In this document: positions 1 to 64,000 of the stretch, one piece after another
Numbering within the stretch: the first letter of the stretch is position 1
Layout: the number at the start of each line of letters is the position of its first letter
Source of the DNA: Plazaster borealis
Taxonomy: Eukaryota; Echinodermata; Asteroidea; Forcipulatida; Labidiasteridae
NCBI GenBank assembly: GCA_021014325.1
Contig: CM037469.1
Span: 19,367,701 to 19,431,700 of the forward strand
Direction: 5' to 3'
DNA: 64,000 bases
Program-made: the position numbers and the translations under genes
Notes under the pieces: model-generated
The model's input: only the letters and a program-made list of their open reading frames with translations
Databases searched by the model: none
What the model was told of the DNA's origin: nothing

Positions 1-294
1 AATTTTCATAGCTCAATTTGTATAGCAGTTTTTTATAGTCTCTGACAAATTCTTAGTTATGATCAGTAGTTTGAGTACTTGTTTCGGTTTGTGTGCCTTT
101 TAAATCTAGACTTATTTTCAACAATGTTCAATCTTTAATTATAATGTACGGACACAAATATTGTGAGTCTCAACCCAACCAGCTTCTCGGAGACCTCAAC
201 TACCCAATCTTCATTTTTTTTTTGTATACCGTAATATCTTGTCAACATCAGTGTGATGTTCAATTATTGAAACATATACTGAACTTAATAACAT
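1..294 (-). other. Sequence downstream of the stop, possible 3' UTR
   Basis: On the minus strand this follows the TAG at 297-295. I see no canonical AATAAA; AATAAT at about 264-269 and AAAATAAG near 113-120 are the nearest polyadenylation-like strings. A short homopolymer run lies at about 213-222. No further exon was recognised. Confidence 0.35.
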
Positions 295-533
295 CTAGAT
301 GAACTCTGACCTCTTATCGAGTCCTGCACACATTGGGTCGGACAGTGGGCATGCGCACTCAAATCCATTAAACAGATCATGGCAGACAAACGGGAAATCA
401 CAAGGTGTGGATGTGCATTCGTCATAGTCCATTTCACAGGTGTCACCCACCCAGCCCGATTCACAGATGCACAAATAAGAATCGAAACTGGAACTACGAG
501 CTGGAGAAGTGCAGTCTGGATCATCAGCAGGTC
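295..533 (-). CDS. Exon 105: EGF 1 end, calcium-binding EGF 2 and stop
   Basis: The exon starts after a CCCCCAG acceptor at 534 and ends with TAG at 297-295. It completes EGF 1 (YLCICESGWVGDTCE) and encodes EGF 2 beginning MDYDECTSTPC, with six cysteines spaced C-x4-C-x5-C-x8-C-x-C-x6-C. The D-x-D-E-C start fits the calcium-binding class. Nine residues later the frame ends after KRSEFI. A GT at GAG/GTCAGA just before the stop is a poor donor, so I read this as the true C-terminus, with moderate certainty. Confidence 0.72.
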
Positions 534-2852
534 CTGGGGGAGAGAGAAGCCACAGTTTAAACAACCCAAATGTTTGTGAATGATTTCTGATGTGAAGAGG
601 ACTGAGGACACACTATGAAAACTTCCGGGTAAGAATTGACCCGGATCCGGGTCCCGTGGGGCTTGACCCATTTCTGGGTCAATGTGACCCGGACTATGTT
701 TCAAAATTACCCATAAATGGGTCACACTGACGCAGAATCCGAGTTAAAATCCCATTTTTTGGATTACCATTTATCGGGTCAACTTGACCTGGAAATGGGT
801 CTCGCCCCCTGGGGACTGGAACCCGGGTCAATGCTGACCCTTTCTATAGTGCATTTTCTCAGAAATAAAGGATTGAAAAGTAAACGTTTTTATAAATTTA
901 TCAATAACTATTAAACATTAAATCAAAATGTATACTTTTAGCTACCCTGGGAGACTGTTAAAAGTTGCAGAAAACTACCTGAATGCCATCATACCTACTA
1001 TAGCGTCTCCAACTCGTCAACTATGCCGAGGGAACTTGCCGTCGACGATGTCTCAAATTTAATGACACGTATCTTTAAGTTGTTAAAATTCAAAGAAAAT
1101 TCGCAGACCTTTAAAAATCGTTTGAGGTCTGTTCAATTCGGTTATCTTAGTTAGTTTTATGATGTTTGTCTTGATTTTTCTGGAGGATCGGAAGGAATTT
1201 GCTTCTTTCTAGACAAAAATCTGTACCATCCCTTTTAATAGTAAGTTTCGATCATGCGAGTCCACATACCTCCACAAACTCCCTCATTGATGCAAGGATT
1301 CAACAAGACTGCAATCTCTATCTTCAGTAGCTGAGACACTGCGCCTGATTCATCCTTACTCAAGACCAGGAAACTATCCTTTCCATGGAAGTTGGGAGTA
1401 GGGGCGTAGGTAAACGAGGATGATACCCAACTCATCACCTCCTAAAATCAAAACCAAATCCAAACTTTATTTAGATGAGATTGACTGTAAAGATGATTGA
1501 ATCTTAATTCCAGGGGTGATTTGCATGAAGCCTTCCCAACTCAAAAATAATCTAACACCATATAGATAGTAACTCAAATTGATGTCAGGTTGTCAGGTTG
1601 TTAAAAATTTTGAAGCTTTTATAATGGAATAGTATGTAGTTTACAATCGACAAGCCATTTAACCATTCTCTTACCAATTTTCCAGCCACTCTTTGCATGC
1701 AAAAACATACTTGTCAGTTAATGATTCATTACCCAGTTCATTGTTATTGGTGTATTCTTATTTTAATATAACACTCAGTTATGATTGCTAAACAACTAAC
1801 ATACTCACCGCTTCATGAGGTGTTTCCAACCCACATGGAAGAACATTTTCTTCACTGGTGATATTACGAGGAAGTTGACTACAGTTCTGCCTCAGCGGGA
1901 TTGACCTAACTTCATCTGTCATTGTGAGTACACCGTACGTTGTTGGTTGAATTAGAAGCGTCAAGTTATCATTGGCGTCAACATCATAGGCCCCTATCAC
2001 TGCCACCAGGTCTTTGTAAGCAATGTTGATTCCTGTGTTCTGCTCTACTATTAGCTGCCATCAGAATTAGTGGGAAAGTGGAGGGTTTTGATTAGAATAT
2101 AATAATAAATAATAATAAAGATTTGTATAACGCGCAAAACATAACCACCCAAGGGGTGCTCAAGGCGTCCACAAGAAGAAAAGTAAATAAAAATGGCGCG
2201 TCATTAGGTGTGATTTCAGTTTGCTCTTGAAATATCAGCTTGTATAAAGTTAATACAGGTGTCACCCAGCATGGTAAATATCACCGACTTGAACAATGAC
2301 AGAAAAATGTGCCAAATTTTGACAACATGCTCTTTTCTCAACAAATACACATAAGGACAATTTGTTGAAAACACTACACCATTTTTTTAATGAAATTAAC
2401 AGCTTGAGCTTTGTTGTTGTTGTTTGTGATTTGAAACATTGCATGGTGTGAAATCTTTGATATGCGTTGGCAACATTCAATTGTATTTCTTACGTGCTGT
2501 GATGGTCCTGAAAAGAGCAAGTGATATATCAACTTGATGTTCCAAGTAGTATGCTCTGATTGTCCAGGGGGGGGGGGGGGGAATAGCTCATTAATTTACT
2601 GACCTTTAAGGAAACTAAAGAAATCTACTTACAGTTGCATCCCGTCCATTACCAGCAGCTTCTCCATTCAGAGCGACATAGGAGTAAGGATGGTCATTAA
2701 CCGGGTTGATCTCCATTGAGATATCGACGACAGTAGTCAAAGGCTCAATCTCGCTCACGGTCTGTATCTCTCTCACTAGAAATACAGAATAGAAAGCTTC
2801 CTATTTTATAAAGGCCTGAGAAACACCCCCCCAAAAAAAACAAAAACAAAAC

Positions 2853-2883
<31 letters not shown>

Positions 2884-5800
2884 ACAAAAAACAAAAAACA
2901 CAAAAAAAAAAAACACGAAAAAAAAAAAAAAATCCACACCAAACAAACAAACAAACAAACAAACAAACAGCAACAACAATGTTGTTAACACAACAGGATA
3001 TGTATGGAACATACAACAAACGATCACATAGCTATTATCTTTCTTTAAGAAAGTCCGTAAAGGTCCCGTTTTAAACGACTGGAATAATATTGTTCAATTG
3101 AGTAAGAAGAAACTGATGTACTTACGAATAAGTTGAAAAGTGAAACTGCCGTGACAATCAGGACATGGTGTAAAAGAGAAGACACCATCCTCGGTGATAG
3201 TTGCTGATCCTAGTGGTGTCTCGTTATCAAGACCCAACTCAAAGACTAAGAAATCATCGTCCAGATCGCTGGCCTCGAATGAGTATTCCAGAGTGCCTGC
3301 AATAGTAACAATAATAATGATAACAATGGACATTTGTAGTGCGGCATGTCTGTCAGAAAAACACTCCTGGTGCTTAGAAAAAGAACGCTGCTGTATAATA
3401 ACAGTAATTAAAACCAAGACTGAAAAAATGTGTTTTCAAGTTAGTTTTAAAGACGGCTAGAGTGTCTACTTCTTAGGGGTTAAGTGGAAGAACATTCCAA
3501 AGAGATGGTCCAGCATGTAAGAAAGAACGATCTCCCCAAGTGTGTTTAGAAAGAGGGATGTTCAGAAGCATGGTGTTTGTAGAGCGAAGCTGTCTTGTAG
3601 AAACACTTAGCTGTATTGAATCCTGGATGTATCTGGGAGATGTGCGCAGCGACGCAGGGGGGACTTTGATTTTTGATTTTTGATTTTTGAATTTTGATTT
3701 TATTTAATTTTTTTTTTTTGGGGGGGAGGCCAAATTCAAGCCATTTGGTAATTGTTTGCACAATCTTTTTTTTGCGCACCATATGTGTAACGTTCGGGCA
3801 GATTTTGTTTTGAACGGGCCTGCTTGAAATGGATGCGTTCGTGTACCGGGAGCCAATGAAGTGCTTGTAAGATTGGAGAGATGCGTGACATGCGACTAGT
3901 AAGTGTGACCAGTCTGGCAGCAAAGCTTTGCAGACGTTGAAGGTGATTTTTTGGAAAATATTTGCAAGTACTGTTTGCAAGTACAATACAGCAGGCTCTA
4001 TTGTAATTGATTACAAAGTAGCTGTCACGGATAGCTATTATGGCAAAAATAAGCGAACAAAATAAGCAGATAAACCAGTCATAAACATGGTTTATTAACC
4101 CATTTTGGTAACCCATTTCTGCTAAGCAAGATGCTCAGTGCTAAGTAATTGTTTGTCCTTTTTAGTTTGATGAAACAAAAGTGGACCAAAAAACTTTCGA
4201 ATACGCGCGAGACTTGCACTGTCCATTGGGGTCTGATGTGTGAGATCTACCTTCATCTTCATCCATGGTAAAGATGGCCACGAGATTTGTGATTTCTGGC
4301 GGGTCGTTGGGGATGGTATTGAGGACTTCAGTCAATGCAAACTCTGTCTCATGGCTGAAGAATGAAGTTTTCTCTGCAGCGCGGCGTTGACGACTCCCTG
4401 TCAAGACAGACAAGGTTCTTCCTCTAGTTGCACATACCTGGTACGATTTGAAAAAAATGATAAAGCATCCACCAAACTGATTTAAAAATGCTGATTATTA
4501 AAACTTTTAGCCCTATGTGAAGCAGCAATGACGAATACTGATTTGAAAAGAAGGTAAAACTAACTGCCCTCTCAATTTCAGTTTGGAGACAGCTGATTAT
4601 TTTTGAACAGAAGAAAAAGAAGATGACCGTAAAATATTAAAGAATAATTAAAAGTAAACCCTCTACTTTATGTCTTTTTAGCATTCTTTAAGGAGTTATT
4701 TCGTAAAATGAATATATATAACCTTTTATCGAATGAATCAATTTTCAAAGAACTGTTCAATGGAAATGGCCTACCTCCACACTTAGCTGATTGTCTTCCT
4801 GGTTGTATGTCAACCGATCCACATCGCTGCATGTGTTAGCCACATCTCGCCACTCAGAATTCTCTGAAAAAAATAAAGAAGTTACTGTGAGTTTTATTTC
4901 TACTAATTAAAAATCAGTCCAGTGAGGTACCTTCGTATCCTGAATTTCTCCTTTGTGGTTTGCACCTCAAACCCAGCTCAAACAGTCGTGTTTTAATAAA
5001 TGGGGAAACCAACAAAATCAGGAAGTGAGCTTAAATTCGGTTGACCCATTTTTTAAAAGATTTTTGTTAGTGAGAGTTTAAAGCATTAATCAACTTCAGT
5101 AAAGATATTTCCGTGTTCCTTATTTTTGACACATCTCTTAAAACAAATTTAAACTTTCAAAAGTCAACTTTACCACTGTCCCAGTAAAGGAGTCTGGGTT
5201 TGGCCTCTGCCCAATTTCCTGGTGTGTTGAGGGTGAGGTTGATGATCAGTGGACCTTGGAGCTCAGTCTGCCCGAGGCTGGTCACGTAGAAGAGAGGCTC
5301 ATACACAAAACGAATCCTAAACATTTAACAATTTCAATAATCTTCATTTTTTTTTCTTGTTAGAATTTTCTTACGGCTATAAATCACCTGTATCATTAAT
5401 TAAATTTTAAGAAAACCATTGACTGGATGTATCATCAAATGGCTAAAAAGATGTGTATTTGTTGACGTTTTCCTCTGCAAAGTAAGAACACTCTAAGAAG
5501 ACCAATAATAGAAGAAACCTTTTTCTAAGAAGCCTTGATGTCTTATGTATGGTGTCTAGGGGATTACTGATGTAGGAGACATAATCCGGATTAGCATCAG
5601 ATGTGAAATCCTCATTGGTTTTATTCCCATCCAACAGACCAAGGATTATTGAACCACCCTGCTGGAGACCTGGGAGACATTGGTAAAGAAGGGATGGTAA
5701 TGTTGGAAACATACTCAGAATTAAGGTGAGAAGTGAAATTTTCAAAAAAAGAGTTTATCTTCCAAGGTGATATAAATATTTGATGGCTTTTTCTGACATA

Positions 5801-8800
5801 TCCGATATCTCGTACTTTTTCCCTAATAGGATGTTTCTTATTGAACTCGTACTTGGAATTATTCTGTTGTGCCTCACGATATTTGGTCGGCTTACCTCCA
5901 GTTGTAGCAATGGTAAACTTAAAATGGTTGTCTATCGCCCCCCTGCGTCGTCTTCTCCTACCTTGTGGAGATGCCAGAACGAGATCTGTACCGTTTGATG
6001 ATGTCATCATCAAGTCATCCTCTCCTTGGAAACATCAAGTGAAAAAGAAATTTTTTGTTTACTTTCATATACCAGGGGGGTCTGACCCGTTTCCAGGTAA
6101 CTGACCCGGAAAGTGAAAGTGAAAACAATTAAAGGGATTTCAAATCGGAATTTGCGTAATTTTTACTCTTTTCTGGACACAGTTTATGGGTGGTTTTGAC
6201 CCAGAAATTTGTCAGCCCTAAAGGGACCCGGATCCGGGTGAATTCTGACCCCGACGTTTTTCAGTGCAATTTGAAACATTTCAAAGCTTAAAAGATACAC
6301 CCATAGGTCACCTAAAACAGTGGTCGTTCCTGCTGGCAGTATTTGACAGAGAAGTGCAGGGTTACACATCTTCATCCAAGAGTAAAGACATCTACACAAA
6401 ACAACGAAAACAACACATTGTTGGTTACAAATATTACTGCAAAACATCTACAAAATGCTTAGGAGTAGAACAATATTTAATGTCATAACCATAGGGTCTC
6501 TAGGTAATTGACAATAATAATAAGCATTAGTACTGCAGTGTCTCATAATGTAAACAAACTATATAAATGGAGGTTCTGTTTTGCTAGTATTGCTTCTTAT
6601 TGCATTACTTGCAAATATGAGTAACAGTGAAATGGCTTTTGAATTAAGTATACGACACCCTGATGTTTGACTTAATTGACAGCTTGTGGGAGTTTACTTA
6701 CTTCCCAGGTTCCATGTTAAATTTGGCATCTTGCTGACTTGTCATCTCATTACTGTCTTCTCGCTGAGCTTGGAAGTCAGTGATGTTGTACACCTCCTCT
6801 ATGCTGTCAGCCGTAACAATGATTAAACCGTCTCTTATAGTCACCGAACCGGATGAGTTGGTGCCTACCACCATGCAGGGGACAATGTCATCCAATAGCT
6901 CCACTGTGCTGCTCACACAATACTCTGTCAAATGAAATGTAACTTGTAACACAGTCGGGTTCTTTTCAGACCTACAATAATTCATTGCTGACTCCCCACC
7001 CCTCTGAATAATATTACAGGTCTGGCTAGTGCTCTTGTCATTAATCAACGTGTTAGTTTGGCGCTGGCCTACTCATGTATGAAAATCATCCTATTAACAT
7101 TTTAGTTATTTCCATTTACACTAAAAATAATCTTCAAAAATTGTACCATAATGATTGAGGGATTCATCTTGAGGTTTGGACCAGGAGGTTCCCGTCTGTG
7201 TTGGGTCGTCACTCTTCCGCACGTCATGTGGATAGATTTCCACTTCAAACTTCTGACTGAACATGGATGTGGTGTTGACATCATCCACGGAGGGTTCCTC
7301 AAAGAGAACCGTTACGCCTGGGGTGAGAAATGGATTCAAGGTAAAGAGCCATGAATCAGAGGATCATTGGGAGTCAGGGTTACATTAATATATTTCTGAA
7401 ACACATTCCTGGTACACCATTAGGCAGCCGAATTAAATTACTGACAGTCATTGTTCGTGTAAGTAATGAAATAAGTAGTGAGTAAAAACTCAAGGAACCT
7501 TTAAATCTTATACCGCATCATCCAAGTGAGTTTTCCCAGGCAGTAATGACTTTACTGGGACTTACTAGGATATTGGTTTTGTGGGAAATCCTGTCAGTAA
7601 GTGGTCGTTTGTTTGTCTATTGATAGAGTAAAACCTCTTTATATGGGTATGCAAGTAGCCATGCAAATAACCTGTGTGTTTATGGCTACATGTTTGCAGT
7701 CATTGCAAACATCTTTGTCTCGTTACCTACCATCACATTCTATCACAGTCTCCAAGCCAGCTCCATTGACACACTTCACAGTCACATAGTATGTTGTATT
7801 GTGTTGCAGTTGTCCTTCTAAGTTGCTATTGGAGGCTGTCTGGACCAACCCAACATTGACAAAGTCTTGTAAGTCCACAGCACCTCTAGATGTTCCAATG
7901 GCCCAAGAATGCTCCTGAATGATGATAAAGAGCACATTATATCGTCAGAATCAGTTTCTAAAATACATTCAAATGTATGCAAAGACAACCATTGACATAA
8001 ACTTGTTCGTGTCCTTTCGTCTTACTGCCTGATCAGCCTATAGCTGGCGATGGCCAAGGGGCAGTCACCGAGTCCAACAACCTGCCAAAATCCCTACTCT
8101 CAATTTAAACTGAACAAAGAAATCATCAGTAACACCAGCGATAAAACTGTTAATTTACCTTTACTTGACTTTGCATGTCTATGAAACTCCACAACACCTT
8201 GATTGTGGAATTGGAAGACTGGAACCTTATTGGTTCATACGCATTGCGGTTGACATCTAAGTAGAAGAAAATATCTAGCTTTGCTGGTGTATCGTCAATG
8301 TAGAAACCGTTTGAAGATGAAGATGCTTCTTTACCATTCCCTAGGACACACTTAACTGAGGAGATACATAAGAAACAACACATCAAGTCATTAATTCATA
8401 AGTGCATTCGATGAGGGCGTTGGGAAGTATTAGAGATTAAGAACAATTGTATGGTTACATAGACAAATATTTGATATGATTATTTCCTTATAACCGTTCC
8501 GTCACTTATCAAACTATTTATAATTATAACCAAACCTACCTGTCATGAAGAAAGGAGAGGCTAAGCCATCCTCTTCGGAAGCAGATAAAGTAGCATTTGT
8601 GTCGTTCATTGTCGTGTTAAGGAGCTCCAGTTTCGGCAGAGTCAGGTTAGTGAGTGTGAATGTGATGGGGCTTTCCTCCATGGAGCATGACTGTTCACAC
8701 TGGTACCGATCACATGGATTGATACAGGGTACACACGGCCGGGAAATCTATACAAAATATATAAACAACTTACTGTACAATTTTATATTGGGCGACATTA

Positions 8801-11800
8801 TTGTCTCTGTCTTTTGTAACAATTGGCGTCCAAAAACTCTCTTAAAATGAGGCGTTAAAAATAAAATTAAAATAAAAACAGAGCAATTTTAAGTGTACTC
8901 TGCGTTGTCAGTCAAAACACACAAGACTTGATTTAATCTTAACAGTTTGTTCATACTTTTTGTTTTTTCTTGGAAGACTGAACAAATTAACGAAGATCAC
9001 TTGACGGTAATTGATGGTCTTGTTATATCGACAGTAGAAACCCACCTTATTACATTTAAATGAACCGCCCATAATCATGCCAACTTATTAGATTGTTGTT
9101 GGGGCCACATTAAGTACCACACCTCTTTAAATGCTACGATGTCACTTTTTCCCGCTTCACTGCCGACACCAGCGAAATATCGGGAAACGGGACTGGTACC
9201 TGCCCTGAATGGTAACCCATAGCGGCATAGCTTACTAGCATCGGGAGGCAATCTGTAATCAAACGTCACATTTGTTTTATTCATTGTTCCATTTCAGTTT
9301 TATGGGGTTTATTTTGCTATGTAATCATCATGGTCAGGCTTAGTAAATACAGTTTAAAAAACAACATCAAAAGATGCCCAAAGGTGACGTTTAAAAAACA
9401 AAAGCAAAACAGATCTCTAGCAATGTTTCCTTTTTAATCAAGCATGATGCTTATTTTGTATTAGTTTAATGGCAATTAAACTCATGAACTGATTGATTAT
9501 ATTAAGTGATTTGTTTCTAACTTCACCACTGCTACATGAACACAACAAGACTGAAGTAAAAACTCTAAAGATTTGTTGAGGGAAGAATGCAACAAATTTA
9601 TGAACACACCTTAGGTTTCGAATAGTTGCTGTAGCAGCTGGTGGATTGAAGGGGTCCTCTAGATCAGCAACATAGTTATCTCTGTTGAATACATGAAGGA
9701 TGAGTTTGGTGGAAGAAGACATCACTGGGATACCGGTCAATGAAGAGAGCAGATTGCCATCGATGTAGACTTTAAATGACCACTCGTCCTGTCAACAAAA
9801 ATTGAAAAAAGAAACTCACTGGCAAAATGTATGAAAATGACTGCTCATCATGTCATAAATTTGTTTAAAATTGTCAAAATTTTCATTGAGAGAGTTATAA
9901 GGGTAGTCGTGAACTTACTTAGAATTTTTTTAAACATTACGAAAACTGTCAAAAAAGATTATATATAAATTAAAAGTGCTAACCGCATTTTATTTTAAGT
10001 TCCCATGAAAACAAGTTGAAAAGTTAAAATGTGTACTTTACAATGATGTATCCAAGCAGTACAGATGTTACAAAGTTGTTAATATCTGCGCTTGAGGGAT
10101 GACCGGTTTTTACAACAATATTTGTTATGAGTAAATGTACCTCTTTCGCATCAAATGGCATGACATTGAAGTGAATAGAGTAGTGACGTTCCTCCATGGA
10201 CGGATCAAAGTCAAGATCTACAGACTGTGACGTCATCCACCATTCATCTTCAAAATGACGACACCACAACACGGCTTGTGACGCATTGCCATCTAAAGGG
10301 GAAGTCAACAGAAAATAGTGTCATAAGTAACTATTGCATGTGGCTTGAGGAAAAATGAAAGTGTGAGTTTATGTTCCGTGAAAATAACTGGTTATTTAAA
10401 ATAAGAATAACAGAAAATCAATGTAGAATTATTCCAATGATTATTTTTTAAACGACCAGCAACTATACTGGTAACTGTTTAAAAACCCTTACGAGTTTAA
10501 ACTTTAACCGTGTTATAATTTGTTGAGTTTAAGTCCACCAGCAATAAGTCTAGATGTTTACACTGACAATGCAACAAATTATATATGACCCCCCAAAAAG
10601 ATGACCTCCTGGAAAAAGCTACTCACTTGGACACAACTGGAGACCACAGGCTCTCTGTGTGGTCCATCTGCCGCTGTCTTCATCAGAAATGTCATCCCCA
10701 TCCTCATCTTTCTCACGAATGTTCCTTGGTTTTCGTGTCACTTGTTTCACTTCCTCCGTGTATACTTGAGTTGAGTTTACAGTGGTCATGTCTTTCGTTT
10801 CTGTGGTCACTAACTCGGCTGTTGTGCTATTAACTGTCGAGTTATCAGAGATTGTGTCGCCGATTCCAAGAAAATCTTCACAGTTGCATTGAGGGCAATC
10901 AGACTGAATAAAAAAAAAATCAGAAAAATCAGCAATCAGAAAATGAAGAAGAAACCAGTTATGTACCATTTTAAACTCTTGCTAAACTCTCAATCTGGAT
11001 GTACATTGTGGCGAGTCGTGGCCGAACGGTTAAGAGCACTGGACTCAAGCTCCAGTGTTTCTGACTCAGCAGACAGAGTAAGGGTTAGAGACCCGGTCGT
11101 GGCACTTGCGTCCTTAAACAAGATGCTATACCATAATTGAGTTGTCCTTCGGATGGGACACTAAGCCTGATAGGTCCCAAGTTCTAGGAATAGTAGTGCA
11201 CGTACAATAACCCATTTGGCGACCCTGTTACGACATTTGTTATTGTTACGACATTTGTCAACTAAAGCAACAATTTGAAGTCTATCATCGCGATCTTATC
11301 GCCAGTACATCTCTAGCCCTCTATCATCAGAAGAGTCTCATTCGCAGTTCCTGGAAGCACGTGTCCTTTTCAGGACAAGCTATCAAGACGATGGCTGACA
11401 CCTCGACCTGCGTACTTCAACTCAATGCTGAAGGCCTTACCCGCTCAAAGCGAGATTTGATTCCTCATATTGCAAAGGAAAATTGTGTTGATATTATATG
11501 CCTCCAAGAAACACACTGTGAGACAGAAGAACGGCTTCACATCGAAGGTTTTGATCTGATCTGCTTCATACCTCATAAGAAGCATGGGATTGCATCCTAC
11601 GTCAAACAAGGCATGAAAGCATCCACCACCGGGCGATCTCCTGTGAACTCAGCTCTACAATGGACCACCTTTGAAGCTATGGGAACCCACTTTTGCAATG
11701 TGTATAAGCCACCACCTGCAGATGTTGAAATCATGCTCTTCCCAAAGATGCCCCGGAACTCCTTTGTCTGCGGAGATTTCAACAGTCGCAACACCGCCTG

Positions 11801-14800
11801 GGGATACCCTAACACCAACAAGAATGGAAAGCTCATCTTTGAATGGCTGGAATCCCAGGAGCTAGTGATACTGTATGACAGCAAGGACAACCCCACATTC
11901 TACTCAGGGAGCCACAAATCATGGACCTGCCCCGACCTGTCACTGGTTTCATCTAACATCAGACACACCTGCTCAAGAACTGTCCTTCCAAAGTTCCCAA
12001 GGTCTGGCCATTGTCCGATCATCATCTCAAGCGACATCAAGCTCCAACTCTCCAACCTACCAAAGAACAGATGGAATTTCAGAAAAGCTGACTGGCCCAA
12101 GTTTCAGGAACCCACAAACAAGCTAACATCTCGACTGCCAGACCCCTCCACCAGCAATGTGAACGACTCCTATTCTGCTTTCTGCTCCATGTTACATCAG
12201 GCGGCAAAACTCTCCATCCCCAGGGGCAGAAGACACCCATATATTCCATGCTGGGATGAAGAATGCGACCGTCTGTATGAATCCTACACTAAGTTCAAGA
12301 CCGTTGAAGAAAGAGAAGCTGTAGGGAACGACCTGCTGATATTACCAGGAGAAAAGAGGAAGACTAGATGGGAAGAAGAAGTCTCTGAGATCAACTTTAC
12401 CCACTTAGTCGCAAGGCCTGGACTACCATCAATAAGCTCACTGGTCGAAGCAGTGCTCCAAAACAGTGTCCTGTTTCTGCAAACTCCATTGCCTCAGTCC
12501 TAGTTAACAATGGAAAGTGGCAAGATAAAACCACTGAGGCCAAAACCCACTCTCGCTCAGTGAATTCTGTGATAAAGAAACTCCTCAAGTCCACTCCAGG
12601 GTCAACCTCCATGTCTGAAGCCTTCACCTTGGATGAGGTTGAAACTGCACTGAATTCAACAAAGTCCGGCAAAGCACCAGGCAATGATAACATCCACACA
12701 GAGTTCCTCAAGAACCTGAGTCACAAAGCTACTTCCTGGCTACAAACCTTTTTCTCTACCTGCATGACAACATCCACTATCCCATCGAAATGGAAGACCG
12801 CTAAAGTTATTGCCATTATTCTGAAGCCAAAGAAGCCTGCAGACGATCCCAAGAGCTATCGCCCAATCAGTCTGCTATCTCACATCTACAAGCTACTTGA
12901 AAGGCTGTTACTTGCCAGAATTGTCGACACTGTCAAAGAGAAGCTACCTACTACCCAGGCATGTTTCAGGAAAGGTAAATCAACCACCGACCAAGTGGTC
13001 CGGCTTGTTAACGACATAGAGACGGCCTTCCAGAAAAAGCAGAAGTTTGGTGCAGTTCTTGTCGACCTTACTGCGGCATTTGACACAGTATGGCATCGCG
13101 GCTTATACCTCAAGACCCTGCAGACCATCCCAGATGTAAGGCTTGTCAAATTTATCATGCTGCTTGTACAAGACCGGTCATTTGCTCTTGAAACATCAAC
13201 CGGCGAATGCAGTAGGAAGAGGAGACTCCGCAATGGTGTGCCGCAAGGCTCTGTCCTCGCTCCGATACTTTTCAACATCTATGTCTCTGATATGCCCAAG
13301 GGGAATGCACGCAGTATTCCTATGCAGACGACACCGCACTGGGGTTTGACCACCACTCCTTCGAGGCAATCGAAACATCACTGGAGAAAGACCTGAGCAT
13401 GCTTGCTGAGTTCTTCAACAGATGGCATCTCAAGATGAGCATACCGAAGACTGTATCCTCCGTCTTCCATCTGGCAAACCGATGCGCCAACCGAGAGTTG
13501 AATGTCTCACTAAATGGGTCTAGGCTGAATTTCGACCCCACACCAAAGTACCTAGGTGTCACTCTTGATCGAAGCCTCACCTTCCACGAGCATGCCAAAG
13601 CCACAGCTCAAAAGACCCAAGCCAGAGTGTCTCTCCTAAAGAAGCTTGCTGGGACCGGATGGGGAGCTGATTTCACCACCCTTCGCACTTCCACCCTAGC
13701 TCTTGCCTTCTCCACCGCCGAGTATGCCGCACCTGCATGGAGCCACAGCACCCATGCTCACAAGGTTGATGTTGTCCTCAACGATGCTATGAGACTAATC
13801 AGCGGAACACTCACTGCAACACCTGTCAGCAACCTGCCAATACTGTCTGGCATACCACCAGCTCAGCTCAGACGAGATGCGCAGTACACTAAGCTTGCCC
13901 AAAAGCATGACAGAAACTGCCTTGTTCCTGCCCCCTCTGCCTTTGAAGGACAGCGTCTCCCTAGAAGACACTTTGCAACACAGGCTGCTGAACTGCCGCT
14001 TGAGAAGCCCCCCTCCACCTTATCCACCTGGATAGCAAAACGCTGGTCAGACCAGTGGAATTCGTCTACTACCAGCCTGAAGGAGTTCATCCCAGAGCCC
14101 TGTGCCAAACCAAGTGGCAGCGACCTCTCAAGAAAAGCCTGGGTCAACCTCAACCGTATCAGAACTGGAGTTGGCCGTACACAACATTTCTTGCATAAAA
14201 TTGGAGCTGATCCATCGCCAAACTGTGCCTGTGGAAAGATCCAAACTATGAATCATGTCATCGATGCTAGTCCTATTTACAAATCCCCTCACGGTGCTTC
14301 TGGACTTCGAGAGCTCGATGATGAGACAATCAGCTGGCTAAATAAAGATCTTCCTATTTAGATGATGCACTACTTGATATTCTTCGCACGAACGAACGAA
14401 CCCAGAAGATTTATTGTGGAAGAGTAGGGGTTAACCCCGGTGTTTCTGGTTAACATAGCAAGCCCGCCTGATTTTAAAGATTTCCTCAGACTTGTGAGCT
14501 ATACAGTGATTAAGTTAACTTATAAGGCATCCTTGGTTCCATTACAAAAAATGTGTAATACTAAAGATAATAATAATACCAATGTGAGAACCCTTCACAG
14601 GGCTTGACTTGAAAGGAGTAAAACAAAACTCTTGAAACATGGGGAGTTGATTATCAAAAGTGTGTTTTTATATCGATTTTATTTTCTCAAAAGTTGAGAC
14701 CTGAGATGAGGACCCTTTATAAATCAGAGCCGAACACATATTGTTACACTGTTGATTGTCGGTGTTAAAGGAAAACTTTGCATTCGGATTGGGCGCTTTT

Positions 14801-17800
14801 GGGCTGTAAAAAGTTTGTTATTAAATTAATATGGTTCGAAAGATGTTTTACAAGTAGATTGGAGCGATTCACACACTGTCCCTCGAAATTGCGTGGTTTT
14901 CCATTTTACTTCGTGAACTAACACAGTCCGTAATTTAGGGAATCAAAACAATTCTTCTGCAAAATGCAAGCATTAGAGAAAAGCGCATTACCTGATTGAA
15001 GGGTATTGCATAGCAACACTGGCATATCCCTTCCTGCCAATTCTCAGGTCCACCAAAGTCATACTCTCCTACCACTCTATCTGGACCATCCCAGAACAAA
15101 ATACTTGTGACGCTGTGAAGGTCTGATGATGCAGCCAATAGATCAAACTGAACAAGAAAAATTACCATTTTTTTTTTGTTAGTCGCAAACAGGCAGATTA
15201 TAAACCAAATAGTAACACCATAACTTCTAAGCTTTGATGCATAGATATTTGTACTACTGGTAAAAATGCAAAGTCACTAATTTGTATAAAGAAGAGTTAC
15301 TGCACTTTGGGTAAAAAGAAATATTCATATAATTATCAGTTTCACTGAATATTTAGATAACAAACATTCGTTGATGCAGAAACAAAGTTGTCTATTCCAT
15401 TTGAAACACAACTTAATTTACATTAAGTTGGGCAAGGTTTTGATAAATGCTATTTAAGAACCGTGCATGTTATATTTTCAACTTGTTACAGATTCTTTTA
15501 GATAAACGAAGTAGGTTTGCCAGGTAAAACTAATCATGACCACTGACTGAATATCAGGTCGTCAATCAGTGAGTAAAAAACTCAATATCCTCTTGCCACT
15601 TTCACCTATTACACGGAGAACATTTACCTCGTATTCAGAGCTCCGGAAAATTTGTGCATTAATGACATACGCTCCGGAGAGCATACGAGGTCCCACTGTA
15701 TCTCGTTCCATCTTCAGTGACACACTTTCATCTGATGCAATTACCTAAGAAAAACAATCGGGTGAAAGTAGTAAAAAGGTGTGGTTATTTATTCGACGAT
15801 TCTTGTTATTGTTCGATCATTCTCATCGAGCTAGTCTGCTTAGACCTCATTTTTACTCATGTTTAGTAGTCAGCTGATGTTTTCTCTTTATATACATTAC
15901 TTCACTTTGAATTGTTATTGTCGTTATTATCATTGTTATTATTATTATTAATATTGCTATAATATTAATATTATTATCATCATTTCTGTCTTTGTGCAAC
16001 TTGTCTGTCCTTACGTTTTTGTTACTGTTTTGCGTTCTGTTTGTCTGTCGTTGAGGCATCTCACCACAAGCCTCGACTTCTAGATGATGCCTCCATATTT
16101 TCAGCCTTGTAATTAATGCTTCTTTGATTACTTCTTTAAAGCAATGTTTTGGCTATGTACTAATTTCATGAAGTATGGAAATAAATGTGAGTTTGAATTG
16201 AATTGAATGTTGCCACCTTTGCCATTACTGATAAGAAACTGTGATTACTTCGTAGTTAGGGAAATCAACATTTTAGAACTCTGTTTGATAGTTAGGTTTG
16301 TACTGTTCTTCTACCGCTCAATCGTTATTTTCATCATCATGTTTCTTAGTAATTTGAAATAACAAAGAGCTTGCTCTGATTAATTTAGTGAAATTCAGGT
16401 GCCAATCCGAATTTAAGGTATCTTACCTGCTGATTTTGGTACGCTAAATCCCACTTGTCAATCCTCATGTTCCAAAGTCCGTTGAAATCCAATGCCAGCC
16501 ACTTTGGATCAGTAAAAGAAATGTCTGTCAGAAGGCAGGGTGGCCCCTCTGGGTTCGGCTGGTGTAGGAATGTTCCTGATATAAAGGGCGGAATGGATAG
16601 GTTGGATTTCTAATGTTAAGTTGATGTTAAAGTTGTTTTAAAATTAGTAAAGATTTGTGTGCTTGAAACACCTTTGCTGCGATAATAACAAAACCTTAGA
16701 GTGCAGAATGGTATAGTTTAATACCTATGCAGATAATTAACTAACGCTTTAGAAAGATGTGGAAGTATGTACGAAAATAGTCAAAAACAATTTCCTTCAT
16801 ATTATGTTTAAAACTGGTATGGAATTATTATTTGGACATTATAAATTTTACGTAAATGTCTTTCGTCATTATATGACAAAATTAGTATCCTGTGAATACA
16901 TTCTCTACATACCAGTGACCTGGCTTCTACTATTAGCGTCTGTCAGATCCATCATGAAATCGTTTCCATCAACAACCAATCCAGGACTAGGCTTTGATTC
17001 ATCCACAAATACTGGTCCTACTTTGGTTATCGTGCTATCCTCTGCATGGTTCGTGGCCTTTAGCTCAACAAAATACGGGTGGTTGGTCTACAGAGTAGAA
17101 AAGGACAATAATTTAGCACAGCAAGGCAAAGTGGGTTTCCTTTTCTGAAAGATCCATTCACTGAGAAAGAGGGGAAATTATTTGCAAATTTTTCAAAATT
17201 TCTTTAAAAAACGATTACACTAGAATATTTGGTGGACAGAAGGCAAATTTAAAAAAAATAACATAATACTTTATCTGTATGTTAACCATAGCTTTCATTT
17301 AAAAAAGTGTTTTCCTTTGATTTGTATTTATTTATTTATTTATTTCGTCTTATTTAGCCCCATCAGTTATCAAAGAACTGTTCTCCCTGGGGGCCCTGGG
17401 GAAGAAATGATCTGGTCTTGAAGAAAAAACTGAAACAATTTGAAGAGGATCAAGAAACAAATACACCAACTTACCACCAAGCCTAAGTCTACATACGTAA
17501 ACTCTGAAATAACTGGGCCAAGAACCAGCCACTCCTGACCAGGTACATGGGTTAGATTACCGCTGTCTTCCATGTCACATGATGCAGCCTCAAGGAGACG
17601 GATATTGAAGGATTTAATTCCACTTTCTTTGTCTATGTAGTCCTCCCATACTACATGAATGGACTCGGTGCTATCTGTGTAAGTCACCACCTGTCACGAA
17701 AAAAATACATTATAGTTTCAATTAAAGAATATTTAACTCAACACCCCCTCTTTAGTACAACTGTTTAGGTTTTATTTTCAAGAACCCATTTAATTAAAAT

Positions 17801-20800
17801 AACCACTTTGGGATGAGTGGGGTTTGAAACCTTGCATTGTGGGAATACAATCTAGTTTGCGGAGACACATGTGTATGTACATATTAAACTCCCTCTATGA
17901 GCTGTGGTGGTTCTGATGAGAAGAACTAGTGGTCTAGCTCCTGAACGTTTCGATCAGTTCGCTCTGATGAAGACGACCAGAACACACTGAACGAGTTATT
18001 AACCACCGGTTCTTCTCAGAACCACCACAACTAATAGAGAGAGTTTGGGTATAATGGTGTCTAATCACAGCAAACCTCAGTAGATTCACTTAAAGGCACT
18101 GGACACGTTTAGTAATTGTCAAAGACCAGTATCCTCACTTGGTGTATCCAAACATATGCATAACATAACAAACCTGTGAAAAGTCGGGCTCAACTGGTCA
18201 TCGAAGTTGCGAGAAAATGATGAGAGAAAAAACACTCTTGTTGCACAAATTTGATTCAAACATTTTAGTGAGAAATTACCTCTTTCTCAAAAACTAAGTT
18301 ACTTCAGAGGGAGTCGTTTCTCACAATGTTTTATACTATCAAAAGCTCTCCGTTCCTCGTTACCAAGTAATTTTTTATGCTAATATATATTTTGAGTAAT
18401 TACCGAACGTGTCCAGTGCCTTTAAGGATACCTCAATCTCCAAATGTGGCCTTATTAAGATCAAATCTCCTTGTTCTTAAAATAAAATACTTCGAAGTAT
18501 TTTGCGGTCGTCTTCTACAATCTCCAATATATCGATAATGACAGTATTAGATAAGTTAATATAACTTTAACATGAATGAAGAACAATGACTATACATACC
18601 ATGTCATAGAAAGGTCCAGCACGAAGTCGTCCTTCAGTGGGCGGGGTGATGTCAACCGAGAAGTGACCAGTGGAAGAGTTACACTGCCCTCCATCGTTCA
18701 TTCCTTGAACAGGAGAATTGAACATAACACAGTAAATTAAAATCCTTTACTGTTAGATCACTGGAGAAAAAATCCATTCTACATGAGAGATTCAGGAACC
18801 ACTGCAAGGAAAGCATAACTCTACAGTGAAGTATATCTCACCAACAACCGTCACGAAGTAGGAACCTCTATGCTGTAGACTCAGGCCTTTGATCACCTGA
18901 TACGTATCCTTGCCAACAAAATGCATCTTACTTTCTTGAAAGGTAGTCTTCGACTCGTCGGTTGCCAGCAGCATGTCCAAACAGTCCATGTCTTCTGGTA
19001 ACACAGCAGCCGAAGCGGTACTGCCCAGCCCGACATAGTAGAATAGGATGGGGAAGGTTGAATCAAATTCTTGCCATTGGAGTTTGATTCCTGAGAGCCA
19101 ATTGACGTACTCTGGTATTTTTACCTCCGTAGCTATTTTGACAAGTGAATAAATAGAACATACTCTACCTGTCAAATGTTGTATTCCCTAATTTCAAAAT
19201 GCAAGATGAATTGCAACACACTACACTGAAATTAATGTTTGCAGTATCAAAGTTAAAGATATTACACAGAACAGGATTGGTAGAGCTGATCAAATAGTCG
19301 CAGCCAGCGTTCCTATTTTGTGTGAATAACTATACTTGAAGAAGCAAACCTGTGAAAATTTGGGATTAATCCGTTATGTGAGTCAGGAGCAAATTGTGAC
19401 AAACCATGCACAATGTCCTGCTTGTAAACACAAAATGCGGTTGTATAAACCAAAATTAGCTGTTGCGTTTTTTGTTTAGGTTTTCAAACAGTTTTCGCAA
19501 ACATGACTTCATTTCAGACGAACATATTTCACAGATAAAACATACTTTAAGTACGAACTTCATAATCAGTAAGCCTTCGGACTAAACTTCAACAATGATG
19601 TTTTTATCCTTGCCAATCGATATACTACTTTTAATAAATTAAAACTACAACAAACAAAGTGGGAAAGGAAGGACTGAAAGCATCCTTAACATACCAACAA
19701 CTTTACTATCCACACCAGCATGTATCCCAGATGACGTGACCTCAGCAGTGGAGAAGCTTGCACTATGACCTCTGACCGTCACGTAGTACGTAGCAGTCAT
19801 TGCCTTTAGATTAAGGTTATTGAATGTGACCGATGTATTCTGACCAACGTTAGTGAAGGGCACTGTGTTGTCTCTAGTCTTTGGGTAGCGACGATCGGTG
19901 CCCACTGCAACCTCATAATAGTCAACAGTCTGCTCTGTAACATGATCTTTGGTCACCTCAGCATTTCCTAAATTTACATCCCAACACAATTAAAACGTTA
20001 TGAAAAAGGTATCAATGTGTGTATAATTAAGGCCGAAATAGCTTATAATCTCAATTTGCTTAATCCGTTAATCCATGATTTACCTGTATGTTCAACGGTC
20101 TCTTTTGCTAGTGCCCCTTGACCAAAGCCACTCCAGCTTGCCGACAGGGTGTCGGTTTCTTTCTGGTGGGTTAGATCAATGCCTACAAGGAGACCATCGT
20201 AAACTTGACCAGGTATCAGTGGGTCTCGTTTCACGGTGATTCCATCAGAGCGGAGTGTGATGGGTATGTTCAGAGCGTTTGTAGCCCGCACCACGGTGTA
20301 ATACGTCTCGCCGTCTTTCATTTCAATGTCCGTGTTTGTGTCTGAAGTGCGGTCTGGAAAGTATCAATATAAATGGAATTAGTGAAAAATTGAAATAAAA
20401 ACGCAAGATTACCATGGTTTCTTATGAAGTAACGGTTATAAATATAAATATATATTTAGTCAATTTTGAAAGAAAGAAACCAATTTCTAAAATATCAATC
20501 TTTTCCTCGCAAGATACCCTAACATTCGAGCAGTTCTAGCTTTACCTGTATAGTCAGTATTAAAAGTATTATTTTCGGCAGGACACAAATGTGGTCGAAA
20601 ATTTCATGAAGGTTTTGCTCCTTCAACAAGAAGCAAAATCTGCTTTTATGTATTTTTTTAATGGCAGTTTCCTCAAGTCTTCAATCCAAAATATAATTTT
20701 TAAACGCTTATCATGACAATGGACATTAGTATTATTACCTCCTACATCTGTCAGTGACTGGCTTTGTAATCCGTCAATTCTATAAATAGCCCACTCGTAC

Positions 20801-23800
20801 TTCCTGATTGGACAAGGATCTCCATTGAAATCCCAAGAAGCACTTAGTTCATTTAAAGATGTCTGAAAGTCCAGGTCATAAAGGTCATTTGAAGTGACTC
20901 CATCTTTGATTGTGAAAGGTCTTAGCGGCTGAAGTCCTGCACTGAATCGACTGACGAAGATGCCGTTAGACAATGCCGTGCTTGTCAAACCAGCTTCATT
21001 GTATCCTCTCACTGTAGCATACACTCTACGCACACCACTTAGATCAAGATTAGTCATAATCTCTGAAGTCTGGTACCTATCCACTTCATAGAATGATTTG
21101 ATCTGAGCTCCTCCTGGTGTAGTTCCTAATGCTACTTCATACTTAGTGAGCTGAGTATCTTCATCTTTGAACGGTTCCCATAGGATCTGAATCTGGGTGA
21201 TGGACTCTAAACACTCTCCATCCAGACCTAAGCAGTCGTCTGTGTTACTGCAATCCCAGCTCAGCTGCCTCTCTGGATTGCTGTGATTCAATGTATGAAC
21301 ACCAGACAGTTCCACCACAACGCCATATGAGGGCGGGGTGTCATCGATCTCAATGGGTTTAGAGAAGGCATATGTACTTTGGCTGACGGCGTTGAAAGCC
21401 TCAATGGTGACAAAATAGAGTTTGTTATGCATCAAGTTTAAATCTGCAAACGAATTTGATAAAATGTCCCCTTTGTTAAAGCTACCAGTTAATGTAATGT
21501 ATAGCCAAACCAGAGTGGCTGAGGTTAACAAAATAAATAGGATACAAGTTTTACCAATTTGTCCAATTATTGAATTTATAGGTGACTAAAAGAAGAGATA
21601 ACTTGATTTGTCTTACCTGTGGCACTGTAGTGTGTCATATAGCCAGGTAAATTTTCTGACACAAACACATCTTTCAGACCCTTTGCAGTACCAACAAGAA
21701 ACCTTACATATTCAATTTCAGACTCATCATCTAGGAAATCAGTCCAGCTGCACTTGAGGGCGCTATCTGCGTGTATGAAAGATGGGCACAGGACCTAGCA
21801 GAGGGAGACAAAGTATAAGCCATTATGACAGCACCTAACACTATGAACAACCTGTGCAGCTGTCAATTTTACAATTGTTGAATTGCTTGCACGCGGGATA
21901 CATACCTTACCAGCACTTGGTGGAGTGGTGTCTACAGTTAAACTGGTAGTATAAACTGTTTGCTTCAGCCCAACACTGTTGATGGCATGGACAGTCAAAA
22001 TATTCGGCAAACCTGATATCAAAAATAGAAGTATTATTTTTTAAACGGAGAAAAAATATCTCCATCTACAAGCCGGAACATACTTTTACGTTAAGAGATA
22101 TCACGTATTTAAGGAGGATTGGTGATGATTATACAATAATTTAAGGAACTTAGAGTTTAAGACATGCTCACAGCAAATGTGTGGTAGAGAAGCTTACAAA
22201 ATCTGCCTGGGAGTGTAAAATGAGAATTTTTTGTGAAAAACCCTTTAAAATAATTGTTTGAGACTCTCATTTGTTTCAAAGTGTCTTCCCTTGTTAGATT
22301 CACATCAGCAAAATCACCTTCGGGCGCAGGTTTCACCATAGACGAAGGAATATAGGAATTGTTTGTTTGTGTCAGAGGAAACACGTCAAAAGCTCCTGCA
22401 TACTGTCCCACGGAAAAGTATGTTGCAATGAGGTTACTCTCCAAGTCCTCCACATCCCACTTGGCATTGATAATGTCGACGTAGGGCTGATAAAGTTGGA
22501 CACCACCTAAGCCCTGAAGCAAACGAACCAAACAAGAATAACGAGCAGAAAAACAAATGTTTGTTGTACAATACACCATATTAATTTTAATAAATGTTTG
22601 TTTTCTTATAAAAGAAAACGCAAAAGGAGAAAGAACATTTGTTGAGGATTTTTTTAAACAATCATTTAACGATTTTCAAACCAATATCAAATTATGTCAT
22701 TACTCACCCAAACGACAGTTGTGTCAAGTTCTCCAAGTTCATTGATGTTTATGTTTGGCGGTTTAACATCTACCGTGAAACCATTGGAGACAGTTTCTAA
22801 TACATTGTCATCATTGGTGATGGCACGGACGGTGCTGTAATACGTCACGCCATGGTGGAGAGGTAGTGGAGACTGCGCCTTGCCCTGACCGGCAAGACCT
22901 GTTAAACATAAAATATAAAACACCTAAAACTAGTGGCATAGTTTTTGAAATTGTAATTAAAAAATTACCCTTTTTCATACAAAGTTTAACATTTTTCAGT
23001 GTCGTTTAATATAGTAGAAGATGAGGTAATTGATGAGATAACGTTACCTGGCATGTCAGGGTCACTTCCAGGCACTACTCCATCTGAGGTCAAAGGTTGG
23101 ATGTCTTCTCCTCCAGGGGTCGTGCCAACTGCCCACTCATAGTAAGATATACCATGCAACTGGCTCTGTAAAATAAAATAAAAACAGTTAGAAAAAGCAT
23201 ATATAGGCTTAATGTTTTGTTTTTTGGTTTTTTGTTTTTTTGTTTGTTTGGTTTTTTTTGGGGGGGGTGGTTTATATTTTTAGCCTAAAATATATGGTTT
23301 CATTTATGGCAGTCTTACCTCAAAGTCATCAAACCAAATTGTGACAATTTCTCTCTCTTTTTGAGCGTCTTTGTCCTTAAGCATGCTTGGACCATCAGTC
23401 ACGTACCCTAAAAGAAAACAAAATATATAAAAAGTCAAAGCCGTAGCTAATCCAAAAAGGCAGGTAATCTACCCGGTTGCTCTGTTTCAGCTGCCCAAAA
23501 CTTCCCTCGAAATTTCGGTTTTGAATCTTTATTGAAACAAACCTGTCTGATCCTCTTCGACAACTCTGATTGGTGAGGAACACATGACGTCACTGAAGGC
23601 CCCCGCACCATTCTCACTCTGCACGCATACGTAGTAGACAGGGCGGCAGTCCAGGGTGAACTCTACATCATTACATGTTGATTTGTTTGTAACTTCTAGG
23701 TCAAGGTTCAGCAAGACATCGTCGTTTTTTTGTCCAAACGCTGTGAAGGGTTTGATGTTTTCAGCTCCTTCGGAAACATAATGTGGTTTTTAACTTTTAG

Positions 23801-26800
23801 CCAACACAGAATAAAGAGATGAATTTTCTAAATTCGATTACAATAACAGGTGTCACATCCAAAAAGATTGCTCTAAAATTCACTTAACTCTTGGTATTTT
23901 TTTACTTAAAAACATACAATGTTTCTAACAACAAGAGTAAATACATTAGTTTTTGATACATACAATGTTTCTAACAACAAGAGTAAATACATTAGTTTTT
24001 GATACAAACAATATTTCTAACAACAAGAGTAAATACATTAGTTTCTGATACATACAATGTCTCTAACAACAAGAGTAAATACATTAGTTTTTGATACATA
24101 CAATGTTTCTAACAACAAGAGTAAATACATTGGTTTTTAATACTTTTGGCGAAACAAACATCTTCAGGTACATTTAAACTTTGAAGCTTTAAACTTGTAT
24201 TAGTTCAGGTTGAATTATTATAATAGTGTGCAGCATGGTAGTAAATATTTTAAAACAAATCTAGAAAATTGTAGAACATCTCCTTACTCGGAGCTGTGCC
24301 AACCGCAACCCAGTAGTTCTTAATACCACTTTGACCATCAGTTCCCAGCCAAGATGCCTGAATTGTGGAGCGACTGTTCTGGAATAGGTATCCGTTGATG
24401 ACTTCTTCGTCTCCACCATCTAGATTCCCACCACGTACGTACCTTATCTTTTAAAAGTAAAAAAAGAAGAAAAAAAGATAACAACTTCGAGCATTATTTA
24501 CATATAAAAAGGCAAGCGTCTTTGACAACTTTTACAGTTTTAGATTAATTAATTTAGTTAAAACAATTCTTATTTATTGAAAACTACATTTTTTTTCAAA
24601 CTGTTAGTAAAACTTTGGTATCCTGATCGAAACATTTGCTTAATCCAATTAGATTCTAAATATTAATAAAACCAAATGCATACGCTATAGAATTACAAAT
24701 TATTTTGTAGCAGTCTCATACTAATCTGTACCTACCACAGGTGGCGTAGGGTCTACCCTGATACCGCTAGTCGAATGTGATGCTATCAGTTTAGCCTGGT
24801 TTTGAGCCTTGATTCTTGTGATGTAGACGGCCCCTGCACGAAGTGACAATCCCCTTTGCACGTGGGATTTGGTAGTGACGTCTGGTATCTTCTTGAAGCT
24901 ATTTGGATCCGAGTCTAAAAAATGATACCATCTTTTTTATTCATATCACTGGTAACATTGTAATCAGATTTAAAGTTTTTTTCTAGGAGTTAAATAATAA
25001 TTCATTATTATAATGAATTATGCTTATAAAGTGCCTTACATCCATGGCTGGACCCCAAGGCGCTGTACAAATTAAAACAGCACCAAAACAAGCAAAATAA
25101 ACAAAGATCATTAAAATATGATTTAAAATATTAAACCATAAAACTGGGCCAGCCAGTATTTAAAACTACGACACACCACAATAGTTAAAACAATTCGGAA
25201 AACACCCCTCAGCATGAAAATGTACAGCTATTAAATTTTTCAAATGCAAGATGTTATAGAAAAAAGTAGTTCAATTACAATACTGCATTTAACGGTTTAT
25301 CCAGAGAATACATTTACAAAATAACAGGAGAGTTACAATGTATTTAGTTAAAAGCAGTTTTAAAAAAATATTTCTTCAGATTTGTCTTAAAATGACAGTT
25401 TTGATACAAAAATAATATGAATTTATCATTTTTATTCAAGTCGATTTTATCTAACATTGCAGTGAAAGAACGTGCTTTCTTTAGTATTATTAATAACTTA
25501 TTATTCATAAATAGCTTAAATTTTACCTGCTGGGAAAACCTTGCGTTTGTTACCCTGTCGCATTTCATAAATGGCCATTTCATATGATGAAATTCCCGAT
25601 TCCTCGTCGAAGAAGTCCCAATGAACAGCAAGACTATCATTGTGTGTCTGTAGCAAACAAGACAGGCAATTAGAAAGGGTGTGGTTACTAAAGTATAGTA
25701 CTTGTTTGGTAATGACTCAAAACAAATATTAGAATAACAACTTACTCGGTAACAAGCAACGGAGAGCTGTTGATAGTATAACACATTGTAGGAAACGACT
25801 CCTATGAAGTAACGTAGTTTTTGAGAAAGAGGTAATTTCTCACTAAAATAATAAAAACATCTTGCAAGAAGTTTTTATTCCTATCTGAAAGCACACAAAT
25901 TTGTACAACAAGGGTGTTTTTTCTTTCATCATTTTCTAGCAACTTCGATGACCAATTGAACCCAAATTTTCACAGGCTTGTTATTTTATGCATATGTTGG
26001 GATACACCAAGTGAGAACTCTGGTCTTTGACAATTACCAAACGTGTTCAGTGCTTTTAAGAACCCTAGTTGGACTACTCCCCTGTGCGATACACAGATAC
26101 TGTACTATTTATACGAAAGTGAAATTCCTCAACGGCGCTTGGTAATAGGGCAGTATTTTTTGGTACACATTGTAACAGCCGTAGTTGTCAGGCGAGGGGT
26201 TGGTCAAATATTGCATAGTGTGGAACTATTCTGAATGAAAAAGGATCACTCATGTAGCACATAACTTTCAAAGGTGTTTTTTGTTTTTTTAATTGACCGA
26301 AACTGTTTGCCTGTGAACTGCCTTGTGTCACATTGTCATTAGACTTACCATGTCAGAATTACAGTTCAACTTTTCCTTTAATTAACCTAGGAGGATGTAG
26401 ACCTACAAGATTCTCTCAAGTAGAGCTTGGGTAGTAATATTAAGTGCCGTTATGAACAATAACATTGTATATTGTGTGGTGACTTTACGAAATAATACCA
26501 AACCTGGAAGTCTGCATCCTGTCCAACAACAAGCCCGTCTCCGAGGGATCGTAGCATAGGAGGAGTCAAATCAACCAGGAAACCATTGGTTGGAGTATCA
26601 ATGTGATTGACAGCCTGATTTATTGTACGTAGGTTGATGTACACTTGGTCCTTGTGGTGCAGGTGGAAATGATGCCACTCAATTGAAGAGACGTCGTTGC
26701 CAACTGAAGCAGCCTCGTGGATAACCTCAAAGTCGTTGGTTGAATGTTCACTTTTAAATTGAAAGAAATCAAATGACTTGAAACGGAATTTCATAAACTC

Positions 26801-29800
26801 TTCCTTGATCTCAGGAAAACCATGTTTTTAATACCCAATTTAAAAATACCCCATTTGAAAGCAAACATTGAACGAGAATAACGGGGCATCAGTCATTTTA
26901 TAATTTTATACTTGTTGTACTTTTGTGTGGAATCAGCTGTATGATGCTTGGCTAAGGTGAAATAAGTAGTTGTGATTCAAGATTAATTTTGATACTCAGA
27001 AAAGAATTGAGTGGGTTGAAAATGCATTGATTAGAAACATGGACAGACCTACCTGTCATCGTGCTTACGGTAGATTGTGACTTGGTAGTCTTCAATACCA
27101 GACTCAGGATCAGAGAATCCCAGCCACTGAGCTGACACTGTGGCTGGTTTAGAAGAGAAGTCAAGGTCCGTTGGACCTGGGAGGAGGCCATCATGGACGC
27201 TCCCTTGGACTGGTGGAGTTAGATCAACAGTCACTGGCAACATACGGGAGTAACATTTTAATTTCCAAAATGAAAGTCACGTGATGACCAAGTGATTTTC
27301 TATTTATTTCTCAATAAATTCTCTAGCAATTTGGTTTTCGTCTAGGTGACAAAAAGCTCTAAATATTTCACCTTAATGTCAATTTTGTTTTCTTTCTTTT
27401 TTTTTAATAAGGGGAGAAGTTTTCCTTTTACTTTTGGAGTAAGGGGAGAAATTTTCCTTTTCAATCATTTGAATTTTTATAAGAGTCGCTCTGTCGACAA
27501 CATAGTTAAAACAATTGCAGTGTTCAGGCAGTATTAATGAAATATTAGAAATATAGCACTGGTTGGTTTCATAGGGGATAAAATGAGGGATTAGGATAAA
27601 TGCAGTTTGTAAAATTACCTCCATTTGATGAAGTCGAAACATTCAACTTTTCATAACCACCGTGGAACGCTACAAGCGTTGAGTAGTAGGTCTCGCCGTG
27701 CTGAAGGGTCACATACCCGGAGCAGGCACCATGCTCTCGGCGAGACACTTTGACAAAGTTTACAACGTTGCTCGACAGCGGTTGTGTTCCAACGGCCCAC
27801 AGGTACGAGGAAATACCAGATTCAGGATCTAACCAGTTGTACCAGTTTCCACAAATCTAAGTGAACGCATTGGATTAGTAGATAGATGAAACTATGCTGA
27901 ATACTATTTTATAACCAAATCTGTTCTCGACTGTAGATACTGAATCTTAAGATCTAATTACGGACTTGGCGACAATAATAACGAACTGAAACATTGACTG
28001 GAAAGTTTTCATAAAAACCCCAAAACATGCTACAATTAATAGTATTGCTGTCAAAACTTTCAAAAGTACATATTTATAAATGATGTCGTGGGAAGAGTCC
28101 CTATACAAAACATTAAAACGAAGAACAAAGAAATTTGATGAAATTCCTTCTTTTACCTCATTCCTATTTTTAGTGAACAGAAGATCTCGGCCAGCATAGG
28201 GTCCATCAAATAAGTCTCCAGCAATTGGTGGAGTGTCATCGACCATTAATGGTTCATCAACATGCTCTACGGTTCGAAGGTCAACTACAGAGTAAAAACA
28301 AATAATAATAAGGGGAATGATTGAACGTGAACTTGATTGAAAAAGGAGAAATCCTAGTCAACCCTGTGATCATCTCCAATATCACACAGCAATGTCAAAA
28401 CACAATGATTTAAACAAAAACAATTGTATGGGGATGCAAATTTAACATCTATTGATGCGGGGTACCCGCTGTTACAATATATAATTCGAGCTGCCTCTAA
28501 CTACAGGGCAATCTCGGTGGTCTAGTGGTAGACATCTGCTCTAGAATGGCAAAGTTCGTGGGCTCGAATCTCATCCGAGTAATAATGCCTTTGGATTTTT
28601 CCCACAGGACTCGGGAAAGTACTGAGTATACAGTACTTTGAACAAATCGGTGTTTGGGTAAAACCAAACAATATGATTTGTTAATAGTGACACCTTAACC
28701 TTAATACCACATTTCCTTCGCACTTTTGATGAATTTAAAACTATAATAACTTTGTACCATTATTGACAGCTCTGATGATCAGCCAGCATGGTATGCCATT
28801 TGGAATCTTGAAGTTGATAAAAAGTTGTTGACTAACTGTGAGGGCTTCCCAGTCATGCAGAGATATATCCCTGGGTGTTCTTCCGGCTGCGACATGGTAC
28901 TCAAGCAGGTGGGAATCTGGATCGCTGTAAATCATTCAATATTGTGTTTTATTACTTGATTTTGAAAAAAAAAAGATGCAAGGTGATCCTTCCCATGTTA
29001 TTCGTTAACGTTGGTGTGGAAAATGGCTACACGGCAGTTTTTTATTAAAGGTTGAGTGGCTCCTGACTGGCACCCCAAACAAAGATATTGACAAAATAGG
29101 GAGACCGCCAACATTTGGATCAGATGGCTCAGTTAATCCGGATGTCGTAGGTTCAAGTTCCGGCAAGTCAAACAATTTTGTTTAAACCCAATTAAATATA
29201 AAAAAAACACATTTAGATTGTCGTTCTTGTTTGTCGAAAAATCAGTTACAGCTTATTTGTGGCTTCTGATTTGACAATATAGGGAGATTGCAAACATAGG
29301 GCTAGACAGCTCAGTTTGTAGAGCGCCGGCACTTAATCCGGAGGTCATAGGTTCAAATCACGCCCTAGTAATTTGTTCTTTGTTCAACCCCAATATTACC
29401 AATTATCTTGAGTGTCGGTCTCGTTTGTCGAAAAAGCTGTGTTACAGGGGTAATCTTAAGTTTGAGTTTGAAAATGTGAGAAAAGTAAACCAAATCAGCT
29501 CTCTTTAAGCAACTAAGTTTCAGAATATTTGGCAGTACGATTGTTAAATCTCATCTTGTATGTAAGTTAGGTCTTCGATTGAACACCATATCAAGTTATA
29601 ATTTACTGTAATTTTTTTGTTAAACACATACTCACCCTGCCTTCACTTGCAATCCAATTCTACCAATAGAGGAATCATAAGTGATGTTATCAATGCTGTA
29701 AATTATGGGCGGAGTGTTATCAATGATGAGGGGGGTGCTGTGACATACAGTCAACGCCATTGGGCCGCCGAACTCCACCTTATTCAGAGCACGCACGCTG

Positions 29801-32800
29801 ATAAAATAGGCACCATCTAAGGTAAACACAAAATAGACAGATATGAACCCAGATGTATATGCGAGATTTATCTTTAAGTATGCAATCTTCCCATTGAGCG
29901 GACTGGTTTTCCTATCTCCAGAAGGGTACAAATATTGTTTTATTCGAAAGAAAAATTCGAACATTTAAGGTGAGTCTTATCGTTATCTTTGCCGTTTTTA
30001 ATAGTTGCCACCAAATAGTAACAATGTTTCTCGCACTATGGCAACAAACAAAAAACAAAACGATCACATACTTGTTTCTTCCCTTCCTCAGTTTGGTTAA
30101 ATTAATAATGAATAAAACAAGTAGTACAGTATGACCCTAAGGCACCAATGACTCTAAGGTAACAATGTTATATTTAAAATACCCCTAAAATACTCTTTGT
30201 AGTACCTTCAAATAATCGGAAAACATAAACATTTTGCTGACGTAACCGTAAACCTTCTCCTGCATGACAAATTGAATGAAAATGACAGAAACAACGAAAG
30301 TTTCTATGTGTAAAGTATCTGTACTCAGCATTTTGAAAACAACCTTTCCTTTCAATGATACTCCGAATTAAAAATGTCTCGCCCATATTATTTCAGCAGT
30401 TTTCCCGTCACATGTACAAAGGATGCATGTGATAAACAAAAGTTAAATAAATTATTCGAATATGTGTGGGACTTGCTGGGTTTATTTCAATGTGTAGACA
30501 GGGAGAACATTGATCTTTCCGTATTGATTATACAAAGCACAGAAGGTTTCTGGTGACCATCGTGTTGTAACCGCTTTTTAATTTTTACTCGACGTTTCGA
30601 CAAGTGTGCTCTGGTCTTTTGCTAGCCAATCCCAATAATAATACAGGTAAATTTATACCTGGAAGGTTGACGTTGACAATCCGTCCCTGATGGTGCCACT
30701 GTGATTCATCAAACAGGTGTGCATGAGGATCTACATGCATGCTGACGTCATCATCACACACGCTGGAACCAATGGACCAGGTGTAGCCATGGATACCGGT
30801 CTCGTTATCATGGATACCGTCCCAGTTTGCTGGGAAAAAACGACACTTACTATCACAACTTCTGCTACAAAAGACTAGTTTACAATCTTGAGAAAGTGAT
30901 AGAGCGATCTCGAATGTTAAGTACATTTTTTTCTTTTAGTTTCGTTCAAAAGGAGGAAGGATTAGCAATGAGTTATATAATTTAGTTAGGTTTACCTGCC
31001 ATATAGGTATTGCTTCTTGTATACAGCAAGTCCATCAATTCCTCATGACCATTGAATACAGTCATTGAACCAAACCCATCTGTAATATACCTGATAAACA
31101 AAAAGCCATCAGACACATAAATTTTGTTTACAATTTTAGTATCAAAACAAAAAACATATTATACGCGATGAAAAAACCTTTATTTTTGGTTTTGCCCCGT
31201 TTCTGATTGTGTTTCTTCTCATATCAGTGAATAAATGCACGATAGATAAATTGTTAGATGTTCGAACAAAGTTTTTGTTTTATTGGCCAATGGGTCGAAA
31301 ACCCATTAAAGCTTTATGCTGTTCCACCACCAAGCCCCAGGGAGCCCCAGCCCGCACTGATGGAAGAGTCAGGAGGACTAGATGAAGGAGCGAGGTTGAA
31401 TGGCCTACCTATGATTATCAAGAGGTGTATCCTCAATACACCGTCTCTCCCATTCATCAGGAGTAAACTGAACACACGGCTCATGTACAACCTCATCCCT
31501 TGAGGCATTGACGATCACACCAGGGTCTGGGGTTGTAAAGTCTGCCAGGATACCCACAGATGACACGATATTCTCATACGCCACATAGTTCAGGAGCTCT
31601 ATGTTGAAGTAGTAGGTGTTGGTGTGATCGAGCAAGAGGGACTCGTGGTTAAACTCAACAGCGTGGCCGACACCAAGACGCTCGAAATGAGTGAATGTAC
31701 CAGACTAGATTCAAAATGCAAAATAGAAGAAACAAAGTTAGAAACAACACTATGTTTACAAGGTGCATTTACTTTTTAATTTCCAGCCTTTACTCTGAAT
31801 CCGTTAAGTCACATGTCATATTTGACCAAATGTAAATAAAAACGTCGTCCGTCTTTCCACTTAATCTTTGAGCTTGATTTTTTATCTTGTTTAAGATTGT
31901 TTTTTTGCTTTTTTAAATTGATAAATTTGTTGTTTATTCTTAGGTCGGAAATAAATGTGATACATCATATACAAATTATATAACAATTGTATAAACAGAT
32001 ACCTCATGAACCTCGACCCCGTGACCCTCGATCTCTTCAAGAAGTTCACATGTCTTGGAATCGTAGTCATAGTTGATACTCATACACTTTTTCTCGGGGA
32101 GGGCGAGGCAGTCACGGGCACAGAAGTTTGGATTAATATGGATGGTGGTGGATGTTGGTGTTGAGATGAGGCGTCCGTTCTTGGCTGTTGTGAAATAGTG
32201 GAAGTCATCGACTGTAACAAATGAATGAAAAAAAGGTCAATTGTACGAAACCTTTGTTTTATAATCAGTCTACCTTTTTCCTGTCTTGCTGTGACCACAA
32301 TTTCCCAAGCTCACGAAACCTTTAGTTGACTGCTTAGATATTAGATTTCCTGAAACAATCGAACCAACAGTTAATTGTTTAATCTCTTACTCTGACTGTA
32401 AGTGTTTTCTTAAGTAATGTTTTTCCTTTTTCTCTTTTTAAGACACAGGACCATAATGTAATACAGCCGTTGTGCGGATTTTTGTATCCTGTATAAACAT
32501 TTAAAAAAAAAAAAAAAAAAATGCACAAAATATTGGGTCACCTGAGACCAAGAAGTTCCAGTTGCTTTTGAGCTTACCTGCTTAACAAGCTTGGAGGCTG
32601 GAAAATTCCAAGGACAAACGTTAAAAAAAGTGTGCATGATTTTGCAAATGTGTGAATTCGTCAAGAGAAGGTGAAATCTTTGCAATAGTTACTTGCGGTT
32701 CCAAGGTGTTCTCGCTCTGTGAGGTTTATCTTGTGCCAGGGTATGATCTGATCCCCCCAGATCCCGGGTCCAAACCCCACCCCTTCTTTCTGCATCAAAA

Positions 32801-35800
32801 TGACAGAGTCATCATACACCACTGCTGAGGCACGAAGGATGTGTGGGTGACTGGTTGAAAGGAAGTCAGGAGTAATACGACCCGTTGGGAGGGTGATATC
32901 ATAGGTCGGCAGTTTGCAGGTGGCGGTTGAGGTACCTCCGCCATTATTCATGGCGTAAACGGTGAAGTGAAGTGGATGACCACTGAGCAGTATCTGTGGC
33001 CAAAACGGGGTTCAAAAATTGTCCAGATATCCTTAAGGTGTCAGGTTAGGTCAATTGAGTAATATTTACATCCTTAATGTTGTCAATTAGAGAACAGAGA
33101 ATTTATCGCCATAAAACAGTGATTGGCTGTCGTAGAGCGCTGTGTAATCAGTGTTTTCATGTTCACGTGGAGAAACATTCAGAGCTTCAAAACAATCTTG
33201 CAGCCTTTCTAACACACAGGAACAGATGTCTCAGACCCCTCTAGAGTTGGCCTGTAAGATACAAACTTTAATTTTTAAATTGTTGACAGAAGGATCACTG
33301 ATTTGAACCCAAAATGAATAAAGACTTGGTTGTGGTTACCAAGGCATCATCACCTGTGAAATGATGGCCGATGGTCCTCCATATTCTGTCTTGGGGAGTA
33401 CGTTGTTACCTCCAGGTACCGTCCCAACTTGATAGAAAAACGTCACTAGGCTCTTGTCATCAGCAGCGACCACTTCAAGTTGAAAGGCGGGCTCTGTGTA
33501 GTCTAGCCCGGGCACCTGCTCAATGCTGCAATGGGTGGTTTGTTCTGCAATATTTAGGAGCGAGGATGAAGCCTCCTTTTGGAAACAATTTTTAATTGTT
33601 ATTTAAAATTTAGAGTTGTTCCAAAATATAATTTAAAATATTCGAACTACATGTACTTATGAATTATTGGTAAACTTAAAACACAATTTAAACAGACCCC
33701 TGTATTGATGACGTCACGTTTGTTTACTGCATTGGTTAAGTGCTGTAACTGGGTCCTGCATTTCCGACAGTTGAGCAAATACACAATGGTTTCCCATTCT
33801 TCTGCACGGGGTACCCAAACTGTGACGTCATAAGTACTAAGCTCTAATGTTTAAGAAACTAGGACTAGAGGACAATCTAAGAGAACATGCGATTTCTGAA
33901 CCAGGTCATCAAGATTTTAACCAAATTGATACGAATGATATTGAAGTTATATAATCGTTGTTATTCGTACTATTTTGCTGAATGCGTGTTTCTGATCAGC
34001 AAAGTATGGGCTCGAGTCCCGGTCCTTGAGCAAGATATTTTACCACAATTGCTTTGTCCTTAGGATATGATATTAAGCCGTAGGTCCCCTACACTGGGAT
34101 TGGTAGTGCACAAAAAGAACCCAGACCCCTTATCGTGGAAGGGTAAGGGTTAACGCCGGTGTTTCTGGTGAAGCACCCTTGTTTACAGGCTTGCGAGCTA
34201 CAGTGGTTTCATTGTGAGGCTTCCTTGGTTTCATTACAAGAAATATACAATAATAATAGTAGTAGTAGAAGCTGTTAGTGGTAACTTCAAGAGACACACT
34301 CACACACTCACTGTTACACACACCTTAAACTTTAGCGTTTATTCTAACTTAAAAACAAAAACATTAACAAACTTTTGGCTCATGATATTAAAACCCAATC
34401 AGTCGCTCGGAATTGGGCTGCAAAGGGATTATACAACCAAGTACCAAGGAAGAAACTTTATGTCCTAAGACGCTCAGAAAAAGGAAATATTTTGTTCAGC
34501 CGGGAGTTGGTTTAAGTTTACAGGACTTACCACAGGTGTAGAGTAAGCCACAACTTCTGGCGGAGACTCATCAGGGTCCTGGATGTGGGTATCGAATATG
34601 TTTGTATGGATGGCGTCGACTTGATAGCGCCACAGATTCCTCTTGTACAGCGTCTTCCTTCCGAAGAAAGGGATATCCAGTGTGACTTTACCTGACAGTC
34701 GGATTTTCAAGGGGATCATCTTTATGTCCATCCTGATTCTGAGGATTAAAGAAAAAGACTTAGAGATTATAAAGACAAAGACATAGACATTCAGAGCTTC
34801 GAATATTTTAAATTAAGAGCATATTATACCTCAATGTTTGTCAGAGGATGTACCAGAGTTTTTACTTGGGAAGGATCAACTATCTCAACACCTCATAACC
34901 CAGAAGTAAATGGATATATGCAGGGGTTGATGCGTGAATGAAGTTGGCAACCTATGCGCCTATTTGGCTACCGGTGTTTCAAACTCAGAAGAATTTGACA
35001 TGTTATCAGGAATGGTTTAGGGCCCGATGAAAAAGAGTGATATTTTATGGTGTGTAGCAATGGTAGTCGATACAAGAACTATCTGAATCTATAAATCACA
35101 AAGATAATACCCAACATCCAGTGGAAATTTAGAAAAGAGTAGTTCTGCGACTGTAGGAAAGCTTGTGTGCAGGACGTCTGCCTTGAGTTCCAGCTCGCCA
35201 AACAATATGAAGCCGACTGAAACGCGTGCAGTAACGTAGCAACCAACCATTGGGGTTATACCACCCTGTAGATACACAAATCAAGGTTATCACATTAAAA
35301 TTTGATATTCATGTTGTGTTTCAATGAAATACAGCCTTAATTTTGGTGGTGTAAAGGCTAAATAAAAAAAAGTAATAATTTTAAAAGTGCTCTTTGCCTA
35401 AAAGACTCCTAAGAGTGTGGCATCTTTGATAAAAAAGGGTGTGACCATTATCCCTACTGATCATTAAAACAATTACCTTGGCTTTCATTGACACAAGGGC
35501 CAGAGACACAGGTATCTCCATGTCGAAAAACCCACCAGCCTTAATACCTGTAAAAAGCAATTCTCTCTCATTTATAAATATCAGTGAAATAGAAAATGTC
35601 ATTAAACAGCACAAATTTTACAGCTGTTTTTTCTATCAGCCCTTCTGTTAAAACCCTTTGTCAGCCCGTCTCCTTCTACAGGAGTCACTTTAGTTATGTG
35701 TTTAATTGTTTTTCCCCAGTTGCAATGCCCATACGAGATAAACGCCCTTGATATTCTAGACTCGACCATGCCACATGTCTATTAAAGAGAGAATGGGTTC

Positions 35801-38800
35801 AGTTTACTGCAAGGGTTGTGGTTTCTTATGGGCTGTGGAAAAACTCACAACCAAATACCCAGCGTACAAAATCTGCTACATGTCTTAGCTTCAGGGTTAA
35901 CAGAGCCCACACACATCCAACCCTTTCATAAAATGAAACCCTTCCACCCATACGTTTATTGTATCAGGCGTTGCCGTTGATATTAGGCAGGAACTATGAG
36001 CAGCTCATAAACGTCACTGTAACCATTAGATAGAGGACACGTATAATATTTGTTTGATTATTGTTTTGTTCGACGGCACTCAGCAAAGTACAGCAAAAAA
36101 CATGCTTAGATAGCAAATAATCTTAAAATTATTGTTTTGTTCGACGGCACTCAGCAAAGTACAGCAAAAAACATGCTTAGATAGCAAATAATCTTAAAAC
36201 TCAGGATATGTTGGGTTTTTTGGAAGAAGGGGTTGCAAGGGAAAAAGTACTTTTTAAGGGAAGAGATACTTACTAAATTGTAACCAGATGATTCCACCAA
36301 GTGAAGTTTCCCATTGCGGTTCGAAAAAAACGACTTCCCTCCTTGGAAATGGTATTACTCCGCTCAGAATGATGTCAAACTGCTTGAACTGATCTTGTGC
36401 ATTGCCATTAACATAAACGTCGATGAATTCGCTGACCTTTGACAACATTGTAAACAAAAACATTACAATTCTCAAATAATACTAAAACATTAAAATTAAC
36501 GTTGCATTTAGGGTATCTGAGCTATGAAGATGTTGTTATTCTAATATTATTATTGTTATTTTGTAATTTCGGGTTCAAATTTTCTGAAAAAGTAGAGGTA
36601 TCACTAAAGAAAACAACAAATTATATAAAGTTAAAGTTTCAACAACCAAAGTTAAAAAAGTATATGCACACATATGTGAAAACATAATTACAAATCTACC
36701 ATTAAAATGAGTAAATAGAGAATATACGGCAAAAACTTGCATAATATTACTTATAATTTAAAATTTATGGGGATGTGGGTTGGTATTTAAATTCCGTGAT
36801 AGAAAAAATTGAGAATAAGAATAATACGAATATTGCTTACAAAGGTTCGGAAAAGAGACCGCAGGTCTTTCATGAGTTGGACGACAGTAAAAGGGTCGAT
36901 GTTTTGCAGATCAAGCATTGCCTCTAGCTCCCCAATCGTCATGTTTGCAATCCGATTACCAAGAGCTTCAAGACCTTTCACTTTAAATAATTGGAGAGAA
37001 AAGAAAATGTAATTACCAATTTGCTTTTAACATTTCGTTCCTGCCGCCTATCAACGCTAGTTCACTACAAACAAAAAATATCACGATCCGAATGTCAGCA
37101 AAACTTCATCAAAACAAGTTAATAACGAAAATATTCAATATTTAAGGTCCACACAAGTAGATAACAAAAAATGAAAAGCGTACATGTTAAACCACCGCCG
37201 ATGATCACATCCCCCTGCCATGCGCCTGAGTCCGCTCCAGGAGTCAGGCTGAGGTCAAACAAACTGGCTCCTCCTGCCGTACACAAACAAAAATAAAAAA
37301 AAACAATCAATTAACATGGAATTAATTTATGTGAGCTTAAAGCCGATTCATACTGTTGGGTCATGTAATAATATTTAATCTATTTATTTTGAGTTAATAT
37401 TTTATTTTACCAGACGTTACTGCGATGGATACATCTCTCCTTTTTCTTGATGGAACAGGTGACTTGTCCTCGTTACCAAATATAAAGGTACCCAAAGCTC
37501 GACGACTTTCGGTACCAGATCCAGCCATCCCTGGTGTAAAAACAATACAGAAACAAACCCGCAACAAATCTATCACACTCAATCCTGTATAGATAATCAG
37601 AAAAGTTGGTAATGCCAGGTTTAATAGCTGTTGCCCGAAATCCCAAAATGGTACTATTATGAACTACAAAGGGCCCTGTGAGAAAGCTTTTTTTTTTTTT
37701 TTGTAAAGGGTTCAGCACGGTTTAACCTTCAACACAACATTTCCAATCTTGCCGACTATCTAAAATTCAATGTCAAAACATTTTGACTTAAATTGTACGA
37801 TGTACCGTTGCAACATTCCTGTTGGTTGTTTGAATCCCAAACACCCTGTAACTTACAACTTAACTTCAACTATACATAATTGTGTATGCCCCATACAGTA
37901 TATTAACCCACATTCCTGCATATGTAATCATAAGCAATCATAAACTCACTTGGCTGTACATCTTTTTCTGGCTGAAGTCTCGTCATGATGTTCTCTTCTG
38001 AGGGAAGTATTCGCGAATCTGACTGAAGAATTCTCCTGAAATATTCAAGAGCTTTATCAGCTGAGCTGGTGGTAAAGTCTTCCATGTTGCTTTCATCCTC
38101 TTCAGAGTCATTGGTTCTATGATGAAAAGAAACATACATAAACATTATTGTTTTAAGTTTGATATACTTTGACACCCTTGTAAAGGATGTGGCATCTCAA
38201 CATAATCTTGGGCTTGTCACATGAAACTTAGAAATGTAACCAACGAAAAATGATACCCAACATTGTTGACATTGAGATAAAAGCTCAAACAATACTGATT
38301 TCTCGAGGTTTAGAAGCACAGTCGCTATTTTGACCTGTATGTTGACGACAAATTTAGGTTGTTATTTGATTTATATTTGGTTGTTATTTGACGGGTTTCG
38401 TTGAGATTCATTGTTATGTTTTCTGAATTGATCGCCTTGTCACATAAACTACTTGAGTGCACTCAAGCAGTGACTGGGAGTAGTTGTGACATTATGGACA
38501 TCCAATTCGAACAGCCACAATCACTTATACGTCAGCTTTCAAGCATAACCACATCGCTTAGAAATAAAAGCCTTATAAGTGACGGTGGCTAGTCAAATCT
38601 AGTGCATTGGAAGGAAAAGGTTTATTTTATAATCTGTCTTAGCCACAGTCATTACAAGGACACTTTGAACGTACAGGTCGTCCACGCTTCTTCTCTTCCT
38701 CCTGCTACTGCTTCCTTCCTGGCCACATTGTGAAGCAGAGAACATAGTGTCTTGTAGAATCACAATGGGATCAGTACATCTCCCTTGCCAGCACACGGCG

Positions 38801-41800
38801 AGGTCGAGGTCAACATCATAGACGGACTCATGGGGGCGCTCTATATTGTATCTAGAAAAAAAGGGAAAAGGCCAATACAATGTTTGATGATTTGGAAGTA
38901 TTAGTATAAAAAACAACAACAAAAACAACAACAACAACTTAACATTAAATTACGGTACTTTTGCTTTCGGGAAAGTATAAGCTTACCTAAATTTCACGTT
39001 ACCAATGCGTTTCTCCTGGGAATGCGCTAAAAAAAAAAAAAAAGCAAAGCAACAAACAAGTTAATTTCTTTCAGCAATTAGAATATAAGCAGGAGATTAT
39101 TTATTTGTGCCGTTTTTCTGTTTGTTCTTCGATCTCGTCATGTTTTCTTCGAAACATTCGAAGCATACACATTTGTTTTATATGCTGGGGGATTAACTAG
39201 CCATACTCTTTTATTGATAAACTTTGTTTCGTATTCATCTTTCATGGAGAGTAGACAGGCATTCAAATTGACTTACTTTGCAATGTTACTATGTTTAACA
39301 TTTCACTGTGACTCCATTTCTCAAATCCAAGTGAGAATCTACTGGCACATGTATCAAGTTTCATCCACACTGAAAATGACCTTTGAACTATGTCCAGGTC
39401 GAGGGTCAAGCAGCAACCAACTCCGAGACACGATTTATTCAGGGAACAATAAGACGCAATATACGATGGAATAGAGAGGGAACCACAACCTGAGATGAAC
39501 ACAAATAACAAATGAGTTTTTTCCTCTAAATACAAAGAACGGTTGAGTTTCAGTCCAAAGTTTGAGGCTGTTTGAACATCAGAGAAGTAAACGCATATCA
39601 CATTTAAGGTTCAAGTATCGAGTTTGTCTATCCTTGGGATGGTTTACCTGAGGTCGTAGGTGTAATCTGTTCTGGTGGAACACTACATGACTGAGGTAGA
39701 AGGACATCTGCGCTAACACCCAGGCGGTTAACCACCAGACCGCTCGCATAGTCTGTGACACTACCAACTTGAATACATAAAAGATGAAGTGTGTTGTTAG
39801 CCATTGAGCTTTTCAAGAAAAGTGTTATAAAAACCCTGTCACCAAAGTTATCTATTGTTGTCCCGTAGTCATCATTGTATTACTGTAAACCTCACTATAA
39901 CTTGTTTGGGTACTTTTGGTATCTTTCTTCAAAACTAAGGATTTTGAATAATTTTCATTGCTCCTCTATAGTAATTGCCCACTGTACACGATTGTAGTTT
40001 GTGTATATATATAATTATGGAAGAAAGCTTTCAACGAAGTTAATTTTGATCGGGATGCTACTCTAAGGGAAACATTCAAGTTCATCGGATTTTGATGTTT
40101 ACAGACAGAATGAACATTTCAACCTACCAAGGTCTACAGGCCACTCAAGTGTCCCCGTTGCATTACAGAAAGGGATTGGTGCCATGAAGCCATATAAGAT
40201 GCTGATGTCAGGAGCACATAATCCAGCAATGCATAATTTAGCAGAGAATGACAGCACAAAGTTCCGATTGTTTGATGTCTTGTCGATGGTGAATGAAATC
40301 GAGACCACATCACTTAGTGATTCTTTGATCTGCTTGCCCCACTTATAACTAAAGAAAAACAATCAAATATATGGAGCCATTACTAGAATAATTGTGCATA
40401 AATGTGTATTTTTGCGTTCATTGGAAAACAAAACCGACTAATAATATCATCAAATTTAGAATGAACTTCCAAGAGTAAAAGGGCTGGGACATTTTTGTTT
40501 TTAAGCAGCGACTTTACCTTAAGAGTGTGATATTGAAACTCCAATTCTCAAAGCCGACACTCGCAGTCAGTTCGCAAGGGTCTATAGTCAACCACGCCCG
40601 TAAAGTCTCAGTAGTGCTGCCTATGCCTGCTGTTAAACAGCACTCTACCCCGAGGCAGGCATCAGAATACTGGCAAACTCCCCCTGATGGAAGAGCAGGT
40701 AGTCGAGGCAGATGTGGACAGGCTGGAAATAGAAATGCAACCAGGGTGACGGTTTTTATAAATCCTGTTCTAACAATCTACATATAATTTTTCAAGTGCT
40801 GCTAAAATTTGTGTGTTAGTGTTGATAAAGTATTAAAAAGTTACGAATTAGTGAAAAGTATTTTATAAAAATGCATTGGAACTAGGAAAGGAGTCCCTAA
40901 TGTGGATATATATTAAAACATTTTTTTTAACAATTCAATTATTTTCTCTGCAAGACCCTCTTCCTCACTAAAGAACTCCGAACACTTATTGGAAACCTTA
41001 CCTGTGGAGCCACTCGTCTGTTCGGCAAGACATGGAGAGACTGAAACTAGACGTGTTGGTAGTCCTAGAGCCTGTGCAAGAACGTCTAATCCGATATTTA
41101 AATTGCCGAGATGGGAGATTGAAGTCAATCCTAGAATAAAAAGAAGAAAAAAAACAAAAAAAAACAATCATTATTGTCAAGAAGTGCCAGCTCCAGGCAT
41201 GCATCAAAAGAGGCTGGGATGGCCGGGGTTTTTTTCGGGTTTTTTTCTCGTTTTTTTTAATTTTTATTTTTTGTTGGGGGGTGGTGGTTCGTACAACAGC
41301 TTATCAAATTAAAGGTGGTCACAAGCCTTTGAAATTTAAGGCCTCGCTTTATATTATTGACAGTGATAACAACTGTAAGTTCTAGCACTGATTTGGTGTA
41401 GAAATATGTAAATTTAGAGATTATGTCTTAGAAGATATTACCTGGTAATTTTCTCCAGGAGATGGTTCCGTTGGAATAGCACTGAGGAAGTGGAGATATT
41501 GAATCGTTCAGGAGACCGATTCGACCTGTACAGACATCACCCACACATGCATCCATAGATAAACTTGATGATATTTTGCCATCAGAAAGTTCCAACTTGA
41601 ATCTATAAAGCAATATATTATATTTAGGTGGTTTTTCTTATGAGACACATTTTGAAGTTTTGTAGGTTGACTTTCACAAAGAAAATGTCTGAATAAACGA
41701 ATGGGCAAAGAAAAGAAAAGAAAGAATCCTACATGACCGATGCAAAGTTTCCGATGATGACCTCCTTATCGACACCAATGTCCAACTGTGACAATGATTT

Positions 41801-44800
41801 ACTGTACTTCCAGTTACCAAACTGTAACTTCAGCTGACCACGGCAGGGGTCAACCACCATTGAGGCACTGAAGGTGTGATTAAGTGGACCGAGGTTCACA
41901 TCAAGGCAGCACTTTATTCCAAAACAGGACTCCAGGATGCCACAGTGTGCCATTGAGTCGAGGTTGCCAGGAAGCTGCATGTCTGGACAATCTGAAACAG
42001 GAAAAGCTCACATTATGTTTGTATAGTGCAATTTGTTACATTGCTGAAAGTGAACAACAACAATAAAAGTTCATTAATGTATTGACAATTTCCCTAACAG
42101 TAACCTCTGAACTGTCAACCTCTAACTGAGGAATTCTGCGTGGCTGAAAATCATCTTTCTTCGGTTAAGTCAGAACTAATTTGACAGCCATTTATAATGA
42201 GAAAATTCAAACACTTTCGAACTTTGGGGGTGCTCTGTGGTTATTGGGTTAATGCGAGTGGCTGCCAAAGGCACCCTTGCATTCCTGATTCTTTAACACG
42301 TTGCAGCCGCGTCCTTTGCAATTCAGTTTCTCAGCTGCTAGTAAGGGTGATAGCCTCCTAAATTATTTATTTATTTAAAATTAGGCCAAGTAAAATAAGA
42401 AACAAGTTTCTCGTCCCGCCCGCCTCCTTTTTGGCCGCCGCCTCCTTTGTTTAACTATTTAAACAATAAAAATAATAAATAAAAATAAATAAAAATAAAA
42501 ATCTTAAATCAGATTTTTTTAAAGATTTAAAGCTGAAATCAATTTTTTGGAATAAAACTGTGTGGCATCTCTGATATCCAATTAGATGGGCCAAAATAGC
42601 AGCTTCGCCTCAGTAATTCCCAACTTTCTCATTACAATATCCCAGGTGTGCAGTCCCTAGCTAGTTGAGGGCTAAAAGGGTGATTCTCCTGACTTAAAGA
42701 TCATCAGTGTTTTGGCACCAAACCAAGCTTGGCGTTCTTTTCAGAGCGGAGAGCAACTGTTGTCGAAGGTGATGGTGCTGCGATTCTGCATTGAAGGGTC
42801 TTACAACTCATTTGTTTTGTCATAAATTGCATCAGTATACTCAAATAGCACAATATCTGTGAATAAATATACCTTGGCCAACCATATTTAGCATGGTGGC
42901 CATCTTGGAAAAAAATAGCTAAAAATTGAAAAATAGTAAATAGTAGCGCCCTGCCTCCTCCTTTTTTTTAAAAGTCCGGACGAGAAACTCGTTTCTTATT
43001 TTACTTGGCCTTACTTCGGTATGACTGTATCCGTTTCGGGTTTACACACGGATCACCATTGAAGAAGTCGGGGTTGATGCCTAGTTTGTTTAAGAGTAAC
43101 CCAGTTGCTCCCTGTACGATTTGTCCGGACACTGTTTCTACGAAACCATCAACTGTGAACGAAGAAAAGAAATGTGTAATTTGTTAAGGTCTAAATGTCA
43201 GTGCTGTATTAAAAATAACAGTTATTATTCCTCAGCTGGAAAATATGATCAACTTGAACAAGACATCTTTCACGAACAATGCGGCGTTTGTGGCGTGTCG
43301 TGGCCGAGTGATCTAGTTCACCGAACCCAAGCTCTGGTGTTGTCAGCAGCAGAGTGTGGGTTCGAATCCCGGTCGTGACACCTGTGCCCTTGAGCAAGGC
43401 ACTTAACCATAATTGCTTCGAAAAAGTTGGGAAGGTAGTGCATTCTGCTCTACCAGCCAGTCTCCTAGTGGATGATACCCATGCCTACATCCTTATGGAC
43501 TGTGAAGGGGGTAACCCTGTTTCAGCCCCAGGAGTAGATGGCAACGTGCCCCTGGTGACATTATAAGTGTAGTCCTCACTTGAAGTGGCCGTCCGGCCTT
43601 GTGAGTTGGGCGATATCTCATTAAAAAAATGCTTTTTGGTCAATGGTTGTTAGATTGTGCAAGGTTCATAAATGACATAAGATACCCACTAAAGCAAACA
43701 AACGCTCTATTTTGAAATTAACTTAAATTGTCATATTGTAAGTGACTTTTGAGTGAAGTGAGTACAAACTGACCTGAGAAGGTATAATTGCTGAAATCTT
43801 GATTGCAAACAGGGATTGGTATGGTCTGCACAATATCGACATCAGTACAAAGTTCATCGGTGCAGTATTCTAGAGTCAGGTCTACTTGAAACTCCCTGGA
43901 CTCATCGAGTTTGTTGATGTAATATCTATAAGAGAATTGACAATAACTACGTAATAATTACGAGTGATGAAGGTTCTTTTAAGATAGATCGAATAACAAT
44001 AATCTAGAAAAAAACAACAATATAAAAACAATTTTGGTATTTACTCTCTTGTGTTTGTCCATAATTTCTGTCAGAGACACATGATGAGTCATTAAAACCA
44101 TGATGACCTTGTTTCTTTAAGAAACGTCTTTGAGAAACTTTATTAATTTCAGAACCATGCTTAATTGAATAATAATGTATGTTTAACGTGTCTGTAAAAT
44201 TCATGTACTGCAACATTTTTACTTTTAAAGGGAGTTCTTGAAAACTTACCTAAGATTCATTCCAGGAGCCACTGAAACGATAGTCTCTTCACCTATTTTA
44301 AAAATAAATTAATATGACAAAAACATGTTGTAACACATGACACCTTTTGAAAGCACAGTTGGCTTTAAAAGTACATGTACATCGAACGCACAGAGTAATA
44401 TTTTAGAAGCATTAAATATTGGAATCGGAAACAAATACAAAATCTGAAGCATGGCCATACTTTCATTGTCTTACCCCACTCATATGTAAAGACTGATCCA
44501 TGTAACATCCAAGTCTCCAGACCTAATGTGAAGGTGAGGTCACAGGGGTCAAACTTAAACCACGCTCTTGCCGAGACATCAGCTATCTTCAGATCCAAAT
44601 CGAGGCAACATCGAAGCTCTGTGCAGAATTCTCCCACAATGGAGCAGTTGCCCAGAATACCAGATGTACTGGAACAAACGTCTTTTTGGAGTAGAATATC
44701 ATGGAGGAATTTACAAAACTACACCGTCTTTTGCACACTCAGTTGTGGGCAGTGTTGTGAATAAACTGGTCAACACTAACCAGTTAGAAAACAAATCAGC

Positions 44801-47800
44801 CGAACAGCACTCGCGCAATGTTTCAACATTGCCGACCAGTACTTTTTTGGCCGACAGTGAAAAAAATAAAATAATCTGAAGATCCTTTCCTTTATTTAAT
44901 GTTAGCCCCAGACGCCCTCGCCCTGTCCCAGGAGAATGATTGACACTCATATTGAGATCCAATTACCTCTTATCTTAATCCTCTGCAGTTTGTTATACAT
45001 TGTTTCAATTGGAAATACACTTGCTTCACTCAAAAGACAATCGAAGCGTGCTTTGTCTTTGTGGTTTGATGACCTGGTTTTGTGACCCTTATGAGTGGAT
45101 ATAGTGTTCTATTAAACCTAAAAAGTGTGTTGACATATGCTAGCTTATAAGTTTGATTTGATTGGTGGACACAGTTCAACAGTAAAGTTGAAATCACAAG
45201 TTTCGTTTAACTGTTTTGGAAATAAACCTAGGTGCACAACATAAATAATTTTAAAACGAATATTTTTGTGTCCTTATTGTAACATGAACAGCCAGTCAGT
45301 GTGATTACATAAAAGTTCCTGAGACATCCAATGATTTTATGTTTTAGTTGGAACAATTTTCATGTGTACAACAAACTCTTCCTACTGACAGAGAAAACAT
45401 AAAATGACTTGAATTAAATCAAAGTATGGTTCAGGAGTCAATGTAACAACAATTCATGTGATGATCAAAAGAAAAGTACTTTTTAGGGTGTAAAATATTT
45501 TTTTTTTCCAAAAGGGGGCACTGCCCCATTAAGCCCCCGCTGGGTGTTGCAACCCCTGGTGACAACACTGCTTGTAGGGACTTGCTATTGTTGTTATCTT
45601 AATCCCTTTTTCTGAAGAAATCCCCTGTAGGGACCAAGTTGAACAAAGAAATACATTGCGGGGACCTTTCTTGCATGGTGCAAAAGTACCCACAGATTAT
45701 ATCATTAGAACTTACATTAACGTAGAAGTAAACAAGTGACCTAGTTTGGGAAAAATTGTGATCAACTCGTCTTGAAACCAAGCAACTGTTTCTATGCTAA
45801 AAGTGTATCTCATACAATTGTATTAGAACATTAATCCAAACGTACCTTTTCTATGATTAGAGCATGCCCTCCCCGATAAGAAGTTGCCTAGATTCAGGTG
45901 TCGTATTGCTGCATCGACAGCAAATTGTCCAATATTGCCCCCAAGATATCCAAGAAATCCTAAAACTGTGCCATCTCCTATGTAGAAAGACATTGTATTG
46001 AAACTTGATTTTTAGGATCTATAACGTTTGCAATAAACTTGAGAGATTAAATACAAACAAAAGTAAACAGTTCAGTACAACATCGTTTATAGCCAATGTG
46101 TTTATCAATGCTCTGACACATGGTGAACAATAACCACGTACCAGGAAGAGTAAATGCATCTTCGGTGTTGCAGAGCGGTATTGGAAGACGACTTCCTTCA
46201 AACACAGTCAAAGTGTTACATGCTCCATCCAAACAGAAGACCAGCTGTAAATTCAGCTCAAACTGCTTGTCTAAAGTTATCTTATCCACACGCCATCTAT
46301 AACAAAGACGAAGATTTGGGTTACAAAGAATGAAATGTTTGGGGAAAATAGAAATCGAAATGTCCTTCTGAAGCTATCAGCAAACAAGCCAAAAAATAAG
46401 TCCAAACTGAAAAATGGCGGCATTGTCTGTTGAGAACTTTTTGTTTTCCAAAGCAAGATTAATCTAGACCCAAGGGTTGACCAACTAAGCTGTGATTACA
46501 AATACCTGACAGTCAGCACGCTGTTAACAACTTCCTCCCTGTAGTCACCAAAAGGATAGTGGAATAAAGTGATGCTTTGCTCCCAGTTCTCAAAGCCGAT
46601 GGACAGGTTGAAGTTGCAGGGATCCAAGATGAGCCATGCATTGACTGTATGTGTTACGATCTTGAAGTCCATCTCCAGACAGCATTTAATGCCAAGACAG
46701 GAATCAGTGAGGGAACAGGAGAGGAAATCAGGAAGCTGTTTGAGGTCGACACCTGGACAACCTTCAGAATGAAAGTTAAGTATTAGTCTTAAGTAGCCTT
46801 TATTGTCACAATGAGGAGGAAGTTGACTGAAATTGTTTACCTTTCCAACCGAATTGAAAACTTAACAAATTCATCTGCGAATTCTCTATAACAACACATG
46901 AACATGTTCTAAAACACTTACTGCTTTTTAGGGTGCCTGGGATTCCTCTATCACACTGTTCGCTCTGGAGATATTGCTAATACAAGTAAAACAAGAAATT
47001 GTTCAATTGGTTATTATTAAATGTTTTACTCCCCAATTGGTAGGCAACAACTTCTTGAGGCTGCGCCTCAAATTGTAGGGGCTCATGAACAAAAGTTTGG
47101 ATTTACGACAACTTGTTAAATTCATTAAAACATTGAATTTGTTCAGCTTTCACGAGTAATAAATAACAATTTCACTTAACAGATTTCCAACGTCAAAATG
47201 GAGGGGGTGAATTCGAAATGCATCTGACGTTAATGTCATCAGGACACAGCAGTGCTGTATTGATTAGAGCAAGAACTTTCTTTGCTTTTTTCTTCCACCA
47301 ATTTACATCATGGAATTGGGAGAAGTCACTATCAAACGATATGAACTTATATAAGTGTTCTTACATTCAATCCATATTTCTCCAGAACTAGGTCAATTGC
47401 TGAATCTCCGATACGACCTCCGAGTTCCCTGATAAATCCAGCTACCGTACCATCGCCTGGCAGGGTGAATGTAATAGCGTTGATATTGCAGATGGGTATT
47501 GGGACCCAGACATGATCCAGGATGGATGTTGTCACGCATGTGTTGTCAATGCACAGTTCAACATCGAGTGCCACAGAAATTACCTTCTTCTCCGTCAGCT
47601 TATCAACTGAATACCTACAAATCAAAATAACACATACACTTAATGATGGTAACTAAGTGTCATGAGAAGTATTTAATGACACTGAAAGTTACTTACTTTG
47701 ATATTAATTAAAATCATAATAGTGACAGGCTCTTGTATGAAATCTCAAAATGTCATAGCCCACCTTAACGTCACATCATCACCGATTGTTACACGTTTCA

Positions 47801-50800
47801 CCTGCCCCCAAGTGTAACTGAACAGAGTAAAGTTACGCTCCCAGTTTTCAAACTCCACATGAAGCTGGAAGTTACAGGGGTCCACTTTGATACTAGCATG
47901 GAGCATGAGTGTGGTAATGACGAAGTTCAGATTGACACAGCATTGGATGCCAAGACAATGATCATCGATTGAACACTGGATGGTGTTTGCCACGGTGGGG
48001 AGGGAGATCATTGGGCATTCTGAAATTGAAGGGAGGGCACAGAAAATAAGGGAAAAAAATAATTTTGTTCAAGAAGGGAATCTGAAAAAGCAAAAACAAA
48101 CAGTTTTGATTGTTTGTTTGTAAACTGAACCAAGATAAACTTAACGATAGAAAATACAAAACAATACTTCACTTGTATCCGTTGCCACATCTGCTGGTAA
48201 TTCACACGATCTCCCCCTTAAAACATCCTGGAAAAAACAAATGAAAAACCCTGCATATGAAAAACAAAATTCATAAAAGCAGCACACACTACCTTTGAGT
48301 AGTCACTGACAGTTTGCTTTCGTCTTTGCCGTTTTTTCATCTTAGATGGTTTTAAGTTTGATTTGATGACATGGTGAAACAAGATTCTGTCTTAACTTAC
48401 TTGTAAATTCAATTTTCTCAAAACCAAGTCAATTGCAGATTGTCCCACAGTGTCTCCAAGCTCCTCCAGGAATCCCCGTACAGAGCCGTCACCAGGTAGA
48501 GCCAAGGAGAAGTTGCTGTTACAGATGGGAATGGGGACTCTCTTTTCCTCCATGAGGGGGAAGTCCGTAGTCTCGTCGTCAACTTTGAGAGAGATTGCAA
48601 GATCAATCTCGTACTCCTTTGAAGCATCCAGTTTGTCAATGGAAAATCTGATGTCAGAGGAGTATTGAGTAAACATGAGTGAGCATCTATCACACATCGT
48701 TTCTTGAAGGAAATACAAAATAAAGCAAACTGTTTTTGTAAGCACGCCGCCAACATAAGTAACTATCAAATACTAGTATCCGCACTTTGTGTGACCAAAC
48801 ATACTTCCAACAACAAACATGTGAAAGTATAATCTCAATCGGTCATCGGAGTCGCGAACAAATATGGAAAAACCCCATTGCTTTTTTCTATCTAAAAAAC
48901 TAGCAGTATGTTTTTCAAAATCACCATTGTTTCAAGGCTATTGTTTCTAAGACAAATATTATATTGATAAGCAAAAAAGAGAAGACCTTGAGAAGATATT
49001 TGATACACTCGTATTAACAAACTTACTCGACACTTATCGCTTGTCCGATAGGGAATGTTTCCATTTTTCCCCACTCATGCGAAAACAACGACATGTTGAA
49101 GTACCACATTCCAACTCCAACAGAGATTTTGTAGTCACAAGGGTCGATCTCGAGCCAAGCTTTAGAGCTGAGCTGGGTAACTTTTAGGTCCAAATTGAGA
49201 CAGCAGTGCAAGCTTGTGCAGTGGTTGTTTATATGGCAGGAAAACGTGGGTAGGCCTGTTGAAAATTGAACTGGACAACCTATTGATTTAGAGAAGCAGA
49301 ACAGAGTATTATTGCTTCATTGACAAGGATGACTCAAAATCTTGGTTAAGATCTGTCCTAAAGGGTTCCGGGATTTAACAGGCCATAGTTGTTCATTTTA
49401 GGATCAAACATTAAAACTTACCTTCATCAATAACTGCTGGAGGAAGACTACACGAATCCATTGATAAGAAATTCTATAAAAAGAAATAAGTTTTATTAAA
49501 AATGTCTTTTTTTCTGTGCAGTTGTAATGTTGGCCGTTGAAATCTAAAGAGTAAAATGTTTTGTTTTTTAAATGTCTCTTGGCCCTTTACAAAGTTCTGG
49601 TTGTAGACACTGGTTATAGTCACCTTCAGCCCCAAACTGTCAAGCACCAAATATACAGCTGCATCAGTTATGACGCCTGCCAAGGTGTCCAGGTACCCAG
49701 CGATTGAACCATCACCTGGCAGGGAGAAGGTAGCATTTGGGTTACAGATCGGGATCGGCACATGGGCTCCCTGTAACAAGTTGATCGGTGTGCAGGTACC
49801 ATCTATGCACAGGGACACCGAGAGATCGATCAGGAATTCCTTCTGCGCAGACAACTTGTCAACTGTGAACCTGGTCACGAGGAAAATGAAACAAAGATGT
49901 CAAAGTGGGAGAGCAAATTTTGAAAGGTTGACCGATCTTCCAGATTTTAGACAGTCGGCTTCTGGCAGGGCAGCCTTCACTCAGAGTCCCCCGCTTGGCT
50001 TATTTTCTAGACAAGGTTATTTTATCGAAAAAGTTTCCACATTATGATGAGTATTATCAGTTTCTGTTTCCAAGGATCTCTACACACGATTATTTACAAG
50101 TTTATAAGATGTCTTATATTTTTAATGGCAGATATAATTTTGACGGTTTTGACAACTCATGAGTTCATGAATTTTATTTAAACTCGTAAGGAGGGAGTTT
50201 TTCCTCTATATAAAATGTGTGTTTCAAGTACTGCGTAAGAATAAATGTTGTGAATGTGGTCTTTGATAATTATAAGTTATCCGTTTTATGAATTATAATA
50301 CAACTCTAAAATTAGGTAGTGTTGACTTACACTATATGGACAGCATCACTGATGTCCACTGTTCTTTCCACACCCCAGTCATACTCAAGGAGAGTCAAGT
50401 TTTTAGACCAAGAGCCAAAACCAACATACAGCTTGAATTCACAAGGGTCAAGAACGGCAAATGCTGTGGTAGATAGTCGAGTGAAGACGAGGTCCAAGGA
50501 GGTACAACAATGCATACCAAGACACTGGTCGTCAACAGTGCAGGTCAGTACGTTCGTTGAATGTGGTTTGTTCATAAGTGGGCATTCTATTTGATTGAAC
50601 ATTAAACAGTTTATTAGAAGGAATAGTTTGTATATCCGAAGAAAATATTGCAATGTTTTCTTTACACAAACTTGCAATATAGTGAATTAAACATTAAGGC
50701 TACTGATAGGCCTACATACATGTCCACTTACGAAAACAAAGAGAACATTGTATAAATTAAATCATACCATTTAATATATCAAAGTTATGAAGGAAAAAAA

Positions 50801-53800
50801 AAAAGTTAATTTAAGAACAGATCTCTCGGCATGTTTGAAATGATGGCTTAGAAAACTCATGATGAACAGATACAAATCTATGTAATTTCCTGATAAAGAA
50901 GAAAAATAACCTACTGTTCTCTGCTGGAGCAAGTATCGTCAGGTCACAGTGCTGGTTACTGGCAAATTCCTGAAGAATAAACAGATTTGTCAAACCAAAA
51001 CGAAGAATATTCGTGACAATGTCCGGATTATACAGATACGCTGTTAAAGAATGGTCTAGAGTTAGTTTAGTTTACTAACCTCAATTCCAAGTTTTCGTAG
51101 ACCAGCCTGGATCGCTAAATCGCCGATGTTGCCACCGAGGTCCCTTGCTAGTGTTGCAAAGCTTCCATCACCAGGAAGCTCAAAGGAGGCATTGGGATTA
51201 CAGAATGGGATGGGGATGATTGCATCATTGAGGGTCGGGGTTGGGGTGCATTCACCATCCACGCAGAAGGTCATGTCTAAGTTGATCTTGAAGGATTCCT
51301 CGACCTTGTCAATGGTTAGACTGTGAGGAATTTGAAGACGTTCGATTATACAAATATAAAGTTTTATTAAAAATGAAGTGAAAACTCCTTATCTTTTGCA
51401 GTGCCTTGAACAACCATCTTTATCTTTATTCAATTTAGCCACGTAATTTTTAAATTATAGTGACGATATAACTACACTTAAGAGAAAATACGGTAACATT
51501 ATGTCCTTCACTCCAACAAATTCCATTTGTAATAAAATGAAGACTAATTTTGGGATGAATAAAGAAAACTAGACTAGAGCGTGACTTCAACTTGCGCCCG
51601 GTACTCTACCAACTGAGCTTTCTTTATCCTATTTTGGTTAAATCTTTGTTTGGGGTGGCAGTCAGAAGCCATTCAACCTGTAACTGCCGTATAACCAGAG
51701 ATCACACTGACTGGGCAACTTTTAAATAGAGACTTATGTATGAAATATGAACGCACAAGAGGATACGATACCTTTGATATTTCTTCACTGTTACCTTAAT
51801 GACATGGCATTGCCAATGGTGACCTTTTCCTTATGACCCCATTGATAAGAGAGGATTTGTAGTTCTTTACTCCAGCTTCCCAGTCCCAGTGACAACTGAT
51901 AGTTACAAGAATCAAAGATGAAGGAGACATTGGTGCTGATTGGGGTGAGTCCTGGGATTGGAAGCTCCAAACAGCAATCGAACCCCAGACACTTCTCTGG
52001 AAGAGTGCAGATGAGGTTTTTTGGTAGATGTGGAAGTCTGACATCTCTAGGACAAACTGCAGAAAGGTAATAGATGTGATGAGGTTAGGTAAGTAATTAT
52101 TGTTAGAAGATATCCATCATTGGCCACTTTCGGTGCGAGTTTCTGTCAAAAAACAAACCATGTGAAAATAATCAAAAGATCTGATGTTATTTTAGTTATT
52201 AAAAAACCAGGCGTGAAGCCAATGCGACAAGAAATATTGATTCACAAAACAGATTTATAAAAATGGGTATTCACATTGTCCACATTACATCAAACAACAA
52301 CATTACAGCAGTTTGCCGTCTCAGCAAAACATTTTTCTCTGATTTTGAATCCTTTTCCTGACATAAACCTTTGTACACGGGCCCCCACTTTCACCTCCAC
52401 ATTAACCTACCTCTATGCCATCCATTCTGTGTGACCTGCGGTCGAACACAAGGCTCTTGACTGATGAATTTCTACAAAAGACACACCATCAATTACGTAA
52501 ATCAAATGTTTGAAACTTAACTAAAATAAAATTTGAGAATTAACTAATAGGAGGATGGAGAGGAGGGCTGAAACTCATAAGAACACACGACAAGGAAAAA
52601 GGAGAAGGCAAGGTGCAGCAAACGTACTTTGTATTCTTAAATTCATTCTCACAGTTACAGAAATTAGAGATTATAAAACCTCTTTTACTTTCTAAAATGT
52701 CCCCTTCTACCTTTCAGTCTGGTTTACTTACTGACAATCCAAGAGCAGTGAGTACCGCCTCTATAGTTGACTCAGCGGCATTCTGTCCCACCATCTGCAG
52801 GAAGCCTGACACAGTCCCGTCACCTGTGTAATACAGTTTACAGTTGATATCTCTGTTTGTATCGTAAAACCCAGGACTAAATCACATGGAGCTGCTTATA
52901 AGCACCGACAAAATGATCTTAAGATGGAAAATAGTGTCTTTGCTCAGCAATTGAATTCAATGATGAAACATCCTCATCTGATCTAAGAAATTGAGATATT
53001 CATGTTCTTAGCGCAAAGAGATTTAGAACGCAACAACAACAATTGTAAAAAAAACAAACCTGTGTAAACAAACTTGTTGTTTTCGGTTAGTGTTGTGTTT
53101 CTGACTTCCTCTTTTTGTATAACAATTGGAAATATCAACAATGCTTGAGCGTAACGTGAAAAACCACCTCATCTTGTCCCTCCAGGTTTAAAGGGGGCTG
53201 TGTCATGATCAAAGCAGAGGGCGTGCGCCTGCAGTATTAAGTAGGTGATAATTCATTAGTTAATGTACAGCCACAGGCCTGCTTTGATCATGACGACCAA
53301 GCCCCTTTGATCTGTCGTACAAGCTGAAACATAATCTAATGTCATTGTTCCGTGCCAACGTTAGAGTCGTCCCAACTATAGTTGGGACCAGTCTGATGTT
53401 CATCACAAATTTTCACAAACTCTACAGAAACCTTGGCATCTCTCCTATGTAATTATTGCATACCTGGAAGGGCAAATGTTGCGTTCTCGTTGCATAATGG
53501 AATTGGTACCCGTGTTGCTTTCAAGATGTCAATAGAGGGCGCGGTATCGCAATCAGAATCGGGGAGACAAAGAGACAGCGACAGGTCCAAGACAAATACC
53601 TTGTCTTCAGTCAACTTGTTGATGGTGTAGATCAAGGTTAAGGCCTTGCCGATCTTTAGTTCCTCTTGGGTGCCTGATAATAATAAACGGAAATTATACT
53701 TTGTTTCCAACCCAATCAACTAAGTTTCGAGATGGCATTATATGGGACAACTTTATTAATGAAAAACCAAGTTCTCAGAATTACCAGTTGGAATACCTAA

Positions 53801-56490
53801 GTCCAAATACCAACTATGTTATTTTCATTCTAATAACCCTATGCAGGGTCAATTGATAATATTTTTCGTTGTGGTTTTCCTGATCATTCTAACCTTGTCA
53901 AAACTGAAGTCTGTATGCACCGCAATCAACTTCGCACAATTCCTGCTGAAGAAAAACACTGATATAATAACATTGTCCAGCCACAAAATACTCACCCCAG
54001 TGGTAGTCAAATATAGTGAAGGTCATCGACCACTTTCCAAAGCCCATGGATAAGGTAAACTCGCATGGATCAAGTACCAGCCACACATTACTTGATAACA
54101 CGGTGATTTGAAGATCAAGATCAACACAGCAACGCACACCTAGGCAGCGATCGGAAAGGTCACAGGTCAATGTGCTTGGAAGACGAGGGAGACTAACTTC
54201 AGTGCACACTAGAAAAACAAAGAGGGAAACAAGTTTTAAAAAACAAAACAAAATATTAAACATCGAATTTTTTTTTTAATGTTTCAATACGTTGTATTCT
54301 TCCCTACTACAAAAGGAAACTGCGAAATAACTCATGAAATAGAGAAAAAAACCAGCAAAGAATCATAATAAAAAATAATAATAATTGAAGTAAATTATTT
54401 TTTTTGTAAATGTAGAAAGTTGGTACATTGTGTTTTAATCCTGTAATGGACAACTTGATATTTTGTTCATACCATCCTGAGTTGTGGAGACACAGGGTCC
54501 ATCGTTAATCTTATCTCTTAGACCAATAAACTCTAGAAGAATGTTGATGGCTTGCTGACCGGCATTTCGACCAACTTCACTGATAAAATCAGTCAAACTA
54601 TTCTTCCCTGTGTATCAGAAGAAACATAATAGTAAATAATTTATAAAGCACCGTACTATTTAAATCTGATAAATTTGTCAATGTGGGCTCAATATTACTT
54701 TAGGAAGGAAAGCTTATGAATACTGTTCAACTATTCCATTTTTGACTAGTCTGGTTATTCTATTATAAAAATTTCCCCCCGTTTTTTTATTGCTATTATT
54801 TTTCTTTTAATCATCCTTAATAATGTATGTGGATTTTACTGTTTCATTATTTTTCTAACACTTTATTATTTTGTTAAATCCTTTAGTTAATGTGAACCTG
54901 TTATAAGAAGGGAACCCACACCAATGATGTCACGATCAAAGTTCTTATACCTGGCAGAGAAAGTGAAAAGTTGGAGTTGCAGAATGGAATCGGCACCATG
55001 TAGTCCTGAATGATGTCAATGTCAAAGATACACTCATCCCCGTTGATGGGGCAAACCGATGCTCCGAAGTCAATCTGGAACTGCGTCTCATCATCCAGTT
55101 TATCGATCGTGTAACTCAGTGTAAATGGTCCGATCTTCTGTTGCTTCACATTGCCTTAAAGCAAACATAACACAATATCACTTTAGATTAACACATTTTC
55201 CATTGATAAACTTTGAAAGGTTAAATCTCGGATGGCTCAACCTCTTGGTGGCTCACTTTTTTGCCTCTGGCATGACAGCGTATAACTTAAGAATAACTAT
55301 ATGCTAAGACCCAGTGGGCAAGTTTACACACAAAGTAATTTATGTTATCCTCAATAAAACGCCAATGCTCTTCGTAATGAAAAATAATGGTTACACTTGC
55401 TCCAATTCTAAACATTTCCTCAAACACTCACCCCACTCGTAACTCAACAACAACTTCGTGTACCGCAAATGCTGAAAGGCAATTGTAATCGTGAAATCAC
55501 AAGCATCGACTTCAATAAATGCTTCGAAAGAACGGCGGAACTTAAACCTGTGGATGTTGAGTTCAAGACAACAATCAAGACGAAGGCAGTTCTCACTGAG
55601 TGAGCAGTAAGCAATCTTGGCAACATCCTCGGAGAATGCTGGTAATATAAATGTTCCGCAACCTGCATGGAGACGAAGTTAAATGAAAAACAAAAGAGTC
55701 TTGAATTTAGTCATCAGCGACTTCTACCATCTGGCCTACTCACTTAACTAGTTCTCGCATGTTTCAAAGTCATTATCAAAAAGAGTTATTTTCCCCTTTG
55801 TGAAAGGTTGCACTTTTTTCAAACTTACTCCGTTCATCCTCAGAGAGCCTAATTTCTTGATCATGTCTACTTCCTGTTGTTGCAAGATCCCTGTCTACGA
55901 GTGCACCGATGAGCCGAGAGTCGCTTAAACTGGCTGGTGTCGGACAAGGCTCTTTTCCATCCAGAAGCTCCTGTTTTTAAAAGTGGGAGATGAGAGATGC
56001 AACCAATGTTTGTCATTCAAACTTTGTAAGTTTTATTATTATTATTATTATTATTTATTCAGCCATTTCAACAATACATGACAATACAAAATACTTCCAG
56101 ATGGGCTAGGAGAAACAAAAGCAAAATAATTACTGTGGTCCATAGACCTGCCTCCCTACATCTGGTTGTAATACAAGCAATAAAACGAGTAATAACATGT
56201 GTATAAAACAATTTATGTACAAAAAGATAGGAAAGTTAACTATATATAAATTATGTCTATGTACATCAAAAGTTGGCAATTAAAACAAATAATAATATAA
56301 AACATGGACTATGTGAGAGTAAAACCAGTTTAGGAGTGTAAAATTTGAGAAAGTTTGCACAGTGTAAACAACAAAATAACAAACAAAAAACAGAAAAATT
56401 CCTAAACACTTAAATAATGTAAAGAATATCCAGGATATGTAGAATGCAAATTAAATTTAATTGACCAAATCTATAAAGAAAAAAGAAAAA

Positions 56491-56537
<47 letters not shown>

Positions 56538-59500
56538 ATACATTAAAAAATAAAAAAAATAAAAAATAAAAAAATAAATAAATAAATAAACAAACACATC
56601 AAAAATATGTAAATAAATAATTTAATGGGTAAATAAAAAAATAAATGTATATAAATAAGTAACCCCTTGGAATATAGATAGAAAATAAATGAATAGACTA
56701 AATAAGTTAAAAGTAAATTGTGGAATTGCACATGGTTGTTATGAAACTGTAAACGCATTAAAGCAAGAGACCAATTAAGAAATATGAGCTGTAGCTACAC
56801 TATCTTCATGCTTCAGAGCGTTTAGAAAGGATGGCAGAGAAGTTAAAATGGCACAATTGCGGAATTCGATTGGCAGAGCTGACCAGAGCCTGGGAAATAT
56901 GTGGATAGCACTCAGATGCAAAGATTGAGTTCTGGCAAATAAGTGTTTGAATGTTAAAGCGCTATCATATCTATGGTTAACAACAATGTTCTTATTAACG
57001 GATTCACATTTAATTGCATTAAAAAGACACTTAACAACAAATGAGGTCATCAAACAATTACGGCGACTTGATAAAGAAGACCATTTTAAAGTAGAAAGTC
57101 TGTCGGTGTATGACATTTCTCCAAATCGTTGACCTAATATAAATCTAGTTGCACGCCTCTGGATTCGCTCAAGAGACTCCTCTTGAATCTGAGTTTGAGG
57201 AAGCCAAGCTGGAATCCCATACTCCAAGATTGGAAGAACTAGACTCTTATACAAACATAGTTTAGCACTAACAGATGAATTAAATGCAACAGTCCTTACT
57301 AATCCTAGCATTTTATTTGACGAGAAACAACATCCTTAACATGATCATTCCAAGTTAACTGAGAATTTAAAGTAACACCAAGGTACATAAATGAGTTAGT
57401 AATGGATAATTGAGAGTGATCTAACATGTAAATGGGCAGCTGCAAATTACGTTTTCTAGTGACATGCATTACTTTAGATTTAGTAGCATTAAAAGTCATT
57501 CCATTGTCGGTACACCAGTTGCATAGGTTGTTTAGATCCTGTTGTAAAACAGTTACATCATTAATAGATTTGATTGATCAATAGATTAATATGTCATCAG
57601 CAAATAATACACAACTAGAATTTAATCCAAATGAAATATCATTAATAAACAAGTTGAAGTTTCGTGTTTTGCATTGATACATTCTTTAACATCAGTGTAG
57701 ATAGTTGCGTATATTAAAGCCAATTAAAACAATGATACCTACTTTGTCAATGCCAAGCTCATCCAGGACATACTCAATCGCTGTATTTACCACTACCCGA
57801 AGAAGTGCCTCTCCTGTTTCTTTGATCAACATCTTCAGCCTGGCACGGCTGAAATACTCCTCGATGTCAACTAGTAGAGAATTAAGAAAATCAACAGTTT
57901 CAACAATGGTGTTTTAGGCCGATCAATAGTTAAGCACCGAGTTGGTATTGGATAGATAGTTGCATCGGATAAAGCATATAGGAAAACAACGGGGGAAGAA
58001 AGTCAATTCTGGGTAACACGCACGAGGGAGGAAGGGAGGGGGGGGGGGTCATCTTCGTGAAGAGATGCAAGATGAGCTCAGAAAGTATAAAATCAATCTC
58101 TAAGGGGTAAGTTTATACTATTTTGCAAAAAATTCTTACAACTATTCGTTCATTCAGCACCAATTTGACAAATGGGTTGACACCACTAAAACACCAGTCC
58201 GAGAGAATACATAATGTTTGAAGCAGAATTACATGTGACCTACTATCTGGCCAAGTGAATGTCCCATCAGGATTGCAGATGGGTAGTGGTACAGCCGAAT
58301 CTTGGAGCACATCGATGAATTCCAGGCAATCCGAGTCCCCACTCTCTGGGCAGAAACCCACGCTCATGCTGACAAGAAGTTGAGTTGATGTCTTTTCAAT
58401 ACCAAACCTTAAATTGATTATAATGAAATGATACTTGTGCTGTAACTGAGCAATATCCAAGCATTGAAGACCATCTTGTATTAATGCATGGCATCACACG
58501 CATTAGATGACCATGCAGTTAGATTCACTACCAAATGATTCAGTATACAGTTCAAATCCCTCATCAAACGTGTGCATCATTCTTTTTTCAGAAGACGACC
58601 AAGGGCCGATTTCACGAAGCAATATGATGAGTTGTCAGTATTACCATAGTGATTTGTATTATGACACAAAACTTTGCCCAGCAGCTATAATTCTTAGCTC
58701 TTTGTAAAATCGAGCCCAGAGCACAATGGTCGAAACGTCTATAAGTAACAATCCGCTTTTAATAATAATTTCGGAGGCTAATCATCCTTACTGGCGGCTA
58801 AATTGCGAAGGACGCGGCTTCAACGTGTTCGAGAAGCAGGCATGTAAGGGCGCCTTTGGCAGCCAGCCACATCGACCCATTATGACCACACAGAGAACCA
58901 ACGCACAACTCAACTCACATATGGCCCTGGCCGGGTATCGAACCTGGGTCACCTTGATGAGAGGCGAGCGCTTTACGCACAAGCCAACCATGCCACCCGA
59001 AAAGCAATCATTACTTTAAAAGAGATTTTAAGAGTCACCGCAACCTTATTTTAACAATCACTTCCACCATGCATAGCTTGTTCTTACTTCTGCTAAATTA
59101 TTAATCATAATCAATTACGGGAAAACAATCTTACCTGAGACGAAGTTTCATGTCATCAACAAAGGGTACGTCAAAGGGTATTGGTACTTCCCATTGTTTA
59201 CCTGAGGGTTCAATACAAAAAAACTAAATTAAAGACTGCCGAGAATGTGTTATAGTGGGACTTGATATCTCCGGAGTTGCAGTCACAATTTCAGAAAACC
59301 ATAACATTCACTTTACATATAGGCCTTAGTTTCTATGACCCTCGTCCTAGAGAGCAACTTTCAAATCTTTGATCATAATGCAACGTACTGCCAACGGGTC
59401 CTTGTTTGCTCTGCAGCTAAACGCAGACAGAAAACAAACCAACTCAAATTCCGTTCAATATGAAACACACTGATGTGTCCATTCTACAAGAACAACAACT

Positions 59501-62500
59501 TGTTCAATGCTCACTCACTGAACTCAGCATTTGGTCTCTCTAACTCTAACACAACTAAATCATGCACAACACATTGCTAGAAAAGGGCGCCAAAACAACG
59601 CATTCTGTCAGCGCACCTGGATAATCTCTTATCTTTACACAACTTGTAATTCATTGTAATACATTAACAAATGCGCGCGATAGTTCGTCCAATCACTGTT
59701 CAGTCCTTCCATGATCCGACGGGGCCACTCCAGTGCACCCGGCGACGCTTTCCTCCTATACAGAGAGCGTACATTTTGTGTTCGTTACAATAACAAACCG
59801 AGGCTAAGATGTCAAAATTCACAAGCTCAATGTCAATGGATTATAATTCACTGCTTTTTAAGAAATCCAACTAAGCTTGTTTTGACGCCAAGTTCTACCA
59901 GAAATGAGTCAATCTAGAAAGTGTAGACCTTATGCACTGATGTCATCAAGCCGCCATCCGCCACCTTAGAGGTAAACCGACGATGCAACATTGGAAACGC
60001 ACAGGCTTGGTCAAAGAACAACCTACTTTTGACCTCTTGGAAAGGGCGCCCTACTCAAATGACGTCAGGTGTATATTAAGGTATATTACCCCCTACTTAC
60101 CCCACTCTGCATCCAGTATATTAACAGTGTAGTTCCACGAGTTGACTCCAAGGATGAACTGAAACTCGCAGGGATCAAATCGCATGAATGCCTTGAAAGC
60201 CAGAGACACCATAAAGAGTTTAATGTTCATACAGCATTCTACACCCAGGCAACTCTCATCAATCTTACAGTAGACATTCTTAGGTAGGGAGACCTGAAGT
60301 AGCGGACAACCTATAGCGGATTGAAAAGACATACTGAGGTTTGTTTAAATATCCACGTTAACCATTCATAGATCTTGATATGTTTTTTTTTCCCATTACC
60401 CTTCTCCACTGTTCAGATTATTTTGAAGTCATATAAATTTGAAAAAAAAAAATGTTTAAAACAAATTAATTGTTTTCATTTTTCGGATGTGATATAAAAT
60501 CTGGTGCATTTTAAAACATCAGTCATGAGGTTAATACAATCGTTTAAATCTGACAGAAAATGGAGATCGAGTGTTGGCTCGAGCGACTGACGCATATTAT
60601 TCCCCAAGCCTATATTGCCTTCATATTCAGTGTCATGATCGGATTTGGCATCTGTAAAATTTTAACGGGCATGAACATTTACGGTCGTCGGGTTGTTTGA
60701 ATCGCTTGAGGAGCATCTTCCTGTCTCCTTGTGAGCTCAGACCTCGCTGTTGAAGTTCAATCCTTAAAATATCGTTGGTCATAGACTCGGGCAGAACACA
60801 CGGCTTGTCACTCACAAGTTTCTAAATAATGGAAACAACGTTTTTATTAGAAACAATTACACAATTTGCACTTTGTTTTGATAATGGTGACAGTCCATGC
60901 AGCGGTGTTGGCAGGACATTGACTTGACAACCAGGAGTCCTAATTTCAATAATAGAAGTGTAATTCTTGTTGGTTCATGTTTGAAAGCAATTTCTTATAT
61001 TAGTCCCTCATGGACATTTTGGGGTCAGATTTGCCATGTGTTTCTACTATGCAGTGTGCATTTCAAGGCACGCGCACTTAGTAAGACCAGCTTTGACACT
61101 GTTCAAACGACAGACAATGGGCAGACTGAAACCGTGTGTGATGTCATGCTGGGGTTCAATAGATAAACATTTTGTTTTGATAGATGATGTTGTATTTCGT
61201 GTTTTATTGTACTTCATTCAACATTAAGGGTGGATTATAAGAATCGGAAGATCTAAAATTGATTTTGTTTTCAGTTAAACTTACGACTATTGTATTGACA
61301 ACTTTAAGCAGTTCGTCTGCTGTATCGTCCAGTTGGAGCTTGCGGGCAAATGCTAGTATTGAGCTTATCTTCAGGTTCCGAAGAGTGAAGTTCTTGAAGG
61401 GTGACCCAGAGCCGAGTTTCGGTTGTGGGAGGCCGAGGGACTCCTGGGTTTTATCTCGACTACCTAACATTAGTGAACAATGAACTGCTGACACGTCATT
61501 TACTATCCAACGAACAATTAATTCACATCGAAATGTGCGCAAATTTGTCATTCATTCAAATTGTATTAATCAAGTGAGAACATTATTTACAGGTGTTTTA
61601 AGGGCAGGAAGCACATGAACTGGCAGCAGAGTTTTTTTCTTTTCTTGCGGGCCTGCACTGATCACAGCTTCAAATTAATTTAAAACAAGATACAAAAACT
61701 ATTGGTGTGGGTAAAACCAAATAATAGTCTTTATTTCTAATGCAAATTTAACATATATTAAATTGTTGCGGTACCAGCAGCTAAATCATAGGATTCGAAC
61801 TGCCTCTACCTACCGGGCAATCTCATTGGTCTAGCGTAATGACCTCTATCTAGAGTAGCAAAGGTTTTAGGCTGGAATTCCACCGGAGTAATTTGCTTGG
61901 CTAGGTTGGGCCTTTTTGTTGAGGTGGATGGAGAAGCTGCCCGCCTTGGACTCGTGTCATTCATTTTACCCTTCTTATTGTTACGTCCAAGTAAAGATCC
62001 TTCCTTCACAGTTTCGCCCTGTATTTTGTATTTTTGACGGAAAACAAAGTTGGTTTCATTTTAAACACAGAAATTACTAAGTTCAGCATTATGAAACCAT
62101 TATGTTTTGTGAGGATACGCTTTGTCCGGACAGATTTGATAATTGCCGAAAACAAATTGTTGCGATCTTTTTTGTGAAAACAAAAACACTTTTTCGTAAC
62201 ATCATAAATAGTAAAAGGGTATAATTGATTTGAATGGGATCCTTACCCTCCAAACTAGTTTGTAATCGTCACAGACTTGTATCCAATTCGGTATAGCCAG
62301 AGGTCGTTTAGCCAGGTAGTTACTGGGATCAACGTATCCTTCTTTTGCAGCTAAGTCGGCATCAGTCGGGTCATCATTAAGGGCACTGTCTAGAATGGAG
62401 GCTAGACGGTCTGGTTTGGTTTTCTTCATTGATAGATGGATGTAGTTAGGTGGTGCACAAGCTGTGGCACTCCCCACTCTGCCAATCTCGGTGCCAGCTA

Positions 62501-63100
62501 TAACCTTTTATAGGTAAAACAAAAAGGTAAGAGCAATCCAAGTTAAGGGGGACATAGGGGGCGAAGTGCCCGAAATTGTACAAAGATACAAATAAACAAA
62601 AGTTATACCAATTTACACTACCGGATGAAAAGTGTTTTTTGTTTTCTTTCTTCTTGCTGTGCCCGAATTTGGGAGATCAGTTGCCCTTACCCCTGCACAA
62701 GGGGTCCGTACGTCTATTGTGGTACAACCAAAACATAAATAGAGCATTATAAAAAGGTCATAGATTTGATTTTATACTCCCTTAATATGCATCGATCATG
62801 TCAAAATAAAACCCAAGCTCAAATCAGCTGAACAGGTACAGCAGTCAGAGCCCTCGATGTCATGCCATCTTTGCAGCACACCGAGAATGAAAAATGTTAG
62901 CTCTTCGATCGAAGAAGAAAATAAAGTATAAATTGCTTGGTACTTACATTCGTTGATCGCGTTTCCGATAATGTGTTGTTGGGTGTAATGTTATCGATGA
63001 ATATCTTAATGTTGCGGAATGAACCACCTCTTGCTTTGAGGAGGACTTGGTTTGGCTTCCCGGGGCTCTTGAAGATCGCACCAGAAAAGGGCGCCACCAG
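295..63100 (-). CDS. Giant mosaic extracellular protein gene, 105 exons, 5' partial
   Basis: One minus-strand gene fills the window. I joined 105 exons, each with an AG acceptor and a GT donor, mostly GTAAG/GTGAG/GTATG. All junctions are phase-compatible and the coding total is 18,603 nt, an exact multiple of three, or about 6,200 residues plus a TAG stop at 297-295. The 5' end is missing because exon 1 opens inside a LECT2/M23-like fold. Domain order is LECT2/M23-like, SAP-like, twelve CLG-CC modules, beta-rich segment, PAN-like, about fifteen FN3-like repeats, cadherin-like repeats and two EGFs. No membrane segment was seen, so secretion or matrix incorporation is inferred. A split into two genes cannot be excluded, but no stop or start interrupts the chain. 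Exon 33, exon 54 and exons 95-97 have the least certain boundaries. Confidence 0.8.
611..851. mobile_element. Palindromic GACCCGG-rich MITE, copy 1
   Basis: Both ends carry the same inverted sequence. The left end starts CACTATGAAAACTTCCGGGT and continues into GACCCGGATCC; the right end reversed starts CACTATAGAAAGGGTCAGC and reaches GACCCGGGTTCC. The interior is a string of GGGTCA/TGACCC motifs. A related copy lies at about 6070-6266. It is non-coding and in an intron. A target duplication was not resolved. Confidence 0.6.
1270..4437 (-). CDS. Exons 100-104: cadherin-like (tandem-95 type) repeats and start of EGF 1
   Basis: Exons are 4437-4251, 3296-3126, 2775-2633, 2054-1809 and 1441-1270. 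Exon 100 has GSRQRRAAEKT, a fifth basic site, and NDPPEITN with MDEDEG. Exon 101 has LEYSFEASDLDDDFLVF and EDGVFSFTPCPDCHGSFTF; exon 102 ends a repeat with EINPVNDHP; exon 103 has GAYDVDANDNLTLLIQ and YGVLTM; exon 104 has FTYAPTPNFHGKDSFLV. This D-x-D-x-D, TP-x-x-x-F-x-G-x-D-x-F, I-x-P-V-N-D pattern is that of cadherin-like repeats in extracellular giants. Exon 104 ends with PCINEGVCG, the first two cysteines of an EGF domain. Confidence 0.72.
2100..2250. repeat. Interspersed repeat fragment with (AAT)n head
   Basis: AATAATAAATAATAATAAAG is followed by TTTGTATAACGCGC and CCACCCAAGGGGTGCTC. A similar string, GCTTATAAAGTGCC with CCCCAAGGCGCTG, is at about 25.02-25.07 kb after another AT-rich run, so both are probably fragments of one dispersed family. 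Confidence 0.4.
2566..2970. repeat. Low-complexity tracts around exon 102
   Basis: A poly-G run sits at about 2567-2580, before exon 102 on the plus strand. After it, from about 2828 to 2968, A-rich sequence grades through (AAAAC)n into (CAAA)n. No coding content outside exon 102. Confidence 0.8.
3440..4010 (-). mobile_element. CR1/L2-like LINE 3' fragment
   Basis: On the minus strand near 3985-3800 the reading frame contains LQRLQSFAARLV and LQALHWLPVHERIHFK, the characteristic C-terminal tail of CR1/L2-type reverse transcriptases. The rest, down to about 3440, shows frames broken by stops and a run of TTTTTGA repeats near 3670-3700. It is a dead intronic fragment between exons 100 and 101. 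Confidence 0.65.
4775..7317 (-). CDS. Exons 93-99: segment with polybasic sites and YWD/Cys motif
   Basis: Exons are 7317-7147, 6924-6702, 6391-6312, 6024-5896, 5669-5519, 5316-5174 and 4863-4775. Exon 94 is beta-rich with SGSVTIRDGLIIVTADS. Exon 95 is a small CLYSWMKMCN exon. Exon 96 carries SPQGRRRRRRGAIDN and exon 97 ends RLLRKR, both basic cleavage-like. Exon 98 has FVYEPLFYVTSLG and LLYWDSG; exon 99 has SEWRDVANTCSDVDRL, resembling the YWD-W-C stretch often found before a cysteine-containing cleavage region in large adhesion proteins. Exons 95-97 are phase-neutral as a set (2 to 2), so they could be optional; the donor of exon 97 (GTTTCT) is weak. Confidence 0.62.
6070..6266. mobile_element. 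GACCCGG-rich MITE, copy 2 (inverted)
   Basis: The right end reversed reads CACTGAAAAACGTCGGGGTC and then a GACCC/GGATCCGGGT block like copy 1. The left end is degraded (GGGGGGTCTGACCCGTTTCC). It lies in the intron between exons 95 and 96. Confidence 0.5.
7731..8355 (-). CDS. Exons 91-92: last FN3-like repeat
   Basis: Exons are 8355-8165 and 7914-7731. Exon 91 has GFYIDDTPAKLDIFFY, a boundary with TPA for TPP, and IKVLWSFIDMQSQ. Exon 92 has HSWAIGTSRGAVDLQDF and TTYYVTVKCVNGAGLETV, the standard GT loop and YYVTV-x-x-N-GAG strand. The exon pair equals one full repeat detached from the main array by exons 84-90. Confidence 0.73.
8540..10292 (-). CDS. Exons 87-90: beta-rich domain and Cys-rich segment, unrecognised
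   Basis: Exons are 10292-10141, 9788-9610, 9252-9123 and 8747-8540. Exons 87-88 read VLWCRHFEDEWWM, ERHYSIHFNVMPFD, then WSFKVYIDGNLLSSL and TKLILHVFNRDNYV ending DPFNPPAATATIRNL, a beta-sandwich-like pattern. Exon 89 has LCRYGLPFRAG, perhaps a small lectin-like loop. Exon 90 starts with a dense cysteine cluster (CVPCINPCDRYQCEQSC) and then several N-x-T sites. I do not recognise the family. Confidence 0.65.
10627..15744 (-). CDS. Exons 84-86: segment with Cys cluster and acidic Thr-rich linker
   Basis: Exons are 15744-15628, 15147-14992 and 10903-10627. Exon 84 has GPRMLSGAYVINAQIF. Exon 85 has ILFWDGPDRVVGEYDFGG and ICQCCYAIP. Exon 86 opens SDCPQCNCEDF, then a Ser/Thr/Val/Asn-rich stretch with several N-x-S/T sites, then basic and acidic runs (EKDEDGDDISDEDSG) and ACGLQLCP. 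The linker looks disordered and probably glycosylated. The LINE-in-SINE insertion occupies the 4.1-kb intron between exons 85 and 86. Confidence 0.68.
11008..11214 (+). mobile_element. tRNA-derived SINE, 5' part, interrupted by a LINE
   Basis: It begins TGTGGCGAGTCGTGGCCGAA, with a box A-like TGGCCGAACGG and a box B-like region in GGTTAGAGACCC. It continues with GTCCTTCGGATGGGACACTA and AGTAGTGCACGTAC. Its 3' continuation resumes at 14399. Related copies lie at 33984-34250, 43290-43630 and 63540-63805. Confidence 0.7.
11361..12503 (+). pseudogene. LINE endonuclease ORF (frameshifted)
   Basis: The frame encodes an APE-like endonuclease: QLNAEGL, CLQETH, GDFNSRNTAWG and SGHCPII near residues 20, 49, 137 and 215. 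The last is normally S-D-H, so the catalytic aspartate is glycine here. Near 12.40 kb the homologous sequence shifts to another frame, and the last 30 or so residues are out of frame. Confidence 0.75.
12560..14361 (+). pseudogene. LINE reverse transcriptase, broken by a frameshift
   Basis: The first frame (12560-13396) has KSGKAPGNDNI, YRPISLLSHIYKLLERLL, LTAAFDTVWH (motif A) and GVPQGSVLAPILFN (motif B). The catalytic YADD sits at 13321-13332 in a different frame, the one continuing to 14361, so a frameshift occurred near 13.30 kb. The second frame carries the thumb (YLGVTLDRSLTFHEHA) and the C-terminal CACG-NHV motif. Inactive copy. Confidence 0.8.
14399..14580 (+). mobile_element. tRNA-derived SINE, 3' part
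   Basis: It resumes with AACCCAGAAGATTTATTGTGG and GGGGTTAACCCCGGTGTTTC, matching the tail of the copy at 34.1 kb (AACCCAGACCCCTTATCGTGG, GGTGTTTCTGG), and ends CATTACAAAAAATGTG with AAT repeats. The LINE separates it from its 5' part. Confidence 0.68.
15148..15627. other. Intron between exons 84 and 85, nothing recognised
   Basis: AT-rich sequence with no supported feature. The introns at 33.00-33.35, 34.74-35.11, 36.44-36.84, 38.12-38.67, 46.98-47.36, 49.87-50.33 and 57.87-58.24 kb are similarly empty to my eye. Confidence 0.4.
15870..16212 (+). repeat. Putative retroelement 3' tail
   Basis: (ATT)n sequence at about 15915-15975 is followed by a non-coding stretch ending ATAAATGTGAGTTTGAATTG, with the short repeat GAATT-GAATT-GAAT. 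Terminal repeats of this kind are common in non-LTR retroelement 3' ends. Family not recognised. Confidence 0.35.
16427..18703 (-). CDS. Exons 80-83: FN3-like repeats
   Basis: Exons are 18703-18600, 17690-17475, 17087-16913 and 16575-16427. Exon 80 has VDITPPTEGRLRAGPFYD. Exon 81 has VVWEDYIDKESGIKSFNIRL, a clean ESGI motif, and WLVLGP. Exon 82 has YFVELKATNHAED and VDESKPSPGLVVDG. Exon 83 has WLALDFNGLWNMRIDKWDLA, ending the regular array. Two MITE-like elements sit in the intron between exons 80 and 81. Confidence 0.72.
17318..17346. repeat. (TTTA)n microsatellite
   Basis: About six TTTA units follow a TTTGATTTG stretch, in the intron between exons 81 and 82. Confidence 0.8.
17892..18043. 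mobile_element. Short inverted-repeat element
   Basis: The left arm has GTGGTGGTTCTGATGAGAAG. The right arm reversed has GTGGTGGTTCTGAGAAGAAC. Both continue with similar flanks (CTCTATGAG and CTCTATTAG outside, GGTCTAGC and GGTTAATA inside), giving arms of about 38-40 bp with a few mismatches around a short loop containing CGCTCTGATGAAGACG. A non-autonomous element or foldback fragment. Confidence 0.55.
18090..18425. mobile_element. MITE with CACTGGACACGTT inverted repeats, full copy
   Basis: The left end is TTAAAGGCACTGGACACGTT; the right end reversed is TTAAAGGCACTGGACACGTT followed by CGGTAATTA. The interior has GTCAAAGACCAG, AAACCTGTGAAAA, CTCTTTCTCAAAAACTAAG and AGCTCTCCGTTCCTCGTTAC. 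Two further copies are recognisable in the window. I associate this family with sea stars from memory; no search was run. Confidence 0.75.
18842..20353 (-). CDS. Exons 77-79: FN3-like repeats
   Basis: Exons are 20353-20084, 19967-19695 and 19168-18842, all phase 1 to phase 1. Exon 77 has GETYYTVVRATNALN, IPGQVYDGLLVG and LSASWSGFG. Exon 78 has VDYYEVAVGT and ATYYVTVRGHS. Exon 79 has WLSGIKLQWQEFDSTFP, FYYVGLGSTASAAVLP and YFVTVVG; its loops are longer than usual and include a Cys pair. Confidence 0.75.
19169..19694. other. Intron between exons 78 and 79, little content
   Basis: Only GCAAACCTGTGAAAATTTGG at about 19345 recalls the interior of the CACTGGACACGTT MITE. No exon or complete element. 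Confidence 0.35.
20739..21443 (-). CDS. Exon 76: 705-nt exon with two FN3-like repeats
   Basis: This is the longest exon of the gene and an exact multiple of three. It carries LYFVTIEAFNAV and IDDTPPSYGVVVEL; an insert with three cysteines (WDCSNTDDCLGLDGEC); then the W-EPFKDEDTQLTKYEVALGTT strand pair, YATVRGYNEAGLTSTALSNG, and a second W-DFNGDPCPIRKYEWAIYR strand pair. The introns usual at repeat midpoints and boundaries are absent here, so this exon probably arose by intron loss. Confidence 0.82.
21617..22513 (-). CDS. Exons 73-75: FN3-like repeats
   Basis: Exons are 22513-22198, 22012-21906 and 21794-21617. Exon 73 has AKWDVEDLESNLIATYFSVG, then an extended tail with LTREDTLKQMRVS. Exon 74 has LTVHAINSVGLKQTVYTTSL and VDTTPPSAGK. 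Exon 75 has CSWTDFLDDESEIEYVRFLV, with Glu for Gly in the ESGI motif. The donor of exon 73 (T/GTAAGC) is inferred from phase. Confidence 0.7.
22708..23767 (-). CDS. Exons 69-72: FN3-like repeats
   Basis: Exons are 23767-23543, 23407-23319, 23165-23048 and 22898-22708. Exon 69 has RPVYYVCVQSENGAGAFSDV with three cysteines nearby. Exon 70 starts YVTDGPSML. Exon 71 has ISYYEWAVGTTPGGEDIQP, the fullest GT-TPGG loop. Exon 72 has VTYYSTVRAITNDDNV and VDVKPPNI, where Lys-Pro-Pro replaces Thr-Pro-Pro. A five-copy 46-bp tandem repeat lies just upstream of exon 69. Confidence 0.73.
23913..24142. repeat. 46-bp minisatellite, five copies
   Basis: The unit starts CATACAATGTTTCTAACAAC and contains AGAGTAAATACATTAG. 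Copies begin at 23913, 23959, 24005, 24051 and 24097 with a constant 46-bp period and few substitutions, mainly in the third, fourth and last copies. It lies in the intron between exons 68 and 69. Confidence 0.9.
24288..27233 (-). CDS. Exons 64-68: FN3-like repeats
   Basis: Exons are 27233-27053, 26750-26504, 25647-25527, 24914-24736 and 24447-24288. Boundaries are VDLTPPVQGSVHDGL (exon 64), VDLTPPMLRSLGDGL (65) and VDPTPPVIRYVRGG (67/68). Exon 64 gives the clearest ESGI motif, WLGFSDPESGIEDYQVTIY. Exon 66 has DFFDEESGISSYEMAIYE; exon 68 has WLGTDGQSGIKNYWVAVGT. Entry and exit phases alternate mainly 1, 0 and 2. Confidence 0.75.
25742..26061. mobile_element. Same MITE family, inverted and 5'-truncated
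   Basis: It reads in the opposite orientation to the 18.1-kb copy: CGGTAACAAGCAACGGAGAG, GTAGTTTTTGAGAAAGAGG, CACAGGCTTGTTATTTTATG and TTTGACAATTACCAAACGTG with the degraded terminus TTCAGTGCTTTTAA. The left terminal repeat is lost. Confidence 0.7.
27619..29816 (-). CDS. Exons 60-63: FN3-like repeats
   Basis: Exons are 29816-29636, 28924-28758, 28284-28157 and 27856-27619. Exon 60 has AYFISVRALNKV and IDNTPPIIYS. Exon 61 has DPDSHLLEYHVAAGRTP. Exon 62 has VDDTPPIAGDLFDGPYAG. Exon 63 has NWLDPESGISSYLWAVGTQP and GETYYSTLVAFHGG. Together they show the repeat order: TPP boundary, DG loop, W strand, ESGI-x-x-Y strand, GT-x-P loop, YYxxVxAxN strand. The intron between exons 60 and 61 holds a tandem tRNA-Lys-like SINE pair. 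Confidence 0.72.
28440..28690 (+). mobile_element. tRNA-Glu-like SINE
   Basis: The core has TCTCGGTGGTCTAGTGGTAG (box A-like) and GTGGGCTCGAATCTCATCC (box B-like). It is preceded by a GCGGGGTACCCGCTG stretch. A diverged relative is at about 61.71-61.89 kb. Confidence 0.6.
29040..29460 (+). mobile_element. Tandem pair of tRNA-Lys-like SINEs
   Basis: Copy 1 has GATGGCTCAGTTAATCCGG and GTAGGTTCAAGTTCCGG. Copy 2 (from about 29280) is better preserved: GACAGCTCAGTTTGTAGAGC, an anticodon-like loop CACTTAATC and GGTTCAAATCACGCCC. Each is followed by a related tail, TGTCG-TTCTTGTTTGTCGAAAA in copy 1 and GTGTCGGTCTCGTTTGTCG in copy 2. The acceptor stem is imperfect, so these are SINEs, not tRNA genes. 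Confidence 0.6.
30659..31704 (-). CDS. Exons 57-59: FN3-like repeats
   Basis: Exons are 31704-31409, 31090-30996 and 30829-30659. Exon 57 has TYYFNIELLNYV and a domain boundary ADFTTPDPGVIV, then a Cys pair and EDTPL. Exon 58 has YITDGFGSMTVFNG. Exon 59 has NWDGIHDNETGIHGYTWSIG, the W-x6-ESGI-x-x-Y motif of the repeat family with Asn-Glu-Thr for Glu-Ser. The GS-VCDD loop contains an extra cysteine. Confidence 0.7.
32003..32211 (-). CDS. Exon 56: PAN/apple-like domain
   Basis: The single exon has phase 1 entry and phase 0 exit. It encodes INPNFCARDCLALPEKKC followed by MSINYDYDSKTCELLEE. The spacing C-x3-C-x7-C, then an aromatic/hydrophobic strand and a C-x-L ending, resembles the core of PAN/apple domains, which bind proteins or carbohydrates. 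The domain is short and the call rests on the cysteine pattern only. Confidence 0.5.
32693..33515 (-). CDS. Exons 54-55: FN3-like start of the repeat array
   Basis: Exons are about 33515-33354 and 32993-32693. Exon 54 has VTFFYQVGTVPGGNNV, matching the Y-x-V-GT-PGG strand seen in later FN3-like repeats. Exon 55 continues LHFTVYAMNNGGGTST, like the Y-x-x-V-x-A-N strand, then a longer unrecognised stretch with FLSTSHPHILRASAVVYDDS. The acceptor of exon 54 is chosen on phase among three closely spaced AGs, so its start may be off by up to about 30 nt. Confidence 0.6.
33984..34250 (+). mobile_element. tRNA-derived SINE, 5'-truncated
   Basis: It starts GTGTTTCTGATCAGCAAAGT and has GGGCTCGAGTCCCGGTC (box B-like), TTAAGCCGTAGGTCCCC, AAAGAACCCAGACCCC and a tail with ATTACAAGAAATATAC and AAT/AGT repeats. 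Same family as the split copy at 11.0/14.4 kb. Confidence 0.65.
34531..36980 (-). CDS. Exons 49-53: beta-rich segment, unrecognised
   Basis: Exons are 36980-36841, 36436-36274, 35547-35477, 35265-35111 and 34738-34531. Exon 49 is helical (IANMTIGELEAMLDL, VVQLMKDLRSLF). Exons 50-53 alternate hydrophobic and polar residues as in long beta-sheets, for example GGFFDMEIPVSLALVSMKAK and GKVTLDIPFFGRKTLYKR, loosely like open-sheet regions of large lipid-transfer proteins. That resemblance is weak. The end, DPDESPPEVVAYSTPV, may start the FN3-like array. A 71-bp tandem duplication lies in the intron between exons 50 and 51. Confidence 0.62.
36058..36199. repeat. 71-bp tandem duplication
   Basis: Two head-to-tail units, each containing TTGTTTTGTTCGACGGCACT and ACATGCTTAGATAGC, start at about 36058 and 36129. 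I see no differences between them, so the duplication is recent. Intronic, between exons 50 and 51. Confidence 0.92.
37184..38116 (-). CDS. Exons 46-48: acidic linker with second furin-like site
   Basis: Exons are 38116-37950, 37530-37411 and 37273-37184. Exon 46 encodes an acidic, probably disordered stretch (TNDSEEDESNMEDF). Exon 47 has FIFGNEDKSP and then SRKRR/DVSIAV near 37.44 kb, a second tetrabasic site. Exon 48 encodes a Gly/Ser/Leu-rich stretch (GASLFDLSLTPGADSG and DVIIGGGLT). No family recognised. The two basic sites would release a short peptide of about 85 residues if both are cut; this is inference. Confidence 0.65.
38675..39489 (-). CDS. CLG-CC module 12, degenerate, with furin-like site (exons 43-45)
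   Basis: Exons are 39489-39277 (A), 39026-38987 (40-nt linker) and 38851-38675 (B). A is good: CLGVGCC, LDTCAS, FEKW. B begins YNIERPHES and keeps CWQGRC, but the VPIPICN strand is replaced by a stretch ending SSSRRKRRSVDDL (basic run at about 38689-38703). RRKR/S is a consensus furin site, suggesting cleavage at the end of the module array. No C or D segment follows. The donor is GTACGT. Confidence 0.72.
39648..40722 (-). CDS. CLG-CC module 11 (exons 40-42)
   Basis: Exons are 40722-40518, 40348-40128 and 39767-39648. A has CLGVECC, IDPCEL and FENWSFNITLL. The A-B intron has moved about five residues upstream of its usual place, so the YKWG end of A is encoded by exon 41. B has TIDKTSNNRNF, a C-x5-C pair and APIPFCNATGTLEWP. 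C and D are fused and D is PQSCSVPP. No short linker exon is needed here. Confidence 0.75.
41002..41991 (-). CDS. CLG-CC module 10 (exons 37-39)
   Basis: Exons are 41991-41733 (A plus linker), 41602-41442 (B) and 41130-41002 (C plus D). A has CFGIKCC and VDPCRG, but the terminal WG is replaced by QLDIG. B lacks the D-K-L core (it reads KLELSDGK) and has CVGDVC and SPLPQCYSNGTI, so the VPIPICN strand is degenerate. D is SPCLAEQ. This copy is among the most diverged. Confidence 0.73.
42230..42380 (+). mobile_element. tRNA-derived SINE family 2, 3' fragment
   Basis: GGCTGCCAAAGGCACCCTTG, ACACGTTGCAGCCGCGTCC and AGTAAGGGTGATAGCCTCC are followed by a (TTTA)n tail. It matches the minus-strand copy at 58.76-59.00 kb. 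Its tail directly abuts the MITE at 42384. Confidence 0.6.
42384..43010. mobile_element. PIF/Harbinger-like MITE beside exon 36
   Basis: Terminal inverted repeats of about 33 bp with one mismatch start GGCCAAGTAAAATAAGAAAC on both ends. The flanking TTA at 42381-42383 and 43011-43013 is the 3-bp TWA target duplication of this superfamily. It is 627 bp, non-coding. Its right end lies five bases from the last base of exon 36. Confidence 0.78.
43011..43016 (-). promoter_or_regulatory. Splice donor of exon 36, partly transposon-derived
   Basis: On the minus strand the exon ends at 43015 and the intron starts GTAAGG. Only the first G (43014) is clearly outside the insertion; TAA is the target duplication and GG is the MITE terminus. 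Confidence 0.65.
43015..44681 (-). CDS. CLG-CC module 9 (exons 33-36)
   Basis: Exons are 44681-44475 (A), 44292-44250 (43-nt linker), 43925-43774 (B) and 43152-43015 (C plus D). A reads CTELRCC, FDPCDL and YEWG; its acceptor (AAAAAG) is weak, so the 5' boundary is uncertain though the phase fits. B has YINKLDES, CTDELC and IPIPVCN. C is GFVETVSGQIV and a helix ending LNKLGIN; D has GDPCVN. The donor of exon 36 abuts a Harbinger-like MITE. Confidence 0.72.
43290..43630 (+). mobile_element. tRNA-derived SINE with a different body
   Basis: The head TGGCGTGTCGTGGCCGAGTG, a box B-like GTGGGTTCGAATCCCGGTC and CTTGAGCAAGGCACTTAACC match the 11.0-kb family. From about 43430 the body differs (GTAGTGCATTCTGCTC, GGCAACGTGCCCCTGG, GTTGGGCGATATCTC). 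Either a subfamily or a head-swapped chimera. It lies in the intron of module 9. Confidence 0.62.
44750..45570. mobile_element. hAT-like non-autonomous element
   Basis: Ends are CAGTGTTGTGA and, reversed, CAGTGTTGTCA. The flanking 8-mers GTTGTGGG (44742-44749) and CTTGTAGG (45571-45578) match at six of eight positions, as expected for an aged 8-bp hAT target duplication. No transposase ORF inside. Intronic. Confidence 0.5.
45846..46761 (-). CDS. CLG-CC module 8 (exons 30-32)
   Basis: Exons are 46761-46506 (256 nt, A plus linker), 46296-46142 (B) and 45977-45846 (C plus D). A has CLGIKCC, LDPCNF, FENW and YPFG. B has RVDKITLDKQF, CLDGAC and LPIPLCN. The fused exon has DGTVLGFLGYLGGNIG and a D segment with GRACSN. 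From this module on, C and D share one exon while B is separate, the reverse of modules 4-7. Confidence 0.78.
46922..48019 (-). CDS. CLG-CC module 7 (exons 27-29)
   Basis: Exons are 48019-47764 (256 nt), 47614-47365 (250 nt) and 46976-46922 (55 nt). A has CLGIQCC, VDPCNF, FENW and YTWG plus VTIGDDVTLR. B has SVDKLTEKK, CIDNTC and VPIPICNINAITFTLPGDG. C is TVAGFIRELGGRIG and a helix ending LEKYGLN. D is SEQCDRGIP. Confidence 0.78.
48173..49279 (-). CDS. CLG-CC module 6 (exons 24-26)
   Basis: Exons are 49279-49027 (253 nt), 48647-48401 (247 nt) and 48227-48173 (55 nt). A reads CTSLHCC, with Thr-Ser for Leu-Gly, then IDPCDY and HEWG. B has SIDKLDASKEY, but the usual CxDGxC pair is missing: the stretch reads KVDDETTDF. 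VPIPICNSNFSLALPGDG is kept. Loss of both cysteines at once supports a disulfide between them in the other copies. A partial MITE lies in the A-B intron. Confidence 0.78.
48775..48892. mobile_element. Same MITE family, short fragment
   Basis: ACTTTGTGTGACCAAACATA, ACATGTGAAAGTATAATCTC and CGGTCATCGGAGTCGCGA correspond to the left interior of the 18.1-kb copy. Neither terminal repeat is present. Confidence 0.55.
49422..50586 (-). CDS. CLG-CC module 5 (exons 21-23)
   Basis: Exons are 50586-50331 (256 nt), 49870-49624 (247 nt) and 49473-49422 (52 nt). A has CLGMHCC, LDPCEF, FGSW and YDWG. B has TVDKLSAQKEF, CIDGTC and VPIPICNPNATFSLPGDG, and is the best single match to the consensus of all twelve copies. 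C is SIAGYLDTLAGVI and a helix ending LDSLGLK. D is SMDSCSLPP. Confidence 0.8.
50915..52056 (-). CDS. CLG-CC module 4 (exons 18-20)
   Basis: Exons are 52056-51795 (A plus linker, 262 nt), 51320-51080 (B plus C, 241 nt) and 50969-50915 (D, 55 nt). A has CLGFDCC, FDSCNY (Ser for Pro in the DPC motif), LGSW and YQWG, then the linker VTIGNAMSLR. B has TIDKVEES, CVDGEC and IPIPFCNPNASFELPGDG, running without an intron into the C helix. D is EFASNQHCDLT. Modules 4-7 share this compact three-exon plan. A tRNA-Lys-like SINE lies in the A-B intron on the minus strand. Confidence 0.78.
51560..51700 (-). mobile_element. tRNA-Lys-like SINE, minus strand
   Basis: Read on the minus strand it has AGCTCAGTTGGTAGAGTACC, and upstream TTCTGACTGCCACCCCAAAC, matching the leader of the 29.0-kb pair (CTCCTGACTGGCACCCCAAA). 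It lies in the intron of module 4. Confidence 0.6.
52411..54208 (-). CDS. CLG-CC module 3 (exons 14-17)
   Basis: Exons are 54208-53996 (A), 53673-53464 (linker plus B), 52823-52732 (C) and 52471-52411 (D). A is close to consensus: CDLSDRCLGVRCCVDLDLQI, LDPCEF, FGKW and YHWG. B has TINKLTED, a CLPDSDC pair and VPIPLCNENATFALPG. C is DGTVSGFLQMVGQNA and a helix ending LTALGLS. D is a 20-residue exon with EPCVRP. The B-C intron holds a short inverted repeat near 53.2 kb. Confidence 0.78.
53190..53310. repeat. Inverted repeat around CATGATCAAAGCAG
   Basis: GTGTCATGATCAAAGCAG at about 53202-53219 pairs with CTGCTTTGATCATGACGAC at about 53279-53297. GGGGGCT and AGCCCC lie outside. Arms of roughly 25 bp surround a loop of about 60 bp. 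Possible small foldback element in the B-C intron of module 3. Confidence 0.6.
54473..55662 (-). CDS. CLG-CC module 2 (exons 11-13)
   Basis: Exons are 55662-55432 (A), 55154-54951 (linker plus B) and 54607-54473 (C fused to D). A reads CLRLDCC instead of CLGxxCC, then VDACDF instead of DPC, and ends YEWG. B has TIDKLDD, CPINGDEC and VPIPFCNSNFSLSLPG. The fused exon carries the C helix (FISEVGRNAGQQAINILLEF) and a short D segment with GPCVS. All junctions are phase 1. Confidence 0.75.
55829..60310 (-). CDS. CLG-CC module 1 (exons 6-10)
   Basis: Exons are 60310-60101 (segment A), 59201-59135 (short linker), 58407-58244 (B), 57870-57743 (C) and 55970-55829 (D). Segment A has CLGVECC, FDPCEF and a terminal AEWG. 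B has GIEKT, two cysteines and VPLPICN before TFTWPD, where later modules have a TFSLPG-type ending. C is an amphipathic helix pair ending VLDELGIDK. D is unusually long (about 47 residues): it keeps the EPCPTP Cys-Pro motif and adds a second SAP-like stretch, LIGALVDRDLATTGSR. This is the only module with four introns separating all segments. A LINE fragment fills the C-D intron. The donor of exon 8 is GTAGGT. Confidence 0.75.
56036..57720 (-). mobile_element. Jockey/CR1-like LINE 3' fragment
   Basis: Minus-strand frames at 57499-57305 (FNATKSKVMHVTRKRNL, YLGVTLNSQLTWNDHV) and 57311-56775 (YKSLVLPILEYGIPAW, SLERIQRRATRFILGQR, LSTLKWSSLSSRR) are the RT thumb and C-terminal end of a non-LTR element, in two frames. 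Downstream non-coding sequence reaches (ATT)n at 56036-56054. Same orientation as the host gene, in the intron between exons 9 and 10. Confidence 0.75.
56488..56595. repeat. (AAAT)n microsatellite
   Basis: About a dozen uninterrupted AAAT units are followed by imperfect AAAAAT and AAAT units, inside the 3' part of the LINE fragment. Confidence 0.85.
58755..58998 (-). mobile_element. tRNA-derived SINE family 2
   Basis: On the minus strand it starts GGTGGCATGGTTGGCTTGTG (box A-like) with CCAGGTTCGATACCCGGCC (box B), then GGCTGCCAAAGGCGCCC, AACACGTTGAAGCCGCG and AGTAAGGATGATTAGCCTCC, ending in a short (ATT)n tail. It lies in the intron between exons 7 and 8. Confidence 0.7.
59202..60100. other. 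Intron between exons 6 and 7, nothing recognised
   Basis: About 900 bp with no open frame, repeat structure or tRNA-like sequence that I could support. Confidence 0.4.
60683..61463 (-). CDS. Exons 4-5: helical segment and SAP-like motif
   Basis: Exons are 61463-61285 and 60821-60683. Exon 4 encodes a Leu/Asp-rich helical stretch (SSILAFARKLQLDDTADELL) resembling the C segment of the later CLG-CC modules. Exon 5 starts KLVSDKPCVLPE, like the short Cys-Leu-Pro D segment of those modules, and then carries a SAP-like helix-loop-helix: ILRIELQQRGLSSQG followed by KMLLKRF. SAP motifs normally bind DNA inside the nucleus, so its presence among extracellular domains is odd and may be convergent. The two exons look like a degenerate leading copy of the C and D segments. 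Confidence 0.6.
61710..61890 (+). mobile_element. Diverged tRNA-Glu-like SINE beside exon 3
   Basis: TCTCATTGGTCTAGCGTAAT and GCTGGAATTCCACCGGAGTA match the 28.5-kb copy, as does the upstream TAATGCAAATTTAACATATA. Its end lies less than 100 bp from the donor of exon 3, and the unspliced exon 3 frame runs into it. Confidence 0.5.
61970..63100 (-). CDS. Exons 1-3: LECT2/M23 peptidase-like domain
   Basis: Exons are 63100-62948, 62504-62247 and 62018-61970. Exon 1 begins in phase with LVAPFSG, the strand typical of LECT2 and M23 peptidases (V-x-APFSG), followed by FRNIKIFIDN. Exon 2 continues VIAGTEIGRVGSA, then NYIHLSM and DPSNYL, matching the LECT2 order of a G-x-x-IG strand, an HxH-type motif and DPxxYL. 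The HxH motif reads Y-I-H, so the first histidine is replaced. An upstream exon should carry the remaining zinc ligands; none is visible before the window edge. A binding, non-enzymatic role is likely but inferred. Exon 3 is only 49 nt and joins exon 4 by splitting a glycine codon. Confidence 0.7.
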
Positions 63101-63539
63101 CTACAAGTCACAAAAAAAAAGACAAGAAGATTTAACAGTAATAACATGCATTTTTATCATGTTGGAAAATCGAACTCTATCATGTTCATCTCATACATAG
63201 TTTGGAAGAGAATCTTTTTAAAATCACGCAGAAGAACATATTCTGGTCATAAATTCTGCCTGATATCCGAGATCTATACTCTTTTGTTCACAATAAGAGC
63301 AGAGTTGTCATTTACTTTGGGCGTACCTGGCTACAGCAGTAACAGGTTGAATGGCTTTTGACCGGAACCCCCATTTAAAACCTTACGACGTGGCATCGCG
63401 CAGTATTTGACTGTACCGTGGTAAACAAATTGTGTTTATAATAATAATAGCGCTCAGTATTTTTCCTACAAGGTAAGTGGAGTTACGTGTTGAAGTATGA
63501 GACCTATTCTTTTGCATAGCACCATGTAATGGTTTACAA
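63101..63539. other. Intron sequence upstream of exon 1, nothing recognised
   Basis: I looked here and to 64000 for the missing upstream LECT2/M23 exon (an H-x-GVD-like motif) on the minus strand and found none. A poly-C run is at about 63861-63870. The stretch 63930-63998 has a short open frame after TTGTAG but no similarity to the expected domain. Confidence 0.4.
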
Positions 63540-63805
63540 GGTGCTGTGGCGCAATATGCAGCCAATCAAACCAGGAACACCGGGGCGAACCCCTTCTCTT
63601 TACGATACGTGCACTGGGTCCTTTTACGTGCATTACACAACACACGGGACCTACGGCTTAACGTCCATCCGATGGACGAAGCAAGTGGTTAAGTGTCTTG
63701 CTTAAGGACACATGTGTCACGACTGGGATTCGAACCCACACTCTGCTGATCAGAAACACCAGAGCTTGAGTTCGGTGTTCTTATCCGCTCGCCACGACAC
63801 GCCAT
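63540..63805 (-). mobile_element. tRNA-derived SINE, minus strand
   Basis: On the minus strand it starts GGCGTGTCGTGGCGAGCGGA, has GTGGGTTCGAATCCCAGTCG (box B), TTAAGCAAGACACTTAACC, CATCGGATGGACGTTAAGCC and TAATGCACGTAAAAGGACCC. It is the best-preserved copy of the 11.0-kb family. Confidence 0.75.
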
Positions 63806-64000
63806 TTATGCATTAACGGTGCGGTCAAACAATTTGAAATTTCTGACAATCCTTGACTCCCCCCCCCCCCCACCTACAACACTGTACAAGACTATTTAGC
63901 TTGGGGTGAGTCATCGACCTATACAGTCACCTTTAACTTCGAAGCCCCATAGAAGCCCCATGGGAATTGTATACCCGTTGACATACGATACACCCTACAA

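What the first reader, a model, noticed from the sequence alone, without database searches (positions are those of the whole stretch)
38675..60310. Twelve tandem copies of a cysteine-rich module that I cannot assign to a known family
Seen directly: twelve units, each with segment A (C...C-L-G-x-x-C-C, then L-D-P-C, a Trp, and Y-x-W-G), B (x-I-D-K-L, C-x-D-G-x-C, V-P-I-P-x-C-N, F-x-L-P-G-D-G), C (G-F-L-x-x-L-G...A-I-D-x-V-L-x-x-L-G-L) and D (short, one Cys-x-x-P). The order never changes over 21 kb. It is not an EGF, VWD/C8, sushi, HYR or FN3 pattern I know. This is the strongest candidate for an undescribed domain in the window.
Basis: partly seen in the sequence, partly recalled or inferred. 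Interest (0 to 1): 0.88.

Follow-up and report, generated by a model that had tools for sequence, protein, structure and literature searches.

The report
Undescribed cysteine-rich domain in lipid-carrier-like giant
An animal genome encodes a giant, probably secreted protein in which an unnamed, cysteine-rich domain is repeated twelve times, and its front end resembles the proteins that carry fat in blood and egg yolk.

Summary
On the minus strand at 60310-38675, 40 exons spell twelve modules of about 185 aa without a stop. The module matches no Pfam, NCBIfam or PDB sequence family in the scans made, yet an HMM of the twelve finds 155 further copies in eleven unnamed proteins of a brittle star, an amphioxus and molluscs. 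It is a real, undescribed domain: ten conserved cysteines, a confidently predicted nine-strand beta core, a weaker helical tail. Cysteine co-loss suggests disulfides 15-26, 48-127 and 106-111.

The array is the middle of one gene of about 63 kb or more. Upstream come a SAP domain, an M23-like piece and, beyond the window, a head that resembles lipovitellin and apoB by predicted fold and Vitellogenin_N by sequence (below cut-off). Downstream come a furin-type site, a PAN domain and FN3-like repeats. The genome holds seven such arrays, open and under purifying selection.

Best reading: a new branch related to large lipid transfer proteins, its modules forming a disulfide-locked rod. Lipid binding by the modules is untested.

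The parts
38675..60310 (-). array of twelve cysteine-rich modules (M1 at the high-coordinate end, M12 at the low end), 40 exons, open throughout
55829..60310 (-). module M1 (5 exons; last exon 55970-55829 has a weak SAP-like tail); counterpart of the first module of scallop, abalone and Mya proteins
54473..55662 (-). module M2; counterpart of the second module of amphioxus and three molluscs
52411..54208 (-). module M3
50915..52056 (-). module M4
49422..50586 (-). module M5
48173..49279 (-). module M6 (lacks both Cys106 and Cys111)
46922..48019 (-). module M7 (50% identical to an Amphiura module)
45846..46761 (-). module M8
43015..44681 (-). module M9
41002..41991 (-). module M10 (long branch)
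39648..40722 (-). module M11
38675..39489 (-). module M12, truncated after segment B
38689..38703 (-). RRKRR, furin-type site after the last module; of the 3 relatives whose models run past the array, P0009 and P0011 have such a site directly after their last module and P0007 has one after its second-to-last detected module
60683..60821 (-). SAP domain (PF02037, 25.1 bits, cut-off 23.9) before M1
61324..61389 (-). helical-looking stretch before the SAP domain; resembles by eye the same stretch of P0008 and P0010
   Evidence: read by eye
62241..63109 (-). M23-peptidase-like (LECT2-like by recollection) pieces, collinear with P0008 1065-1189 and P0010 1052-1172
   Evidence: no Pfam hit in the window's own pieces
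34522..38116 (-). region after the furin-type site, collinear with P0007 2919-3153 and P0009 2570-2820; exon edges provisional
32003..32211 (-). PAN/apple domain (PF00024, 6.7e-8)
16944..31704 (-). repeat tail called FN3-like (fn3 is precomputed for P0007; three window pieces scanned had no fn3 match), collinear with amphioxus P0007 3404-5173; exon edges provisional

Best explanation
SHOWN: the module is a genuine, undescribed domain of about 185 aa with ten conserved cysteines. It exists in tandem (5-27 detected copies per protein, partial ones counted) inside giant animal proteins of a brittle star, an amphioxus and molluscs. In this genome seven gene copies keep all twelve modules under purifying selection. 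SHOWN BY PREDICTION: the first 130 residues form a nine-strand antiparallel beta domain. [quoted passage not shown] disulfides 15-26, 48-127 and 106-111 lock each module, with 21-27 and 1-175 paired by elimination. INFERRED, mechanism: after the LLTP-like head, an M23-like piece and a SAP domain, the twelve disulfide-locked beta beads form a long, protease-resistant extracellular rod. A proprotein convertase cuts at the polybasic site after the last, truncated bead and frees or rearranges the C-terminal half with its PAN and FN3-like domains. The rod's most likely job is structural and binding (spacing and multivalent contacts of a coelomic or haemolymph lipoprotein, clot or egg protein). Lipid binding by the beads themselves is possible but untested. 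Confidence: identity as an undescribed conserved domain 0.95; LLTP relationship 0.85; rod plus convertase processing 0.45. The figure below is for the whole chain.
For: Gene model without stops and conserved exon by exon in six paralogues; dN/dS 0.24-0.41 in 21 of 21 pairs over 2051 codons, 38 of 40 exons usable; HMM finds modules in 11 of 11 homologues; no named sequence family; AF2 model with ten-residue blocks averaging pLDDT 84-96 over residues 1-130; cysteine co-loss, 9, 8 and 4 double losses against 1, 1 and 2 single ones; SAP over its cut-off; PAN; collinearity with amphioxus and molluscs. Head: lipovitellin 1lsh E 1.5e-7 and two apoB entries (3.8e-4, 4.8e-4) are the only three Foldseek chains under 0.001; Vitellogenin_N is hit by P0008 (4.8e-4, profile 326-563) and is the top Pfam family for joined upstream exons of two of this genome's own copies (5.6e-5 and 1.4e-4); those exons lie upstream of the window gene and of the two paralogues examined. 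Polybasic sites near the end of the array in 3 of 3 relatives that run past it.
Confidence: 0.6

Rival explanations
1. The modules are lipid-binding beads: small beta cups that each hold hydrophobic cargo, so that lipid capacity scales with module number, in place of the beta sheets that hold lipid in other LLTPs.
Confidence: 0.2
2. The module is a highly diverged copy of a known domain (VWD, a lipocalin, or the FAIM beta sandwich) and only looks new because sequence similarity has faded.
Confidence: 0.2
3. The array is an adhesion or clotting device and the LLTP-like head is incidental, as in crustacean clotting protein, an LLTP-related protein that forms a clot.
For: Crustacean clotting protein is a vitellogenin-related LLTP responsible for clot formation (passages of PMC1783640); PAN domain and FN3-like repeats downstream.
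Against: No cross-linking or ligand site was tested; nothing here shows coelomic expression.
Confidence: 0.15
4. The array is a relic or mobile-element artefact.
For: A reverse-transcriptase fragment sits in an M1 intron.
Against: Seven open copies, dN/dS 0.24-0.41; relatives across phyla.
Confidence: 0.01

Closest known systems
Unnamed giants of Amphiura filiformis, Branchiostoma belcheri, Mizuhopecten, Solemya, Mytilus, Haliotis, Pinctada, Mya, Ruditapes, Batillaria (P0001-P0011)
   Same: same module (HMM hits in 11 of 11); where a model covers a part, the same order of LLTP-like head, M23-like piece, SAP, modules, polybasic site, PAN, FN3-like (no single model covers all)
   Different: 5-27 modules detected instead of 12, partial copies included; amphioxus has a laminin-G-like insert between late modules (PF13385 precomputed; place judged by eye); the literature searches listed no study of them
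Large lipid transfer proteins (vitellogenin, apoB/apolipophorin, MTP)
   Same: head: lipovitellin and apoB the only Foldseek chains under 0.001, Vitellogenin_N hits below cut-off in collinear positions; polybasic site soon after that head in P0008 and P0010
   Different: no DUF1943, DUF1081 or VWD found in four giants; adds M23-like piece, SAP, tandem modules, PAN, FN3-like repeats
Human FAIM N-terminal domain (3mx7)
   Different: inside background Z; cytosolic, no ten-cysteine pattern (recalled)
VWD/C8, EGF, sushi, FN3 modules
   Same: cysteine-rich or tandem extracellular domains (recalled)
   Different: no such Pfam match at E<=1 in any of 29 modules scanned

Membership tests
[quoted passage not shown] passages of PMC1783640) | tested here: met
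   By predicted fold in a mollusc relative: 1lsh 1.5e-7, apoB 3.8e-4 (low-confidence model). By sequence: top Pfam family for partial head exons of two of this genome's own copies, 5.6e-5 and 1.4e-4, and 4.8e-4 in P0008, each below the gathering score of 24 bits; none in P0010; PDB sequence search listed no LLTP. I count it met on the fold and the position; by Pfam's own cut-off alone it would be inconclusive
LLTP: vitellogenin or Apo family | DUF1943, DUF1081 and/or VWD (passages of PMC1783640 and PMC10799875) | tested here: not met
   Pfam at E<=0.01 on P0006, P0008, P0009, P0010: none. None of these models covers the whole gene
LLTP: MTP family | LPD_N only (passage of PMC10799875) | tested here: not met
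   twelve modules and a long tail follow
VWD domain | Pfam PF00094 match | tested here: not met
   none in 29 modules at E<=1 or in P0001-P0003
SAP domain (for the piece before M1) | PF02037 over its gathering score | tested here: met
   25.1 bits against 23.9; the M1 tail only 13.1
Peptidase M23 / LECT2-like | PF01551 over its gathering score | tested here: inconclusive
   27.0 against 28.7 bits in P0010, none in window pieces, no M23 or LECT2 structure listed for the P0008 piece
PAN/apple domain (tail) | PF00024 over its gathering score | tested here: met
   32.7 against 21.4 bits
FN3 (tail repeats) | PF00041 match | tested here: inconclusive
   precomputed for P0007 and P0011; none in three window pieces of the tail
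FAIM fold | FAIM N-terminal beta sandwich | tested here: inconclusive
Lipocalin/FABP fold | closed beta barrel with lipid cavity | tested here: inconclusive

The most novel reading that the evidence does not exclude
This is a fourth family of large lipid transfer proteins, present since the common ancestor of molluscs, echinoderms and chordates, in which the usual lipid-holding sheets and VWD domain were replaced by an extensible string of a new disulfide-locked domain that itself carries hydrophobic cargo, so that capacity is set by module number (5 to 27 detected here) and release is set by convertase cleavage after the last module.
Probability: 0.18. Interest if true: 0.85.

Novelty: new variant of a known kind. 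Interest (0 to 1): 0.62.

Why it matters
A domain of about 185 residues that occurs in up to 27 detected tandem copies and is shared by molluscs, a brittle star and amphioxus has no entry in the family libraries searched, so thousands of residues per giant protein stay unannotated. The fusion to an LLTP-like head suggests that the superfamily of yolk and blood lipid carriers has an overlooked branch. Seven copies of the array in one genome, all under constraint, suggest a product needed in quantity or in variants.

Tried and rejected

Stand-alone modules: profile search with 29 modules against 5.8 billion proteins, 952 candidates of about 103-327 aa, none at E<=0.01. This does not exclude proteins outside that length range or without shared 5-residue words. 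No vertebrate, arthropod or nematode protein was among the 11 hits, but only about 8000 candidates were scored each time.

LECT2-like reading of the M23 piece: the PDB search listed 17 unrelated rows, mostly designed propellers; kept as a recalled resemblance.

Literature: the held library was searched for the architecture, for combinations of domains and for six locus tags; no listed title or abstract start concerns this protein. Seen of papers: passages of PMC1783640 and PMC10799875 only, the others as listings. Most subscription papers and preprints are not in that library.

Rows dropped: of 155 module hits in homologues 128 with near-full HMM coverage were used, with the 12 window modules, for conservation and co-loss (in one search a cysteine within two columns counted as present, except at 26 and 27); 29 of those 128 made alignment A1; 54 of 140 modules made the tree; 2 of 40 exons were left out of dN/dS. 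Upstream exons were examined for the window gene and for 2 of 6 paralogues.

Gene model limits: splice sites were chosen by a simple score. The 2255-residue join, and the last exon used, run on to 38602, about 24 residues past the chosen donor at 38675. The tail from 38116 down was assembled only to set a query length and broke down below about 27.6 kb. Co-loss rows include related sequences, so the p values overstate independence. M10 and M12 are long branches that may join falsely. The tblastn also shows off-diagonal matches between tail repeats.
Full report
1. What is there. The window is animal DNA: genes are split by introns, and it lies in a 560.6 Mb assembly of 717 contigs at C15:19367701-19431700. 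The array is on the minus strand. Six-frame translation, motif anchors and scored splice sites gave 40 exons for twelve modules, which join without a stop (the 2255-residue join runs about 24 residues past the last donor). All twelve modules begin at a phase-1 intron. The later introns lie at the end of A (phase 1 or 2), at LP|G between B and C (phase 1, when present), between C and D (phase 0, when present) and after D (phase 1).

2. It is not chance. An HMM of the twelve modules hits 29 of 1574 six-frame segments of the window at E<=1e-3, all on the minus strand between 38.9 and 60.3 kb, and 0 of 220 shuffled homologues. Mean pairwise identity of the modules is 31% (20-43%), so most duplications look old.

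3. It is not a named family in the libraries searched. Pfam gives one sub-threshold match for two window modules (0.068), only sub-threshold and unshared matches for three whole homologues (best SAP 0.028), and four weak families for 29 diverse modules, each hit by one member only. NCBIfam gives nothing for three homologues. PDB sequences give nothing with one module or with a 29-sequence profile.

4. Relatives exist but are unnamed. Two protein searches returned 3 and 8 proteins: brittle star Amphiura filiformis (34% identity over 99% of the query), amphioxus Branchiostoma belcheri, and molluscs (Ruditapes, Mya, Mytilus, Solemya twice, Mizuhopecten, Haliotis, Pinctada, Batillaria). They are called uncharacterized or hypothetical; one source names Pinctada's 'SAP domain-containing'. 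The window HMM finds 155 module copies in 11 of 11 (5 to 27 each, partial ones included). A profile search for stand-alone modules found none among 952 candidates.

6. The array is part of one giant gene. Before M1 lies a SAP domain (60821-60683; 25.1 bits, cut-off 23.9). Before that, pieces at 63109-62241 are collinear with the M23-like part of scallop and pearl oyster proteins, although they hit no Pfam family themselves. After M12 comes RRKRR (38703-38689). Three of 11 relatives run past the array: P0009 and P0011 have a polybasic site directly after their last, truncated module; P0007 has one after a truncated module that is followed by one more module-like hit. Downstream exons are collinear with amphioxus P0007 from 36957 to 16944, including a PAN domain. 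I call the later repeats FN3-like because fn3 is precomputed for P0007 and P0011; three window pieces scanned had no fn3 match.

8. Seven genes. The matches listed by the own-genome search with M7 (150 scored) fall at seven places: C15 16.36, 16.47, 16.62, 19.16, 19.30 and 19.41 Mb (the window) and C1 19.02 Mb (counts are lower bounds). In each of the six others all 40 exons recur in order. Over 38 of 40 exons (2051 codons) none of the seven has a stop, protein identity is 87-96%, and dN/dS is 0.24-0.41 in 21 of 21 pairs. The two paralogues whose upstream DNA was read also have head exons.

9. History. In a tree of 54 modules, M1 groups with the first modules of scallop, abalone and Mya (98/98) and M2 with the second modules of amphioxus and three molluscs (96/88); most of the rest cluster by lineage. 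So the start of the array probably dates to the common ancestor of these phyla. In Amphiura the counterparts of M5, M6 and M7 recur every third module.

10. Mechanism. Shown: conserved domain, constraint, collinear architecture. Predicted: beta core, LLTP-like head. Inferred: secretion, disulfide bonds, convertase cut, rod. I judge a disulfide-locked extracellular rod attached to a lipid-transfer-like head, processed after the last bead, the most likely reading (0.45 for that step). Lipid binding by the beads themselves is a live rival (0.2).

11. Known or new. LLTP families are told apart by LPD_N with DUF1943, DUF1081 or VWD (passages of PMC1783640 and PMC10799875). None of the last three was found in four giants scanned. 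The library searches listed no paper on this protein. I therefore call it a new variant of a known kind: an undescribed domain in an undescribed branch related to LLTPs.

Noticed in passing
window 11361-14361 (+): Non-LTR retrotransposon: endonuclease (PF14529) and reverse transcriptase (PF00078) in adjacent open frames; the third open frame has no Pfam match.
   Followed up: partly
window 57577-56778 (-): Reverse-transcriptase fragment (sub-threshold PF00078) inside the intron between M1 exons 57870-57743 and 55970-55829; that intron is 1772 bases here, but the two exons lie only 269-295 bases apart, start to start, in 5 of 6 paralogues (1229 in the C1 copy), so the insertion looks recent.
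   Followed up: partly
P0001 (Amphiura), residues 90-1558: Three-module super-repeat: counterparts of window M5, M6 and M7 recur with a period of three modules (about 550 residues) in the tree.
   Followed up: partly
window 60821-60683, 55970-55829; P0003, P0006, P0008-P0010: SAP domains, elsewhere typical of nuclear DNA-binding proteins (recalled), sit inside a probably secreted protein; over the Pfam cut-off in the window and P0008, below it in the others.
   Followed up: partly
P0007 between its late modules: A laminin-G-like domain (PF13385 precomputed) appears to be inserted in the module array of amphioxus.
   Followed up: no
P0006 residues 4065-4579: The Solemya gene model ends in a long low-complexity repeat that is probably an annotation artefact.
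   Followed up: no
window 28511-28582 (+): ARAGORN calls a tRNA-Ser within the span of the giant gene; possibly a tRNA-derived SINE.
   Followed up: no
window 36057-36199 and 23912-24143: A perfect 71-base tandem duplication and a 46-base repeat in five copies, both within the span of the giant gene.
   Followed up: no
window 43290-43620: Looks like a dispersed element (from reading only).
   Followed up: no
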